From assembly GCA_018399745.1 (NCBI GenBank), contig JAGYNZ010000002.1:97826-161825 (forward strand): DNA of 64,000 nucleotides. Reading direction: 5' to 3'. The notes below the pieces were generated by a model. The model did no database searches. It was not told where the DNA came from and saw nothing but the letters and a program-made list of their open reading frames with translations. This DNA comes from Deltaproteobacteria bacterium (GTDB lineage: Bacteria; Desulfobacterota; Dissulfuribacteria; Dissulfuribacterales; UBA3076). The translations under genes and the position numbers were made by a program. Below are positions 1 through 64,000 of the stretch, in pieces (position 1 is the first letter of the stretch; the number at the start of each line of letters is the position of its first letter).

Positions 1-859
1 GGGTCTGACCTACCACATGCGGAACCGTGTATGGTACATAATCAACCGGATATGGGAGAAGACTGTACAGGTAACTGGGAAATGATCCGTTGAAGATGCA
101 GAAGAATGCTGCAATGCCCATGGCAAGAAGCATATGGAGGGGCGCCTCCCTGGGTCTCAGCCCAGAATCATGTCCGAAAAACGCAAAAAACGGAATCTTG
201 ATACCAGCATGTTCCAGCACACCAACTGATGCAAACAGAAGAATGAACCATATGATTTGCATATGACCGGTAGCAGCGGCTTCCATGACCATTGACTTAC
301 TGACAAAACCACTGAACAGCGGAACAGCGGATATGGATGCGGCCCCTATTATACAGCAGATACAGGTGAGCGGCATGGTCCGGTACAGTCCACCTAATGC
401 GGTGCAGTTGATCTTCCCGCCGGTACGGTACATTACCGCGCCCATGGACATGAACAGCAAGGCCTTGAAGAGGATATCGTTTACGGCATGGGAAACAGCT
501 CCATTTAGGGCCATTTGTGTCCCAATGCCGATTCCGCATACCATGAATCCTACCTGGTTGATCAAGCTGTAGGACAGCACACGCCTGAGATTGTTTTCAA
601 TTACCGCATAGAAAATAGGGAATGCGGTCATAATCGCACCGATCCATATAAGGGCTTCGGTGCCAGGAAAGGCCCTGGCAAGAGCGTATACAGCACACTT
701 TGTAGTAAAAGCGCTCAGAAATACGGTCCCGGTAATTGTGGCCTCCGGATAGGCATCCGTCAGCCATGGATGGAGAAAAGGCCAGGCGCAATTTACGCCA
801 AAACCAAGAAAAATTAATAAGGTGGCAAGTCCATTAAGTCCGATATACCCCCAACCCAT
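1..859 (-). pseudogene. Proton antiporter / NADH dehydrogenase-like (MrpD/NuoL-N family) fragment, N-terminus missing, C-terminus off the window edge
   Basis: Reverse-strand reading frame, open from about 859 to 1 and not in the ORF track. Translates to ...GYIGLNGLATLLIFLGFGVNCAWPFLHPWLTDAYPEATITGTVFLSAFTTKCAVYALARAFPG...NNLRRVLSYSLINQVGFMVCGIGIG..., typical of the proton_antipo_M domain. The N-terminal half of the domain is absent. Confidence 0.75.
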
Positions 860-1359
860 TTATTTGATTTGCCTTCCTGATCTAAAACAGGAGAACTATT
901 ATCATTCCAATATCTTATTGAACCATCTTTGCATCTTACCCTGTATGAATATTCTACAGGTTTTATTGATTCTTTATGTAATAAGAAGGTATCTTCAAGT
1001 AAGTGCCTATCGTCTGGATGAATTAAACGCAACCAATTCTCAAAAGTATGTTTAATTTCCCCGGTTTTATAACCCAATGTGCTATCAATATTACCAAACC
1101 ACTGCAATGTATTGCTCTCAATATCCCACTCATAGAAGATGTCATTTGTTGATTGAGCAATAAGACGAAAACGTTGCTCATTATCCCGTAAGGCCTTCTC
1201 TGATTTTTTTCGCTCAGCTATAAAATTATTTAACATTTCAACTTCTCTTAAACGTTTTTGTCCGGTTTGTTGCGCAATATTTTTATAATACTTCACCTGC
1301 TTTTCTAACTCTGTGCATCTTTGTTTTAATTCTTTTTCTAAATTGATTTTTGCGGACAT
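814..1359 (-). CDS. PAS/PAC domain protein, probably C-terminally truncated sensor
   Basis: Coiled-coil N-terminus followed by PAS fold (ALRDNEQRFRLIAQSTNDIFYEWDIES...VRCKDGSIRYWNDNSSPVLDQEGKSNKWVGGISD). Ends abruptly after the PAC motif, in a frame overlapping the antiporter fragment. Confidence 0.75.
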   Translation of the reverse strand: MSAKINLEKELKQRCTELEKQVKYYKNIAQQTGQKRLREVEMLNNFIAERKKSEKALRDNEQRFRLIAQSTNDIFYEWDIESNTLQWFGNIDSTLGYKTGEIKHTFENWLRLIHPDDRHLLEDTFLLHKESIKPVEYSYRVRCKDGSIRYWNDNSSPVLDQEGKSNKWVGGISDLMDLPPY

Positions 1360-1360
1360 T

Positions 1361-2581
1361 TTACTGGTCCTCAGCCAAGATCATTAAGATGCCTGTCCAA
1401 TCAAGTCCCCTGCTCTTTCCGAGGAGAGGAGCAATTTCAACGCCAGAGTAAAATCCTAACAAAGGGGTGTTGTGTCTGTTCATTACCTTTTGAACTTCCA
1501 TAGCTTCTTCTGTTAATGTATTTGATTGCTCTGCTGCCCTTCCTGCACAATCAATATACAATCCGAAAACGGGTCTTTTCCCGTCGTCTTTTATATTTTT
1601 CATTAGGCATTCTGAATTGTTTTTTGCAGATTCAATCATCATATCTCCATCCCTCAACATAAACTGAATTTCCATGCCTTGCTCAAGATCTGTCTCAAAG
1701 ATTCGAATGCCGCTGTCATCCGGAAGAATTCCTGTAATCAGTCTATTAACATATTCGTCTTCCCGATATTCAAATTTTTCACCATAATTTACTCCAATTG
1801 TTAAGAGGTTGACAGGATACTGTTTTCCCCAACTTTCATTTCCATATAATTCGTCAATTATTTCAACAATTGGTCGTTCATCCAGTTCATAAATATGAGA
1901 TCCTTGCATTTTTGTTATTTTATGATATTCGCCATCAATTGGAGAACAACCGTGCATTATAGTATGATAAACATTAATAGATCCTGAAAGAAGTGCTCCG
2001 ACAACACTATGCTCACATACATTAGTACTGCAGAATTGTGTCGTATTACTAAATTGATAGTCCCCAATTAATCCGGCACCGATTATTGGTGCATTCGACT
2101 GGAGTATTGATTCCATTCCAAAAATTAATGGAGGGGATGCATTAATGATAGGAGGAGATATAGGAGACGCAGGAACTTTTATTGAGTCATAAAACATAAG
2201 CAAGAGTCTGTCTTCTTGTGTCTTAGATAATTTTCTTGCCAAACTATGCCCTGCCAGCCTTTCATCTTTGTCTAGACCGCCAGCTGTAGCAATTTGATAC
2301 TTTATATCATCTAATTGAAATATTGCAACGCCTGAAGGATAGCCTTTATATGTTAAATAATCATTAGTAATAATGCCGATTGTTGAACCGCCAATTACAG
2401 GCGTATTTCCCAATGTCTCTTTAACGCCCCTCAAAAATTCTTTATGATCCAATTGGCCACTGCAAAAAGCAAGAATAAAATCAGGTTTATCCGTAATCAC
2501 GTCACGAGCTGCAATATTTGCTGCTGTTTTGCCAGAATAAAAAGCATCTTTTTTATTACAATATCCAATTCCAACCTTCAT
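1361..2581 (-). CDS. FIST N/C domain signal-transduction protein
   Basis: MKVGIGYCNKKDAFYSGKTAANIAARDVITDKPDFILAFCSGQLDHKEFLRGVKETLGNTPVIGGSTIGII... typical of FIST sensory domains; immediately upstream of the PAS gene. Confidence 0.75.
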   Translation of the reverse strand: MKVGIGYCNKKDAFYSGKTAANIAARDVITDKPDFILAFCSGQLDHKEFLRGVKETLGNTPVIGGSTIGIITNDYLTYKGYPSGVAIFQLDDIKYQIATAGGLDKDERLAGHSLARKLSKTQEDRLLLMFYDSIKVPASPISPPIINASPPLIFGMESILQSNAPIIGAGLIGDYQFSNTTQFCSTNVCEHSVVGALLSGSINVYHTIMHGCSPIDGEYHKITKMQGSHIYELDERPIVEIIDELYGNESWGKQYPVNLLTIGVNYGEKFEYREDEYVNRLITGILPDDSGIRIFETDLEQGMEIQFMLRDGDMMIESAKNNSECLMKNIKDDGKRPVFGLYIDCAGRAAEQSNTLTEEAMEVQKVMNRHNTPLLGFYSGVEIAPLLGKSRGLDWTGILMILAEDQ

Positions 2582-2747
2582 AAAACATCCCTTTCATACA
2601 GCAATACCTTTTCCTTTTTCTTGATATCAGCAGTATAAACAATATTTCGGTTACGTATATTGTAAACATAAATAGCGGTCCTTCATCCTGTAGATAGCTG
2701 TAAGCACATTGAACGATTTTATGCCTCTTTTTATCGGCCTGTTTCAG

Positions 2748-3710
2748 TTAAGTACTTATAGTTTTTTCAATTTCATTTAGGAAAGACCTTTGTAAACTGA
2801 TGAGTTCCAGAGGCCTGTCTACAGGGGACATGTGGGCGCTTTCCGTTATGATATGACACTGACAGTCATTGGCAAATTCTGACTGATACCTTGTGTAAGC
2901 AGGCGTACACAGATCGTCGTTTCCACAGGTCATAAGAACAGGTAGATCCAGCTCAGATAATTGCGAGGTTACATTTACTTTTTTTAGATTCCCCTGCACA
3001 TTTAACTCTGAACCGCTTGCAACCATAATATCATGGATTACGGCATTTCGTGAGGCAAGCAATCTCTTCATCACCCCAGGTAATGGCCATGTGTGTATAA
3101 CATGTCGCCTGGTGAACTCCATGCAGGCCTTGTCATAGTCGCTCTTTGCTCCCAGCCCTCTCAACTCATAATCATCAATAATTCGTCCTGTTTTACCATT
3201 ATTAAGACAACTCAGGCCCTGCTTAAGCTTCGGGGAAACGTGATTGATATAATAGGGAAAATTAAGTATGGGGCTATGGAGAGAAATGGACAATATGCCT
3301 TCGGGGTGTCTGGCTGCAAACCCGACAGCCAGAGTGGTCCCCCATGAATGACCGATTAAATGGTAGTTTTTCAAGCCCAGACCATCCCGTACCGCCAGTA
3401 CTTCTTCAAAATAACGTTCAGCAGTCCACAAAGTCGGATTATCCGGTCGGTCTGATTTTCCACACCCTAACTGGTCATAGAAGATCACACGGCGTTCACC
3501 AGCTAATGCCTGAAATGCCACGAGATTATGATGATTACCTCCTGGACCACCGTGCAGAATCAACGCAGATGCCCTGCTGCCGGACCCAATTATGCCGTAC
3601 CATAATTTATAGCCATCACCCCTATAGACGTAGTCGACAAAACCTTCGTAATCATAACGAGGTTCGGTCAGGCTCTTTTTTATACGGGCTTCTTTTTCTT
3701 CGTCATTCAT
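2748..3710 (-). CDS. Alpha/beta hydrolase, proline iminopeptidase-like
   Basis: HGGPGG oxyanion motif, nucleophile GHSWGTTLAV, C-terminal SAHMSP. The ORF extends to 3788 but ATG at 3710 has a GGAAAGG ribosome site. Confidence 0.8.
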   Translation of the reverse strand: MNDEEKEARIKKSLTEPRYDYEGFVDYVYRGDGYKLWYGIIGSGSRASALILHGGPGGNHHNLVAFQALAGERRVIFYDQLGCGKSDRPDNPTLWTAERYFEEVLAVRDGLGLKNYHLIGHSWGTTLAVGFAARHPEGILSISLHSPILNFPYYINHVSPKLKQGLSCLNNGKTGRIIDDYELRGLGAKSDYDKACMEFTRRHVIHTWPLPGVMKRLLASRNAVIHDIMVASGSELNVQGNLKKVNVTSQLSELDLPVLMTCGNDDLCTPAYTRYQSEFANDCQCHIITESAHMSPVDRPLELISLQRSFLNEIEKTIST

Positions 3711-3908
3711 AGCCTTTCCATTTGTGATATGCGTACAGTCTTCAAAGCTGCAGCAGACTTCCGAAATACGATTAAACATAAAAGGCATTCATGACAGAAT
3801 TTCTTCTACCGCAAGTCATCAGGCGGACACCAAGGCCCAGAGCCGAAAGCAAGAAAAACATATTATCCACTAATTTATTACATACTTAAAGCTGATTTTT
3901 TTGTCTTT

Positions 3909-4463
3909 TTATTTAACATAACCGCTTCCGATAGCAGAAAAAGGGAGATCCAACTCTAGTTCGGGGACTTGTCGGGCGACCCATGCGGTGAAGGTGTTGC
4001 TATTAGGCCCTGGAAAGGACTTATAGGTTGTTTTCCACGGGTAGGCACGGGCGGCTTTGTCAACGGCGTCAATGAGTTCGTCGACGCCCTTTCCCCTATG
4101 TGCCTTGAGAATCCTGGGTCTGGCGCCGTACCAGTTTCTGTCGGGGATATCCTGGGCAATCCTCAGAACCGGCTGGCCGCGTTTGCTTCGCCAACCGACT
4201 ACGTCGTATACTGTGTAAGAGGCCTCGGCAGTCCTTTTGGCTGCAATCCATGTATGAATGGCGAACCATCCGCGCCAACCCCATGCTTTGGCACCGTAGA
4301 TATGAAGAACCGCTTCATTCGTGTCAGCAGGTTCGGGCGCAATTCCTGCAGATTCGCGATTGGCTGTGCGCCAGTCGTTCCCGGAAGAACAACTTGAGGA
4401 AATCAAAACAATCAGGATAAAAACCGACAATAGTTTCAAGGTTTTCATAAAGACATGTTGCAT
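3909..4463 (-). CDS. DUF3750-like putative lipoprotein
   Basis: Signal/lipobox LISSSCSSG; core AVLHIYGAKAWGWRGWFAIHTWIAAKRTAEASYTVYDVVGW resembles DUF3750. Confidence 0.6.
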   Translation of the reverse strand: MQHVFMKTLKLLSVFILIVLISSSCSSGNDWRTANRESAGIAPEPADTNEAVLHIYGAKAWGWRGWFAIHTWIAAKRTAEASYTVYDVVGWRSKRGQPVLRIAQDIPDRNWYGARPRILKAHRGKGVDELIDAVDKAARAYPWKTTYKSFPGPNSNTFTAWVARQVPELELDLPFSAIGSGYVK

Positions 4464-4650
4464 GCAATTGATGCCAAAATCAACTCGGTATTTTGCTAAT
4501 TATAGCTATTCAAGGTTATGGCATACATCTTCCGACTGAATTCAACAATAGAATCTTCTCGATTTTGTTAATTTCTGATGCCTGATCCTGTTTTCATATA
4601 AGCTCGTATATGCCAATATTACCCATTTGAGATAATGGAAAGAAAAGAAC

Positions 4651-5346
4651 TCAGGTGCCTTCTTTAAATAAATATCCCAGGCCTCTCACGGTTTCAATGT
4701 ACGAGGAGGCGGTGCCGAGTTTTTTTCTCAAGCGTCTTATATGGGTATCAATAGTTCTGTCATAACCACTGAATGAATAGCCCCACACATTCTCCAGAAG
4801 AATCTCACGCGTTCTTACCATTCCGGCATGGGACATCAGCTCATGAAGAAGGCGAAATTCAGTCATGGTGAGTTTTACTCGTTTCCGCTCTACGTGAACC
4901 AAGTGTTTAAGAGAATCCAACTCAACCGGCCCAATTTGTAATATTGTATCTGTCACTGCCGTCTCATCTGGATACACCCTTAACAGCACCGCTTTAACCC
5001 TCAAAACCAGTTCTCTCGGGCTAAAGGGTTTTACTATATAATCATCCGCTCCCAGTTCCAGTCCCAATATCCTGTCGGTCTCACCTCCCATTGCGGTCAC
5101 CATTATTATAGGAATATTAAAAAGCTCCTTGTCTTTTTTGAGCTGCTTACACAGTTCCAGACCATCCAAATCAGGTAGCATCAGATCCAGCAAAATCAGA
5201 TTAGGTTTATATTCTCTGGCCTGGGGAATTATCTTGCGCCCGGATGCCAAAATAAGGGTGTCAAATCTTGCCCGTTCGAGATTGTAGCAGATCAACTCCG
5301 CTATATCTCTTTCATCTTCTATTATGAGAACGCGCTTTTTTTTCAA
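4651..5346 (-). CDS. PhoB/OmpR-family response regulator without adjacent kinase
   Basis: Receiver (IIEDERDIAELI...LLDLMLPDLDG...VKPFSPREL) plus winged-helix (LTMTEFRLLHELMSHAGMVRTREILLENVWGYSFSGYDRTIDTHIRRLRKKLG). Confidence 0.9.
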   Translation of the reverse strand: MKKKRVLIIEDERDIAELICYNLERARFDTLILASGRKIIPQAREYKPNLILLDLMLPDLDGLELCKQLKKDKELFNIPIIMVTAMGGETDRILGLELGADDYIVKPFSPRELVLRVKAVLLRVYPDETAVTDTILQIGPVELDSLKHLVHVERKRVKLTMTEFRLLHELMSHAGMVRTREILLENVWGYSFSGYDRTIDTHIRRLRKKLGTASSYIETVRGLGYLFKEGT

Positions 5347-5431
5347 GGCTTTTTAGACACTTTCCCGTAGGCAATACCAGGTATTAAACCAAAGACTCAT
5401 AATGCCTTTATATTCAGCTAATTTTAAGAAA

Positions 5432-5471
5432 CTGTTAATATATTGTTATTTTTCTGTTTAGATTTCTTATT
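5432..5471 (+). promoter_or_regulatory. Weak candidate Pho box, 11-bp periodic, AT-rich
   Basis: CTGTTAA tata TTGTTAT tttt CTGTTTA gatt TCTTATT: four 7-mers with 4-bp spacers. Confidence 0.35.
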
Positions 5472-5648
5472 TTTGACTTGATGTGCCCGTTGGCATTGTA
5501 TTTCTTTTGAAAAGATCCTGGGTACTTTTGCCATATCAAGTGTAGTTTCGATAGTAAACTTTTATACGTGTCCTGAATTTCTTTAGGAAACCAGTAAAAG
5601 CCTCATAAGGCATTCAAGTCAGGGATAGTCCTCACGCCTCAAACCAGT

Positions 5649-5692
5649 CGTCACAGAATTTTCATAGAATTGTCATAATACCGTCACATTTC
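5649..5692 (+). promoter_or_regulatory. Candidate double Pho box upstream of the TonB operon
   Basis: Four direct 11-mers: cGTCACAgaat / tTTCATAgaat / tGTCATAatac / cGTCACAtttc. Matches the 7+4 layout and TGTCAYA core of PhoB sites. Confidence 0.75.
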
Positions 5693-5795
5693 TCTGTTAG
5701 CTTCTTCGGCTAATCGGGGCAGGGAGAGGTTTAGCCTGTCCGGGGTCTGGTTTTTTGCGTTTGCTGATCTTAGTCGACAAAAGGAGGGGTTTGTC

Positions 5796-7046
5796 ATGAG
5801 ACTGATCATCACAATGTACCGTTTTAGAAAACTGCTTACAGGGGTTGCGCTAGGATCACTGGTGTTACTGTCCGGATCTTTGCTCTTTGCCGGCGATCGG
5901 CCGCTCTCTTATCGGGAAACAAAGGTTATATATAAAGCCAAAGCGAGTCTCGATCGCGGAAACGCTCAGCAATGTGTTGATTTGCTGGAACAGTTTATCA
6001 GTAAAGATCACACGGATGTGCCTTATCAGTTCTATATGCTGCTGGGCAACGGCTGTTTCCAGTTGAATAATGCCGAGCAGGCTGGAGAGGCTTATAGAAA
6101 GGCCCTGACTATTAGGCCGGAGAACCCCGATCTTTTGGTCAATTATGCCACTGCCTTGTATATGCAAGAGAAATATAAAGAGGCCGCCGAGGCCTTTGCC
6201 AAGTCATTTAAGTGCAGGAAAGCCGAAGATCCTGACCTGCTGTACAGGGCTGGGGCCTGCTATTATCAAGGCGAACTCTATCGGGAGGCAAAGGGTGTCC
6301 TGGATACCCTTATGGCCCAGGCAGAGAGTCCCAGAAAAGAGTGGGTAGAACTTCTGGTCTTTACGGATGTAAAGCTGAAGAACTGGGATAATGCAATCAA
6401 AGTACTCAAAAAATTGGTACAGCAGGAACCAAATGATGCAAAGTTCTGGAAGCTTCTGGCCCATGTAAGCATAAACCAGGGCAATTATCAGGACTCGGTG
6501 GTAAGTCTGGAAATAGCCTATCACCTGAAGGATCCGTCAAAATCGGAGCTTGAAGGTCTGGCTTCTCTCTATTCATATCTGGGGGTTCCGCTTAAGGCAG
6601 CTGAGATCTTAACCAAGGCCTATGGCACGGATCAGGATACAAAGCAGCTCCTTCAAATTGCGCGGCTCTATGCCAGAGGATACATGCAGAATGATGCGCT
6701 CCGTCTTTACAGGATCGTCCTGCATGAAGTTCCCAGTGAAGTCCTGGTAAAAGAGATGATCTCTCTTCTGTATGAATCCTGCGAGTTTCATGAGATGGTC
6801 GCCCTTGTGGAGCAGGCAGTCAACCAGTATGGGTTTGATGATCCATCTCTTTATCTCATGAAAGGTTATGCAGCATGGCACCTTCAGGATTGGGATCTGG
6901 CCCAGTCTTCATTTAAGGTGGCCAGGGCCTCAAAACGGTACCGGAATCAGGCCGAAGGCGCTCTGGAAATCATTACCGGCCTTATGGCAGCCAAAACCAA
7001 TGTGATTGCCTCGGCTACGGATACCGTTCCAGAATCACATTCCTGA
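5796..7046 (+). CDS. TPR-repeat secreted protein of TonB gene cluster
   Basis: Signal-like N-terminus and multiple TPR motifs (NPDLLVNYATALYMQEKYKEAAEAFAKSFK...). First gene of the co-directional cluster. Confidence 0.75.
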   Translation: MRLIITMYRFRKLLTGVALGSLVLLSGSLLFAGDRPLSYRETKVIYKAKASLDRGNAQQCVDLLEQFISKDHTDVPYQFYMLLGNGCFQLNNAEQAGEAYRKALTIRPENPDLLVNYATALYMQEKYKEAAEAFAKSFKCRKAEDPDLLYRAGACYYQGELYREAKGVLDTLMAQAESPRKEWVELLVFTDVKLKNWDNAIKVLKKLVQQEPNDAKFWKLLAHVSINQGNYQDSVVSLEIAYHLKDPSKSELEGLASLYSYLGVPLKAAEILTKAYGTDQDTKQLLQIARLYARGYMQNDALRLYRIVLHEVPSEVLVKEMISLLYESCEFHEMVALVEQAVNQYGFDDPSLYLMKGYAAWHLQDWDLAQSSFKVARASKRYRNQAEGALEIITGLMAAKTNVIASATDTVPESHS

Positions 7047-7067
7047 TTTCCTGAGTCTAATAAGAGG

Positions 7068-7835
7068 ATGTTTTTAATGAGGAAAAGCGAAATTTTTATT
7101 GTCTTAATATGGTTCGGCCTGATGTTTTATGCTCCGGCGTTTGCCGAAGATGTAGGAGGCATAGAAAAGACTTTAACGAAGGCCATTCAGGAAGAAGTGG
7201 CCGCCCAGAAAGAAGTGGAGAAATGGTCTGTTGAGAAAGAAGCTATCATAAATGATTTGCTGGATCTGAAGACCCGTCTCGACTGGAACCGCTTCCAAAA
7301 CCACAAGTATAAGGCTTATGTATATCAGAAGGCGGAAGAGGTCAATGATCTCAAGACCCAGAAGGAAAAGCTTGCCAGGATGCGCATGGAACTGGAGCCT
7401 TATCTCAGCCGGATAGTCTCGGACCTGAAGGATCGGGTTGCATTTGATGCCCCGTTTCTCATTGAGGAGAGATCGAGGCGGATTGCGTTTCTGGAAGAGT
7501 CATTGCTGGATCCCAGCTTGAATTTGGGCGAGCGGTTGAGGCGGGTGCTGGAGGCACTTCGAGTGGAGGCAGAATATGGAAATTCAGTAGGGACCGAGGA
7601 AACAAAACTCGATCTCAATGGCGAGTCAACTCTGGTAACCATGACACGCGTCGGAAGAGTGGGGCTGTTTTATATCACAAACGATCGCAAACAGGCCGGT
7701 AAATGGGATGAGGTTTCACAGAGCTGGCAACCCGTCTCTGACGACTATCTGCCGGATATTCTTCGGACTAAGGAGATTATTCAGCAGAAGAGGGCGGCCG
7801 AGCTGGTGGATCTTCCAATGGGTCCGTCCCGGTAA
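7068..7835 (+). CDS. DUF3450-like periplasmic protein of TonB gene cluster
   Basis: Signal peptide, coiled coil, ...ERLRRVLEALRVEAEYGNSVGTEETKLDLNGESTLVTMTRVGRVGLFYITNDRKQAGKWDEVSQSWQPV, typical of DUF3450. Confidence 0.75.
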   Translation: MFLMRKSEIFIVLIWFGLMFYAPAFAEDVGGIEKTLTKAIQEEVAAQKEVEKWSVEKEAIINDLLDLKTRLDWNRFQNHKYKAYVYQKAEEVNDLKTQKEKLARMRMELEPYLSRIVSDLKDRVAFDAPFLIEERSRRIAFLEESLLDPSLNLGERLRRVLEALRVEAEYGNSVGTEETKLDLNGESTLVTMTRVGRVGLFYITNDRKQAGKWDEVSQSWQPVSDDYLPDILRTKEIIQQKRAAELVDLPMGPSR

Positions 7836-7861
7836 TTTTTTTAAAGAGGTGTGTTCAATAA

Positions 7862-9304
7862 ATGCAAGACTTTTGTAATTTTCGATACTGGACTGGCATA
7901 GCGATAATGTGTGCCGTCATAATGGCATCTCCATCTGGTGCTGTCGAACAAAGCGACAATGCCTGGAAGGCGGTGGTACAGGAACTCGAGGCAAGCAGTG
8001 CCAAATCTCTTTCCCGGGCAGAATTAGTGCAGGAACTGGTAAAGCAGGACAAAACTACCCTGCAAAAGGCCGTGGCTGAACTTAAAGCAATGGTATCAAC
8101 CGAGCAAAAGGAGCTATCCAGTCTTCAATCTCACTACCAAGAGCTGCTTGAACGGGAAAGCCAGTTGACAGAGGGCCTCAAGTCCGAGCAAGAGGAGATC
8201 AAAACAGTCCAGGGTACTGTAGTCGGCGCTGCTAAGGAGGGCCAAGACCTCTTAGAGAGCAGCACTCTTGGTTCAAGGTTTGGAGAACAGAGGTCGGTGC
8301 TGGACCGTATTATCGAGAAAAAACGCTTTCCCGGCATGGACGAGATTCGAGCCGAGGTGTCGCTGTTTCAGAGATATGCCGACCAGTCCGCCTCTATACA
8401 TAAACATCGCGGAGAATTCGTTGACGTCAAAGGACATTCGACAGAGGGCGATATGGTGCATATCGGCGGCATGGGGGCCTTATACCACACCAAAGACGCA
8501 GTAGGATACCTTAAATCTATGAGTAGCGGTGGTCTGGCTGCGGTGCCCGCTGACCTTGGATACGGCCTTCGCAGGTCACTCAAGGCCTTTATCAAGGGAG
8601 ACGCTGATAATGTACCTGTGGATATCTCCGGCGGAGCAGTGTTTATGGAATTGACACAGAAGAAGGGTTTTCGAGAGTGGATAGACTCAGGGGGGCTTCT
8701 GGTCTGGCCTATCTTCGGTATTGGACTGATAGCAATAGTTTTTTCGCTCGAACGTCTCTATTTTTTCCTCCGTATTCGGACTGACTCCGATCAAATCATA
8801 GAAGATGTCACGTCCCTGGTGGAGAATGATCGGATCGATGAATGCAAGCGCTATTGCCTGGAGAAAAAGAATCACCCCACGTGTCAGGTCTTGAGCAGTG
8901 GACTGGATCAAATAGGCGCCACTCAGGAGGTCTTTGAGAGTTCGCTTCAGGAGGCCATTCTTCGCCTCCTGCCCAGGTTCGAGAGGTTTATACCCACACT
9001 CGGCATGCTGGCTGCGGTAGCACCGCTTCTCGGGCTCTTGGGGACAGTTTCCGGAATGATAAATACATTCCATGTGATAACTATTTTTGGGACTGGTGAT
9101 CCAAAGCTAATGGCAGGTGGAATTTCAGAGGCACTGATTACCACGGAGCTTGGGCTCGCGGTAGCCATACCAGTGATGTTTATCCATCACTTCTTTGAGC
9201 GCCGAGTGGAATTGATTGTAGGCGATATGGAGGAAAAGGCTACGGCATTTACGTTGACCATTTTGAAATTCGGAAAGATCCTTCCGAAAGAGACTTCGAC
9301 TTGA
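7862..9304 (+). CDS. MotA/TolQ/ExbB proton-channel protein with large N-terminal periplasmic extension
   Basis: N-terminal signal and coiled-coil region, then GGLLVWPIFGIGLIAIVFSLERLYFFLR... and LGMLAAVAPLLGLLGTVSGMINTFHVI...EALITTELGLAVAIP. Confidence 0.9.
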   Translation: MQDFCNFRYWTGIAIMCAVIMASPSGAVEQSDNAWKAVVQELEASSAKSLSRAELVQELVKQDKTTLQKAVAELKAMVSTEQKELSSLQSHYQELLERESQLTEGLKSEQEEIKTVQGTVVGAAKEGQDLLESSTLGSRFGEQRSVLDRIIEKKRFPGMDEIRAEVSLFQRYADQSASIHKHRGEFVDVKGHSTEGDMVHIGGMGALYHTKDAVGYLKSMSSGGLAAVPADLGYGLRRSLKAFIKGDADNVPVDISGGAVFMELTQKKGFREWIDSGGLLVWPIFGIGLIAIVFSLERLYFFLRIRTDSDQIIEDVTSLVENDRIDECKRYCLEKKNHPTCQVLSSGLDQIGATQEVFESSLQEAILRLLPRFERFIPTLGMLAAVAPLLGLLGTVSGMINTFHVITIFGTGDPKLMAGGISEALITTELGLAVAIPVMFIHHFFERRVELIVGDMEEKATAFTLTILKFGKILPKETST

Positions 9305-9924
9305 TCCTGCTCTCAGACACCATTAAACAGGCCGTTAATTTTTTCGGGAGTGGCGGTGGGGTGATGTATCCCTTGCTTTTAGTGTCTTTGGTCCTCTGGA
9401 CCCTGATTATCAGAAAATCAAAGGAGTTGGTCACCAGCAGGCGCGAAGAGCAGGGAGTGGCAGAGTGCCTTTCTTCTCTGGCCCGAAACGAGCTTATCGG
9501 GGCTGAGTGGCAACGTGCCGTTATGAGGAACTTTTTGAGCTTGAGAAGCAGGGGTGGCGGCGATGATTTTGAGCTTATGAAACAACTCACCAGGGGAATC
9601 GTAACCAGGGTGGACGGATCCGTAAAGGCCATCCTGGTCTTGGCGGGAGTAGCCCCGCTCCTGGGACTTCTGGGAACTGTTGGCGGAATGATAACGACTT
9701 TCGATGTCATTTCCGGATTCGGGACTGGAAACGCCAGGGCTATGGCGTCGGGCATTTCAGAGGCCCTCGTCACTACTCAGACCGGACTGGTGGTGGCAGT
9801 CCCTGGACTGATCATCGGTAATTTGCTTCGGCGTAAGGTCGAAGGCGTCAAGAACAGAATGGATCTCTTTATGCGGGCACTGGTAACCGCCGGCAGAGAA
9901 GATCCAAGGTCTGATACCAATTAG
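9301..9924 (+). CDS. exbB: MotA/TolQ/ExbB proton-channel protein (second copy)
   Basis: VLAGVAPLLGLLGTVGGMITTFDVISGFGTGNARAMASGISEALVTTQTGLVVAVPGL. TTG start overlaps the stop of the previous gene (TTGA). Confidence 0.9.
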   Translation: MILLSDTIKQAVNFFGSGGGVMYPLLLVSLVLWTLIIRKSKELVTSRREEQGVAECLSSLARNELIGAEWQRAVMRNFLSLRSRGGGDDFELMKQLTRGIVTRVDGSVKAILVLAGVAPLLGLLGTVGGMITTFDVISGFGTGNARAMASGISEALVTTQTGLVVAVPGLIIGNLLRRKVEGVKNRMDLFMRALVTAGREDPRSDTN

Positions 9925-9933
9925 GAAGGTAGA

Positions 9934-10347
9934 ATGCAAGGCATTCGTATGCAATGGTCGAGGAAACGGGGAGAGGTTGCTCTTAACATGTCTCCGCTTA
10001 TCGATATGATCTTTATACTGCTTATTTTCTTTGTCGTGACTACGAGCTTTGTGAAGGAGTCCGGGGTAGATATCGAGAGGCCGGTGGCAAAAACGGCACA
10101 GCAGAAGACCAGCACCAATCTGGTCATCGGAGTTACCTCAGACAATATTGTGTACATCGAAGGGAGACCTATCGATGTACGTTCCGTTCAGTCCTATATG
10201 GAACGGTTCCTCATGGAGAATCCCACCGGATCGGTTGTGATCGCTGCGGATAAGAAGAGCCAGAGCGGCGTGGTGATCCAAGTCTTAGACGCCTGTCGAC
10301 TGGCAGGGGTCAAGAATCTCAGTATGGCCGCCAAATCCGAAGTATAG
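9934..10347 (+). CDS. exbD: ExbD/TolR biopolymer transport protein
   Basis: ALNMSPLIDMIFILLIFFVVTTSFVKESGVDIERP. Confidence 0.9.
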   Translation: MQGIRMQWSRKRGEVALNMSPLIDMIFILLIFFVVTTSFVKESGVDIERPVAKTAQQKTSTNLVIGVTSDNIVYIEGRPIDVRSVQSYMERFLMENPTGSVVIAADKKSQSGVVIQVLDACRLAGVKNLSMAAKSEV

Positions 10348-10384
10348 CAGGCAGAAACGGAATCGAGAGACCGGGATTCCCAAA

Positions 10385-11083
10385 ATGGTTCAAACAATAA
10401 ACAGTTCTCATGGACCTGGACATGCCCGATGGCTTGACATTGCCATTGCAGCAGGAGCGGCGGTAGGAATCAATGTGCTGATTTTTTTGTTCATTCCCTT
10501 TTTGTCCGAGGTCTCTCTGGATAAAAAGGCCAGCCAGCATATTGAGACCTTCAAGATCCAGACCAGCAGTATACGGGAGCGGGCGAAACCCATGCAGGAA
10601 AAACAAGAGCTGCCCAAGCCCAAGGAAATGCCCCGAATTCCGCCACCCAAGGCTATAGCCACCGGTTCTTTGCACGAGACCCCAGCCCGGCCACCGCAGA
10701 TGGAATTTGAAATACCCGAGTTCGAGGCGGCCAGTGGAAGTATGGAGTTCGGAACAATGGCATTTACCCCTCCTGCTCCGCCACAGACAGAATTTGACAT
10801 CGGACAGGTAGATAAACTGCCCCAGGTCATCAGCCGCATCCGTCCGGTCTATCCCGCTGCGGCCAAGCAAAAGAATATTGAGGGGGTGGTGGTAGTCAAA
10901 TTCAAGGTGACGACAGCGGGCACAGTGGAAAATGTTTCGGTGTTAAAGGCCAAGCCTGCTGGATATTTTGAAAAGGCGGCCATGGATGCGGTAAAGAAAT
11001 GGAAGTTCCAGCCAGGGATCGTGGAAGAAGAACCGGTGAATACCTGGATGACCGCCATGGTGAAATTTCGATTGGACTTTTGA
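10385..11083 (+). CDS. tonB: TonB-family energy transducer
   Basis: N-terminal TM, Pro-rich linker, C-terminal YPAAAKQKNIEGVVVVKFKVTTAGTVENVSVLKAKPAGYFEKAAMDAVKKWKFQPG. Confidence 0.9.
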   Translation: MVQTINSSHGPGHARWLDIAIAAGAAVGINVLIFLFIPFLSEVSLDKKASQHIETFKIQTSSIRERAKPMQEKQELPKPKEMPRIPPPKAIATGSLHETPARPPQMEFEIPEFEAASGSMEFGTMAFTPPAPPQTEFDIGQVDKLPQVISRIRPVYPAAAKQKNIEGVVVVKFKVTTAGTVENVSVLKAKPAGYFEKAAMDAVKKWKFQPGIVEEEPVNTWMTAMVKFRLDF

Positions 11084-11121
11084 AACGACAGGGCTGAGAG
11101 ATTTTTTAAAGGGAGAAACCT

Positions 11122-13917
11122 TTGATCACAACAGGATTTCGTTTGATTACATGTGCAGTAATGCTGTTTTTTATGCTCTATAGCAGTTTGGGCCTGGCAG
11201 GTGATGTGCTCGCGGACGATGGCGTTTTGTCAGGCCTGATTGTAGACAGGGATTCCGGAGAGGGTCTGATCGATGCCGGAATTGAGGTCCAACCCCTGGG
11301 GAAGAAGTGTTTTACGGATCTGGACGGCCGCTTCAGCCTGAAACTGCCTGAAGGCAAATATGATGTGCGCGTCTTTTATCCCATGTTCAATTCCAAGGAG
11401 TTGAAAAATATTGCCATAAAACCTGGCGAGATTCGGACCATTGAAGTTGCTCTCACTCCCCAGGAAGGCGAGATGGCCGTGGTCGAGGTAGTTGAGTCGG
11501 CTGAACGGGCTTCTGAGGCCACTCAGATTCTTCTCAGAAAAAAGGCCGCCGGGGTTACAGACAGGATAAGTGCCGAGGCCATTGCCAAGCTCCCGGCCTC
11601 CGACGCCGCCGAGATCCTCACCAAGGTAACCGGCGTCTCTTTGGTAAAGGATAAGTATGTGTATGTCAGAGGACTGGGGGACCGGTATGCCAAGGCTACC
11701 CTCAATGGTCTTCGCCTTCCGTCGCCGGAACCCGAAAAGAAGATTGTCCCAATGGATCTCTTCCCCAGCGAAACAATCAAGTCTATCAATGTAGTCAAGT
11801 CCTATACCCCTGACATGCCGGGTGAATTTTCCGGTGGTCTGGTCCAGATTGAGACCAGGGATCATCCCGATGGCTTTCAGTTAAAGGCCTCGCTCTCCAC
11901 GGGATATAATGACCAGACCACCGGTCGCGATTTCAAGACTTACAGAGGGAGTGACAAGGACTGGGCGGGTTTTGACAGCGGGTGCAGGGACATACCGGAT
12001 GTAATTCCTTCTGATTTCATCGAGCCCACTGGAGTTCTGGGTACTGGAGGTTATACCCCGGAGGAGATAACTGAATTTGGCCGTTCGTTTAAGAATATCT
12101 GGAACGCCAGGACCGAGACTGCTGATTTACCGATCGGTCTGGGATTTATGATCGGCGATAAGCTGGGCAGATTCGGCTATCTCGGAACCTTCAATTACAA
12201 GCACGAGTACCAGACCAAGACCAGCGAGCAGCGGACCTGGTACAACCTGGGCTACCAGGGCCGGCAGAATGTATATGCAGACTTTGATTTCGACACTTAC
12301 GAGGAGAAGGTTAACTGGGGCGGATTGCTCAACTTCGGATTTGAATTCAGTCCTTACCACAGGATGGCTTTCAAAAATTTTTATAACCGAAAGGCCACAG
12401 ACTCTGTTCGCGAATATGCAGGATACCATGAGACCTGGGGCGACGATATCTACGATCGACGCCTCAAATGGTCGGAGAATGATTTATATCAGGGTGAGCT
12501 GCGCGGAGATCACTATTTCGATGTTTTAAAGAGTGACGTGCAATGGCAAATAGGTTACAGCAAGGCCCAACTGGAAGAGCCTGACCAGAGGGAGGTGCAA
12601 TACTGGTGGGACAGTGAGTCCGAAACCACCCTGGCATGGCTGGACTCCACTCAGAGTGGAACCCGGTTTTTTGCCGATCTGGACGAAGACCGTTATGACT
12701 TCGGTCTTGACTGGAAGCTTGACGGGTCTGATATTTTCCGATTTCCGGTCGTCCTCAAGACAGGAATTTCCTATTACTGGCGGGAGCGGGAGTTCAACTA
12801 CCGCCGCTTTTGTATAACCCGGGGACCGGGGCAACTGGATTTCGATATTTTTGCCGATGCGGAAACGCTCTTTGCACCGGAACATTTCAGAGAACAGGAC
12901 GGTTTTCTCCTCAGGGAAGTTACCAGGCCTACTGACAAATATGACGCTACAGAGCGGAATGAGGCGGCATACGGCATGCTGGATTTCACTCTGTTCGACC
13001 GCCTGAGAGTTATAGCGGGCGTACGTGTGGAGGCCGACGACCTGGAGGTGGTCACCCTCAGTCCCTATACATTTAGGAGTGGAACCGAAGACAGGGCTGT
13101 CCTGGACGATGACGATACCTTCCCAGCGGCGAGTTTTGTATATTCGCTTACCGACAGTATGAATTTACGTCTCAGCTACTCGGAGACGGTTAACCGGCCG
13201 CAGTTCAGGGAGCTCGCTTCTTTTGAGTATATAGATGTGACGGAGACAGAGTCCGTAGTGGGCAATCCGGATCTCGTGACTGCCGAACTTGACAACTACG
13301 ATATCCGCTGGGAATGGTTCATTGGTGCAGATGAACTCTTGGCGGCCAGCTGCTTTTACAAAGACATCAGCCAGCCCATAGAGATTGTTCAACAACCTAC
13401 TTCCGCAGGCATGCGCCGTTACTATATAAATGCGGGCGATGGAGAAGTGACGGGCCTTGAACTTGAGCTGCGCAAACGTCTGGGTTTTCTGCATTCCTCT
13501 CTCGATAACCTGATGCTCAACATAAACTATACCTACACCGATTCGGAAGTAAAACTGGGACCTGACATGACCTCCATCATGACCAATGCTGAGCGTTCCA
13601 TGCACGGTCAGTCAGATAACCTGGCCAATGTGGTACTTGATTACACCGATCCGGATTTTGGTATAACCCTCAGACTTCTTTACAATTATGTTGGGAAGCG
13701 ACTGGACGTGGGTGCTGCTTACGGCCTGCCTGATATTTACGAAGAGGCAACCGAATGGCTGGACTTCGTTGCCGAAAAGCGGCTAGGTACATGGAAACTC
13801 AGGTTGGCCGCCAAGAACCTGCTGGATGAGGAGATCGAGTTCACTCAGGGAGGCAAGACTTACCGCAGATTCAAGGAAGGGGTCTCGGTCTCTTTCGGCC
13901 TATCAAAGCATTTTTAG
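11122..13917 (+). CDS. TonB-dependent outer-membrane receptor with N-terminal carboxypeptidase-regulatory-like domain
   Basis: Signal, GLIVDRDSGEGLIDAGIEV...TDLDGRFSLKLPEGKYDV domain, plug (DAAEILTKVTGVSLVKDKYVYVRGLGDRYAKATLNGLRLPSPEP), beta barrel ending SVSFGLSKHF. Predicted TTG start. Confidence 0.9.
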   Translation: MITTGFRLITCAVMLFFMLYSSLGLAGDVLADDGVLSGLIVDRDSGEGLIDAGIEVQPLGKKCFTDLDGRFSLKLPEGKYDVRVFYPMFNSKELKNIAIKPGEIRTIEVALTPQEGEMAVVEVVESAERASEATQILLRKKAAGVTDRISAEAIAKLPASDAAEILTKVTGVSLVKDKYVYVRGLGDRYAKATLNGLRLPSPEPEKKIVPMDLFPSETIKSINVVKSYTPDMPGEFSGGLVQIETRDHPDGFQLKASLSTGYNDQTTGRDFKTYRGSDKDWAGFDSGCRDIPDVIPSDFIEPTGVLGTGGYTPEEITEFGRSFKNIWNARTETADLPIGLGFMIGDKLGRFGYLGTFNYKHEYQTKTSEQRTWYNLGYQGRQNVYADFDFDTYEEKVNWGGLLNFGFEFSPYHRMAFKNFYNRKATDSVREYAGYHETWGDDIYDRRLKWSENDLYQGELRGDHYFDVLKSDVQWQIGYSKAQLEEPDQREVQYWWDSESETTLAWLDSTQSGTRFFADLDEDRYDFGLDWKLDGSDIFRFPVVLKTGISYYWREREFNYRRFCITRGPGQLDFDIFADAETLFAPEHFREQDGFLLREVTRPTDKYDATERNEAAYGMLDFTLFDRLRVIAGVRVEADDLEVVTLSPYTFRSGTEDRAVLDDDDTFPAASFVYSLTDSMNLRLSYSETVNRPQFRELASFEYIDVTETESVVGNPDLVTAELDNYDIRWEWFIGADELLAASCFYKDISQPIEIVQQPTSAGMRRYYINAGDGEVTGLELELRKRLGFLHSSLDNLMLNINYTYTDSEVKLGPDMTSIMTNAERSMHGQSDNLANVVLDYTDPDFGITLRLLYNYVGKRLDVGAAYGLPDIYEEATEWLDFVAEKRLGTWKLRLAAKNLLDEEIEFTQGGKTYRRFKEGVSVSFGLSKHF

Positions 13918-13932
13918 AAGAATTTAAAGAAA

Positions 13933-13961
13933 CTGTAATAGAACTGTAATCAAACTGTCAC
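13933..13961 (+). promoter_or_regulatory. Candidate Pho box upstream of the beta-helix gene
   Basis: CTGTAAT agaa CTGTAAT caaa CTGTCAC: three 7-mers with 11-bp periodicity, close to the PhoB consensus CTGTCAT-N4-CTGTCAT. Confidence 0.75.
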
Positions 13962-14005
13962 AAATGTCGGTCAAAATAAGGGAAATTACACAGGAGGTTG
14001 TTAAA

Positions 14006-15739
14006 ATGTTAAGAGAAACGATTTATCATTGGTCCTTAAAGACGATCCAGGGGTTTATGTTGGCCCTTGGTCTTATGTGGGCCGGAACTGCACTGGCGTT
14101 GGATGCCCAGGGTGACATTACCACTAACACTACCTGGGGAGAAGACGTTCAGCTTACAGGGGTCGTAACCGTGAAGGCCCCGGCGGTCCTCACCATCAGT
14201 CCGGGAGTTACGATTTACGGCAATGCCACGACTGCACTGATCATTGAGCGGGGGGCCAAGATAATGGCCATAGGGACCCCTGAGGAGCCCATCGTGTTTA
14301 CCAGTAACTCGATTTCCCCGACCAGAATGGACTGGGGGGGATTAGCCATCAATGGTTATGCCCCTATCAATAATGCAGGGGCATTCAGCTGTCCCGGTAA
14401 TCCCCCGAACGCGGTGGGTGAGGCGGGCATGGGCGAATACGGCGGTTGCGATCCTCATGACAGCAGCGGCATCCTGCGCTATGTCAGGATTGAGTACGGC
14501 GGATACAGGATGGACGGAGAAAACGAGTGGAATGCCTTGACTCTTCAGGGGGTAGGTGACGGAACCATCATAGAGTATGTACAGTGCCACATGAACAGCG
14601 ACGACGGGATCGAGTTTTTCGGTGGTACGGTCAATGCACGAAATATCCTGAACAGCGGCTGTGCCGACGACCACTTTGACTGGACTAACGGCTATACCGG
14701 CAAGGCACAGTTCATTGTGGCCCATAAGGCAGACGATGACGGTGACCGCGGTATTGAGGGGGATAACCTTAAGGCGGACAATGTCGCTCAGCCAGTATCG
14801 CATCCTACCGTGTACAACATGACCCTGGTGGGTAATGCAAATATTCCGGATGGCGGCGGCGAAGGCATATTGCTCCGGCGCGGGAGCGCAATGACTTTAA
14901 AGAACTCTATAGTAACCGGTTTTCAAAAGGCGGCCGTCGACCTGGATAATGAGGCCACTTTTGTGGGGATCAATACAGGGGATCTGGTTATTGATAACTG
15001 TATATTCTATGACAACCTGGACGGACAGAACTTCAATGCGGACGAAAGCGATGAAGAAGGTTATACGCCCACTGTTACGACGGGAGACTTTATTACGTCC
15101 ATAATGTCCTATAACCGAGTAGTTGATCCAGGGCTTGCAAGCACCTCTTTCCAGAGTCCTGATCTCAGGCCTGATATGTTTTCCCCCGTATTCGCCGGGG
15201 CCGCTGCCGTTCCTGCGGACGGATTTTTCGTGGAGAACGCGGATTTCATAGGGGCATTCGACTCAGAGTATGACTGGACCAAGGGGTGGACCAGCTTCGG
15301 AGGCAGTCTCCCCCGAATCCCTGTTCCCACAGGCTTCCACGAATACTGGTATTATCCACAAAACTATCCTTATACGTCGGCAAATCCCAGTTTGTCCAGG
15401 CCAATCAGTTTCGGATGCATGGATCGTGGCGAGCTGGATATACGCATAGGGCTACACTCATTTGCCAGTCCCATGGATATCTATTGCGGTTTAATGCTGC
15501 CTGATGGAATCATTTATACTATAGGCGAGAACATGCAAATTCGTGGACTATCGGATATGCAGCCCTGGAAACGCAGTCAGACACACTCGGTCTATGAAAA
15601 CATTCTCTCAGGAAGCGGCTTTTCCTGGCCTCATGGACTTTATGCGGGATTTGTTATGGCAGTCCCGGCCGGTACCAATGTAGCCACCATGGGTATGGAT
15701 GCCTGTGGATACTTCTGGGGATTTTTGCTGGCACTGTAA
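14006..15739 (+). CDS. Secreted beta-helix-like protein paired with TonB-dependent receptor
   Basis: Start moved from 13964 to ATG 14006 (AGGAGG site; signal MLRETIYHWSLKTIQGFMLALGLMWAGTALA). Repetitive VKAPAVLTISPGVTIYGN...WGGLAINGYAPINN...LRYVRIEYGGYR...NALTLQGVGDGTIIEYVQCHMNSDDGIEFFGGTVN. Confidence 0.75.
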   Translation: MLRETIYHWSLKTIQGFMLALGLMWAGTALALDAQGDITTNTTWGEDVQLTGVVTVKAPAVLTISPGVTIYGNATTALIIERGAKIMAIGTPEEPIVFTSNSISPTRMDWGGLAINGYAPINNAGAFSCPGNPPNAVGEAGMGEYGGCDPHDSSGILRYVRIEYGGYRMDGENEWNALTLQGVGDGTIIEYVQCHMNSDDGIEFFGGTVNARNILNSGCADDHFDWTNGYTGKAQFIVAHKADDDGDRGIEGDNLKADNVAQPVSHPTVYNMTLVGNANIPDGGGEGILLRRGSAMTLKNSIVTGFQKAAVDLDNEATFVGINTGDLVIDNCIFYDNLDGQNFNADESDEEGYTPTVTTGDFITSIMSYNRVVDPGLASTSFQSPDLRPDMFSPVFAGAAAVPADGFFVENADFIGAFDSEYDWTKGWTSFGGSLPRIPVPTGFHEYWYYPQNYPYTSANPSLSRPISFGCMDRGELDIRIGLHSFASPMDIYCGLMLPDGIIYTIGENMQIRGLSDMQPWKRSQTHSVYENILSGSGFSWPHGLYAGFVMAVPAGTNVATMGMDACGYFWGFLLAL

Positions 15740-15773
15740 TACTATTACTTGAAGTGATACAGACTTGCACAAC

Positions 15774-15819
15774 ACCGGAAGGGGGGTGCCTCTCCTCACG
15801 TGTATACCCCCCTGCCGGT
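15774..15819 (+). terminator. Strong hairpin downstream of the beta-helix gene, probable terminator
   Basis: ACCGG..GGGGGGT ... ACCCCCC..CCGGT; no long T tract, so only a probable terminator. Confidence 0.5.
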
Positions 15820-15918
15820 CTATTCAGACTGATTTCCTTGTAATAATATTTACTCTGTGCCGTCAAAGAGAATGGACAGAAATACGATTAAAAATCCCTG
15901 TTCGCGTTCATCTATAAA

Positions 15919-16329
15919 ATGTTTGAAGAAGTAAGTGCATCAGAGGAAAAAATATTAGTCGTAGAGGATGAAAAAGATCTGGTCAGTTTACTGGAATATA
16001 ATCTGGCGAAAAAGGGATATGTTCCTATGGCGGCCCTGGATGGACTGACTGCGTGTCGCATGATTGAAGAGAGACAGCCGGATTTGATTCTCCTTGATAT
16101 AATGCTTCCAGATTTGAGCGGATGGGAAGTTTGCCGGATCGTGCGCAACCACAAAAATGAAAAAATTTCGAATACCCCTATTATTATGCTTACCGCCCTG
16201 AGTGGCGATGAAGACAGACTCAGGGGCCTTAAGCTTGGTGCAAATTATTATATTTCCAAACCCTTTGAAATCAGAAATCTGTTACTTAACGTAGCGTCGT
16301 TGATAAGTGGCGGAAAAGGGCAACAATAG
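15919..16329 (+). CDS. Stand-alone receiver-domain response regulator
   Basis: ILVVEDEKDLVSLLEYNLAKKGY...LILLDIMLPDLSGWEVCRIV...TALSG...YYISKPFEIRNLLLNVASLIS; no output domain. Confidence 0.85.
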   Translation: MFEEVSASEEKILVVEDEKDLVSLLEYNLAKKGYVPMAALDGLTACRMIEERQPDLILLDIMLPDLSGWEVCRIVRNHKNEKISNTPIIMLTALSGDEDRLRGLKLGANYYISKPFEIRNLLLNVASLISGGKGQQ

Positions 16330-16435
16330 TTAAACATCCAGATTCAAGAAATCAAGATCATTAAGAATCAAGACCAGTGTGATTTCAAGTCATGTCTTGT
16401 TATGAATTCAGGAATCATTTGAGAGGTAAACACCA

Positions 16436-16936
16436 GTGAAAAAAATAGTGATTGTAACCAACAGATCAGAGCCGGATCACGGTTTATTAGGCTTGCTGTA
16501 TAATATGTTCCCCAATTGCGGGGTCAGTATTGTTCCAAGACATGTTGAGACTTTTGATGAGTTTCCTGCCGATTGCTCGTCAGATGCCTTTAAGGGTTAC
16601 AAGATAGGGACCAAGTATAATAGCAAGTATTTTTACTTATAGATGAACAGCCACATCGTACAGAGCTCCTTTATTACGAACGAAGACCTGAAGGCTACTT
16701 GATTCCAGCGGCAGGCGATACCAGATAAGCGAGGGGTCAACTAAGAAATTCAAAACCGGATTTGGCCATTCTCTATGTGTATCCTGATAGGGCTGATGCA
16801 AAGGATGTTTTGCCTGACATCAAGAGGCAAGATGCCCGCTGCTGGCCATTATATTTATATCATATCTTCAGCCTGTAAAGGCTATATAGCGGATTATCAG
16901 ACGCTCAAAGCGGATGACGAAGTCATGAGGCAATAA
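16436..16936 (+). pseudogene. Decayed receiver-domain gene
   Basis: MKKIVIVTNRSEPDHGLLGLLYNMFPNC... (68 aa) then, after a frame change, LLIDEQPHRTELLYYERRPEGYLIPAAGDTR*ARGQLRNSKPDLAILYVYPDRADAKDVLPDIKRQDAR, then another frame change to ...YIISSACKGYIADYQTLKADDEVMRQ. Confidence 0.65.
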
Positions 16937-17255
16937 TAGATTGAAGGAGTTACTCCTTGTAGTTTTCGGACTTCTATATTTGTTGGGCTTGATTGTGTTC
17001 CGTTTCAAATGCATCAGAGACCGAAATCCTAATACCAAACTCTTAATTGATTTATTGAGATGGATGAATGGGAAATAGATTTTGGATGCAACTCAGGGAA
17101 CACAATAAGATGATGAACAGAAACATGTATTGGTCATTGGACAACGGGTACCTCATGGCAATTATTTGTTGTTGATTCGTTGAGTACGAAAGCAGGGCCT
17201 TCACATCCTTTCCGACATGCATCTTGGGCAAACTCGGAAATCATCAGCTTGGATC

Positions 17256-19040
17256 TCATGCAGATGATTTGGGTAAATGTAACGCAAAAATGCTGCCCTT
17301 TCCCGGAGTGCTCTGAACAGATACGTGGCCGCCATGTGTCTGAGCAATGTGTTTGACAATGGCAAGACCCAGCCCGGTTCCTCCCATTTCCCGGCTTCGA
17401 GCCTTGTCTACCCGGTAAAATCTTTCAAAGATACGGGATAAATGTGTTTTTTCTATTCCGCAACCCTGATCACGTACGCTCACAATTATCTCTTTTTCCG
17501 CTTTAACTGCTTCAACCCAGACGTTTTTTTTCTCACCGCTATATTTAATGGCATTATCAATGAGGTTTACAAACGCATGTTCAAGGAGCGACGGATCGAA
17601 TTTTGCTACTATGTCTTCAGCACAAGTCAGCTTTACGTCTATTTTCTTGGTCATGGCACTGACTTCACAGACCTGGATAGCGGTTTCGAGAACATCCCTT
17701 AGTCTGCCCTCATTCAGTACGACTTCTTCTGCTCCAGTCTTCTGCTCAAGCTTAGAGAGTCTCAGGAGGTCATCAATAATGGCCTCAAGGCGATTCACGT
17801 GTTTGTCGATTATTTCTAAAAATCGTTCGGCATACTCAGGATTTTTAGCCGCGCCATCACGAAGAGTCTCCACGAATCCCTTAATGGCAGTGATCGGAGT
17901 TTTTATTTCATGTGATACATTGGCCACAAACTCACGCCTAATCTTTTCAAGTCTCAGAAGGCGTGTCACATCATTTAAAACTATAAGTGCGCCTATTTGT
18001 TTCCCTTCCGCATCACGGAGCAATGTGCCATGCCCGTTAAGAAAAAGCTCGCTGCCAGAAGAAGACAGGAAAATTTCTTTTTCAACCGCCTCTTGGCTGG
18101 ATAATACCTTTTTCACAAATTGCTGAAGAACCGTATTTCTTACCACTTCTTGAATGCTTCGGCCTTGTACCTCAGCAAAATTGCATCCGAACATCTCGGC
18201 GGCAGCGTGGTTCATGCTTAAAACCCGCTCCCCCATGTCCACGGCAATGACTCCTTCAACCATGCTGGAGAGCATGGCCTCAATCTCGTTTCGCTGCCGC
18301 CTCACCGTGTCAATATGTTCACGAAGCTCAACTGCCATCCGGTTCAGCGATTCGGCAAGGGCTCCAATTTCTTCGGATTCAGTAACTTGTGGTCTCAAGA
18401 GGATTTCACCGCGAGTGATGGATTCGGCCCAGATCTTGATGCGCTCTATGGGACGGGTAATGCTGCGAGAAACAAAGAGACTGAGTACCGCAGCAAATAA
18501 AGCTACTATAAGACCTCCAAACGCAATCTTGATCTTGATATTATTTAAAAGCAAATCTAAATCATTTACAGGGACTGATGTGCGGACAACCGCAAGGATG
18601 CGGCTTTTTTTCTTAACAGGTATTCCTACGTACATCATATCCTTTTCCAGGGTCCGACTGTGCCGTATGGATTTGCCTGATGGACCATTCAAGGCATCAA
18701 TGAATTCCATCCTGTCCAAATGGTTGTCCATGCCTGCCGGATCCCTCTCAGAATCTCCAACGACTTTGCCGGAGGGGAGTATTATGGTAATACGGGTTGC
18801 AGTAGTTTCGCCGATTTTTTTGCACAATCCGTCAACAGCCTTTTCATCTATGGGATCAAGATATTTTAAGACCTGTTTTTCAACAAACTGAGCTCGTATT
18901 TTGAGATCGGAAGCGGTTTGTTCAAGCAAAAAATGCTTCAAAGATGCAGATGTATACCATGTTGCAGCTATCAGAGAGATAATAGTGACCAATATATAGG
19001 ATGGATAGAGTTGCCAGAGCAGCCGTTTCTTTTTTTTCAT
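17256..19040 (-). CDS. phoR: Phosphate-type sensor histidine kinase (PhoR-like)
   Basis: Two TMs, HAMP, PAS, HisKA (FVANVSHEIKTPITAIKGFVETL), HATPase (NLIDNAIKYS, DQGCGI, GGTGLGLAIVKHI). Adjacent to phoB and pst. Confidence 0.9.
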   Translation of the reverse strand: MKKKKRLLWQLYPSYILVTIISLIAATWYTSASLKHFLLEQTASDLKIRAQFVEKQVLKYLDPIDEKAVDGLCKKIGETTATRITIILPSGKVVGDSERDPAGMDNHLDRMEFIDALNGPSGKSIRHSRTLEKDMMYVGIPVKKKSRILAVVRTSVPVNDLDLLLNNIKIKIAFGGLIVALFAAVLSLFVSRSITRPIERIKIWAESITRGEILLRPQVTESEEIGALAESLNRMAVELREHIDTVRRQRNEIEAMLSSMVEGVIAVDMGERVLSMNHAAAEMFGCNFAEVQGRSIQEVVRNTVLQQFVKKVLSSQEAVEKEIFLSSSGSELFLNGHGTLLRDAEGKQIGALIVLNDVTRLLRLEKIRREFVANVSHEIKTPITAIKGFVETLRDGAAKNPEYAERFLEIIDKHVNRLEAIIDDLLRLSKLEQKTGAEEVVLNEGRLRDVLETAIQVCEVSAMTKKIDVKLTCAEDIVAKFDPSLLEHAFVNLIDNAIKYSGEKKNVWVEAVKAEKEIIVSVRDQGCGIEKTHLSRIFERFYRVDKARSREMGGTGLGLAIVKHIAQTHGGHVSVQSTPGKGSIFALHLPKSSA

Positions 19041-19044
19041 AACT

Positions 19045-19731
19045 CTATTCCCTGAATCGATATCCTATTCCACGGACCGTCTCGATATAGCTGCCTGCAG
19101 GCCCGAGTTTCTTTCGCAACCCAACGATCTGAACATCCACCGAACGATCAGTGACCGAATAATCCTCTCCACGGACGGCTTCGACGATCTGGCATCGGGT
19201 AAAGACCCATCCCGGCCTTCTCGCAATATAATTAAGGATGGCGAATTCCGTGAAAGTCAATTGGACAGGAACACCCTTGAAGAGCACCTCATGACGCCTG
19301 GGATCAATTTGGATATCGTGAATTCGAAGAACCGATGCCTGTTCCTGCGGTCCTTTTATATTCCTGCGGAGAACCGCTCGGACTCTTGCTATAAGGACGC
19401 GCGGACTGAAAGGTTTTGTGATGTAGTCGTCAGCTCCAAGCTCCAGGCCTGTTACGATATCCGCTTCTTCGCCCTTGGCTGTTAACATAACAATAGGTAT
19501 GTTTCTGGTATCTGGATCATTTTTCAGGCGTCTTGTTATTTCGAGACCATCCATATCTGGCAGCATAAGATCCAGTATTATGAGATCAGGGTATTCTGAC
19601 CTCACGAGGTGTACGGCCTGCTTGCCTGATCCGGCACAAAAAACCTGAAAACCTTCTCGCGATAGATTGAATTTCAGTAGCTCCAGGATATCTTCTTCAT
19701 CATCTACCGCGAAAACCTTTTCGTTTGACAT
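19045..19731 (-). CDS. phoB: PhoB-like response regulator
   Basis: Receiver plus winged helix (LTFTEFAILNYIARRPGWVFTRCQIVEAVRGEDYSVTDRSVDVQIVGLRKKLGPAGSYIETVRGIGYRF). Confidence 0.9.
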   Translation of the reverse strand: MSNEKVFAVDDEEDILELLKFNLSREGFQVFCAGSGKQAVHLVRSEYPDLIILDLMLPDMDGLEITRRLKNDPDTRNIPIVMLTAKGEEADIVTGLELGADDYITKPFSPRVLIARVRAVLRRNIKGPQEQASVLRIHDIQIDPRRHEVLFKGVPVQLTFTEFAILNYIARRPGWVFTRCQIVEAVRGEDYSVTDRSVDVQIVGLRKKLGPAGSYIETVRGIGYRFRE

Positions 19732-20324
19732 AGACGAGACCTTTGCCCGGGATAAAATTCTACCAACTTATTTTTCCCCAAGCCCTTTACTCAAATTTAT
19801 TTTAACTTAAAATTTTATATCTTTTAAGCTGTATTAAGGCTCCATAGGAGTTATGTAAGTAATTCAAAACGAGTCTGTTTCACCATGTTTTTGCCTCTGC
19901 GCTCTTTTGTATGCGTAACGGCATATAAAACAGATTATTTATTAAATATAGTATATAACTTTTATCTTCAACAAATAAAAAAGGTCATGCAAGGCCTCAG
20001 AAGATTCATCGATTATTTATCTGTCGCTAGACCGTCCTATAGTTTCATGCAAATTTAATTTTTTCCTAATCAGAATCTAACAATCATAAGAAATAATGCG
20101 CCCTGCAGAGTAATTCTATGGCATGATTACACTGTGTACCAAGACCTGGACCCAGATTCGGCGAAAAATGTTCCAAATTTAGATTACTGTAATAGGTCCA
20201 AAATCCAAAGAGCTGTCATAATCAACTTGTTTGCCTTCAGCTCTCAGGCAACACCCCAGATAGGGGATTTAATTAGAATCATAAATATTTTATTTAAAAA
20301 TCATAGTACCCGGAGGAAAAGGAG

Positions 20325-21143
20325 ATGAAATTGAAACATATCGCTATTTTCGCACTTGCATTGGTTTTTTCTTTTACATCAACGCAGGTGTTCGCGGGGA
20401 ATCTGGTAATCAAAGGTTCTACCACGGTTTTACCTATTGCACAAAAAGTGGCAGAGGCCTATATGAAGCAAAATCCGAATGTGAAGATCTCAATTTCTGG
20501 TGGCGGGTCAGGCAACGGAATAAAGGCCCTTATTGATGGAAGCACGGATATTGCGGATAGCTCAAGATTCATAAAGCCGAAGGAAATAAGCCTTGCTGTG
20601 GAGAAAGGGGCCTATCCAGTGCCTTTTGCCGTTGCCTATGACTGCATTGTTCCGATAGTCCATCCCAGCAATTCTGTGGTAAATCTGACCATGGCTCAGC
20701 TCAAGACAATTTATAAAGGAGAAATAAAAAACTGGAAAGAATTAGGCGGTCCCGACAGGCCGATTGTGGTCATCTCCCGCGATACATCCTCAGGGACCTA
20801 CGAAGTATGGCAAGATAAAGTCATGGAAAAGGAACGGGTTTTCCCAGGGGCACTGCTCCAGGCATCAAACGGGGCCGTTGCGCAAGCCGTTTCAAAAAAC
20901 CAAAATGCCATTGGTTATATAAGTCTCGGATATCTGGACAAGGGCATAAAGTCTTTAACGGTGGATAAGATTACGGGATCTGAGGAAACGACACTGAATG
21001 GGACATACCCTGTCAGCAGGCCTCTTTATATGTTCACGAGCGGCTGGCCGGAGGGGAATACGCTCAATTTCATCAACTTTGTTCTGAACCCGGAAAAGGG
21101 TCAGCAATACGTGCGCGATGTGAGGTATGTACCTTTGTATTAA
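20325..21143 (+). CDS. pstS: Phosphate ABC transporter substrate-binding protein
   Basis: Signal peptide; IKGSTTVLPIAQKVAEAYMKQNPNVKISISGGGSGNGIKALIDGSTDIADSSR; RDTSSGTYEVW. Confidence 0.95.
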   Translation: MKLKHIAIFALALVFSFTSTQVFAGNLVIKGSTTVLPIAQKVAEAYMKQNPNVKISISGGGSGNGIKALIDGSTDIADSSRFIKPKEISLAVEKGAYPVPFAVAYDCIVPIVHPSNSVVNLTMAQLKTIYKGEIKNWKELGGPDRPIVVISRDTSSGTYEVWQDKVMEKERVFPGALLQASNGAVAQAVSKNQNAIGYISLGYLDKGIKSLTVDKITGSEETTLNGTYPVSRPLYMFTSGWPEGNTLNFINFVLNPEKGQQYVRDVRYVPLY

Positions 21144-21243
21144 GATACTATTTCTTCGTACGAAAAGTGAGAATCAAAGGCCACATGTATGGTACTGATA
21201 AAACATGTCTGCCCGTGGCCAACTCATCAGCAAAACCTAAAAT

Positions 21244-22155
21244 ATGGCAAAAAATAGCCAAACAGGAAAGGGCCGTCAGAGAAGAGAAAGGGCAATAACC
21301 CTCTTTTTCTTCTCTGTCGCACTGACCTCCATAACAATATTGACCTTAATCGTTATTTTCCTTTTTTGGGAAGGCATTCCTATCTTCAGCAAGGTCTCTA
21401 TTTACGATTTCCTGTTCGGACATTACTGGTACCCCACTGATGACCCCCCTGATTTTGGTATCTTTCCACTGATCGTCGCATCCTTGGCTGTTACTGCTTT
21501 GTCTGCTGTTATTTCCATTCCGCTGGGGGTGATGACCGCCCTCTATCTTGCGGAGTCTGCATCTGCTCGATTGAGGGAATGGGTAAAGCCTATCGTGGAA
21601 CTTCTGGCAGCCCTCCCTTCGGTGGTCATCGGTTTCTTCGGCATGGTAATAGTTGCTCCCTTCCTTCAGGAAATCTTTGATGTCCCTACCGGCTTAAATC
21701 TTTTCAATGCGTCACTTATGCTGGCATTCATGTCCGTCCCTACCATCTGCAGTATTTCTGAAGATGCCATTTATAGTGTACCGCTTGAACTCAAAGAGGC
21801 CTCTCTGGCCCTGGGAGCTACCAAGTATGAGACCATCGCCAGAGTGGTCCTTCCAGCGTCTCTATCAGGCATTTCCACTGCCATAATTCTTGGTATGTCC
21901 AGGGCAATTGGCGAGACCATGGTAGTGTTGATGATTGCCGGCGGAGCAGCCCAATTGCCGTCTTCAATATTTGACCCGGTCCGTCCCATGCCTGCAAGCA
22001 TTGCTGCAGAGATGGCCGAGGCCCCTTTCCGCAGCGATCACTATCACGCCCTGTTTGCCACCGGTGTCGTATTATTTGCTTTTACCCTGCTTTTCAACCT
22101 GTTGTCCGAACACATCTCCAACAAATACAGGCAGGTTGGAGCTGCAACTTTGTGA
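21244..22155 (+). CDS. pstC: Phosphate ABC transporter permease PstC
   Basis: Multiple TMs; EASLALGATKYETIARVVLPASLSGISTAIILGMSRAIGETMVVLMIAG. Confidence 0.95.
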   Translation: MAKNSQTGKGRQRRERAITLFFFSVALTSITILTLIVIFLFWEGIPIFSKVSIYDFLFGHYWYPTDDPPDFGIFPLIVASLAVTALSAVISIPLGVMTALYLAESASARLREWVKPIVELLAALPSVVIGFFGMVIVAPFLQEIFDVPTGLNLFNASLMLAFMSVPTICSISEDAIYSVPLELKEASLALGATKYETIARVVLPASLSGISTAIILGMSRAIGETMVVLMIAGGAAQLPSSIFDPVRPMPASIAAEMAEAPFRSDHYHALFATGVVLFAFTLLFNLLSEHISNKYRQVGAATL

Positions 22156-22179
22156 TTTAAAACCTGATTTTTTAAATCT

Positions 22180-23064
22180 ATGAGCCCTGAAGCCATGAAT
22201 AAATCAAGCAGTCTTTCGCGGCGTCGCAAACTGATCCAGGCATCAATTTTTGGACTTTTCAGGCTCTCCGCTGCCATAAATGGAATCGCATTGTTCGTTA
22301 TAGTCTATTTTCTTGTGGCGAGAGGGTGGCGGGCCATCAACTGGACATTCCTTACACAGCCACCCAGGGAAGCAATGACCGAAGGGGGAATTTTGCCCTG
22401 TATCGTCGGCACACTCTACCTGGGTCTAGGGGCCATTCTTGTGGCCCTTCCCATTGGAGTTACCTCTGCGGTCTATCTTAATGAGTATGCACGTCCAGGC
22501 CGTTTACTTCGTGCTATCCGTATAGGGATCAACAACCTCGCCGGTGTGCCTTCCGTGGTCTTTGGTCTCTTTGGTCTCGCCTTCTTTGTAGTATGGTTAA
22601 AAATGGGTGTCAGCATCCTCGCTGGTTCCCTGACGCTGGGAGTACTCACCCTGCCAGTAATTATCGGATCTTCAGAGGAGGCCATGAGGTCCGTCCCGGA
22701 CACCTACCGGGAGGCTTCTCTGGCCCTGGGAGCCACTAAATGGAAGACCATATACAGGGTAGTCCTGCCAGCCGCTCTGCCCGGAATACTTACCGGTGCC
22801 ATCCTCGGGATCAGCCGTGCCGCAGGGGAGACGGCCCCCATCATGTTTACAGCAGCCGTGTTTTATACCCCTTCTCTTCCGGCATCTGTTTTTGATGAAA
22901 TCATGGCCCTGCCCTATCATATCTATGTGCTGGCTACGGCGGGAACAGAGATTGAAGCCACACGACATCTCCAGTATGGAACCGCCCTTGTGCTGATTGT
23001 CCTGGTATTGGGCCTGAATCTTTTTGCCATTATCTACCGCGCACGCCTTCAAAGACGGAGGTGA
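22180..23064 (+). CDS. pstA: Phosphate ABC transporter permease PstA
   Basis: EASLALGATKWKTIYRVVLPAALPGILTGAILGISRAAGETAPIMFTA. Confidence 0.95.
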   Translation: MSPEAMNKSSSLSRRRKLIQASIFGLFRLSAAINGIALFVIVYFLVARGWRAINWTFLTQPPREAMTEGGILPCIVGTLYLGLGAILVALPIGVTSAVYLNEYARPGRLLRAIRIGINNLAGVPSVVFGLFGLAFFVVWLKMGVSILAGSLTLGVLTLPVIIGSSEEAMRSVPDTYREASLALGATKWKTIYRVVLPAALPGILTGAILGISRAAGETAPIMFTAAVFYTPSLPASVFDEIMALPYHIYVLATAGTEIEATRHLQYGTALVLIVLVLGLNLFAIIYRARLQRRR

Positions 23065-23070
23065 TGCATA

Positions 23071-23832
23071 ATGGAGCATTCTCTAAAAATTAAAATAAAA
23101 AACTTAAATTTCTATTACGGTGATTTTAAGGCACTTCATGCCATCTCCATGGATATTTACGAAAATCAGGTAACTGCTTTCATCGGTCCCTCTGGTTGCG
23201 GAAAAAGCACTTTATTGCGTTGTCTAAACCGAATGAATGATCTTATTTCTACCAGCCGGGTGGAAGGTCAGATCCTTCTGGATGATCAGGATATTAACGA
23301 TCCAAATCTGGATGTAGTCACACTTCGTCACAATGTCGGCATGGTGTTTCAAAAGCCCAATCCCTTTCCCAAAAGCATCTTTGAAAATGTGGCATATGGT
23401 CTAAGAGTGAATGGCATAAAAGATAAGGCCTATATTGAAAATCAGGTTGAAAAGAGTCTCGTTCAGGCCGCTATCTGGGACGAAGTCAAAGACAGGATTC
23501 ATGATTCGGCCCTTGGTCTCTCGGGGGGCCAGCAACAACGTCTCTGTATTGCGCGGGCACTGGCAATAGAGCCTGAAGTGATCCTTATGGATGAACCGGC
23601 ATCTGCCCTGGATCCAATCGCCACACAGAAGATTGAGGAGCTGATCCACCACTTGAAAAGATCATATACAATCATCATTGTTACACATAACATGCAGCAG
23701 GCCGCTCGGGTATCCGACATTACAGCCTTTTTTTATCTGGGAAAACTTATAGAGATTGACGATACGGAGACCCTTTTTACGAAACCTAAGCTCCAGCAGA
23801 CGGAAGATTACATCACGGGTCGTTTTGGATAG
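23071..23832 (+). CDS. pstB: Phosphate ABC transporter ATPase PstB
   Basis: Walker [21 protein letters not shown], signature [16 protein letters not shown], Walker [14 protein letters not shown]. Confidence 0.97.
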
Positions 23833-23848
23833 AAGGGAGGATTTTTTT

Positions 23849-24523
23849 ATGACCATACGTTTACAAAAAGAACTGGAGAGACTCAAAAAGAGTATCCTTT
23901 CCCTGGGCACCATGGTAGAAGAGCGTGTCCGGATGGCTATCCGGGCCCTTGAGCTGAGAGATGCGAATTTAGCAGAGAAGATCATTAGAAGTGACTACGA
24001 AATAGATGAGTTTGAGGTAGAGGTGGAAGAAGAATGCCTGAAGATCCTTGCATTGCATCAGCCGGTTGCAGTGGACCTGCGTTTTATTATTGCTGCGATC
24101 AAGATAAACAACGACCTGGAAAGGATCGCTGATGAGGCAGTAAATATCGCGGAACGGGTTCAGATCATTGCCAAGCGGGAAAGGCTTGATATCCCTTTTG
24201 ATTATACCATGATGGCGGAAAACACGTCATCCATGCTTGAGAAGAGTCTGGATGCCCTTGTGAACAGGGACGATGCCCTTGCTTTGACTGTTCTTAAATC
24301 AGACGATGAAATAGATGACATGAAGAATTATGCGTATGACGTGGTAAAACAGGCCATTGGTGAATATCCTGATCGAGTGGGCTATCTGATCAACCTGCTC
24401 CTTATGTGCCGTCACCTTGAACGCATAGCAGATCATGCCACCAATATTGCTGAAGAAGTCGTTTACATGGTGCAGGGGCAGATAGTCAGGCACGGAAATG
24501 TCGAACTCGAAGACAAAAAATAA
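23849..24523 (+). CDS. phoU: Phosphate signalling protein PhoU
   Basis: Start set to ATG 23849 after GGGAGG. RLQKELERLKKSILSLGTMVEERVRMAIRAL...LLLMCRHLERIADHATNIAEEVVYMVQG. Confidence 0.95.
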   Translation: MTIRLQKELERLKKSILSLGTMVEERVRMAIRALELRDANLAEKIIRSDYEIDEFEVEVEEECLKILALHQPVAVDLRFIIAAIKINNDLERIADEAVNIAERVQIIAKRERLDIPFDYTMMAENTSSMLEKSLDALVNRDDALALTVLKSDDEIDDMKNYAYDVVKQAIGEYPDRVGYLINLLLMCRHLERIADHATNIAEEVVYMVQGQIVRHGNVELEDKK

Positions 24524-24665
24524 TATGTTAATTAGATGCCTCTGATTTTCCGGAATCTATTAGTCCTTCGTTTTACAATTTTTTGTTTTCCTCAAACCAA
24601 TTGTTACATAGTCCGATATGATACAATTCCTGTCGTGTCGATGCCCTAAGTTCTTCAATCCTGTC

Positions 24666-24694
24666 AATCTAAACAAAATCTAACCTAACATTAA
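24666..24694 (+). promoter_or_regulatory. 11-bp-periodic direct repeats upstream of porin; possible divergent PhoB site
   Basis: AATCTAA acaa AATCTAA ccta ACATTAA; periodicity fits PhoB, sequence diverges from consensus. Confidence 0.35.
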
Positions 24695-24838
24695 TACGGT
24701 TTTAACTAACCATATCCCTAATAGGCAAAATCAAAAGACCAGTATTTCTATCGAAGGGGGTGAGGCCGGTAATTTCAAGGGAAAAGCAGAATGAGTTCCA
24801 TAATATATGAAAAATATAAAGGAGAGGTATGGAAAAAT

Positions 24839-26158
24839 ATGAAGAAAATTTCAATAATAATTTTTGTCATAACGAGTTTGCTTATGACATTCGGCATTAC
24901 TCAGTCCTGGGCCGGGGAAATTGATATTTTGGTCAATAAGCTGGTGGAAAAAGGTATTCTTTCTAATTCAGAGGCCCGGCAACTTTTGGATGAAATGCGG
25001 AAAGAAGCGGTGGTCCTGGAAGAACAACGCAAGCAGGAGGTAGTGAAGGAAATTAAAGACAGGGAACTGGCAGTGCCCAAGGCATTAAAGGGACTGGAGG
25101 TCGGGATGCTGGCATATGTGGATTATTCAAATGGTATCATGCCGGAACCCGGCGACGGGGATTCGAGTTTCAACCATTTCAGAATTACCAGGGGTTACCT
25201 CACCGTGAAGAAAGAGATACTTCCATGGTTGCATACGCGGATAACCATTGATACTCATCAGGACTCTGAAGGGGATTATAAGGAACGTCTAAAATATCTT
25301 TATGCCGAGTTCAGACCGCCTGACCTCGGGCCCCTTACCGGCATGAAATCAGAGGTTGGAATGGGGCATATCCCATGGCTGGATTTTGAAGAACACGTCA
25401 ATCCGTATCGCTGCCAGGGTACAATGGCCATAGAGAGAGCGGGGACCTTTAATTCTGCCGATACCGGTATCAGCCTTCGTGGGGATTTTGCCGGAAAGCT
25501 GAAGAATGCAAAGGAGAAAACAGGCAATCACCACTATGACGGCTATTATGGAAGCTGGCATCTTGGGGTTTATAATGGATCGGGTTATCACGCGAGCGAA
25601 AAAAATAACAATAAGGTAGTCGAGGGACGCTTTACGCTGCGTCCTTTGCCCCAACTCTTACCAGGTTTTCAGTTGAGCTATTTTGGTATTTATGGGGAGG
25701 GTAATGATAAGGGCTTAAACGGAGACTACCCGGATTACGAGGTAAACATGGGTATGTTGAGTTATGAACACCCATGGGGGATTTTGACTGCCCAATATTT
25801 CCAGACCGAAGGAAATGCGAAAGGCAAATGGGTAGATGCAGCTGGGGATGCACTGGATACCGAGGGTTATTCCTTTTTCGGTAATTTGAGGCTTCCTTTC
25901 TTTGACAGAAAATTTTCCTTGTTTGCACGTTATGACCATTTCGATCAAGACGATGACAACAAGATTGGTCATGACGCTGATTATGACATGTACCTTAGCG
26001 GGATTGCATGGGATGTTTACAAAGGTAACATGCTGCTGCTGTCGTATGAAGTTACGAACTACGGTGACGATGCAGGCACAAAAGGAAATGCTCCGATTCT
26101 AGACAACCAGCTTGGCGACGACCGTAAGGTACAGGCAGTTTGGCAAATCAAATTCTGA
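24839..26158 (+). CDS. Putative outer-membrane porin (phosphate-selective porin-like)
   Basis: Signal peptide, coiled-coil N-terminus, alternating beta-barrel pattern ending in aromatic residue (VQAVWQIKF); directly downstream of phoU. ORF extends to 24791; ATG 24839 preferred. Confidence 0.7.
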   Translation: MKKISIIIFVITSLLMTFGITQSWAGEIDILVNKLVEKGILSNSEARQLLDEMRKEAVVLEEQRKQEVVKEIKDRELAVPKALKGLEVGMLAYVDYSNGIMPEPGDGDSSFNHFRITRGYLTVKKEILPWLHTRITIDTHQDSEGDYKERLKYLYAEFRPPDLGPLTGMKSEVGMGHIPWLDFEEHVNPYRCQGTMAIERAGTFNSADTGISLRGDFAGKLKNAKEKTGNHHYDGYYGSWHLGVYNGSGYHASEKNNNKVVEGRFTLRPLPQLLPGFQLSYFGIYGEGNDKGLNGDYPDYEVNMGMLSYEHPWGILTAQYFQTEGNAKGKWVDAAGDALDTEGYSFFGNLRLPFFDRKFSLFARYDHFDQDDDNKIGHDADYDMYLSGIAWDVYKGNMLLLSYEVTNYGDDAGTKGNAPILDNQLGDDRKVQAVWQIKF

Positions 26159-26184
26159 GTTTTACAAGCGGCTCTTTCTATAGT

Positions 26185-26218
26185 GCCCCGGAATGCCAAA
26201 CATTCCGGGGCTTTTTTT
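26185..26218 (+). terminator. Rho-independent terminator after porin
   Basis: GCCCCGGAATG-ccaaa-CATTCCGGGGC followed by TTTTTTT. Confidence 0.95.
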
Positions 26219-26581
26219 GTCATTGGTTTTGTGATATCGTCCACTAGAAGACATCTAACGTATTTGTACTTTGCTTGAAGAGCAGGTGTGGCATGCATTA
26301 CCAAGGGTTAACACCCTGAGTTTTGCGAAATGCTCTTTAGTGATATATTTATAAATTTATAAAATATCTTTTTTTGAGGGCTAACAATTTATATTAATCT
26401 TGAGCCTCTTGTAAAACTCGTAGGTTTTTTTGAGGACAAGGCGCAAGAAGTAAAAATAGTTTTCGTGGGCATTTTTGGCGACGGGCAACGTAGTCATTGG
26501 ACCAGGGACTGAGTTTTAAAAATGTCCTGAATCAATGGGTCTATTTGATCCGGTATAAAACCGCGAAACGGAAAGGGCTTT

Positions 26582-27997
26582 ATGGGCAAGGAGCGTGTAT
26601 TGATAGCAAACCGCGGAGAGATCGCCCTCCGCATTATTCAGGCCTGCAAGGATCTTGGTCTGGATTACGTGGTCCTCTATACAAAAGAGGACGAATTCTC
26701 ACTGCACGTTCGAATTGCACAACAGGAAGAAAGCGGTTTTAAAAAGGCTTATCGTATAGCTAACTATAAGGACCCTAATGAAATTTTCTCCGTGGCAGAT
26801 GAGGCTGGATGTACTTCTATTCATCCTGGATACGGTTTTTTTTCCGAAAATTACGTTTTTGCCAGAAGGGCCACTCTCAGGAACCGTCCTTTAACTTTTA
26901 TAGGCCCCAACTGGGAAGTAATAAGGGATCTCGGCAGTAAGATAAACACCAAACGTCTGGCAAAGGGCCTCAAAGTACCAGTGATTCCAGGTTCTGACGG
27001 ACCGATTTACAATGAATTGGAGGCTGAAGAAGTTGCGGAAGAGCTTTTTTTCCTCCAGAAGGAAAAGGGCATTCATCATCCATCCATCCTGGTAAAGGCC
27101 TCTGCTGGTGGTGGAGGTATGGGTATTGAAGAGGTCAGTCATCTTGATGCCTTCAGGAGGACTTATCGGAGGATACAGAATTATGCCAAGCGGCAATTCG
27201 GGGATGAGGGAGTCCTTATTGAGCAGTGTCTCATAGATTATCAGCATCTTGAAGTGCAACTTCTGTGCAGTTCCCATGGTGAAGTAGTGCATTTCGGAAC
27301 AAGAAACTGCACTATACAGAGTACAGGCAGACAGAAGAGGGTAGAAGTAGCTCCTGGATTTGATCCTGCTGTATGTGAGTATCCTTTTGATGCAAGGGCA
27401 GTACTTGATCGTATCGTGAAATATTCTGTACGTCTGGCAAAACATGTAGGTTATGACAACATAGGGACATGGGAGTGGATAGTGTCCAGAGATGGCAGTC
27501 CTTATCTCATGGAGGTCAATGCCCGTATACAGGTTGAAAATGAGATTTCAGCATGTATTTCAAGACTGAATGGGAGTAATGAGCCTCTAAGCCTGATCAG
27601 GGATCAGATAAGAGTGGCCCTTGGAGATAGACTGGGTTTTAGTCAAAAAGATATATCCTTTGAGGGGACCAGTATAGAGATGAGGATTGTTGCTGAAGAT
27701 ACTAAAAGGGGTTTTGCACCATGGTGCGGTACGATTACACGCTTTGATTATCCGGACGAGTGCTGGGCGAGGCTTTATTCTCATGTGCCAAGAGATATAC
27801 CCTATAAGATTCCAACAGAGTATGATCCTAACTTTGCCCTTGCCATTATCTGGGGACAGGATACTCAACAGGCCAAGGAAAGGGCCAGACAGTTTCAGAA
27901 AGGCACTGTTATAGAAGGTAAAGGGGCCAAAGATGAAGATATTGTCACTAATATGGACTACCTCTATGACCGGATTGATGATGTGCTTCAATTTTGA
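26582..27997 (+). CDS. Biotin carboxylase subunit of acetyl-/acyl-CoA carboxylase (divergent)
   Basis: RVLIANRGEIALRIIQACKDLG, SIHPGYGFFSEN, KASAGGGGMGIEEV, MEVNARIQVENEI. Confidence 0.85.
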   Translation: MGKERVLIANRGEIALRIIQACKDLGLDYVVLYTKEDEFSLHVRIAQQEESGFKKAYRIANYKDPNEIFSVADEAGCTSIHPGYGFFSENYVFARRATLRNRPLTFIGPNWEVIRDLGSKINTKRLAKGLKVPVIPGSDGPIYNELEAEEVAEELFFLQKEKGIHHPSILVKASAGGGGMGIEEVSHLDAFRRTYRRIQNYAKRQFGDEGVLIEQCLIDYQHLEVQLLCSSHGEVVHFGTRNCTIQSTGRQKRVEVAPGFDPAVCEYPFDARAVLDRIVKYSVRLAKHVGYDNIGTWEWIVSRDGSPYLMEVNARIQVENEISACISRLNGSNEPLSLIRDQIRVALGDRLGFSQKDISFEGTSIEMRIVAEDTKRGFAPWCGTITRFDYPDECWARLYSHVPRDIPYKIPTEYDPNFALAIIWGQDTQQAKERARQFQKGTVIEGKGAKDEDIVTNMDYLYDRIDDVLQF

Positions 27998-28014
27998 TTG
28001 CCGATAAAACATGA

Positions 28015-30294
28015 ATGCGCATAGATCAGATACATATGGCGGATAGCGGCAGGTTACTGAGTCAACTCGCTGATCGGATTTCATATCTCATTGATATCAA
28101 GGGCAACAGTGAGTATGGCAATATTGGTAGTCTTCTTGGGCAGATCCAGAGGCTTCGGCAGTCTCTTTTTGAGATAAAAGAGTCGGATCTTTTCGAGGAA
28201 ATCGACCGGATCGAGGACAGGATCTCATTTCTTGAGGACAGAGTCGCTGAGAAGCTCAGTCCTGCAGAGATTGTAAACATCGTTCGCAGCCCCCAGCGTT
28301 TTACGCTTATGGATATCCTGGAGAATGTATACGATTCCTACACCGAGTTGGGCGGGGAGGGAGAGTGTAATATTGATCCTGCGATAGTAGTCGCAAGGGC
28401 TACCATATCCAGAAGAGTCAAGAACAGGCTTTATAGCCATCAAGTCATGGTCATTGGTCATGAAAAGGGCCAGGGAGAGGAATACAGAAATGGAGGATGT
28501 GCCAGGCCCTGGGGAAATAATAAGGCCCTTAAATATATGAGGGTAGCTGAGACCGAAGGTATTCCCATACATTTCTATATTTTTACCCCTGGATCCTATC
28601 CTATTGAAGATTACCCCGGAGCTGCGCAGCAGATAGCCCGTAATCTATACGTAATGGCAAAGTTAAAGGTCCCCATGGTGTCTTTTATCTCTGAGGGAGG
28701 CTCCGGTGGCGCTGAGGCAATAGGGGCTTCAGGTCTCAGACTTATGGGTTCAAGAGGCTATTACTCGGTCATTTCTCCGGAAGGTGCGGCTGCAATAGAA
28801 GGGAAAATAAGAGAGGGCGAAAAGCTCCCGAGAAAATTGTTGGAACACTGTGCTGCTCAGTTAAAGATAACTGCTGAGGACAACCTGAGACTTGGAACTA
28901 TTGACCGTATTATAGGCGAACCCCCACTTGGAGCCAGGCGGGATGATTTTCCTTTTTTTCGCAGACTTCGCTATGAAATGCTTCGTGCCACCGACGAGTT
29001 GGTACTGAAGACCAAAAACTTCAGGGCCTTCAGGGCCTATGCCTTGAAAAGACAGGCAGAGGAGGGGAAAGATGTCCCGGAAGACTTTGATTTATTTATC
29101 GGTTGGAGTCTCACAGACCTTGAAAGGGAACGACTTCTTGAATTCAGATTCAAGAAATATATAGAGCTGGGAAAGGGGTATTTTATTGAGAATAAAAATA
29201 TTTTAACCCAGGGGATCAGGAAGACAAAGGTCTTTGCCAGCAAGACTTACTATGATATAAGGTATGGCCTTCTGCGGCCGCATCACCGAAACGTTCAGAA
29301 GGTAATAGAAGAGGTGTCGGGTGAAGGTTCGGTATTTCTTCGAAAGGTCACGGAGCCGGTAAGAGCGGCCTATGACTTTGTTTTTCCTCAACCTGAACGC
29401 CCAAGTAAAGTCATACGTTCCGGGGAGCCTGAACGTAAATCGATTTTTGCAGAAGAGTGGGATCCTTACGTCAGTCCACTTGCCAATGAAGACTGTACTG
29501 TTACCTGTCCTAATGCTGCAAAATATGGATGTCTTGATCTTTGGGTCCCTGATCTATATGGGGAATTCTGCGGAGTATGCCCGAACTGCGGCCACCATTT
29601 TCCACTTGAGTATCAGTGGTATCTTGAGAACCTTTTTGATAAAAATTCAGTCCGTGAATTCAACGCCCATATAGCTTCATGTAATCCACTTGGTTTTCAG
29701 GGTTATAGTGCCCGTCTTCAGAAGGACATCAAACATACAGGTCGCAATTCCAGCATAATAACCTTTGAAGCTGAAGTTTGGGGAATAAGACTCGTAGTGG
29801 CAATGCTCTTCAGCAACTTCAGGGGTGGGACGGTTGGAGTCGCTGAGGGAGAGAAGTTCGTAAGGGCATGCGATGTGGCCAGTACTACCCGAAGGCCTCT
29901 TTTGGCTTACATACACAGTACCGGTGGGATCCGTATTCACGAAGGGACACTCGGTGTGGTTCAGATGCCGAAATGCACCTTTGGAGTCAGAGAATATAAT
30001 GACAACGGTGGTCTCTATATAGTTGTCTATGATAACAATTCTTATGCTGGTCCTGTGGCAAGTTTTTTGGGGTGTTCGCTGTATCAATTCGGCATACGTT
30101 CTTCCAGAATCGGTTTTGCGGGCCCAAGAGTCATAAGGGAAACTACCGGTCAGGACGTTCCCACTGATTATCACAGTGCCAAGAATGCCCTAAAACGGGG
30201 TCACATTCAAGGAATTTGGGACAGGCGCGAGTTCAAAAAAAACCTTTACGACGCCCTGATGACGCTGGGCGGCCCCAATCTTTATTACAAATGA
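28015..30294 (+). CDS. Fused acetyl-CoA carboxylase carboxyltransferase (AccA-like then AccD-like)
   Basis: N-terminal half ARNLYVMAKLKVPMVSFISEGGSGGAEAIG...YYSVISPEGAAAI (AccA-like); C-terminal half CGVCPNCGHHFPL zinc motif and FRGGTVGVAEGEKFVRACDVAS..RPLLAYIHSTGGIRIHEG (AccD-like). Confidence 0.85.
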   Translation: MRIDQIHMADSGRLLSQLADRISYLIDIKGNSEYGNIGSLLGQIQRLRQSLFEIKESDLFEEIDRIEDRISFLEDRVAEKLSPAEIVNIVRSPQRFTLMDILENVYDSYTELGGEGECNIDPAIVVARATISRRVKNRLYSHQVMVIGHEKGQGEEYRNGGCARPWGNNKALKYMRVAETEGIPIHFYIFTPGSYPIEDYPGAAQQIARNLYVMAKLKVPMVSFISEGGSGGAEAIGASGLRLMGSRGYYSVISPEGAAAIEGKIREGEKLPRKLLEHCAAQLKITAEDNLRLGTIDRIIGEPPLGARRDDFPFFRRLRYEMLRATDELVLKTKNFRAFRAYALKRQAEEGKDVPEDFDLFIGWSLTDLERERLLEFRFKKYIELGKGYFIENKNILTQGIRKTKVFASKTYYDIRYGLLRPHHRNVQKVIEEVSGEGSVFLRKVTEPVRAAYDFVFPQPERPSKVIRSGEPERKSIFAEEWDPYVSPLANEDCTVTCPNAAKYGCLDLWVPDLYGEFCGVCPNCGHHFPLEYQWYLENLFDKNSVREFNAHIASCNPLGFQGYSARLQKDIKHTGRNSSIITFEAEVWGIRLVVAMLFSNFRGGTVGVAEGEKFVRACDVASTTRRPLLAYIHSTGGIRIHEGTLGVVQMPKCTFGVREYNDNGGLYIVVYDNNSYAGPVASFLGCSLYQFGIRSSRIGFAGPRVIRETTGQDVPTDYHSAKNALKRGHIQGIWDRREFKKNLYDALMTLGGPNLYYK

Positions 30295-30310
30295 GTCTCT
30301 TGCAAAATTT

Positions 30311-30955
30311 ATGGATATCAATCTCAATGACCTATTAAGGCGCTATCGTTCTCATCCTTTTGAAGACTATTTTGTCGAGACACCCCATACAGGTGTGGTG
30401 TTCTTTAAGGTAAAGGAGGGACAAACCGTCAAAGGACCAGGTGGCGAATGGCTCCATAGACCAGGGACCCTGCTCTATGTCATTGAGAGGGAAAGGAATG
30501 TGAAACGTATGACCGCCCTCTGGAGTGGACAAATTAGTGGAATACGTCTTGATATAGAGGGTCAATTTGTCGAGGCAGGCGAACCGCTCTTTTCTATCCG
30601 GCACCAGCTGGATAAGGAAGAAATTATTGATCGTATTTTGACTCAGGTTTTATATATCTTTTCTGCCCCCCAGCGGGCCAGGTATTTTCTCACACCTGAG
30701 ATTTCGGCGAGGATGGAAAAGCAGTTTAAACAGGGAGTGTCCGTTGAATTAGGGGAAGACGTGTTGATCATGTCCTTGATGAAAAGAGATACCATGATCA
30801 GTTACGAAGGCGTCCCGGGATCACTTTACAAGGTTTATTTCAATTCAGGGGATATGGTAGAACAGGGGTCCCCTCTTCTGGGGATCTGTTCTCCTGATAA
30901 GCTTCAGTATGTGCAGAAAGTAATCCACAGGATCCGCACAGAGTGGGAAAAGTAG
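30311..30955 (+). CDS. Biotin/lipoyl-attachment-like protein with two tandem domains
   Basis: NVKRMTALWSGQISGIRLDIEGQFVEAGEPLFSI and IMSLMKRDTMISYEGVPGSLYKVYFNSGDMVEQGSPLLGI both resemble biotinyl hairpins; directly follows BC and CT genes. Confidence 0.7.
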   Translation: MDINLNDLLRRYRSHPFEDYFVETPHTGVVFFKVKEGQTVKGPGGEWLHRPGTLLYVIERERNVKRMTALWSGQISGIRLDIEGQFVEAGEPLFSIRHQLDKEEIIDRILTQVLYIFSAPQRARYFLTPEISARMEKQFKQGVSVELGEDVLIMSLMKRDTMISYEGVPGSLYKVYFNSGDMVEQGSPLLGICSPDKLQYVQKVIHRIRTEWEK

Positions 30956-31079
30956 GGAAATTAGCAAGTCTCAGGGATTCATGATTGCCTCGGTTTCATT
31001 GACCTTGAGATTTATTAGCTCTCGGGCCTTTGCCATACCTCAAAGCGTTCTCAATATGCCTTTCATCGGAATTCAGAAA

Positions 31080-32162
31080 TCAACAGTTTAGATTTTTTTG
31101 ATCCCTGGACCTTTTAACACATGCTTTTTTCTCGGTTGAGGCCTTGTCAAGGTCTATTATATTAATATTGCCGAGGTAATTCTTGGTTACATGGCAAGTC
31201 ACATTACGGATCCTGGTAATAAGGTCCCCAAGTTTTTCAATGTCTCGGCATATTGATTGCAGTATTTTAAAATTTGGATCATTTTCACGAATACGATATC
31301 TCAATAGCTCACCCCATCCCAGAATAGACTGCATGGGTTGACTTAACTCATGAGCTGCTGAGCCTGCCATTTCAATAACGCCCTTAAGCTTTTCCTGCTC
31401 AAGTCTCATGTCCTGTACCCGCTTGATTTCAGTGATATTCAGGGCCAGTTCCGCAACCTGCAGGGTATTTCTTTTGAGATCCTTAATAGGGATTGCGGTC
31501 ACCAGAAACCATTGATCCGTTTTGTAATTATGGTGTTCTATAGATTGGGTGTTGCCTGACAGCAATGCCAGCTTGGCTGGGCAACGGGCACAAGGAAGAA
31601 TGCCCTGGGGGATAACTTCGGTACAGAGTTGTCCTGGAGAGAAATCTTCTATTTTATATAGGCTTTGGGCTATCGAATTCATCCAGGCCACGGTAAGGTC
31701 TGAATTTAACACGATCAGAGCAGCCTTCATGTGCTCTACTATTCTTTCCCATGTATGCCTTTCTTGAGTCAGCCTCTGCTCTTCAGCACTATCTCCAAGG
31801 GCCCTTTTTATATGCAATTCCAACTCTTTGGTGTCAACGGGCTTCTGTAGATAGGTATATGCCCCTTGTCTAACTGATTCGACAGCATCATCCACTGTCC
31901 CGTATGCAGTCATGATGATAATTGGGATATGTGGATTTCTGAGATGGATTTTATTTACCAGATCCGAGCCTCTCAGGCCTTCCATGCGCTGATCAGTGAG
32001 CACTATTGAAAAGTTGTCTTGTTCAAAAATAGACAAGGCCTCCTTGGGATCTATACAGGTTACCACATGATATCCCATAAGCTTTAAGCGAATCTCCATC
32101 ACCTGCAGAATGTTATAGTCATCATCTACTAACAATATATGTGGAGAAACAGCATTATTCAT
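31080..32162 (-). CDS. Receiver-PAS-HisKA-like protein lacking ATPase domain
   Basis: ILLVDDDYNILQVMEIRLKLMGY...LQKPVDTKELELHIKRAL; PAS-like region; AGSAAHELSQPMQSILGWGELL H-box; no N/G boxes. Confidence 0.8.
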   Translation of the reverse strand: MNNAVSPHILLVDDDYNILQVMEIRLKLMGYHVVTCIDPKEALSIFEQDNFSIVLTDQRMEGLRGSDLVNKIHLRNPHIPIIIMTAYGTVDDAVESVRQGAYTYLQKPVDTKELELHIKRALGDSAEEQRLTQERHTWERIVEHMKAALIVLNSDLTVAWMNSIAQSLYKIEDFSPGQLCTEVIPQGILPCARCPAKLALLSGNTQSIEHHNYKTDQWFLVTAIPIKDLKRNTLQVAELALNITEIKRVQDMRLEQEKLKGVIEMAGSAAHELSQPMQSILGWGELLRYRIRENDPNFKILQSICRDIEKLGDLITRIRNVTCHVTKNYLGNINIIDLDKASTEKKACVKRSRDQKNLNC

Positions 32163-32413
32163 TTTAAGAATGATCGCTAATACCTGAGGATTTTCTTGTT
32201 GTTTTTAATTTAGAAGCAAAATTAATGCCATTAAGTATGGTAAGGATTTACACTACAGAAAGTGTCTACATGATTCCGCTCAAAACAATGCAGCACAATG
32301 TGATATTTTGTTAATGAAATGGTTACCTTGTTTATGAAACTACGTTTTGAGCAATAAGGAGCCCATGCCGGAAACGGGAATTTTTTAATTAATTTAGTGA
32401 AATCTATACACTA

Positions 32414-33280
32414 TTATTCCTTCAAGACCCTCAGGCTTAAATCGCTTGCACCGGCCGAATGAGTGATTAGCCCCACTGAGATTATGTCTACACCGGTTTC
32501 GGCAATTTCCCGAATATTTTCAAGGTTTATTCCACCTGATGCCTCAAGGATTATGTCAGGCCTGAGTCTTTTCGCAAGAGATACGGCATCCCTGAGCGTT
32601 GCCGGATCCATATTATCCAGAAGAACTGTATCCGCACCGGCCTCTATGGCCTCTTTAAGCTCTTCAATCTCTGTAACCTCTATTTCCAGTAAAAGCGTAT
32701 GTGGCGCCTTGGACCTGGCCAAGGTTATGCTCTTTTTTATAGAACCACATGCCGTGATATGATTATCTTTAATAAGAAGACCATCCGAGAGACCATGGCG
32801 ATGATTATGACCTCCTCCTATCCTTACTGCATACTTCTGAAGCAGTCTCATTCCCGGTGTAGTCTTTCTGGTGTCCACCAGTATACAGGGAAGGTCTGAG
32901 AGTTCCCTTACAAAATCTCTGGTAAGGGTGGCAATTCCGCACAGGCGTTGAAGAAAATTAAGTGCCACACGCTCTGCCTGGAGAATGGCGGCAAGCTTGC
33001 CGTAAAGCCCCATGACTATATCACCGCTAGAGACCTCTGAGCCCTCTTCTATTATTTCTTTAAACTGGATTTCAGGGTCCATTTGCCTGAAGACTTCCTT
33101 GGCTAAAAATGTCCCTGCAATGACAATGTTTTCCTTGGCAATAATAATAGCAGAGCCGAGAATCTCAGGGGGCACAATGGCGTCAGTGGTTATGTCACCA
33201 TGTTCAAGATCTTCCGCCAACGCCGCCACCACCTGCTGACTGTATAAAAAGCGATGGGGAGGATAAATGTGTGAGACCAT
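32414..33280 (-). CDS. nadC: Nicotinate-nucleotide pyrophosphorylase (carboxylating)
   Basis: EDLEHGDITTDAIVP, ERVALNFLQRLCGIATLT, DTRKTTPGMRLLQKYAVRIGGGHNHRHGLSDGLLIKDNH. Confidence 0.96.
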   Translation of the reverse strand: MVSHIYPPHRFLYSQQVVAALAEDLEHGDITTDAIVPPEILGSAIIIAKENIVIAGTFLAKEVFRQMDPEIQFKEIIEEGSEVSSGDIVMGLYGKLAAILQAERVALNFLQRLCGIATLTRDFVRELSDLPCILVDTRKTTPGMRLLQKYAVRIGGGHNHRHGLSDGLLIKDNHITACGSIKKSITLARSKAPHTLLLEIEVTEIEELKEAIEAGADTVLLDNMDPATLRDAVSLAKRLRPDIILEASGGINLENIREIAETGVDIISVGLITHSAGASDLSLRVLKE

Positions 33281-33283
33281 TGT

Positions 33284-35983
33284 CTAGCTCCTGAGTATGG
33301 CTTGAAGGGTCTCCTTGTGGGAGACGATTTTTTCCAATTTGATCTGAAATTTATTGATCTTGTCGAACTCCTTTTGTACGATTTCTTGAGGCGCCCTGGA
33401 AAGAAAGTGTTCATTCTTGAGTTTGGCCTCTGTCTTGATAATTTCCTTGTTGAGCTTGTCTTCCTCTTTGGTAAGCTTTCGAAGTTCTTCATCGATATCT
33501 ACAAATCCCTCAAGAGGTATAAAAATTTCAATATCTTCAAGTATGATCGTCGCTGCGCCTTCAGGACGCAGTTCTTCTTTGCTCATAAGATCTAAGGTCT
33601 TGATCCCGACAAGTGTATTTATGGCCTTTTTCTGGGAATTTAGAAAATCGTATGCCTTATCAGAGTGTGCCAGGGCCATAACAATGATTTTGGCCCCCGG
33701 ATGTATCCCCAGCTCAGATCTGGCATTTCGGATAGAACTTACCACCTCCATAACTTGTTTTATTATGTCTTCCGCCGCAACATCGGTCCATGAATCAATC
33801 TGCTTGGGAAAGGGGGAGACCATGATGTGATCTCTTTGCCCTGGCAGATGCTGCCAGAGTTCCTCTGTTACAAACGGTATAAAGGGATGAAAAAGCCTGA
33901 GGCTGTGATCAAATACAGTGAGTGTCACCCATCTGGCTGCGTCCTGCCTATCAGTTTCATCTCCTGTTAGTGCCGGTTTTGCAAGCTCGAGATACCAATC
34001 GCAGTACTCATGCCAAAAGAATTGATATAGTTCTTTCGCGGCAACATCAAAGTCGAATTCGTCAAGTGCCTTTCGAACAGTGCCGGTGACTTGGCTGAGA
34101 CGTGAGAGTATCCATCGTTCTGATGGATCATGAAAGGATTCGGGCTCAGCAGGCTCGGCCAAGGCACCTTGACTGGTTTTTAGATTAAGAAGTACAAACC
34201 GTGCTGCATTCCAGATTTTGTTGACAAAGTGACGGTAACCCTCGATCCTTTCTTCGGCCAGCTTTATGTCTCTGCCTTGGGCTGCGAACGCCGCCAGTGT
34301 GAAGCGTACCGCATCGGTTCCGTATTTTTCCATGATGGTCAAAGGATCAATTACATTTCCCTTTGACTTGCTCATCTTTTTACCCTCAATATCCCTTATG
34401 AGGGCATGTAGATATACATGCCTGAAAGGGACATCCCCCATGAAGTGGAGGCCCATCATCATCATCCTGGCTACCCAGAAGAAAAGAATGTCAAAGCTCG
34501 TTATGAGCACCGACGTGGGATAAAAGGTCTTCAGCTCAGGGGTCTTATCCGGCCATCCAAGCGTAGAGAAGGGCCATATGGCTGAGCTGAACCAGGTATC
34601 AAGTACATCGCTTTCCTGCTCCAGAGCTGTATTCCCGCACTTGGGACATGCCTTGGGTTCCTCTCTTGACACAATGACCTCACCGCAGGACAAGCAGGTC
34701 CATGCCGGGATGCGGTGTCCCCACCATATCTGGCGGGATATGCACCAGTCACGGATAGTGGTCATCCACTCGTCATATGTCCTTTCCCATGAGGCGGGGA
34801 CAAGTATGGTCCGCTTATCCTTTACTGCCTTGAGAGCAGGTTCTGCCAAAGGCGCAGCTTTAACAAACCACTGCTTTGAAAGTCTGGGTTCCACCACTGT
34901 CTTGCATCGATAGCATACGCCTACTGCCAAATCGTACGCCTCTTCCTTTTCCAGCAGGCCCTGTTTTTTCAGGTCAATAATTACCCGCTTCCTTGCCTCG
35001 TAGCGGTCGAGACCGGCATACTGGCTGGCAGATTCATTAAGCGTTGCGTTTTCGTCAAAGATATTGATGGATTGAAGTCCCTGCCTTTTTGCTATCTCAA
35101 AGTCGTTAAGGTCATGCGCAGGAGTGACCTTAACTGCACCCGTACCAAATTCGGGCTCTACCGCCGCATCCGCAACTACCGGTATGCGCCTGTTTAACAG
35201 AGGAAGCATAAGATCCCTGCCGACCAAATTCTTGTAACGGGGATCTTCCGGATGGACTGCCACAGCGGTATCTCCAAGCATGGTCTCCGGTCTTGTGGTA
35301 GCAACGGTTATGAACTCAGTGTCCTGCCTTGTTTCTTCAGCAAGGGGATAACGTATGTACCACAGCTGTCCTTCTGTCTGTTTGTGCTCTACCTCAATGT
35401 CGGCAAGGGCAGTATGACACCTGGGACACCAGTTGATTATATAATTTCCTCTGTATATAAGGCCCTCTTCATACAGACGCACGAAGACCTCTTTTACCGC
35501 CCTTGAAAGGCCTTCATCCATTGTAAATCTCTCTCTTGACCAGTCACATGAACAGCCGAGGCCCTTCAGCTGTTCTATGATTCTGCCGCCGCTCGATTCC
35601 TTCCACTCCCAGACCTTCTGTATAAACTTCTCCCGTCCGAAGTCGTGACGTGAGCGACCTTCTGAGTTCATGCGGCGCTCTACCACAATCTGTGTGGCAA
35701 TACCGGCGTGATCTGTTCCTGGAACCCAAATGGTGTTATACCCATCCATCCTCTTGTATCGGACGAGGATATCCTGAAGGGTATTGTTCAGGGCATGGCC
35801 TATATGCAGTACACCAGTGACATTAGGAGGCGGTATCACCATAGAAAAATATGGGCGTCCAGGATCGAATCTGGCTGTGAATAGGCCTTTCTCTGTCCAC
35901 TCTCTGTACCAGCGGTGTTCTACATCGCCGAAATCATAAGCCTTGGGAAGTGCGTTAATAGATGCCTCATTAGGCATTAGCAT
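33284..35983 (-). CDS. valS: Valyl-tRNA synthetase
   Basis: HIGH-type PPNVTGVLHIGHALNNTLQD, KMSKSKGNVIDP, C-terminal coiled coil. Start preferred at 35983 (MLMPNEAS, AGGAG site). Confidence 0.96.
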   Translation of the reverse strand: MLMPNEASINALPKAYDFGDVEHRWYREWTEKGLFTARFDPGRPYFSMVIPPPNVTGVLHIGHALNNTLQDILVRYKRMDGYNTIWVPGTDHAGIATQIVVERRMNSEGRSRHDFGREKFIQKVWEWKESSGGRIIEQLKGLGCSCDWSRERFTMDEGLSRAVKEVFVRLYEEGLIYRGNYIINWCPRCHTALADIEVEHKQTEGQLWYIRYPLAEETRQDTEFITVATTRPETMLGDTAVAVHPEDPRYKNLVGRDLMLPLLNRRIPVVADAAVEPEFGTGAVKVTPAHDLNDFEIAKRQGLQSINIFDENATLNESASQYAGLDRYEARKRVIIDLKKQGLLEKEEAYDLAVGVCYRCKTVVEPRLSKQWFVKAAPLAEPALKAVKDKRTILVPASWERTYDEWMTTIRDWCISRQIWWGHRIPAWTCLSCGEVIVSREEPKACPKCGNTALEQESDVLDTWFSSAIWPFSTLGWPDKTPELKTFYPTSVLITSFDILFFWVARMMMMGLHFMGDVPFRHVYLHALIRDIEGKKMSKSKGNVIDPLTIMEKYGTDAVRFTLAAFAAQGRDIKLAEERIEGYRHFVNKIWNAARFVLLNLKTSQGALAEPAEPESFHDPSERWILSRLSQVTGTVRKALDEFDFDVAAKELYQFFWHEYCDWYLELAKPALTGDETDRQDAARWVTLTVFDHSLRLFHPFIPFVTEELWQHLPGQRDHIMVSPFPKQIDSWTDVAAEDIIKQVMEVVSSIRNARSELGIHPGAKIIVMALAHSDKAYDFLNSQKKAINTLVGIKTLDLMSKEELRPEGAATIILEDIEIFIPLEGFVDIDEELRKLTKEEDKLNKEIIKTEAKLKNEHFLSRAPQEIVQKEFDKINKFQIKLEKIVSHKETLQAILRS

Positions 35984-36658
35984 TGAACTCCTTTCTTGAA
36001 AATCATGGACCAGAATAGCCTTGCTCCATGGAAAAGACAACTGTAAGGAGCCGACTTGTATTACACTCTACGTCAAAAATGATCCTGTTCAGGCCGAGCT
36101 CTATTTTTGGTGAAGACTTTGTTCTTGCTTGACGGTCGCTATCTGGGTCTTGAATACCATTAGTACAGAACGACTGCCGAGATCTCTTTACCACTTTAAC
36201 GAAATACCTTTGTCGTTCATTCGATGCCGCTGTTTATGGATTCTAAACATTCTGGTCCGTCGCCAGAGCGGTCGGATTAAATCAGAATCATTAGTCTTTT
36301 TCAATCGTATTATGCAATTTTGCCGAATTGCGCTAACACAACGATGCAATGAGTTTGCACGGGATAGAGTTGATCTTGAAAATATACATTTTTTATGAGC
36401 ATAAGACTTTAGAGACATGGTGGATCTTGTCTATACCAGTCCAATTTCAGGGCCAATCGTGCTCACAAAAAATTTTTATGAAATACCGTTAAAAATGTTT
36501 GTGGAGCAAAATCTGTTAACTATTGTAATTCCAGTAAGTTCCTCAATATGTGGAGGTTATATATAAATAAAATACAATATATAGTTGACATGCCATATGT
36601 AATAAGATAAAAAACCTATGTAAAGAATGTCGTTATTTGCAACTTTCAGCAATTACTG

Positions 36659-37132
36659 GTGGTCAGCGTGTGCACGGTTTTGATTATCGACGATGAACAA
36701 ACAATTTTGACTCTGCTACACTTGGCTTTAACAGAGTTCGGATATAATGTTGAAACCGCAACTGACGGCAGGGAGGGGATTAAAAAATTCGATAGAAAGT
36801 TCATCGATATTGTAATAACAGATATCTGTATGCCTGGCATTGGGGGTAAGGACGTCGCTCGGCATATTCGAAATTCAAGCCGCAGAACAACTCCGGTTGT
36901 TGCTATTTCCGGGACGCCTTGGCTGCTTAAGGATGCCGACTTTGATAAGGTCCTTGCCAAGCCCTTCCCGCTCAAAGACCTGTATGATATTATTGAGCAC
37001 TTTTCAAATAAGCCTTACAAGATGACAGAGAATCGCCTTATGCGATTTGAGCCGACATTATACTCCCAAACACCAACTGAATATTCCAGCACTATTGGAC
37101 CCCAGGATCTACGGGGATTTCCCGGTCCTTAG
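36659..37132 (+). CDS. Receiver-domain response regulator
   Basis: VLIIDDEQTILTLLHLALTEFGYNVETATDGREGIKKF...DIVITDICMPGIGG...VLAKPFPLKDLYDII. GTG start. Confidence 0.8.
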   Translation: MVSVCTVLIIDDEQTILTLLHLALTEFGYNVETATDGREGIKKFDRKFIDIVITDICMPGIGGKDVARHIRNSSRRTTPVVAISGTPWLLKDADFDKVLAKPFPLKDLYDIIEHFSNKPYKMTENRLMRFEPTLYSQTPTEYSSTIGPQDLRGFPGP

Positions 37133-37270
37133 TGCAGTTAAGCCTCTCAAATTTTATGCACCTGTGGCGAATAGCTACCTGAGAAAATTCGCTTGATATA
37201 AGAATTAATGGAGTGTTGTTTTTGCTGTTTGATATAGGGCCATCCGACTCCTGGCGGGTTCCCTGTTTCA

Positions 37271-38209
37271 TTAAAATTTCTTTTTGTAGACATGGCAGTA
37301 TGGTCGCTGTTTTTTCTTGTCATAGTAGTCCTGATGGTACTCTTCAGCTCTCCAGAATGTACCTGCGGGGAGCACTTTTGTTGCTATTTTATACCCTTTG
37401 GCAGTGAGTATATCTATTAATTTTTTAGCAGTCTTTTTTTCATCATCTCTTTTATAAAAAACGGCTGATAAATATTGTCCTCCGATATCCGGACCCTGAC
37501 CATCGACCTGTGTCGGGTCATGAATCTCAAAGAAAAATCTGGCCAGATTTTCATAGTCCACTTCATCCGGGTCATATGTTACTTCGACCACCTCCAAGTG
37601 CCCTGTATTCCCTCGAATCACATCCTGATAAGTTGGATTTGCCGTATGACCGCCCATATAACCCGAGACCGCCGAAATGACCCCGTCTTTGTGCTCAAAG
37701 AGATGTTCTATTCCCCAAAAACAACCTCCTGCAAAGTAGGCCTTTGCTACATCAACCTCTTTTTTATTCGGTATGAATATCAGGGAGATAGAATTGACGC
37801 AATGTCTGATATTTTTCTCTGTTAAACCTTCTCCCTTGAAAATGTGACCCAGGTGCGCCCCGCAATTTGCACACAATATCTCGGTTCTTCTTCCGTCAAC
37901 ATCCTTTTGTCTTTTAACGGCACCCTTGATTTCATCATCAAAGCTCGGCCATCCGCATGTGGACGGAAACTTGTGGTCTGAACTGTAAAGTCGTGCGTTG
38001 CATCTTTTGCAGTGGTAAAAACCCTTTTCAAAAAAGTCGTTGTATTTTCCAGTGAATGGTGGCTCTGTACCTTTATGGACGATCACCCTTTCTTCTTCCT
38101 TTGAGAGTTTGTTATAGGACGTCTTATTATCCACCGGCAGTTCCTCCGAATATGAGATTAAATCAAACATTAATACTATTGAGAACGCCCAAATTATATA
38201 CTTTCGCAT
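37271..38209 (-). CDS. msrBA: Exported bifunctional methionine sulfoxide reductase (MsrB-MsrA order)
   Basis: N-terminal signal; MsrB FYHCKRCNARLYSSDHKFPSTCGWPSF..CANCGAHLGHIF..RHCVNSISL; MsrA AYFAGGCFWGIEHLF...GHLEVVEVTYDP. Confidence 0.92.
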   Translation of the reverse strand: MRKYIIWAFSIVLMFDLISYSEELPVDNKTSYNKLSKEEERVIVHKGTEPPFTGKYNDFFEKGFYHCKRCNARLYSSDHKFPSTCGWPSFDDEIKGAVKRQKDVDGRRTEILCANCGAHLGHIFKGEGLTEKNIRHCVNSISLIFIPNKKEVDVAKAYFAGGCFWGIEHLFEHKDGVISAVSGYMGGHTANPTYQDVIRGNTGHLEVVEVTYDPDEVDYENLARFFFEIHDPTQVDGQGPDIGGQYLSAVFYKRDDEKKTAKKLIDILTAKGYKIATKVLPAGTFWRAEEYHQDYYDKKKQRPYCHVYKKKF

Positions 38210-38361
38210 GAATTTGCCTTTTTATACATATAGTGCATATTTCATATTAAAATATCCCGGCCGCTCTCTTTGCCCGGCCTTACCTCACTCCACTGGGTGT
38301 GTATGAGACGCCTGCCTGAAAGGGTGGCTTATGATGGCGGATTTTCGCGGTTTTTACAGAT

Positions 38362-38395
38362 ATATCCAGGGAACGGCAGAATGTCCCCTGGATAT
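38362..38395. repeat. Perfect 10-bp inverted repeat (hairpin)
   Basis: ATATCCAGGG ... CCCTGGATAT with 14-bp loop; intergenic. Confidence 0.6.
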
Positions 38396-38447
38396 GAATT
38401 CAGTATGGAGCCGATAAGCTATACTGCTGTGGCATGTAACCCTTCTT

Positions 38448-38861
38448 TTAGAAGATCTTCATGAAGGGGATGGAAAGACCAACTGGAAACGGGCACGCCT
38501 CTGCCGGCTGACACTCAGTAACTACGAAATTGGCGCTGCTGGCTGATTCAAAGGTGGCAGTAGCGGTAAATGCAGTCAGCTCACTTATGAGTCTGGAGAT
38601 CTGCACGCTGTTTCCGTCCATGATTCCGAAATAGGCCTCCCCGGACATATCGGTTCCATCAAGGGTTGTTACTAATACCCAGTCCTGATTTTCTACAAAG
38701 TTTTCACGTTCCCGGACCATTACGTAAAAATTTTCCGCCCCTGGCGCCGGGGACCACCAAAGCCCGTCTATGTTGCCGAAATCAGCAGGCAGTGCGAGAG
38801 AGGGAATAAATAATAAAACCGCGATCAAGAGTGCTGCAATCAATCCGTTCTTTTTTCTCAT
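38448..38861 (-). CDS. Small exported hypothetical protein
   Basis: Signal peptide MRKKNGLIAALLIAVLLFIPSLALPADF; repeated GNIDGLWWSPAPGAENFYVMVRERENF-type region. Confidence 0.6.
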   Translation of the reverse strand: MRKKNGLIAALLIAVLLFIPSLALPADFGNIDGLWWSPAPGAENFYVMVRERENFVENQDWVLVTTLDGTDMSGEAYFGIMDGNSVQISRLISELTAFTATATFESASSANFVVTECQPAEACPFPVGLSIPFMKIF

Positions 38862-38994
38862 GTCAAGCCTCCTTTTCTTTTGTTGGTGTTAACCGAGTCC
38901 TGTAAATCTCATATTTCTTTAATATTAGTAAACAGATTTTTTTATAAACCCTGAAGGAATCTGTTGTCAAATTAAAAAGTGATTCAAGTTTTTT

Positions 38995-41900
38995 CTATCC
39001 CACCCTGCAAAGCCGCCTGATGTAAGGGCAGGTTCTGCAATTGGCAAAATCAGATGGATCATGAGTAAAGGGGGTTTCAGGATTTAATATCTCTTTAATA
39101 ATAGTCTGCAGGGCAGGGACATATATTCCTTTTACGATTTTAGCCCGGCCGTCACCTTGCTTAAATAATATGGTCCGAAGGGCGTTCAGGCTGCTTGATT
39201 CTTCAAGACCTCTAAGCCCGTAAAGGGCCGCATTTATCCTGGACCATTCGGATCCCAGAGCATAATGTTGGTCACAAAGAAGCAGATACATGGGCAACTG
39301 GAAAGAGACAAGCTCTTGTCTCATCGACTCTCTGTCTGAGATTCTGGAGGCAATTGTGGCCCGGGGCATTCGTATTTTACTCCCGGTCTTGTAATCTATG
39401 ACCCAAATAATTCCCTCCCTGTCCTTTTCCACCCTGTCTAGTATACCTTTAATTCCGGCTTTGCGACCCTTCTCAAGGTGGAGATCCATTTTGCAGGGGA
39501 CCTCAAGGCCCATCAACGAATGACCCTGTGAGTGTTCTTTCTCAATGCGCAGGAAATTTTTAAGACGATGAATCAGCACCTCTCTGAAGAGTCTCACGCC
39601 CCCGCTCCATTCAGACTTCGGCCCAAAGGTTTCCTTAAGTGCCATATCAGACTTTGTCACGATATCATTATTGTAATCAGCATCGAAGTGAATTTCCCTG
39701 CCCAGCCATGGCGAATAAAATTCCCTTAGTATCTTATGCACCAGATTGCCCACCAAAAGGGGATCGATTTCATCCATATCTATGGTATCAGGGATATCTA
39801 ATTTCAGGATATACTTTGCATAGAATCTGAAAGGGCAAGAGAGATAGGTGTCAAGGGCAGTTGCTGAAAAGGTAAATAACGAAAGGAAATCTATGATTTT
39901 CTGGGTCTTCTTCACGGGCGATACAGAGGAAGTCCCGGGCTTGGGAATATTAATCATTCTGTGAACAGGGATTACATTCCGACGCCCTGCCTGCTTTTCA
40001 GCTTCCCATATAAATTCTTCAATAAACCGGCTTCTCATCTGGCCCCTGCCTTCAGAAAAGAATACGTGGATTTTCTCTGCCCCTGCAAGCAGCCTTTGAA
40101 GATGGTACCGGCTTATCTCGACTGCCTGTTTCTTGTCAGGAAGGCCAACCTGCTTACGCAGATCGGGTGGCAGGATGGGATCAGGTCTGGTTTTAGGAGG
40201 GAGCACACCCTCGTTGACATCAAAAATCATCACATGCTGAAATTTCAGGCACCTTGTCTCCAGAAAACCCAATATCTGAAAGCCCTCCAGGGGAATGCCC
40301 CGGAATGGAATCCTGGTCTGCCGCACCAGATGACCAAGCAGCGAGTGAAGACCAGAGGCTGAAGCAGTCTCCTCAGCGACAGGGCCGTCTTCAAGCTCCT
40401 CCAGAAGCCCCACCATGGCTGACATAAATTCACCGGTCAGTGGATAACCGGCAGCAGTTCCATACTCCATTATCCACTCAAGCAATCTCTTCAGGGCCAC
40501 GGCGAGTTCACCCACTTTATTCAGTTTCTCAAACCCCCTGAAACACAACTGGTGAACCAGGGACAGAAAACGGGTACCAGAAAAATCCCTTTCATCCAGA
40601 TGAGCGATTGCATTCTCAAGTTCAACGAGGTCTACAAAGCTTTTCTTTTCCCTGACCAGCCAAGCCTCAAGAAAATGGACCACCGACCTAAGGGACGAAA
40701 CTGTTGATTGATTGATTGATTGATCGGTTGTTCGGTTTGTCTTTGTTTGCCTGTCTGTGTCTGTGGCTAAGAACCCGGCGTTTTGGTGGTCGGTGATGGA
40801 GGGACTGTCTAATCGCAGGCCTTTTATGTAAGGATGCCTGAGCACTGCCAGATAAGCGGGGGCGTGGTACTTGCCGTCTACCCGTCCCTCCTGTGCCTCA
40901 AATACTGAGTCAAGCAGTTGAGCAAGTGCTGTCCGTTCAAGTGGATAGCCCATGGATATATTGTACGGAACAGACGTATCCTCAAAGAGTCGGTTCAGCA
41001 AGGGAATAAGGGGTTCAGGCCTTGGAAGGACTATAGCTTCCTGATCTGGTGCAAGCCCCCCCTGGCCTTTCATCTCACGAGCAAATAAATCTTCAGCCAT
41101 CTGTAACTGGGAATGGAGATCAGTGCCCTGATGGAATTTAATTTTTTGATAATTCAAGGTGTCGGGTGGTTGATTTGTCGCTGTCTGTATGTCTGGTTCT
41201 ATGGCAGAAGACCTGTTAATTTCAAAGTCCCATGTGCCATGACATACAGAGCGCAGACGTTCAAGGTGCTCCCATGTGGCGCCGGTTGTCCGCCATGGAG
41301 ATGGGCCACCCTGGATTACTACACGGGCGATAGCGATCCTGGTCAAGGCGGAAAAGACCTTTTGCTCTGCCCTGTTGAGTGCTGCGAAACCCGCGAGATA
41401 TATCTGTGAAAAGGGCCATTCCATGGCATCTATATGCTCTGATGCGATACGATACTTTTCACCTCTGGACCAAAGTGAATGACCGGCCAGTGCATCCAGC
41501 CATTTGTTATAAAGTTTGGGCAAAATAGGCCAGAATCCTCTTGCCTCTTCAGTAATGCCCGCATTGGCGAGAGCTGTTGGCACGACCTGTTTAATCCGTT
41601 CCGGAGGGACCAGTTCGGTCCCCAGCTCATCAAAAAGATCAAGGAATTTCAGACCCCAGAAAAAAAAACCCTCAAAACTGGATGTCGTTTCAGATAGTGA
41701 CAAATATTTGGCATCTGCTGACATACCCATTGCAGTGGTGTAGACAAGGTGCAGCAACTCCACCTGACCGGCATCTCTCCTCACAGGCTCACCAGTGGAT
41801 TTGCATGCTATATAGGCCATGAAGCTATCTATGTCGAAGATTTGTGGTGGATGAAAAGGAGTACCGATAAGCCTTCCAAGCTCTCTTCGCAGATAGAGGG

Positions 41901-42066
41901 CCGGTCGCCTGCCTGGAAACACAACTGCTATTTGAGACAGATCCCGTTCTTCCGGGTCCCGGGCCAGTATATCAGCAGCAAGCCAGCCTATCAGTGAAGA
42001 ACCGAGTGGCAGCGAGACATGTGAATGCTGGAACTGGAAATTAGAAATTGGAAACCTGGCCTTCAT
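38995..42066 (-). CDS. AddB-like PD-(D/E)XK helicase-nuclease subunit
   Basis: VFPGRRPALYLRREL; nuclease WVIDYKTGSKI; Cys pattern LSCPFRFYAKYIL ... FANCRTCPYIRRLC consistent with an AddB-type Fe-S-bound nuclease. Confidence 0.85.
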   Translation of the reverse strand: MKARFPISNFQFQHSHVSLPLGSSLIGWLAADILARDPEERDLSQIAVVFPGRRPALYLRRELGRLIGTPFHPPQIFDIDSFMAYIACKSTGEPVRRDAGQVELLHLVYTTAMGMSADAKYLSLSETTSSFEGFFFWGLKFLDLFDELGTELVPPERIKQVVPTALANAGITEEARGFWPILPKLYNKWLDALAGHSLWSRGEKYRIASEHIDAMEWPFSQIYLAGFAALNRAEQKVFSALTRIAIARVVIQGGPSPWRTTGATWEHLERLRSVCHGTWDFEINRSSAIEPDIQTATNQPPDTLNYQKIKFHQGTDLHSQLQMAEDLFAREMKGQGGLAPDQEAIVLPRPEPLIPLLNRLFEDTSVPYNISMGYPLERTALAQLLDSVFEAQEGRVDGKYHAPAYLAVLRHPYIKGLRLDSPSITDHQNAGFLATDTDRQTKTNRTTDQSINQSTVSSLRSVVHFLEAWLVREKKSFVDLVELENAIAHLDERDFSGTRFLSLVHQLCFRGFEKLNKVGELAVALKRLLEWIMEYGTAAGYPLTGEFMSAMVGLLEELEDGPVAEETASASGLHSLLGHLVRQTRIPFRGIPLEGFQILGFLETRCLKFQHVMIFDVNEGVLPPKTRPDPILPPDLRKQVGLPDKKQAVEISRYHLQRLLAGAEKIHVFFSEGRGQMRSRFIEEFIWEAEKQAGRRNVIPVHRMINIPKPGTSSVSPVKKTQKIIDFLSLFTFSATALDTYLSCPFRFYAKYILKLDIPDTIDMDEIDPLLVGNLVHKILREFYSPWLGREIHFDADYNNDIVTKSDMALKETFGPKSEWSGGVRLFREVLIHRLKNFLRIEKEHSQGHSLMGLEVPCKMDLHLEKGRKAGIKGILDRVEKDREGIIWVIDYKTGSKIRMPRATIASRISDRESMRQELVSFQLPMYLLLCDQHYALGSEWSRINAALYGLRGLEESSSLNALRTILFKQGDGRAKIVKGIYVPALQTIIKEILNPETPFTHDPSDFANCRTCPYIRRLCRVG
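40704..40724. repeat. Tetranucleotide (TTGA)5 microsatellite in the AddB-like gene
   Basis: ttgattgattgattgattgat; encodes part of TTDQSINQSTVSS on the minus strand. Confidence 0.9.
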
Positions 42067-42223
42067 GCTTTTGTCGTGTTTCAGGTGGTCATATTATCTT
42101 TTGCCCGAGTTGAGAGATGCGCTTTCAGTCAATAGGGCTTGGCTTCAAAAAATCGAGACATTACGTTAATTAGAATTAACGCCTGATGTTCAACAGTTAC
42201 CCATGTCAGACTATAGAGAATGT

Positions 42224-42316
42224 GGAATGAAGAGTAATTGACTATTGCAAAATTGCGAAGTGGGTACACCACGGGCAGTGTCCGGATTGGAACCCCACTC
42301 CCCGGCTCTTCATTCC
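42224..42316. repeat. 11-bp inverted repeat bounding a 93-bp intergenic element with nested inner complementarity
   Basis: GGAATGAAGAG (42224-42234) ... CTCTTCATTCC (42306-42316); inner AGTGGG ... CCCACT. Confidence 0.55.
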
Positions 42317-42425
42317 GGAAAGGGCATTTTTTACTGACTTCTCGCGAGCTGTACAGAGGTTTCTCCTGATTATGATTAAACGGGATTGCACCTGTTCTGG
42401 TCGAGAGAGCTCTAACACCGGCAAT

Positions 42426-43085
42426 TCAGTGGCCCCCTAAATAATTCTTGACCAAATTCAACATTTCACTCGTCTTAAAAGGCTTTGAAAGGGTACGATA
42501 TCCATATCTCAGAATATCTTCATCGAGTTCACGTTTCAGTCGATCGATTCCAAAGAAACCACTTATATATACCACTTTGATTTGGGGATTTACTTCTCTA
42601 ATTTTTTTTACCAGGTCTAATCCATTCATTCTGGGCATTACGACATCGGTAAAAAGCAGATCCGGTTCAAATTGGTGATAAAATTTATAACCTTTAATTC
42701 CATCTACGGCAATCCTGACATCATAACCTTCCATAAGAAAGATATCCCTGAATATCTCCTGCAGACCGAATTCATCTTCCACGATTAATATTTTCTTTTT
42801 TCTTTTGCATGATTTTTTGGCGTCTTTTTTTATCAATTCAATGATCTCTTCGTCTTTCATTCGGCTTATAATACTATTAACCCTGTTAAGTCTCTGTTGA
42901 GTGATTTTCGCTCGCTCTATATTTTTTGGATTTAAATCAGGGTGATAAACCTTACTCAAAAGACGATAACCGCACTTTATATAAGAAAGGGCTGCTTTGT
43001 CACCTAATTCAGCATGAATCTCTCTAGCTTTATCAAGCAGGCCCAGAAAAAGCAGTTCTTTTTCCAAATCGATCCTGTTTTCCAA
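42426..43085 (-). CDS. J-domain-like plus receiver-domain fusion protein
   Basis: N-terminal AALSYIKCGYRLLSKVYHPDLNPKNIERAKITQQRLNRVNSII (HPD motif) and C-terminal receiver ILIVEDEFGLQEIFRDIFLMEGY...DLLFTDVVMPRMNG...LSKPF. Confidence 0.8.
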   Translation of the reverse strand: MENRIDLEKELLFLGLLDKAREIHAELGDKAALSYIKCGYRLLSKVYHPDLNPKNIERAKITQQRLNRVNSIISRMKDEEIIELIKKDAKKSCKRKKKILIVEDEFGLQEIFRDIFLMEGYDVRIAVDGIKGYKFYHQFEPDLLFTDVVMPRMNGLDLVKKIREVNPQIKVVYISGFFGIDRLKRELDEDILRYGYRTLSKPFKTSEMLNLVKNYLGGH

Positions 43086-43118
43086 TGTACAATCCCTCCT
43101 AAAAATTACCAGAAGGAA

Positions 43119-46100
43119 CTAAATCCGTTCTGCTACTCCCCTGTCAAGATAAAGAATCACACCCCTGGTCTCGCAGTCCGGGTAAAGTTGAGAAAGTAAA
43201 TCCAAATATCGGGACACCTGTCTCTTGTCCTCCGCCCTTGTCCTGCCACCTGTCTTATACTCGCCGACCCATAAAATATTTTGGCCCCTAACCAGCCTGT
43301 CCGGCCTGAAAACTTCACCTGATCTGTCAGCCACTTCTTTTTCCACCCAGGTCTGATTCCCTGTAGACGTCCAGAAAAGCGGCCTTGCTATGGGATGACA
43401 GATAGTTCGTGCTACGGCCCCAAGGTCTATCTCTTTATCTATATCAATATAAGGGTTTTTGGGGACAGACCAAAGAATCTTTTGCAGCATCGCATACACT
43501 TCATCGGGATTGGATCGGCAATCGAGCGGGCCATCCAGTCTTGCGAGAAGCCTGTGTATAAAGTCTCCCAGCCCCGTTGCCCTATGCCTTATTGGAGACA
43601 ACAAGACCTTTAAGTCCGTAGGCCTTCTGACTAAGTATTTGGACCAGTTCCAGCCTTTATCAACTTTTTTCGCTCTGTTTTTTCGTGTCTTTTCGCACGG
43701 CTCAAAATCAATCGCCTGTTCATTGAGACCACCCTTTTCGTCTCTTGCCCGCTCTGCCGGTGGCATAATTCTCTCGACCGCTCCCCACTTGGCCATAAGG
43801 TCTCCACTTAAAAGCGGTTCCACCAGTGATAGAAACCTATTCTTCTGTCTGCCCCCGGTGTTTTGTGGAACGAATATATATAATTCGTCTTTTGCCCTTG
43901 TCAGGGAGACATAGAGGACGTTTAACTCGTCCAGCCATGCCTTGCCGCAATCCTCTCTATAGATATCCATCAGCTTTTTAGATACATTTCTGAGTTCCCG
44001 GCTGGTATGCCATACCTTGAGGAACCTGGCATCCATTGAATATATTCGGCTATCTGTCCTTATCCCGAGAGTTGCAAGCGGCAATATTACTACCTTGGCC
44101 TCCAGCCCCTTGGCCTTATGTATGGTCATGATCCTTACCGCATCTATTTCCTGGGGAGTCCTTACACCGAAGATCTCATCCGGTCCGGTCTCCATCCACT
44201 GGATAAATCCCCTTAGATCGCCGCCATATTCAGGTTCATTGGCATATAGAAGCTCCAGGAGGTGACTTAATGCACTAAAATGGTCCGGGAAAGACCGGAT
44301 TAGATCTAATCGGCGGATAAGCATGGATACAAGGTCATAAGGGGGCAGAAAGCCTACGGAACTGAACGCGTCGCTCAGGGTCTTTACCCAAAGGCCGGGG
44401 AAATCCTCTTGAAGCCTCTTATAAAGATATTTCCTTCGCCGCCCTATGTTTTTTAATCTTTGATCCTCAAGCCACTTCCATGCGCTGAGTCCTGCCGTCT
44501 CTGCTTCCCAGGCGGCTTTTAGAATATTTCCGGTCATTACAGAAGCCAATGCCTGTTCATCAACAGGCATTTCCAGAAGGCGCAGGATCTCGAGGATCTC
44601 CTGCACTATCGGGTCCTCTCTTATGTCAAGCTGCCTGTGGGAAAATATCGGAATACCTTGCGAGATGAGACTGTGGCTGAAATCCTGTACGTCCTGATTG
44701 TCCCTGACAAGTATAAGTATATCACTGGGACTATGTCGAAGAAGGACATCTTCCTTCAGGAGCTTGACCATGCCTGCCTTTGATTCCTCTTTTACCTCCG
44801 CTGAGCTTCCTCCCTGGCCGAGGACCTCTACCTTTACCAGGCCTCCCTTGTGGCTTAATACATGTGCAGGCGGAAGCCGCTGTGCGGCCCCTGAGAACAT
44901 GTTGCCCACATAGCAGGGGTCCAGGACATCTGATACGGCAGGCTCTTCTTGAGTCCAGCGCTCAAGATTTTCCCTGTTAAATACCCGTGCCACAAACTTG
45001 AGCAGGACTTCCCTGCTCCTCCAGTTATACGGAAGGACAAAATCCAGAGGACCAGTGTTTCCAAGAGAGGCGAAGGACTCGGGACCATTCTGAAATACTT
45101 CCAGATCGCTTCCTCTCCACCGGTAAAGCAATTGTTTTCTGTCTCCCACGCAGAAAAGGGACCCCCCTTGTGATATGGCATTATCAATCAAAGGGAAAAG
45201 GGTCTCCCATTGGAGAATACTGGTATCTTGAAATTCGTCCAGCAGAAAGTGATACAGCTGGTCGCCAAGACGAAAAATCACTTCCGGCAAGACGAAATCG
45301 GTCAGGAGCCTTTTTGCAAGACCGTTAATATCACTGAAAAAAATGCGTCTTGATCTGGACTTGAGGTCTGAGAGATGATCTCGCCACGGAACCAGCACCT
45401 TCAAGTAAGGCCCTGATACCTCAAGTGCCCTGGCTTCAGCATATTCCCCGGCAAGGCTCTTTAGTGTCTTCCATTCAACAGAAGCACCTTCAGGAATACT
45501 TGCTCCCTTAAGGCACAGATCTTTTAACTCTTCTGTTTCCCATGATTTTGAAGATAGTGCCTTGGGGAGATCTCGGCTGGTTACCCGTGACAGGGCCTTA
45601 CGGCTGTATGATTTCAGCTTTAGACCATGTGTGTCTGCCGTATCAAGAAAATTCCGGGCCGACCTGGATAGTTCCATAGCCAGTGCCGTAGAGCCCTTGC
45701 GCCTTTTTGATATCTCAAACAGGAGACCGTAGGTTGTTTCTTTTTCATTGAGCGACTCCAATACACGAAGAAGCTCCGTCCTTGGCCACCAGGAACCGCG
45801 TGCCTGAAAAAGAAGATAATGATGCACCAGGTCCCTCAGCAGTCCCCATAACACCTGATCTTGTGCTGAACAGAGTAAAACACGATCAAGGGCAGCCGAC
45901 CTGAGTGGCGCCTCGTGTGTCTCGATCTCGTCTTGCCTTGACAGCCCCAGTTCCTGAGGAGCCGACTGGATCAGCCGGTATATGAAGCTGTCAATGGTCC
46001 TGACCTGCCATTCGTCGTATCTTTCCAGAATCTCATCTGTTTGTCTTAATGCGTGTTCCTTTATCTTTTTCTGTGATAAATCCAGTAAAGGAGAAAGGAT

Positions 46101-46436
46101 TTCCATAGCTTTCTTTTCTTCAAAGGCCGCTTGCTTTAAAAGCTTCAGTATGCGTTGACGCATCTCCACGGTGGCTTCGTTGGTAAAGGTTATGGCGAGT
46201 AGATTTTTGAGACTGGCCCTTGGAATCTTTTCTGAAAGAAGAAATTGAACAAACCTGCAGGCCAGAAGAAAGGTCTTGCCTGAACCGGCAGAGGCCTCGA
46301 CCCTCAAAGCGTGAGGAAAATAAAGCTCACGGTCTGAGGGAAGGATATTCATTTGGTTGTTAATTGATTCAGTTATCTTCTGACTGGATTGCAATAAGTC
46401 TGAAACATGATTCTGCTTTAAGACTCCAAGATCCAA
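43119..46436 (-). CDS. AddA-like UvrD-family helicase-nuclease
   Basis: Walker A VEASAGSGKTFLLACRFVQFL, LLDEFQDTSILQWETLFPLID, GDRKQLLYRWRGSDLEVF, RIMTIHKAKGLEAKVVILP, C-terminal nuclease RPDRLVRGQNILWVGEYKTG. Confidence 0.9.
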   Translation of the reverse strand: MDLGVLKQNHVSDLLQSSQKITESINNQMNILPSDRELYFPHALRVEASAGSGKTFLLACRFVQFLLSEKIPRASLKNLLAITFTNEATVEMRQRILKLLKQAAFEEKKAMEILSPLLDLSQKKIKEHALRQTDEILERYDEWQVRTIDSFIYRLIQSAPQELGLSRQDEIETHEAPLRSAALDRVLLCSAQDQVLWGLLRDLVHHYLLFQARGSWWPRTELLRVLESLNEKETTYGLLFEISKRRKGSTALAMELSRSARNFLDTADTHGLKLKSYSRKALSRVTSRDLPKALSSKSWETEELKDLCLKGASIPEGASVEWKTLKSLAGEYAEARALEVSGPYLKVLVPWRDHLSDLKSRSRRIFFSDINGLAKRLLTDFVLPEVIFRLGDQLYHFLLDEFQDTSILQWETLFPLIDNAISQGGSLFCVGDRKQLLYRWRGSDLEVFQNGPESFASLGNTGPLDFVLPYNWRSREVLLKFVARVFNRENLERWTQEEPAVSDVLDPCYVGNMFSGAAQRLPPAHVLSHKGGLVKVEVLGQGGSSAEVKEESKAGMVKLLKEDVLLRHSPSDILILVRDNQDVQDFSHSLISQGIPIFSHRQLDIREDPIVQEILEILRLLEMPVDEQALASVMTGNILKAAWEAETAGLSAWKWLEDQRLKNIGRRRKYLYKRLQEDFPGLWVKTLSDAFSSVGFLPPYDLVSMLIRRLDLIRSFPDHFSALSHLLELLYANEPEYGGDLRGFIQWMETGPDEIFGVRTPQEIDAVRIMTIHKAKGLEAKVVILPLATLGIRTDSRIYSMDARFLKVWHTSRELRNVSKKLMDIYREDCGKAWLDELNVLYVSLTRAKDELYIFVPQNTGGRQKNRFLSLVEPLLSGDLMAKWGAVERIMPPAERARDEKGGLNEQAIDFEPCEKTRKNRAKKVDKGWNWSKYLVRRPTDLKVLLSPIRHRATGLGDFIHRLLARLDGPLDCRSNPDEVYAMLQKILWSVPKNPYIDIDKEIDLGAVARTICHPIARPLFWTSTGNQTWVEKEVADRSGEVFRPDRLVRGQNILWVGEYKTGGRTRAEDKRQVSRYLDLLSQLYPDCETRGVILYLDRGVAERI

Positions 46437-46550
46437 GCAGCGAAATTTTCCAAGAAATAGAAGCGCGGAAGTATTTAACGTATACAGGAGTCAAAAAAAC
46501 TGAGGCAGCGCTGCAGATGGGTTTTTCAGCGGAATCTTCCTATTAATATT

Positions 46551-46928
46551 TCAGCCGACACACAGGTCGTGAACCAGTTTAAACGTTTCTTCTGCCCTGG
46601 AAAAGACTGCCTTGACCTCAGCCCTCGATGGAAGTCTATCATATGATTCCCCGGTTTTCCGCAGTTCCCAAATGGATTGGCTTATTTGTCTAGCCTCTTC
46701 AGGTGTATGCGTGAGATCGGAAACGGCTTTATATAAGGCCTTGTTGTCCATTTCCAAAAAATCTTTTTTTATTCTGGGAAGTGCGGCGGCCATAGCCTTG
46801 ATCAAGGCTATAGCCATATCTGAGCAACGGCCGATGGCAATTTCAGGATGATCCATCCTTAATGCAGAATCTGCCTCCTGAAGGTGGGTCCTGGCATATT
46901 TTAAAAAGGTATGTACACGGATCATCAC
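46551..46928 (-). CDS. All-helical HEPN-like small protein
   Basis: FLKYARTHLQEADSALRMDHPEIAIGRCSDMAIALIKAMAAALPRIKKDF; resembles HEPN-type helices, not certain. Confidence 0.45.
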   Translation of the reverse strand: MMIRVHTFLKYARTHLQEADSALRMDHPEIAIGRCSDMAIALIKAMAAALPRIKKDFLEMDNKALYKAVSDLTHTPEEARQISQSIWELRKTGESYDRLPSRAEVKAVFSRAEETFKLVHDLCVG

Positions 46929-46937
46929 TTAGAGTTT

Positions 46938-47270
46938 TTAGAATTCTTTATTTAAAAAGCTGTATAGAATTTCATTGTCCCGAACCCAGCCCAACTCCCG
47001 GCGGACTATGTACTCCTGATATTCCGGATCATTTTCGAGCCTTTTGATCTGCTCTTCAAGGGCCGCATTTTCTTTATTAATATCCAGGACTGACAGATAA
47101 ATACGCTTGTGTTCCTGCTTCATCCTGTGAAGCTTCCATAGCCCAAAAGGCCCTACCATATCCCATAAAAAGACAAGTCCGAAAATGATACCCGCGATCA
47201 AGTAAATACGGGATCTGGAGAATTCGCCATTTCTTAGATGAACTGATTTGTTGCGACTATACCTTCGCAT
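46938..47270 (-). CDS. FtsB/DivIC-like septum formation initiator
   Basis: Single TM followed by coiled coil LDINKENAALEEQIKRLENDPEYQEYIVRRELGWVRDNEILY. Confidence 0.7.
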   Translation of the reverse strand: MRRYSRNKSVHLRNGEFSRSRIYLIAGIIFGLVFLWDMVGPFGLWKLHRMKQEHKRIYLSVLDINKENAALEEQIKRLENDPEYQEYIVRRELGWVRDNEILYSFLNKEF

Positions 47271-47430
47271 ACCATTCTCCTAAGAAAAAATACAGAACTT
47301 TATTAAATTACAATTAGTTGCTACGATAAACTATTATTATAGTATTAGTCAAGCATTGACATGGCTAGACAGAAAACCGTGAAATTCCAGTTACCGGTCA
47401 AATCAGGTCCGCACGTCCTTGCGGAGGCGC

Positions 47431-47748
47431 CTAGCCTTTAAGGGCCTCAAGGTAGGTCTGATAAACCTCCTGCAGAAACTGGCTCACCGCAACAAGGGCA
47501 GCGAGACTGGCAGCCCATTTGATTATCTGCAAACGAGTGGGATTGTACTTGAACATCTTCTTAGTAAGTCCGATAAAGAGATAGACAATGCCAAACCCGT
47601 AAAGAAAGCTGACAAGCAGCTGCCTCATGATTTCAGCCGTAGTGCCCGCTTTACTCGAAAAAAATAGAGTTGCCAGCACCATGACTACAACGTGTAATAT
47701 ATCGTGTTTTGTCCACTGGCCCTTTTGGAATGTAGTTTTTTCAGACAT
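47431..47748 (-). CDS. Small membrane protein of unknown function
   Basis: 105-aa ORF with 3 hydrophobic segments. Confidence 0.45.
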   Translation of the reverse strand: MSEKTTFQKGQWTKHDILHVVVMVLATLFFSSKAGTTAEIMRQLLVSFLYGFGIVYLFIGLTKKMFKYNPTRLQIIKWAASLAALVAVSQFLQEVYQTYLEALKG

Positions 47749-47898
47749 TTTTTAATAGGTTTTTCATACCCTGCATTCGGCTTACTGGATTACCATGTTG
47801 GTCTCTGATAAACAAGTCCTGTGTAGCTCATTTCACCAGGTACCGAATCAGTCTGCTATGACCTTCGGCTTTGAGAATTTTGTTTGTTGCCATACGTT

Positions 47899-48561
47899 TT
47901 ACCAGTCATAGAGCACCTCCCAGTGATCATGAAAAAGTGGATCTGTCTGGCTGTATCGACAGGATATGGTTTTACCCCTGCCACGGTCCATAAAGTCAAT
48001 CATCAGAGGAACAACCACGGCTGGGGATACCGCCCCTAAAATCGTGCCCAGAATAGCTGCGTCCAGATAGCTGATGTGAAGCCATTCGGGAGCGACAAGC
48101 ATGATCCCGATAATTTCAAAAATAGCCGGAATACAGCTCATGATAAGCGCTGCCCGGCCTACACGATTTAGCGTGTCACGATGTAGTTCAAATCCAGGGC
48201 GGAGGAGGATGACGATAAGGGCGATTTTTCGAAAATCGCCTGAAACACTCATCATTTCGGGTGCTATAAGATTTAGCACATAAGGTCCGCAAAGGACGCC
48301 CACTATGAGCATTCCAATCAGACCCGGAAGCTTAAACCTCCTAAAGGCGTAATCCGCCAAAAGGCCCATAACAATTATAAAAGACAAACTCGCTGCCATT
48401 TGATTTTTTCTGGTCTCCTCGATATATGAGAGGTGCAGAGAGAAATTCCTGCCACGGACGGGAATAAACTGCTTATTGATATTCCGGGGCGGAAAACAAA
48501 CTACAGGGTTTGGACCCCCTCTGCTCCTCTTGAGGCTCAAAGTCGATGAGACAGTTACCAT
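47899..48561 (-). pseudogene. Truncated cation:proton antiporter (CPA-type)
   Basis: DYAFRRFKLPGLIGMLIVGVLCGPYVLNLI...ILLRPGFELHRDTLNRVGRAALIMSCIPAIFEI...AAILGTILGAVSPAVVVPLMIDFMDRGRGK then unrelated tail and stop; rest of the transporter missing. Confidence 0.65.
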
Positions 48562-48617
48562 TGAGGGATTGCGGGTGTCAAGAGCAGAAAGATTTTGAAA
48601 AAAACAAGATTTTTGTT

Positions 48618-50129
48618 TTAAAACAGCGGTCTGCCGGTCATCTCCGCAGGCTGTTCGATACCCAGTATCTTAAGCAGAGTGGGCGCAAGATCACAAAGCC
48701 TGCCATCCTTTATCAGCTCAACATCATCCATACCGCATACAATAACAGGGACTGGATTTGTTGTATGGGCCGTCATGGGAGAACCGTCATCCAGAAACAT
48801 GCATTCACCGTTTCCGTGGTCTGCAGTTATGATAACTGCGCCCCCTTTTGCGAGGACGGCATCAGTGACCTCACCTACACACTCATCCACAGTCTCCCCT
48901 GCCTTGACGACTGCGTCAAAGACACCTGTATGACCCACCATATCGCAGTTGGCAAAATTGCATATAATTACGTCGTACTTGTCACTGGTAATTGCCTCCA
49001 GGAGCTTGTCTCTTACCTTATAGGCACTCATTTCAGGCTGCAGATCGTACGTTGCTACCTTGGGAGAGTGGACCAGTATCCTGTCCTCACCATCAAAGGG
49101 GGTCTCATCGGAGTCGTTAAAAAAGAAGGTCACATGTGCGTATTTCTCTGTCTCGGCACATCTCAGTTGCTTGAGACCGTGATCGCTTAATACCTCTCCG
49201 AGGATATTCTTGTGCCTCACCGGAGGAAATGCTGTTTCAAACTCACCGTTATCATAGTAATCTGTAAGGCCTACATATTTTATATTCAGTTTATTCCTCT
49301 TAAATTCCTTGAAATTTGTATCGGTAAAGGCATGGGTGATCTCTCTTGCCCGGTCAAGCCGGAAATTGAAATTGATCACTGCGTCGCGGTCTTTCATTCC
49401 CTGAAATCCCTGGATTATTCTCGGTCTTATAAACTCATCGCCCTCTCCGGCATTATAAGCATTCTGAATGGCCTCTTTCCAGTCCCTGCAAACAATGCCT
49501 TTCGGTTCGGTGAGGCCGTCATACGCGATTTTGATCCTGTCCCAGTTCGTATCGCGGTCCATGGCATAGTATCTTCCGATAATGCTGCCGATCTTCCCCC
49601 TGCCGGCCTCCTTTATTCCGGCCTCCAGATCTTTTATATATTTTGCTGCGGACCTGGGCGGAGTATCGCGTCCATCTGAAAAAACGTGGACATAGACATC
49701 ATCAAAATCCATCCTGCTGCACAGCATAAGCAGGGCGTTGCAGTGACGGGTGACGGCGTGTACACCCTGGTCCTGTATGAGGCCCATAAGGTGAAGGTTT
49801 GATCTGTTTCTTCTGCAATGTTCAATAGCTCCCTTGAGGGTCTCATTTTTATAGAAGCTTCCATCTTCAATATCATCATTGATGCGTACAAGCATCTGTT
49901 TAATTATTCTACCGGAGCCGATATTAAGATGGCCGACTTCCGAATTGCCCTGATTGCCTTCGGGCAGTCCGACATTAAGGCCATCTGCCCTTAGGGTGGC
50001 ATTTGGGAACATATTCGAATATCTGTCAAAATTTGGCGTATAGGCCTTTGCCAGGGCATTCTTTTCATCAGCTGGCGCGATGCCCCATCCGTCCATTATT
50101 ATAAGACATACAGGTCTTTTTTCAGGCAT
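48618..50129 (-). CDS. gpmI: 2,3-bisphosphoglycerate-independent phosphoglycerate mutase
   Basis: LIIMDGWGIAPADEKNALAKAYTPNFD, GNQGNSEVGHLNIGSGR, VIITADHGNGECM. Confidence 0.97.
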   Translation of the reverse strand: MPEKRPVCLIIMDGWGIAPADEKNALAKAYTPNFDRYSNMFPNATLRADGLNVGLPEGNQGNSEVGHLNIGSGRIIKQMLVRINDDIEDGSFYKNETLKGAIEHCRRNRSNLHLMGLIQDQGVHAVTRHCNALLMLCSRMDFDDVYVHVFSDGRDTPPRSAAKYIKDLEAGIKEAGRGKIGSIIGRYYAMDRDTNWDRIKIAYDGLTEPKGIVCRDWKEAIQNAYNAGEGDEFIRPRIIQGFQGMKDRDAVINFNFRLDRAREITHAFTDTNFKEFKRNKLNIKYVGLTDYYDNGEFETAFPPVRHKNILGEVLSDHGLKQLRCAETEKYAHVTFFFNDSDETPFDGEDRILVHSPKVATYDLQPEMSAYKVRDKLLEAITSDKYDVIICNFANCDMVGHTGVFDAVVKAGETVDECVGEVTDAVLAKGGAVIITADHGNGECMFLDDGSPMTAHTTNPVPVIVCGMDDVELIKDGRLCDLAPTLLKILGIEQPAEMTGRPLF

Positions 50130-50162
50130 GGTGTTATTTGATTCCCTATTTTCTGGAAAGAC

Positions 50163-51515
<1,353 letters not shown>

Positions 51516-51518
51516 TTA

Positions 51519-54500
51519 TCATATACCAGGACTCTCAACCATGTCTACCGAAACCAATCTTGATATCCCCTTATCCTCCATAGTAACTCCATAAAGGACG
51601 TCAGCGATCTCCATTACCTTATGGTTATGAGTGACCAGAACTACCTGGGAATGTTCTGATATCTTTTTTATAAACTGGTTAAATCGTGCGGTATTGGCTT
51701 CATCAAGCGCTGCATCTACTTCGTCCAGCAGGCAGAAAGGACCGGGCTTTATGAAATATATGGCAAGAATAAGTGCCATTGCAGCCAATGCCTTCTCACC
51801 GCCTGAAAGCAGGTTCAGATACTGGATTCTCTTTCCCGGAAGCTGTATCAGGTAGTCTATCCCGGAATCCAGTATATCATCATTCGATGTCAAGTTCAGT
51901 CTGGCGGTCCCTCCTTCAAACAGTGAAGGGAAGACCCTGGAAAGACTCTCGTTTACTGAGTCCATGGTCTCTTTAAACCGGGTCCTGCAGGTACGCTTGA
52001 TCCTGCCTATTGCCTGTTCAAGGTCCTCGATTGATCTGATGAGATCGTCTCTCTGGGAATTAAGATAGCTGCACCTGTCCTCCAGCTCCTTGTAGTCTTC
52101 AACAGCCGAGAGATTCACAGCCCCGAGACCATCTATTTTGCGGGTTATATGCACAATCCGCTCTTTTGCCTTATCGGAATCAAATGGAGAAATGCGCCAT
52201 TTATTACAGAATTTTTCTATGTCAGCCCGGTATCGATCCTTTGCGGTCTTTTTCAAATACAAAATGCCCTGTTCCACTTCGGAAATGGCAAGCTCGATTT
52301 GATGAATCCGCTCTTCAAAATCCCTGATGCTGGTCCGCCACTTGTTAATCCTGCCTTGCAATCCGGCAATATTCTGCCGGGTTTGATCGTATTGATTTTC
52401 GATCTCTTCCTGTCTTCTTTTTTCTATCTGTATTCTGTCCTGCCCTGCCTCAATCTTCCGGCGTAAATCTTTGAGAGACTTTGCCCTGTTCTCAAGCTGA
52501 ACCGCCAGACTCTGCTTTTCCAGGACCATTGTTTTCCGGTCCCTCTCTATCTGGTCATTTCTACCGGCAAGTCTTTCAAGCTCCTGTTCTCTCTCCTGAA
52601 GTTTAGTCTGAACCCGGGCCATTTTTATTCTATATTCCTCAAGGGCCTTTCTCCTGCGCGAAAGCACCTGTTCCTGCTGCTTCAGGGCATCCTCACGGCC
52701 CTTTATCTGCCCCTCGGCCTCAATCCTGGACGAAACAGCGACCTCAACAGCTTCCTCAAGCCCTTCAAGAGACACCTCTATATCAAGTATTTCCCCCTCG
52801 GCGTCTTTTATCTCCAGATCTATGCGCTGTGACCTCTCTGTTTGAGTCTCGATCTCCATGAGCAGGCTGTCTGCTTTCTGTTTGTGATCTGCCCAGCTCT
52901 CAAAAATCAGCCCCTTTTTCCTGTTGATCTCCTTGAGTCTGGCCTCGGATTCTGAGAGTTCGTTGCCTATTTCATGTTCCTTACTGCGGATCTGCATATA
53001 AGATTTATGAAGTCTATTTTCATTGACAGTTAATTCTGAGATCTCCGCCTTTCTTGCGAGTATCCCTGAAGTTGCCTTGTCTTTTTCTCCAAAAACCAGT
53101 TCACCCCATGGAGTCAGGATCTCCCCTTCCACGGTGATATAAAAAAATGCCTTATTGCAGGTTTTGACTGCACTGAAAGCGGTCTTCAGGTCCGGCGTCA
53201 CTTTCCAGTTGATCAGCATACGGGCCACTGCCTTGTCGACAGGAGGTCTCACACTGACAAACTTCAGGAGGGTATCATTCGTCTCTCCCTCCATATTATA
53301 GCGGTCCCTGTCTGGTACAATAAGACTTGCTCTTCCCGCCGGATTATTCTTAAGAAAGGACAGGGCCTTGTCAAATGCCTCGGCGTCAGGTACTACCAGG
53401 GCCTGAATTCCCTGTCCAAGGGCGATCTCTACCACATGTTCCCACCCGGGCTCTATTTCCAGAAAATCAGCAAGCACGCCCAATGTGAGGACATCAGAGT
53501 TGAGCAACTTGTTAGTGGCTGCGCTGAAGCCTTCTCCAGAGGCATCAATAGTCTTAAGCGCATTAAGCCTGGTTCTGCACGCTGCCAGACCGGAGTCCGC
53601 TTTATGCCTTTTTTCTATGATGGCTGAAAGACGGCTTCTCAAATCAGTAACAATGCGTTCAATACCTTTTCCATCATCAGACAGGGAATCCAATTGATTC
53701 CTGGTTTCCTCCGCCTTCTCTGTATATTTTTTAAGATCGACCTGGAGAGTCTCTATATGCCCTGATATGCCCTGCAGCTCATGCCGTCTTTGATCCAGAC
53801 GGTGGCCGAGTCTTTTTTTCTGATCTTTCAATCCATTGCGCTTACTGTCCAGGCGGGCGTGCCTGGCTGCTGCATCAACGAGCCGCACCTTCACCGCCTC
53901 CAGGGATTCCCTCACCTGGTCTCTGGCTGCCTTAGATTCTCCTATCCATTTTTCCCGGTCTGATATCTCAATCAGGTATGATGATTTTTCCGCCTTAAGT
54001 GCCTTGATATCTCTCTGAAGTCCTTCGCTGCTGCGTTCAATCAAGGTTGCCTTTTTTTCAAGTTCTACCAGGGCCTTCTCAACAGATTGCAACCTGTTAT
54101 CTTCCTTAATCAGGGACTTTTCCAGTTGCACTGCATTCTCCCTGAGCTCCTGAAGGCTGCCTTCCGCGTCAGTCAGGGCCTTACGAATCGCAGCCAAGGC
54201 CTCTTCTGCCTCGAGGACTTCCAGTTCGAACCTTTCCCGATCGGAGATATTTTTAGAAAGCCCTGCCTGTTCGCTGGACAGATCAGCAGTGAGAGCCTCT
54301 CTATTTTTTTCCAGATCCATTCGTTTTTCCAGCTCAGAAAACCATACATGAGAAAGGAGTGCCTGATCCAGTTGCTCCTGTTCTTTTCTCAGTTTCAGGT
54401 AACGACCTGTTTTTTTTGCCTGTCTGGAGAGAGAATTGCGTTGACGCTTCACCTCGTTCAAGAGGTCATCGAGCCTTTCAAGGTTTTGTTTTGTCTGAGC

Positions 54501-55049
54501 CATGCGGCGTTCGGCCTCGCCCCGCTTGACTCTGAACCTGGATATGCCCGCCACCTCCTCGATCAAGAGACGGCGGTCAGCCGGTACCATATCAATAAAG
54601 GTGCTAACCTGACCCTGATCGAAAATGGAGTATGTCCTGGTACCAACTCCTGTATCCATAAACAGGTAGTGGATGTCCTTCAGCCTGCAACTTTTGCCGT
54701 TAATACGATATTCGGTGTCCCCTGATCTATAGATACGACGCATTATTTCGATCTCAGGGGTATTTTCATATCCCCGCGGGACAAAAGAACCAGTATTTTC
54801 CACGACCAAATGGACTTCAGCCAGATCTGCCTGACTGTCGTTATTTCCGTGGTAAAGTATGTCATCCATTCTCTTGGCCCTGAGCATGCTGGGACTCTGT
54901 TCTCCCAATACCCACCTGATGGCGTCAACAATGTTGGATTTACCGCACCCATTGGGCCCGACAATGCCGATAACACCTTGGGTAAATGACAGTTTTGTGC
55001 GGGCAGGAAAAGATTTAAAGCCGAAAAGTGTCAGAGAATTAAGGCGCAT
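51519..55049 (-). CDS. smc: Chromosome segregation protein SMC
   Basis: Walker A GPNGCGKSNIVDAIRWVLGEQSPSMLRA, long coiled coils, hinge, LSGGEKALAAMALILAIYFIKPGPFCLLDEVDAALDEAN. Confidence 0.97.
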   Translation of the reverse strand: MRLNSLTLFGFKSFPARTKLSFTQGVIGIVGPNGCGKSNIVDAIRWVLGEQSPSMLRAKRMDDILYHGNNDSQADLAEVHLVVENTGSFVPRGYENTPEIEIMRRIYRSGDTEYRINGKSCRLKDIHYLFMDTGVGTRTYSIFDQGQVSTFIDMVPADRRLLIEEVAGISRFRVKRGEAERRMAQTKQNLERLDDLLNEVKRQRNSLSRQAKKTGRYLKLRKEQEQLDQALLSHVWFSELEKRMDLEKNREALTADLSSEQAGLSKNISDRERFELEVLEAEEALAAIRKALTDAEGSLQELRENAVQLEKSLIKEDNRLQSVEKALVELEKKATLIERSSEGLQRDIKALKAEKSSYLIEISDREKWIGESKAARDQVRESLEAVKVRLVDAAARHARLDSKRNGLKDQKKRLGHRLDQRRHELQGISGHIETLQVDLKKYTEKAEETRNQLDSLSDDGKGIERIVTDLRSRLSAIIEKRHKADSGLAACRTRLNALKTIDASGEGFSAATNKLLNSDVLTLGVLADFLEIEPGWEHVVEIALGQGIQALVVPDAEAFDKALSFLKNNPAGRASLIVPDRDRYNMEGETNDTLLKFVSVRPPVDKAVARMLINWKVTPDLKTAFSAVKTCNKAFFYITVEGEILTPWGELVFGEKDKATSGILARKAEISELTVNENRLHKSYMQIRSKEHEIGNELSESEARLKEINRKKGLIFESWADHKQKADSLLMEIETQTERSQRIDLEIKDAEGEILDIEVSLEGLEEAVEVAVSSRIEAEGQIKGREDALKQQEQVLSRRRKALEEYRIKMARVQTKLQEREQELERLAGRNDQIERDRKTMVLEKQSLAVQLENRAKSLKDLRRKIEAGQDRIQIEKRRQEEIENQYDQTRQNIAGLQGRINKWRTSIRDFEERIHQIELAISEVEQGILYLKKTAKDRYRADIEKFCNKWRISPFDSDKAKERIVHITRKIDGLGAVNLSAVEDYKELEDRCSYLNSQRDDLIRSIEDLEQAIGRIKRTCRTRFKETMDSVNESLSRVFPSLFEGGTARLNLTSNDDILDSGIDYLIQLPGKRIQYLNLLSGGEKALAAMALILAIYFIKPGPFCLLDEVDAALDEANTARFNQFIKKISEHSQVVLVTHNHKVMEIADVLYGVTMEDKGISRLVSVDMVESPGI

Positions 55050-55052
55050 AAG

Positions 55053-56792
55053 CTATCTATACCGAATATCTTTCAGCCTCAGCTCGAGTTGCTTCCGTCC
55101 CTGCCATACATTTATACATGGCATGCAGGCGAGCTCAAGCTCCTCCCATGGAAGACCAATCTTATCTCCGTGTCCCCATCCCACCAGATCGACCTTTTCT
55201 CTCATGTGCTCATTTTTTACATGGGTCCGAGCTGTGAGAGAGAGTTTCAGGTGGCCATTGCCGACTACTGTTGACCTGCTTACCGAGAAATTCCTGACAG
55301 CAAACACAGGGGCGGAGTAGCCTGCGCCAAAGGGCTGAAGATACTCATAGAATCGGGAAAAATCCGGATCAATGAGTTCTTCGATACCGGCCGTGCAATC
55401 AACCATAAGTCTGGGGCGAACATCGATTTGCTCCAGAATCGAGGCCACGACCTTTTGAAATGCCTTGCAGAATACCTGTACGGAATCAGAGGGCAGACTT
55501 ATGCCGGCAGCAGCCATGTGACCGCCAAAGGAACTGAGGTGGCCGGAACAGGCACAAAGAGACTCGTAAAGATTGATTCCTTCAGGACTGCGGCCCGAAC
55601 CATGGGCCTCATCTCCGTCCATGGCGAGAAGGATTACCGGCCTGTGCAATTGCTCTACCAGTCTGGATGCCACTATGCCTATAATACCCCTTTTCCATTC
55701 ATGGCTTGACAGGACATAGGCGGTCTGCCTTTCAAGTAATCGTATTTTGTCTAATGCCTGATTCAGTATTTTATTTTCTTCGGTCTGGCGCTTCTGATTG
55801 AGCAAATGTAATTCGCAGGCGAGCTGCTTCGCCTTTGACTCGTCTTTTGTAATGAGCAGCTTAAAGGCTTTATCCGCATGAGCCATCCGCCCGGCGGCAT
55901 TTATTCGTGGGGCAATGCGGAAGGCGATATCTCTGGAAGTAATACCGGAATCCAGAGAACATAATGCCTTTAGTGCCTTTATCCCCGGCCTGTCACATCC
56001 ATCGAGTACTTCAAGCCCTGCACGAACCAGTATTCGGTTGTCCCCCAATAACGGAACCACATCCGCCACAGTCCCCAGGGCTACAAAATCCAGATATTTC
56101 TTGAGGTTGGGTATCTGAGCGCCGTTCCAATGACCGAGTTCGTAAAGACGGTGTCTTAAGGCCCTGACAAGATTGAAGGCAACACCTACGCCGGCAAGTT
56201 CTTTAAAGGCAAAGGCGCAGTCAGGACGCTTGGGATTCAGCACTGCAGACGCAACCGGAAGGGAATCAGGAGGTTCATGGTGGTCGGTGATGATGACATC
56301 CATTCCAAGCTCCCCTGCCAGAGCGACTGCTTCGTTGTCCGAGATACCGCAATCAACTGTAATAAGAAGCCTGCAGCCTCTGGATGCGAGATTTCTTAAC
56401 GCCTCTGCATTGAGTCCGTAGCCCTCTTTCTCCCGGTGGGGGATATATACCGTTGTCTTCAGCCCAAGATCTTCAAGGAATTCAAAGACTAAGGCTGACG
56501 AGGTTATGCCGTCGACATCATAGTCACCAAATACGGCTACCTGTTCCTTTCCGGCTACTGCCTTGACCAGGCGATCGACCGCCTTGTCCATGTCCATCAT
56601 TTTCCATGGGTCGCCGAGTGATTTCAGTTTAGGGCTGAGGTGTTGAGAAACGGCCTCAGGTGTGCTGATACCGCGTTGATAAAGAAACTTGGCAATAATG
56701 TCCGGGATCCCTGATTTCTTGGCAAGTTCATCAATTACCAACGTATTCAGAGACGCGAAATCCCATGGCTTTTCGAGGATAACGGAACTCAT
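55053..56792 (-). CDS. recJ: Single-stranded-DNA exonuclease RecJ
   Basis: VAVFGDYDVDGITSSALV, LITVDCGISDNEAV, IITDHHEPPDSLP, APRINAAGRMAHADKAF, GSGRSPEGINLYESL. Confidence 0.96.
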   Translation of the reverse strand: MSSVILEKPWDFASLNTLVIDELAKKSGIPDIIAKFLYQRGISTPEAVSQHLSPKLKSLGDPWKMMDMDKAVDRLVKAVAGKEQVAVFGDYDVDGITSSALVFEFLEDLGLKTTVYIPHREKEGYGLNAEALRNLASRGCRLLITVDCGISDNEAVALAGELGMDVIITDHHEPPDSLPVASAVLNPKRPDCAFAFKELAGVGVAFNLVRALRHRLYELGHWNGAQIPNLKKYLDFVALGTVADVVPLLGDNRILVRAGLEVLDGCDRPGIKALKALCSLDSGITSRDIAFRIAPRINAAGRMAHADKAFKLLITKDESKAKQLACELHLLNQKRQTEENKILNQALDKIRLLERQTAYVLSSHEWKRGIIGIVASRLVEQLHRPVILLAMDGDEAHGSGRSPEGINLYESLCACSGHLSSFGGHMAAAGISLPSDSVQVFCKAFQKVVASILEQIDVRPRLMVDCTAGIEELIDPDFSRFYEYLQPFGAGYSAPVFAVRNFSVSRSTVVGNGHLKLSLTARTHVKNEHMREKVDLVGWGHGDKIGLPWEELELACMPCINVWQGRKQLELRLKDIRYR

Positions 56793-56990
56793 GTTCAGGA
56801 GCCTAATCAGGCCTCAAGGGGCTGTCAATTTGTTATGTGGAATAAGGCATTGTCCCGTCAGCTATTCCAACGGTTCAAAAATTTCATGTTTTTGGTATCG
56901 GAATATTCTGAGACATATTCACGAAACTACGAAAGATTGAAAACACAAGATGAAACAACTTCCATGCCTCGTGTCTGCGCGGTCTTGTGA

Positions 56991-57836
56991 TTAATTTTTT
57001 GTCCTCATACCTATAATCTTCGAATATGTGAAAGTTCTCCATGGTCCTGAATCAGGAGGCGGAGTTGAGAGGCTGAGCCCCTCTTTTCGAACAGGATGTA
57101 AAAACTCTAATTTATGGGCATGAAGACCAATAGAGGCATCAGGCAATGGGGCTTTAGCTCCATATTTAACGTCACCCATCAGTGGACATCCCATTGCGGC
57201 ACATTGTACTCTGAGTTGATGTGGACGCCCGGTTTCCGGTTTGAGTTCAAGCAGATAGATGTCCTCCTTGGTCTCAAGCAATTTCCAGGCAGTACGAGCG
57301 AGTTTCCCCGGGGTTTTTGTAATACCGGGAGATATTATTCTAACGATATTTTTTGCATTATTTTTTTTGAGTATATGCTCAAGCACTCCATGCTCGGATG
57401 GAGGCCTTTTTTCAGTCAAGGCCAGGTAGGTCTTGGACATTCTGTGTGTACGGAGGGTTTTGGAAAGCCGGGAAGCGGCCTTTGATGTGACGGCAAGGCA
57501 TACTATTCCCGAGACAGGACGATCAAGTCTGTGAACTACTCCGAGAAAGACATTGCCGGGCTTGTTTCTGGTCTTTTTCAGATATATTCTGCCCCAGTCC
57601 AGCAGTGACATGTCTTTGCTGGAATCAGGGACTGTGGGAACACATGCGGGTTTTGAAAGTACCAGGAGGTGATTGTCCTCGTACAAGACCTGTACGTGCC
57701 CTAAACGCCCCGGGTTTAAACCTTCAGCAGCGGTATTTTCTGTATCATGTAACGGGATGAATGGAACCACATCCGCCCTGCTTTTGGGTCTTTGCATATG
57801 CGAAGTTTTATAAAACAACTTTTGGCACTGGACCAT
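56991..57836 (-). CDS. RluA-family pseudouridine synthase
   Basis: VLYEDNHLLVLSKPACVPT, GVVHRLDRPVSGIVCLA, LELKPETGRPHQLRVQCAAMGCPLMGD. Confidence 0.93.
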   Translation of the reverse strand: MVQCQKLFYKTSHMQRPKSRADVVPFIPLHDTENTAAEGLNPGRLGHVQVLYEDNHLLVLSKPACVPTVPDSSKDMSLLDWGRIYLKKTRNKPGNVFLGVVHRLDRPVSGIVCLAVTSKAASRLSKTLRTHRMSKTYLALTEKRPPSEHGVLEHILKKNNAKNIVRIISPGITKTPGKLARTAWKLLETKEDIYLLELKPETGRPHQLRVQCAAMGCPLMGDVKYGAKAPLPDASIGLHAHKLEFLHPVRKEGLSLSTPPPDSGPWRTFTYSKIIGMRTKN

Positions 57837-57896
57837 GAATGACTTTTTTATATGAGTATCTGAGTATCAGATTAAGGGACAGGATTATCTGTATAT

Positions 57897-59906
57897 TCAA
57901 TCAGACTTCATATCAACAATAATTGAAGAGACAAAACGACCATCAATCGGTATGTCATCCGGCAGATCTGCCCATTCTTCGTAAAGGGTCATTAAAGATT
58001 CCCTTACAATTGAATCAAGCCCCTCGCGCGAAAGTCCTGCCTGCTCTGCAACAGGTTGCAGGGCCTCTGTGCAGTATTTAATTGTCTCTGATAGTGTGCC
58101 GGGCCATGAAGATTTTTTTTCTTTATTGAATGAAACAACAGGGCTGGGTGAAAACCACTTGTTTCTCAAGTAGTTGAGTCTGCCTGCCGGTACAGGATAA
58201 ACTCTCAATTCTTTACCCAACGTCTTTTGGGCAAGGGCGGTCAAAAGGGCCTGGGGTAAAATAAGCTCATTCGGACTGCCCAGGTTGGTTGATGCCCATG
58301 GAATCTCTTCGGCCCAATTTTTCTGTTGAGGCGGGATGTGGGCCATAAGGCGTGTCCATGTATCTATGGTGATTATAATATTTTCCACAGCGGTCAGGTC
58401 TGCCCTGTTACAGAATGGGCGATACCCGCCTGAGACCGGGTCCCATAACAGGGGACGTTCAAACAGCAGCCCCCTTAAGGCATCTGCCCATGTATCAGGC
58501 AGATACAGGAAATCCTTCAATATCCGGCCGCTATTCGCCAGCCTGCGTGCCTTTGCAGCCAATTTTCTGATCATGGTATTGGCAAACCTTATTATATCTT
58601 CCAATGAACCGGATCCCAGTATTTCCTCCGGGTACCCATGCCCTGTATTTGCTGCAGCTTCCAGACCCAGATTGAGAAAGGCCGCTACCTTGAAAAGGGA
58701 ATTGCGTAACGCATCCGGGTTATCCAAGTCAACTTCATCCACCATGAGGACCTTGTTTGCGGCCCCTACCCATTCTTCAACGACACGTTGCATGGCTTTT
58801 GTACCTGACAGTGCTTCTATTGCGGCTCGAAGGACTGGATAGTCTCCTATGTATAGAGTGGGTACAAAGGCCGGGAGCAGAACGTCACCCCCCTTTTCTT
58901 CTCGAAAGCAGGCAGGTTCAATTTTTCTGATATTGTTACCTTGCAGAGGGGCATAGATATCAAGCGAGTCATAATAATCCGGAAGACCCCAGTCTCCTAT
59001 TCTGGAATGCCGAAGACGAAAGGAATTTTCCAGGTTTTCAGCCTCAGTTTCCCACAGGATGGTCTCTAATACGTCTCTGTAGAGGCCGGGGGACACCTCG
59101 ATCATTTTTATGAGTAAACGCCCCAGGATCGGCTGTAATGCCTTTTTTTTAAAAGATATGAAATATACATTATCCAAAGTAAATTCAGGAAGTACGTCTT
59201 TGGCCTCCTGTATATCCATTTCATCAGGCCTTTTGTAGATTTTAAGAAAGGGCCTGAGTATTGCGGAAAGGAGTGTTTGGTCTTTTTTCATCAGCCATTG
59301 TAACCATGTTGCCAGTGTCTCTTCGCCGATTTCAAAAAGGAGTAATATCCATGTCGCTATCTTCTCAGGCCTGAGTTCAGCCTTATGCCACCAGTCAAGA
59401 TCGAATATGAACTGTAACTGTTCCGCATTTGCCAGATTCAGAATGTGGACGGCATCCTGAGGGCCGATTGCCTTGACCGTCCAGAACAATTCTTCAACCG
59501 GCAGCCCCTGCACAAGGGCCGAGCTGTTATGAGAAAGAAGTATTGTTTCCTGACGTTTTTCCCATGGAGTCATTAATACCACAGATGCCTGTTCAGCAAG
59601 AGGCAGCTTATTCATAAGTGCTTCGGCCTCAGCCGGGGGCAAGGTCAAAAGTGAACAGGGTTTAAGGATACTCAAGTCTCCATTCCTTCCTACCGATAGA
59701 ATAGACAGAACAGTATTATATAATAAATGACAATAATCATATCGGACAAACCCCACAAGCAGGATTTTATTTATAATTACTGAATTGTGAATTGATGAAT
59801 TGAGAGATTCAAGGTATCTATTTATTCCGCATCCGGGTAATTTAGCGTCTTGCATTTCGTGCCTTTTGAGCGGAGTCATGTTTAAGACTTTTTCCGTGGT
59901 AATCAT
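57897..59906 (-). CDS. DUF6178-like large protein of unknown function
   Basis: 669 aa; PPAEAEALMNKLPLAEQASVVLMTPWEKRQETILLSHNSSALVQGLPVEELFWTVKAIGPQDAVHILNLANAEQLQFIFDLDWW; family from memory, not searched. Confidence 0.6.
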   Translation of the reverse strand: MITTEKVLNMTPLKRHEMQDAKLPGCGINRYLESLNSSIHNSVIINKILLVGFVRYDYCHLLYNTVLSILSVGRNGDLSILKPCSLLTLPPAEAEALMNKLPLAEQASVVLMTPWEKRQETILLSHNSSALVQGLPVEELFWTVKAIGPQDAVHILNLANAEQLQFIFDLDWWHKAELRPEKIATWILLLFEIGEETLATWLQWLMKKDQTLLSAILRPFLKIYKRPDEMDIQEAKDVLPEFTLDNVYFISFKKKALQPILGRLLIKMIEVSPGLYRDVLETILWETEAENLENSFRLRHSRIGDWGLPDYYDSLDIYAPLQGNNIRKIEPACFREEKGGDVLLPAFVPTLYIGDYPVLRAAIEALSGTKAMQRVVEEWVGAANKVLMVDEVDLDNPDALRNSLFKVAAFLNLGLEAAANTGHGYPEEILGSGSLEDIIRFANTMIRKLAAKARRLANSGRILKDFLYLPDTWADALRGLLFERPLLWDPVSGGYRPFCNRADLTAVENIIITIDTWTRLMAHIPPQQKNWAEEIPWASTNLGSPNELILPQALLTALAQKTLGKELRVYPVPAGRLNYLRNKWFSPSPVVSFNKEKKSSWPGTLSETIKYCTEALQPVAEQAGLSREGLDSIVRESLMTLYEEWADLPDDIPIDGRFVSSIIVDMKSD

Positions 59907-59961
59907 TTACTGATTTTTTTATGCCTCAATCTAATTTTTTTATTAAGGAACATAGAAAGTT

Positions 59962-60714
59962 ATGGAAAATATACATGTTTTAGAGGGTCTTCTGTACAGC
60001 TCTTTTCAAAACAGCAAGATTGGACATCTTGTAAAGGGCATTGTTCATAATTTAAACGGTCCTATACAGATCCTGTCCATGCAGATTGAAATATTAAAAA
60101 TGGATATCATAAAGGATATGAAGACTAATGAATCCACTCTTGCCATCAGCCTGCCGGATAATGCCGTTCAAAAATTAAAGGGGCTTTCAGATAATATGCA
60201 GAGGAGTATGGAACGACTGTCGCAAATGGATGAAGCCCTGAGTCGTATGGAGAACATGGTCAATGTAATTACCAACAGAAGCCAGGACAGGGAAGACGGG
60301 CAGAGGCCTTTAATCTTGAACCAGGTACTTGAACAGGAACTGGAATTCTGGAATGCAGATCTTTTTTTTAAGCATCAGGTGGAAAAAAAGTTGGTTTTGC
60401 CCGATATTCCGACTCTGACTGTCATTAATGAAGGATACCTTCGTGATTTGATCGATGGCTTGCTAGATGCCTGCATAAAACAATTACAAGAGACCAAAGA
60501 ACATGAGCTGAAAATAATATTGCGCCAGGAAGATGCGTCTGAGTGGTTTTTAGCATTTGAACATACAGGCAATGCCTTCCCATCTGACTGGGATCAAGAT
60601 ATCAATAAATATTTCTTGAAAGCAAATGAGTATACCGATGACACATTCGACCACCGTCTTTTTCTGGCCCTGAATCTGGCAAAGGTCAGAGCGGAACAGA
60701 TGGGAGGTTTTTGA
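59962..60714 (+). CDS. Histidine-kinase-like protein with degenerate ATPase region
   Basis: H-box GIVHNLNGPIQILSMQIEIL; C-terminal half lacks a canonical N box; ends LAKVRAEQMGGF with a possible frameshift. Confidence 0.65.
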   Translation: MENIHVLEGLLYSSFQNSKIGHLVKGIVHNLNGPIQILSMQIEILKMDIIKDMKTNESTLAISLPDNAVQKLKGLSDNMQRSMERLSQMDEALSRMENMVNVITNRSQDREDGQRPLILNQVLEQELEFWNADLFFKHQVEKKLVLPDIPTLTVINEGYLRDLIDGLLDACIKQLQETKEHELKIILRQEDASEWFLAFEHTGNAFPSDWDQDINKYFLKANEYTDDTFDHRLFLALNLAKVRAEQMGGF

Positions 60715-60923
60715 AGATAGAACCACAGAAGGCCTCGTGCATGATACCAAATAAAAAATAAAGGTTCTGACATATTCAGTGTCGTTTAAAGACGGACAAA
60801 TTGCTAGAATTCAACTCGCAGGTGCAGCGTGTTGATCAATTCCTTAAATTTGTTTCTTAAGCCCTCTTTGCCCTGCTTCCCCGCAAACCCCAAGCCCGGC
60901 GAATGGTTTTAAACGCAGTTTTT

Positions 60924-61334
60924 CTACCGTTTTCTGTCTTTATAAAACAGGCATTTGGAATGGGAGTTGTCGCGCACAACTATTGACGGAAAACGTTTTG
61001 ATTTAAATCGCATAGCTCTACACCCATGAGGAAAATCTTTATCCCAGGTGACATAGTAGTGTTCACATTTATGGCAATCGATTATTTTATCCGGGTCTTT
61101 GCCCAAAGATATTTTTACACATTTTCCATGTTTTTTCGTGATCACGGTGCCTTTGATCCTTTTTAGGCCTGAAAAAAACAGGGATCTTTTCTGTCTGATC
61201 TTATCGAATAAATCCTGCCATAAAACAAATCGAAAACACAATTTTGTGAATTTCCACGGACTCCCTGGGGGTCTGATGTTGAAATACTTTGGAACGCATG
61301 CAAGGTTATGGTAGGCTGAATTGAAAAATATCAA
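60924..61334 (-). CDS. Small Cys-rich protein, possible metal-binding
   Basis: DKIIDCHKCEHYYVTWDKDFPHGCRAMRFKSKRFPSIVVRDNSHSKCLFYK (four Cys). True start probably internal to the ORF. Confidence 0.5.
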   Translation of the reverse strand: MIFFNSAYHNLACVPKYFNIRPPGSPWKFTKLCFRFVLWQDLFDKIRQKRSLFFSGLKRIKGTVITKKHGKCVKISLGKDPDKIIDCHKCEHYYVTWDKDFPHGCRAMRFKSKRFPSIVVRDNSHSKCLFYKDRKR

Positions 61335-61387
61335 GGGAACAAAAGAAGGATTTTTCTACAGACTCACTGATAATTAAAAGGTGGAAC

Positions 61388-62029
61388 ATGAGAAAACGAC
61401 ATCATTTTTTCTTTGTTTTTGTCCTAATATTTTATTTTAGCTGTTCAGGATGTACTGATTCCGGGTTGAAGGATGCAAAGACTGATTTAAAGGCAGCGGA
61501 AGAAAAAATAGGCGTGCTGGAGTCCTCATTGAAAGAGGCCGATGAAGAGCTTGAATCAGTTAAGTCTGAAAACATGAGACTGACTGAAGAGATGGCGAAA
61601 CTTCAGGAAGATGTTAATACGCTGGAACGCAAAAATACTATTCTTTCCGGCACCTGTGAAAGACTTGATGCCTGGTCGAAAAAACTTGCGGATGGATATG
61701 GACCAGGCATCTGGTATATGGATGAATCCACCCTTCCAGTCTTTGTCAAGTCAATGAAGTCATCGGATGTTAATGGGATTGTCCAAGAGTTGAACGAGAG
61801 ATTCAGCAGGGACCATCTGCCTGATGTTATTCTCAAAAAAGTTGATGACAATACGGCATATCTGGGTATCGACGACGATGATCTGCTGACACGGAGAATG
61901 GGGTCGCATGGGGCCAGGAGCTATATCAACGCTGTAACTTACTCTATTACATCTGTTAAGGGTATCGATTGTATATGGCTGGATTTTGAGGAGGGAGATC
62001 ACGCGGCGCCCGGTGAATACTGCAGATGA
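61388..62029 (+). CDS. Putative lipoprotein with coiled coil
   Basis: Signal/lipobox YFSCSGC, then coiled coil LKAAEEKIGVLESSLKEADEELESVKSENMRLTEEMAKLQEDVNTLERKN. Confidence 0.6.
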   Translation: MRKRHHFFFVFVLIFYFSCSGCTDSGLKDAKTDLKAAEEKIGVLESSLKEADEELESVKSENMRLTEEMAKLQEDVNTLERKNTILSGTCERLDAWSKKLADGYGPGIWYMDESTLPVFVKSMKSSDVNGIVQELNERFSRDHLPDVILKKVDDNTAYLGIDDDDLLTRRMGSHGARSYINAVTYSITSVKGIDCIWLDFEEGDHAAPGEYCR

Positions 62030-62237
62030 ATTCCACACACACTCTCTCTCAGAATCAGGCCGCTGTATCGGCCTTGGTCTTTCATCACGGTATGCATTAC
62101 TGATAAACAGCATTGTTTAAAGCCGGTCTTGGTATTGAAAGAGTTAATCGTGATAGGGGCCTGATTCCGGCGGCATTAATTTGAATTGCAGCTATACTGG
62201 ATAAAGAGCAGATGATAGTTGAAAGTGAGATATAACA

Positions 62238-62960
62238 ATGCAGGAGAATAATATAGGCGCTGCTCCAAAAGAGACCCCGAGACGATTTGGCTGTCTGCAG
62301 GTATTTGGATTAATCGTAATTACCGTCATTATTACTGCGGGGTTGACCATTTTTGTCTTTAAGACCTACCTGTTTCCATCAGAATTCAAGCCGGTGACAC
62401 TGAATCCCGCCGAAGAGAGGGCCCTGGCCTTGAAATTGGAAAAAATCGACTCTATGGGGACAGGCCTTGTTCTGCATGAAGACCATGATCTCAGGAATTC
62501 ATCAGAATCAGGGCGGTCTATTCCAAAGACCCCTCTGGAACCGGAACCCTACAGTGAAAAAGGTGCTGAGAGGGAAATTGAATTCACTGAAAGGGAACTT
62601 AACGGACTGCTGGCAAAGAATACGGATTTGGCGGATAAATTGGCAATTGATTTATCTGAAAACCTTATCAGCGCAAAATTACTCCTGCCGGTTGATCAGG
62701 ATTTTCCTGTACTTGGAGGTAAAATTCTCCGTTTCAGGTCCGGTATGGACGTTTCATGCAGGCAGGGCAAGCCGGTTGTGATACTCAGAGGCATTACCAT
62801 TATGGGTGTACCTGTTCCGAATGCGTGGCTGGGGGGAATGAAGAATATTGATCTGGTCGAGGAATTTGGTACTGAAAGAGGCTTTTGGAAGACCTTTTCC
62901 GATGGTGTGGAGGATATTAAAATAGAAGAGGGTCTTTTGAAGGTAAGACTGAGAGAATAA
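62238..62960 (+). CDS. Membrane-anchored hypothetical protein
   Basis: Single TM near N-terminus (VFGLIVITVIITAGLTIFVFKTYLF), REIEFTERELNGLLAKNTDLADKLAIDLSENLISAKLLLPVD. Confidence 0.6.
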   Translation: MQENNIGAAPKETPRRFGCLQVFGLIVITVIITAGLTIFVFKTYLFPSEFKPVTLNPAEERALALKLEKIDSMGTGLVLHEDHDLRNSSESGRSIPKTPLEPEPYSEKGAEREIEFTERELNGLLAKNTDLADKLAIDLSENLISAKLLLPVDQDFPVLGGKILRFRSGMDVSCRQGKPVVILRGITIMGVPVPNAWLGGMKNIDLVEEFGTERGFWKTFSDGVEDIKIEEGLLKVRLRE

Positions 62961-63037
62961 AGACTTATACCTTAACCGGGTCAGAATTGTTTTTAATAAA
63001 GACAACATTACCTGCATATTAAAATCAGGATGCTGGC

Positions 63038-63610
63038 ATGACCGGGAAAAAATTTGATCCACAGAAACTGCATCGATTGAATAATCCTCGAAGGCTGCTG
63101 GATATTCCTCCGGAATATATCTGGAATAAGATAAATATAGAAAGGCCGGAGGTATTGGTTGATATAGGTGCCGGCACTGGTTTTTTCAGTATACCTTTTC
63201 TCAAATATACGAATAACGGGCGAATTTTCGCCTGTGATACATCGGCTGTCATGATACAGTGGATGCTGGAAAATGTCTGTCCTCAATATCCCAACATAGT
63301 CCCGCTGCAAATGGAGAAAAATGCCGTACCCCTCGAAGATGGTATTGCAGACCTGGTCTATATGATAAATCTGCACCATGAGCTGGACGAGCAGGAAACC
63401 ATTCTTAAAGAGTCATTCAGAATCCTGAAGGATAACAGCGCGATAGTAATTGTTGATTACAAAAGAGAGAATATGTCTGAAGGGCCTCCTGTGCATATCA
63501 GGTGTTCACCTGAACAGGTCAGGGACCAATTGCTGGGCGTTGGGTTTAAAAATGTCAACATTTTTACTGAACTGCCGAAACATTTTCTGGTCGTTGCTGA
63601 AAAGAGTTAG
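63038..63610 (+). CDS. Class I SAM-dependent methyltransferase
   Basis: VLVDIGAGTGFFSIPFLKYTNNGRIFACDTSAVMIQWM (motif I/II), ADLVYMINLHHELDEQETILKESFRILKDNSAIVIVDYK. Confidence 0.9.
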   Translation: MTGKKFDPQKLHRLNNPRRLLDIPPEYIWNKINIERPEVLVDIGAGTGFFSIPFLKYTNNGRIFACDTSAVMIQWMLENVCPQYPNIVPLQMEKNAVPLEDGIADLVYMINLHHELDEQETILKESFRILKDNSAIVIVDYKRENMSEGPPVHIRCSPEQVRDQLLGVGFKNVNIFTELPKHFLVVAEKS

Positions 63611-64000
63611 ATTGATTTTCACTTCACTGCGTCCGGCGAAGTCCAATCGCTGAATCTCCAGACAAGGCCCTGATTACCCGTTCCAGGGCAATTACAAGGT
63701 GAACAAAAGGGGGAAAGTCATGATTGTCAACTATCTCCATCTCATGACCGTCCACAACGTCGTTTGTGGCATTGAACCGGTTTAAATTTCCAGCAATTTT
63801 ATCCCCTTGCTCTGACTTGCGTTTTCGGAACGTAAGCATGCAAAAACGCGCGAACCTATAACATATGCAGGTTTAGAGGATTCTATGATTTTCGTCGTGT
63901 GTCTACAAAGTAGGGGTAGTTTTAGGGCGCTTTTTCGAGATTTACAAGCTGCTTGGGAGGCTTAATATCCAACTTTTTTAGTATGTTGCGTGTTTGGACG

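Follow-up and report, generated by a model that had tools for sequence, protein, structure and literature searches.

Gene content of the locus

Within the window (the whole 64,000-nucleotide stretch of DNA that was analysed), ten genes form a cluster around a TonB operon. All ten were confirmed with the positions and families assigned in the initial annotation. The genes phoR, phoB, pstS, pstC, pstA, pstB and phoU were identified (Pfam) after the cluster at 17256–24523, in agreement with the proposed adjacency to phoBR and pstSCAB-phoU. The features of the region are as follows.

4651–5346, minus strand: orphan PhoB-type response regulator (Pfam Response_reg and Trans_reg_C), divergent from the TonB operon
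5421–5461, no strand assigned: 11-bp-periodic stretch by the regulator start, a candidate box only; fully conserved in the sister species G005
5648–5691, plus strand: TonB-operon Pho box of four 11-bp units, a top-class site; identical in G005
5796–7046, plus strand: TPR periplasmic protein, TtpD-like (Pfam TPR; Vibrio TtpD2 is likewise a TPR protein)
7068–7835, plus strand: DUF3450 protein, TtpB-like by position and length (Pfam PF11932, 2.8e-68)
7862–9304, plus strand: extended ExbB, TtpC-like (Pfam MotA_ExbB at 337–457 of 480 aa)
9301–9924, plus strand: second ExbB (Pfam MotA_ExbB)
9934–10347, plus strand: ExbD (Pfam PF02472)
10385–11083, plus strand: TonB (Pfam TonB_C, 4.4e-23)
11122–13917, plus strand: TonB-dependent receptor with N-terminal CarboxypepD_reg, plug and barrel (Pfam)
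13933–13965, plus strand: beta-helix-gene Pho box of three 11-bp units (zero-mismatch TGTMAY x3); identical in G005
14006–15739, plus strand: secreted beta-helix protein, 577 aa (AlphaFold2; start by Shine-Dalgarno sequence and G005 comparison)
15919–16329, plus strand: lone receiver domain, doubtful core part (Pfam Response_reg); mostly lost in G005
17256–19040, minus strand: PhoR-type histidine kinase (Pfam HAMP, PAS, HisKA, HATPase)
19045–19731, minus strand: PhoB (Pfam; PhoB models)
20325–24523, plus strand: pstSCAB-phoU (Pfam PBP_like_2, BPD_transp_1 twice, ABC_tran, PhoU)

The complete TonB power unit, the single receptor and the single beta-helix protein described initially were all present (Pfam, AlphaFold2). 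The genes for the DUF3450 protein, extended ExbB, ExbB, ExbD, TonB and TPR protein lie together, as in a Ttp-type (TonB2-like) energiser, and the genome holds three TonB_C genes, among them the cluster tonB. The receptor is 931 residues long and without a second copy in the genome. Its combination of CarboxypepD_reg, plug and barrel (Pfam) with Ton genes of its own is that of Oar by the published description. With the SusC model it scored 32.8 bits against a cut-off of 368, which does not place it in a SusCD-type phosphate utilisation system (PusCD), and Pfam gave no SusD-family match among the cluster genes. Neither an STN signalling domain (Pfam) nor a relative in a PDB sequence search (E≤0.001) was found for the receptor.

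The beta-helix protein is predicted to consist of a Sec-type signal, a right-handed beta-helix (residues ~32–430) and a C-terminal beta domain (~467–576); the AlphaFold2 model had a mean pLDDT of 82, mostly above 90 in the helix part. A lipobox is absent, as the signal ends ...GTALA-LDAQ with no cysteine. No match was obtained in Pfam, NCBIfam or PHROG, and PDB sequence searches with the protein and its 56-member profile returned nothing usable. The matches of a PDB fold search with the model were all generic (tailspikes, alginate epimerases, pectate lyases and similar proteins) with low TM-scores, and most were polysaccharide-active proteins. The gene start first placed at 13964 had to be revised: because of a Shine-Dalgarno sequence (AGGAGG) at 13992–13997 and an interruption of the 13964 frame in G005, the gene most likely starts at 14006.

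The best NCBIfam match of the orphan regulator was TIGR02154 (PhoB) at 248 bits, under the 296-bit cut-off. Its match to the orphan regulator that occupies the corresponding position in L070 is 51–52%. PhoB models gave strong matches to every one of the 27 scanned regulators, of which two are the window's and 25 were chosen by similarity to these. The regulator and the lone receiver do bracket the cluster with the positions and families claimed, but it is doubtful from the sequence comparison that either is a secure core part, since in G005 only about the last 27 codons of the receiver are left and the regulator is apparently frameshifted.

Pho boxes at the operon and the beta-helix gene

A textbook Pho-box model for E. 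coli, trained independently of the window, was run on both strands to find two-unit sites. Of these, the top four in the whole window lay at 5648–5691 and 13933–13965, and none of 200 dinucleotide shuffles scored as high as either site. A scan of the 2.65-Mb genome for three TGTMAY units at 11-bp intervals, allowing at most two mismatches, yielded seven places, four of them at the two cluster sites, and one with a reversed-pattern control. The genome's only zero-mismatch occurrence is at 13933–13965. The operon site follows the dialect TCAYANAA, repeated, which recurs without mismatch at only one further place in the genome. This second place is located ~150–190 nt upstream of an alkaline phosphatase gene on contig C11, which encodes the only PhoA-type enzyme of the genome. 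The repeats said to precede both the operon and the beta-helix gene thus rank first in the window and belong to the very top group of the whole genome. In G005 both sites are base-for-base identical, and ~130 bp directly before the first site are deleted. With the same E. coli model, no strong Pho box was detected in the pst promoter region. By its upstream 11-bp-repeat boxes, which are common to the phoA gene and weak at pst, and which serve as a proxy for PhoB-dependent induction by low phosphate, the locus is a predicted member of the Pho regulon. Based on the genome-wide result, the dialect common to the phosphatase gene, and the linkage to pst/phoBR and the Pho boxes of distant relatives (see below), there is good support for the predicted PhoB-type control and for a part in acquiring phosphorus, as the initial annotation had proposed.

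Occurrence of the receptor/beta-helix pair in other genomes

A genome-neighbourhood survey, as recommended in that annotation, was carried out on the 80 best named beta-helix relatives from many phyla, several on short contigs. A receptor was present in 67 of the 80 loci and directly adjacent on the same strand in 58, as in the window, where the receptor gene (11122–13917) adjoins the beta-helix gene. Receptor and beta-helix distances were strongly correlated (r = 0.864, n = 63; permuted maximum 0.177). Genes for pst or PhoB-type proteins occurred nearby in 19/80 loci; a pst/phoU cluster was found in 7/80 and a PhoB-type regulator in 17/80. The best three-unit Pho site was located within 600 nt upstream of one pair member in 30 of 86 loci, compared to an average of 11.7 (sd 4.0, max 25) for 200 permuted motifs. 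Hence, the pairing recurs and Pho boxes are enriched upstream of it. The beta-helix sequence family, for which there is no solved structure, spans multiple phyla, an extent newly seen here, and includes the ElpS-like locus of Alphaproteobacteria.

In Alphaproteobacteria, gspC and gspD lie behind the receptor in four loci (L162, L154, L149, L142), gspC in L139, and gspD in L143 and L135. The Myxococcus relative L156 displays tonB-exbB-exbD-exbD-receptor-beta-helix in a row. Many relatives are lipoproteins: of the 93 homologous ORFs, 27 were positive in a simple lipobox test. A Pfam tally of neighbouring genes gave no recurrent phosphatase, phytase or nuclease as a clue to the substrate; a polyphosphate kinase was seen only in L089, a calcineurin-type phosphoesterase only in L070 and a Porin_5 porin only in L073. 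A conserved third partner of the pair, newly seen, occurs elsewhere.

Comparison with published systems

A literature search joining beta-helix, phosphate starvation and TonB receptors found no paper. A phosphate-linked TonB receptor with a secreted protein of the same family has already been published, in 2010 and in 2020. In Caulobacter crescentus, as in the window, the gene for a secreted protein, ElpS (CC0170/CCNA_00169), lies beside a TonB-dependent receptor gene (CC0171), the homology to ElpS resting on alphaproteobacterial synteny and published statements. The published order is elpS-CC0171-gspC (PMC2996285), and alphaproteobacterial relatives of the window protein have the same receptor-gspC order. 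Expression of elpS is induced by low phosphate (PMC2996285) and depends on PhoB (PMC5172544). CC0171 was reported to be constitutive, with intracellular phosphate unchanged, and ElpS to pass the outer membrane independently of type II secretion (PMC2996285). Unlike the window protein, ElpS is a lipoprotein, and its gene neighbours a type II secretion cluster; further differences of the window protein are its own C-terminal domain, the dedicated TonB unit and the phoBR-pst neighbourhood. As it lacks a lipobox, we classed it only as a relative of ElpS.

In Flavobacterium johnsoniae, PUSIV (phoBR, TBDT Fjoh_0545, lipoprotein FII Fjoh_0546) likewise has a receptor and a pectin-lyase-fold protein by phoBR, and phosphate shortage strongly induces this pair (PMC8115612). 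Fjoh_0545 comprises plug, CarboxypepD-type and OMP_b-brl_3 domains and is likened to the window receptor by description. PUSIV differs in that the partner is a lipoprotein and no dedicated TonB/ExbB/ExbD is reported in the cluster. PstSABC is reported to be absent in plant-associated Bacteroidetes.

The energy unit has the same six component kinds as TonB2 of Vibrio vulnificus (TtpB2, TtpC2, ExbB2, ExbD2, TonB2, TtpD2), and Vibrio TtpB has the length of the window DUF3450 protein, 255 aa. However, the Vibrio system is iron-regulated and serves siderophores (PMC6957404), and its TPR gene is last, whereas that of the window operon is first. PhoB-controlled ExbB/ExbD/TonB genes are also found in PUMA3 of Pseudomonas aeruginosa (vreAIR, phdA-pdtB-exbB2D2-tonB4), where Pho boxes were shown experimentally; in contrast to the window, it is driven via the sigma factor VreI, its receptor-like VreA has no barrel (PMC4971064), and no receptor/beta-helix pair of the window family is described there. 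Oar/PopC of Myxococcus xanthus resembles the island by description in its CarboxypepD_reg-type receptor, own Ton system and secreted partner (PMC6434023) but has a developmental role, a protease cargo and no reported Pho link. Regulation and receptor/beta-helix pairing are, thus, of a known kind, and the novelty lies in the combination with a dedicated Ttp energiser in a single-locus unit.

Proposed function of the island

Gene content, Pho boxes, the phoA dialect, the receptor/beta-helix pairing and the pst/phoBR linkage in distant relatives make it probable that the island is a phosphate-starvation (Pho regulon) outer-membrane uptake system. Upon phosphate limitation, PhoB or the neighbouring paralogue would bind both 11-bp-repeat sites; the operon site would switch on the Ttp-type ExbB/ExbD/TonB energiser and the receptor, and the second site, separately, the beta-helix protein. 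Outside or at the surface, this protein would probably bind or cut a phosphorus-containing polymer or complex. The product would then enter the periplasm through the receptor, driven by TonB energy, the co-regulated PhoA-type phosphatase would free phosphate, and PstSCAB would take it in. Within this scheme, the surface location, the direction of transport and every ligand step, including the import of a phosphorus ligand, are inferred. The missing strong Pho box at pst, the pst/PhoB-type genes in only 19/80 loci, the constitutive CC0171, the unchanged intracellular phosphate in Caulobacter and the generic fold matches of the beta-helix model argue against this reading.

It is unlikely that the island is instead a phosphate-starvation secretion device analogous to Oar/PopC in Myxococcus, in which TonB energy would push the ~60-kDa beta-helix protein out through its own Oar-type receptor, which may then import the freed product. 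Oar has the same N-terminal domain (PF13620; PMC6434023), and together with an adjacent Ton system it transports a protein of 50.8 kDa (PMC6434023, PMC11658791). The correlated divergence of one receptor per beta-helix protein, the type II-independent passage of ElpS (PMC2996285), the signal peptide without a lipobox in the window protein and the gene run of L156 are also in line with export. However, this domain kind occurs in many nutrient receptors such as Fjoh_0545, many relatives are lipoproteins (27/93, simple lipobox test), Oar is 300–400 residues longer than typical receptors while the window receptor has 931, and a type II-like secretin cluster elsewhere in the genome could export the protein.

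We regard as very unlikely a signalling role, in which the receptor and the TonB unit would detect a phosphorus ligand and pass the information on to the orphan regulator and the lone receiver, with transport being secondary. These two bracket the cluster, and VreA of the PhoB-controlled PUMA3, with exbB2D2 and tonB4, seems to signal only (PMC4971064), but the window receptor has a full barrel with CarboxypepD_reg and no STN was found, the cluster contains no sigma/anti-sigma pair, and G005 has lost most of the receiver and apparently frameshifted the regulator. An ordinary iron, cobalamin or glycan system beside phoBR by chance, for which the siderophore role of Vibrio Ttp-type systems (PMC6957404) and the polysaccharide-active fold matches could speak, is so improbable given Pho boxes in the genome's top class, the dialect common to phoA and the repeated pst/phoBR linkage with Pho boxes in distant phyla that chance proximity and an iron system were rejected.

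As an uptake system, the island is a self-contained version of a known, poorly understood kind of phosphorus scavenging under scarcity, with regulator, motor, gate, surface protein and Pst united in one locus of what seems to be a Thermodesulfobacteriota genome. Low-phosphate TonB receptors have so far been known from proteomics and regulon lists, without ligands or partners, and here the receptor and the beta-helix protein are a defined pair across many phyla. If export were true, TonB-powered protein export would be general beyond Myxococcus, as the pair recurs in many phyla, and the passage of ElpS across the outer membrane without a type II system would be accounted for. Caulobacter elpS/CC0171 and Flavobacterium Fjoh_0545/0546 are tractable relatives of the pair that lend themselves to direct tests of the phosphorus ligand or of the transport direction.

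Gene content of the island

The genome carrying the window comprises 2.65 Mb in 88 contigs. Every gene that the initial annotation had assigned to the cluster was borne out by Pfam; the beta-helix protein had no Pfam match.

Genes of the island (window coordinates; Pfam assignments except where stated)
4651-5346 (-), PhoB-type regulator
5796-7046, TPR protein
7068-7835, DUF3450 protein
7862-9304, extended ExbB
9301-9924, ExbB
9934-10347, ExbD
10385-11083, TonB
11122-13917, receptor (CarboxypepD_reg, plug and barrel)
13964-15739, open frame of the beta-helix protein, no Pfam match
15919-16329, lone receiver

The lone receiver is followed downstream by phoR, phoB, pstSCAB and phoU. The motor components are those of the Ttp-type TonB2 system of Vibrio (PMC6957404). 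Three genes of the genome encode a TonB_C domain and five a receptor barrel scoring above the curated cut-off; the receptor type of the island occurs as a single copy.

The beta-helix gene likely starts at the ATG at 14006, which would yield a protein of 577 residues: this codon has a strong Shine-Dalgarno sequence in front of it (AGGAGG, 13992-13997), and a one-base insertion and one TGA break the frame from 13964 in the sister species G005. The N-terminus displays a Sec-type signal that has no lipobox. AlphaFold2 predicted a right-handed beta-helix at approximately residues 32-430 with high confidence and, with lower certainty, a C-terminal beta domain. Several further proteins from this genome and from its order (loci L018, L025, L029 and L032) also carry the C-terminal domain (approximately residues 425-560), which is possibly a shared sorting or anchoring domain.

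Two further regions of this genome were noted. A 455-aa protein without Pfam match, encoded 3' of phoU (24791-26158, +), shares 52% identity with one encoded near pstB-phoU in the related locus L079 and has weak similarity to a Porin_5 protein whose gene follows phoBR in L073; it is a candidate phosphate-related porin. A type II secretion-like cluster with secretin, pseudopilin-like and GspE/F-like genes is located away from the island (L177, contig C23:26000-40000).

Pho boxes upstream of the operon, the beta-helix gene and phoA

The E. coli consensus Pho-box unit is CTGTCATAWAW, with a length of 11 bp. Two-unit sites of the window were scored with this textbook unit, and the top four fell at the two places, upstream of the operon and of the beta-helix gene, where 11-bp-periodic repeats had been described earlier; none of 200 dinucleotide shuffles reached either site. 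Three TGTMAY units at 11-bp spacing with at most two mismatches occurred at seven places genome-wide, four of which belong to the two window sites, compared to one for the control. Both sites are base-identical in G005. With the E. coli-type model, only a weak site was obtained for pstS.

Four 11-bp units of the operon-type dialect (L176:3576-3620, +) lie upstream of an alkaline phosphatase gene, the sole PF00245 match in the genome, whose product has a signal-peptide-like N-terminus. The repeated pattern TCAYANAA, drawn up from the operon site and this phoA upstream region, matched these two places only at zero mismatch, while the control gave a total of four matches when as many as three mismatches were allowed. 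The search shows that no third genomic place has the dialect; as the pattern was written after both sites had been seen, it does not show that their resemblance was predicted. The independent E. coli-type model placed the phoA-upstream site at the top of all three-unit sites of its 5-kb locus.

Relatives of the receptor/beta-helix pair

A scan of named genomes yielded at least 583 relatives of the beta-helix protein, the best 80 of which were analyzed; these belong to Poribacteria, Latescibacteria, Myxococcota, Acidobacteria, Gemmatimonadetes, Bacteroidetes, and Alpha- and Gammaproteobacteria. Among these best 80, a receptor was present in 67 loci (adjacent and on the same strand in 58), ExbD or TonB in 14, a nearby pst/phoU cluster in 7, a PhoB-type regulator in 17, and either of the latter two in 19. 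By a rough estimate for 17-kb stretches of a 4-Mb genome, well under one pst cluster would be expected over all 80 loci. Receptor and beta-helix distances were correlated (r = 0.864), part of which reflects shared species history. In 30 of the 86 loci examined for Pho sites, the best three-unit site lay upstream of the pair, versus 11.7 (sd 4.0) for permuted motifs, and none of 200 permutations reached 30. Because loci are not independent, with about ten from Poribacteria and six from Aquimarina, the counts overstate the number of events. That receptor and beta-helix protein are closely paired is supported.

Within the same phylum, 8 of 10 related loci contained both genes; L079 had no receptor within the stretch read. 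A pst cluster, phoBR or a PhoB-type regulator was found nearby, in reshuffled gene order, in L070, L071, L073, L074, L078 and L079. The Ttp-type motor (DUF3450/TtpC) occurs with the beta-helix gene in L071, L072, L073, L079 and G005, and is replaced by tonB-exbB-exbD-exbD in L070. The island is patchily distributed, since G005 was the only one of seven congeners checked that carries the beta-helix gene. In G005, the orphan regulator is apparently frameshifted or misassembled (L080:11284-11971, +), and the lone receiver is cut down to its last 27 codons (L080:826-906, -).

The alpha- and gammaproteobacterial loci L128, L135, L139, L142, L143, L149, L152, L160, L162 and L164 encode long relatives (about 900-1000 aa) in which two beta-helix matches stand in tandem; the majority, not including L128, were positive in a simple lipobox test.

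Comparison to known systems and potential function

In Alphaproteobacteria, gspC and gspD are located 3' of the receptor in L162, L154, L149 and L142, gspC in L139, and gspD in L143 and L135. This order is that published for Caulobacter crescentus, where elpS (CC0170) is followed by CC0171, encoding a TonB-dependent receptor, and by gspC onward (PMC2996285). ElpS is produced under phosphate starvation, resides at the cell surface, is associated with phosphatase activity, and does not depend on the type II system for its passage across the outer membrane (PMC2996285). The elpS promoter is PhoB-dependent (PMC5172544), and several TonB receptors belong to the PhoB regulon of Caulobacter (PMC11208175). 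Low phosphate strongly induces the Flavobacterium johnsoniae receptor Fjoh_0545 and lipoprotein FII (Fjoh_0546), both encoded beside phoBR; FI-FIII have modest homology to a Caulobacter lipoprotein that is inducible by low phosphate (PMC8115612). In Pseudomonas, PUMA3 includes exbB2D2-tonB4 under PhoB control (PMC4971064).

Regulation of the island by low phosphate is supported by predicted binding sites and by analogy. The beta-helix protein probably binds or degrades an external phosphorus compound, the product of which would be imported by the receptor using TonB energy; PhoA and Pst would complete the process. The main rival, in which an Oar-like receptor would export the beta-helix protein (PMC6434023), appears unlikely to us, although it would be favored by the consecutive tonB-exbB-exbD-exbD-receptor-beta-helix order of the Myxococcus locus L156. 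For the phosphorus uptake system proposed in the initial annotation, the underlying observation holds and there is support for the interpretation, but the core idea of the latter, a phosphate-linked TonB receptor with a secreted protein, was already in the literature. New are the self-contained island with its dedicated Ttp motor, its setting in a multi-phylum, structurally uncharacterized family, and a previously unrecognized third partner in other lineages.

Small proteins encoded next to the beta-helix gene

Directly 3' of the beta-helix gene, about 26-28 related loci of Poribacteria, Latescibacteria, Acidobacteria, Gemmatimonadetes, Myxococcota and Thermodesulfobacteriota encode a protein of about 180-200 aa without Pfam match, which is absent from the window. 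In Thermodesulfobacteriota loci only, it is followed by a second small protein, likewise lacking a Pfam match.

Small proteins, examples
L071:4223-4804 (-), protein of about 180-200 aa
L086:11148-11699 (+), the same
L089:11281-11787 (+), the same
L159:10448-11074 (+), the same, and others
L071:3666-4205 (-), second small protein
L072:17624-18163 (+), the same
L073:10851-11423 (+), the same
L074:5315-5866 (-), the same

For the protein of about 180-200 aa, AlphaFold2 predicted an alpha+beta fold (pLDDT 88), and a fold search gave a weak hint of NTF2-like proteins.
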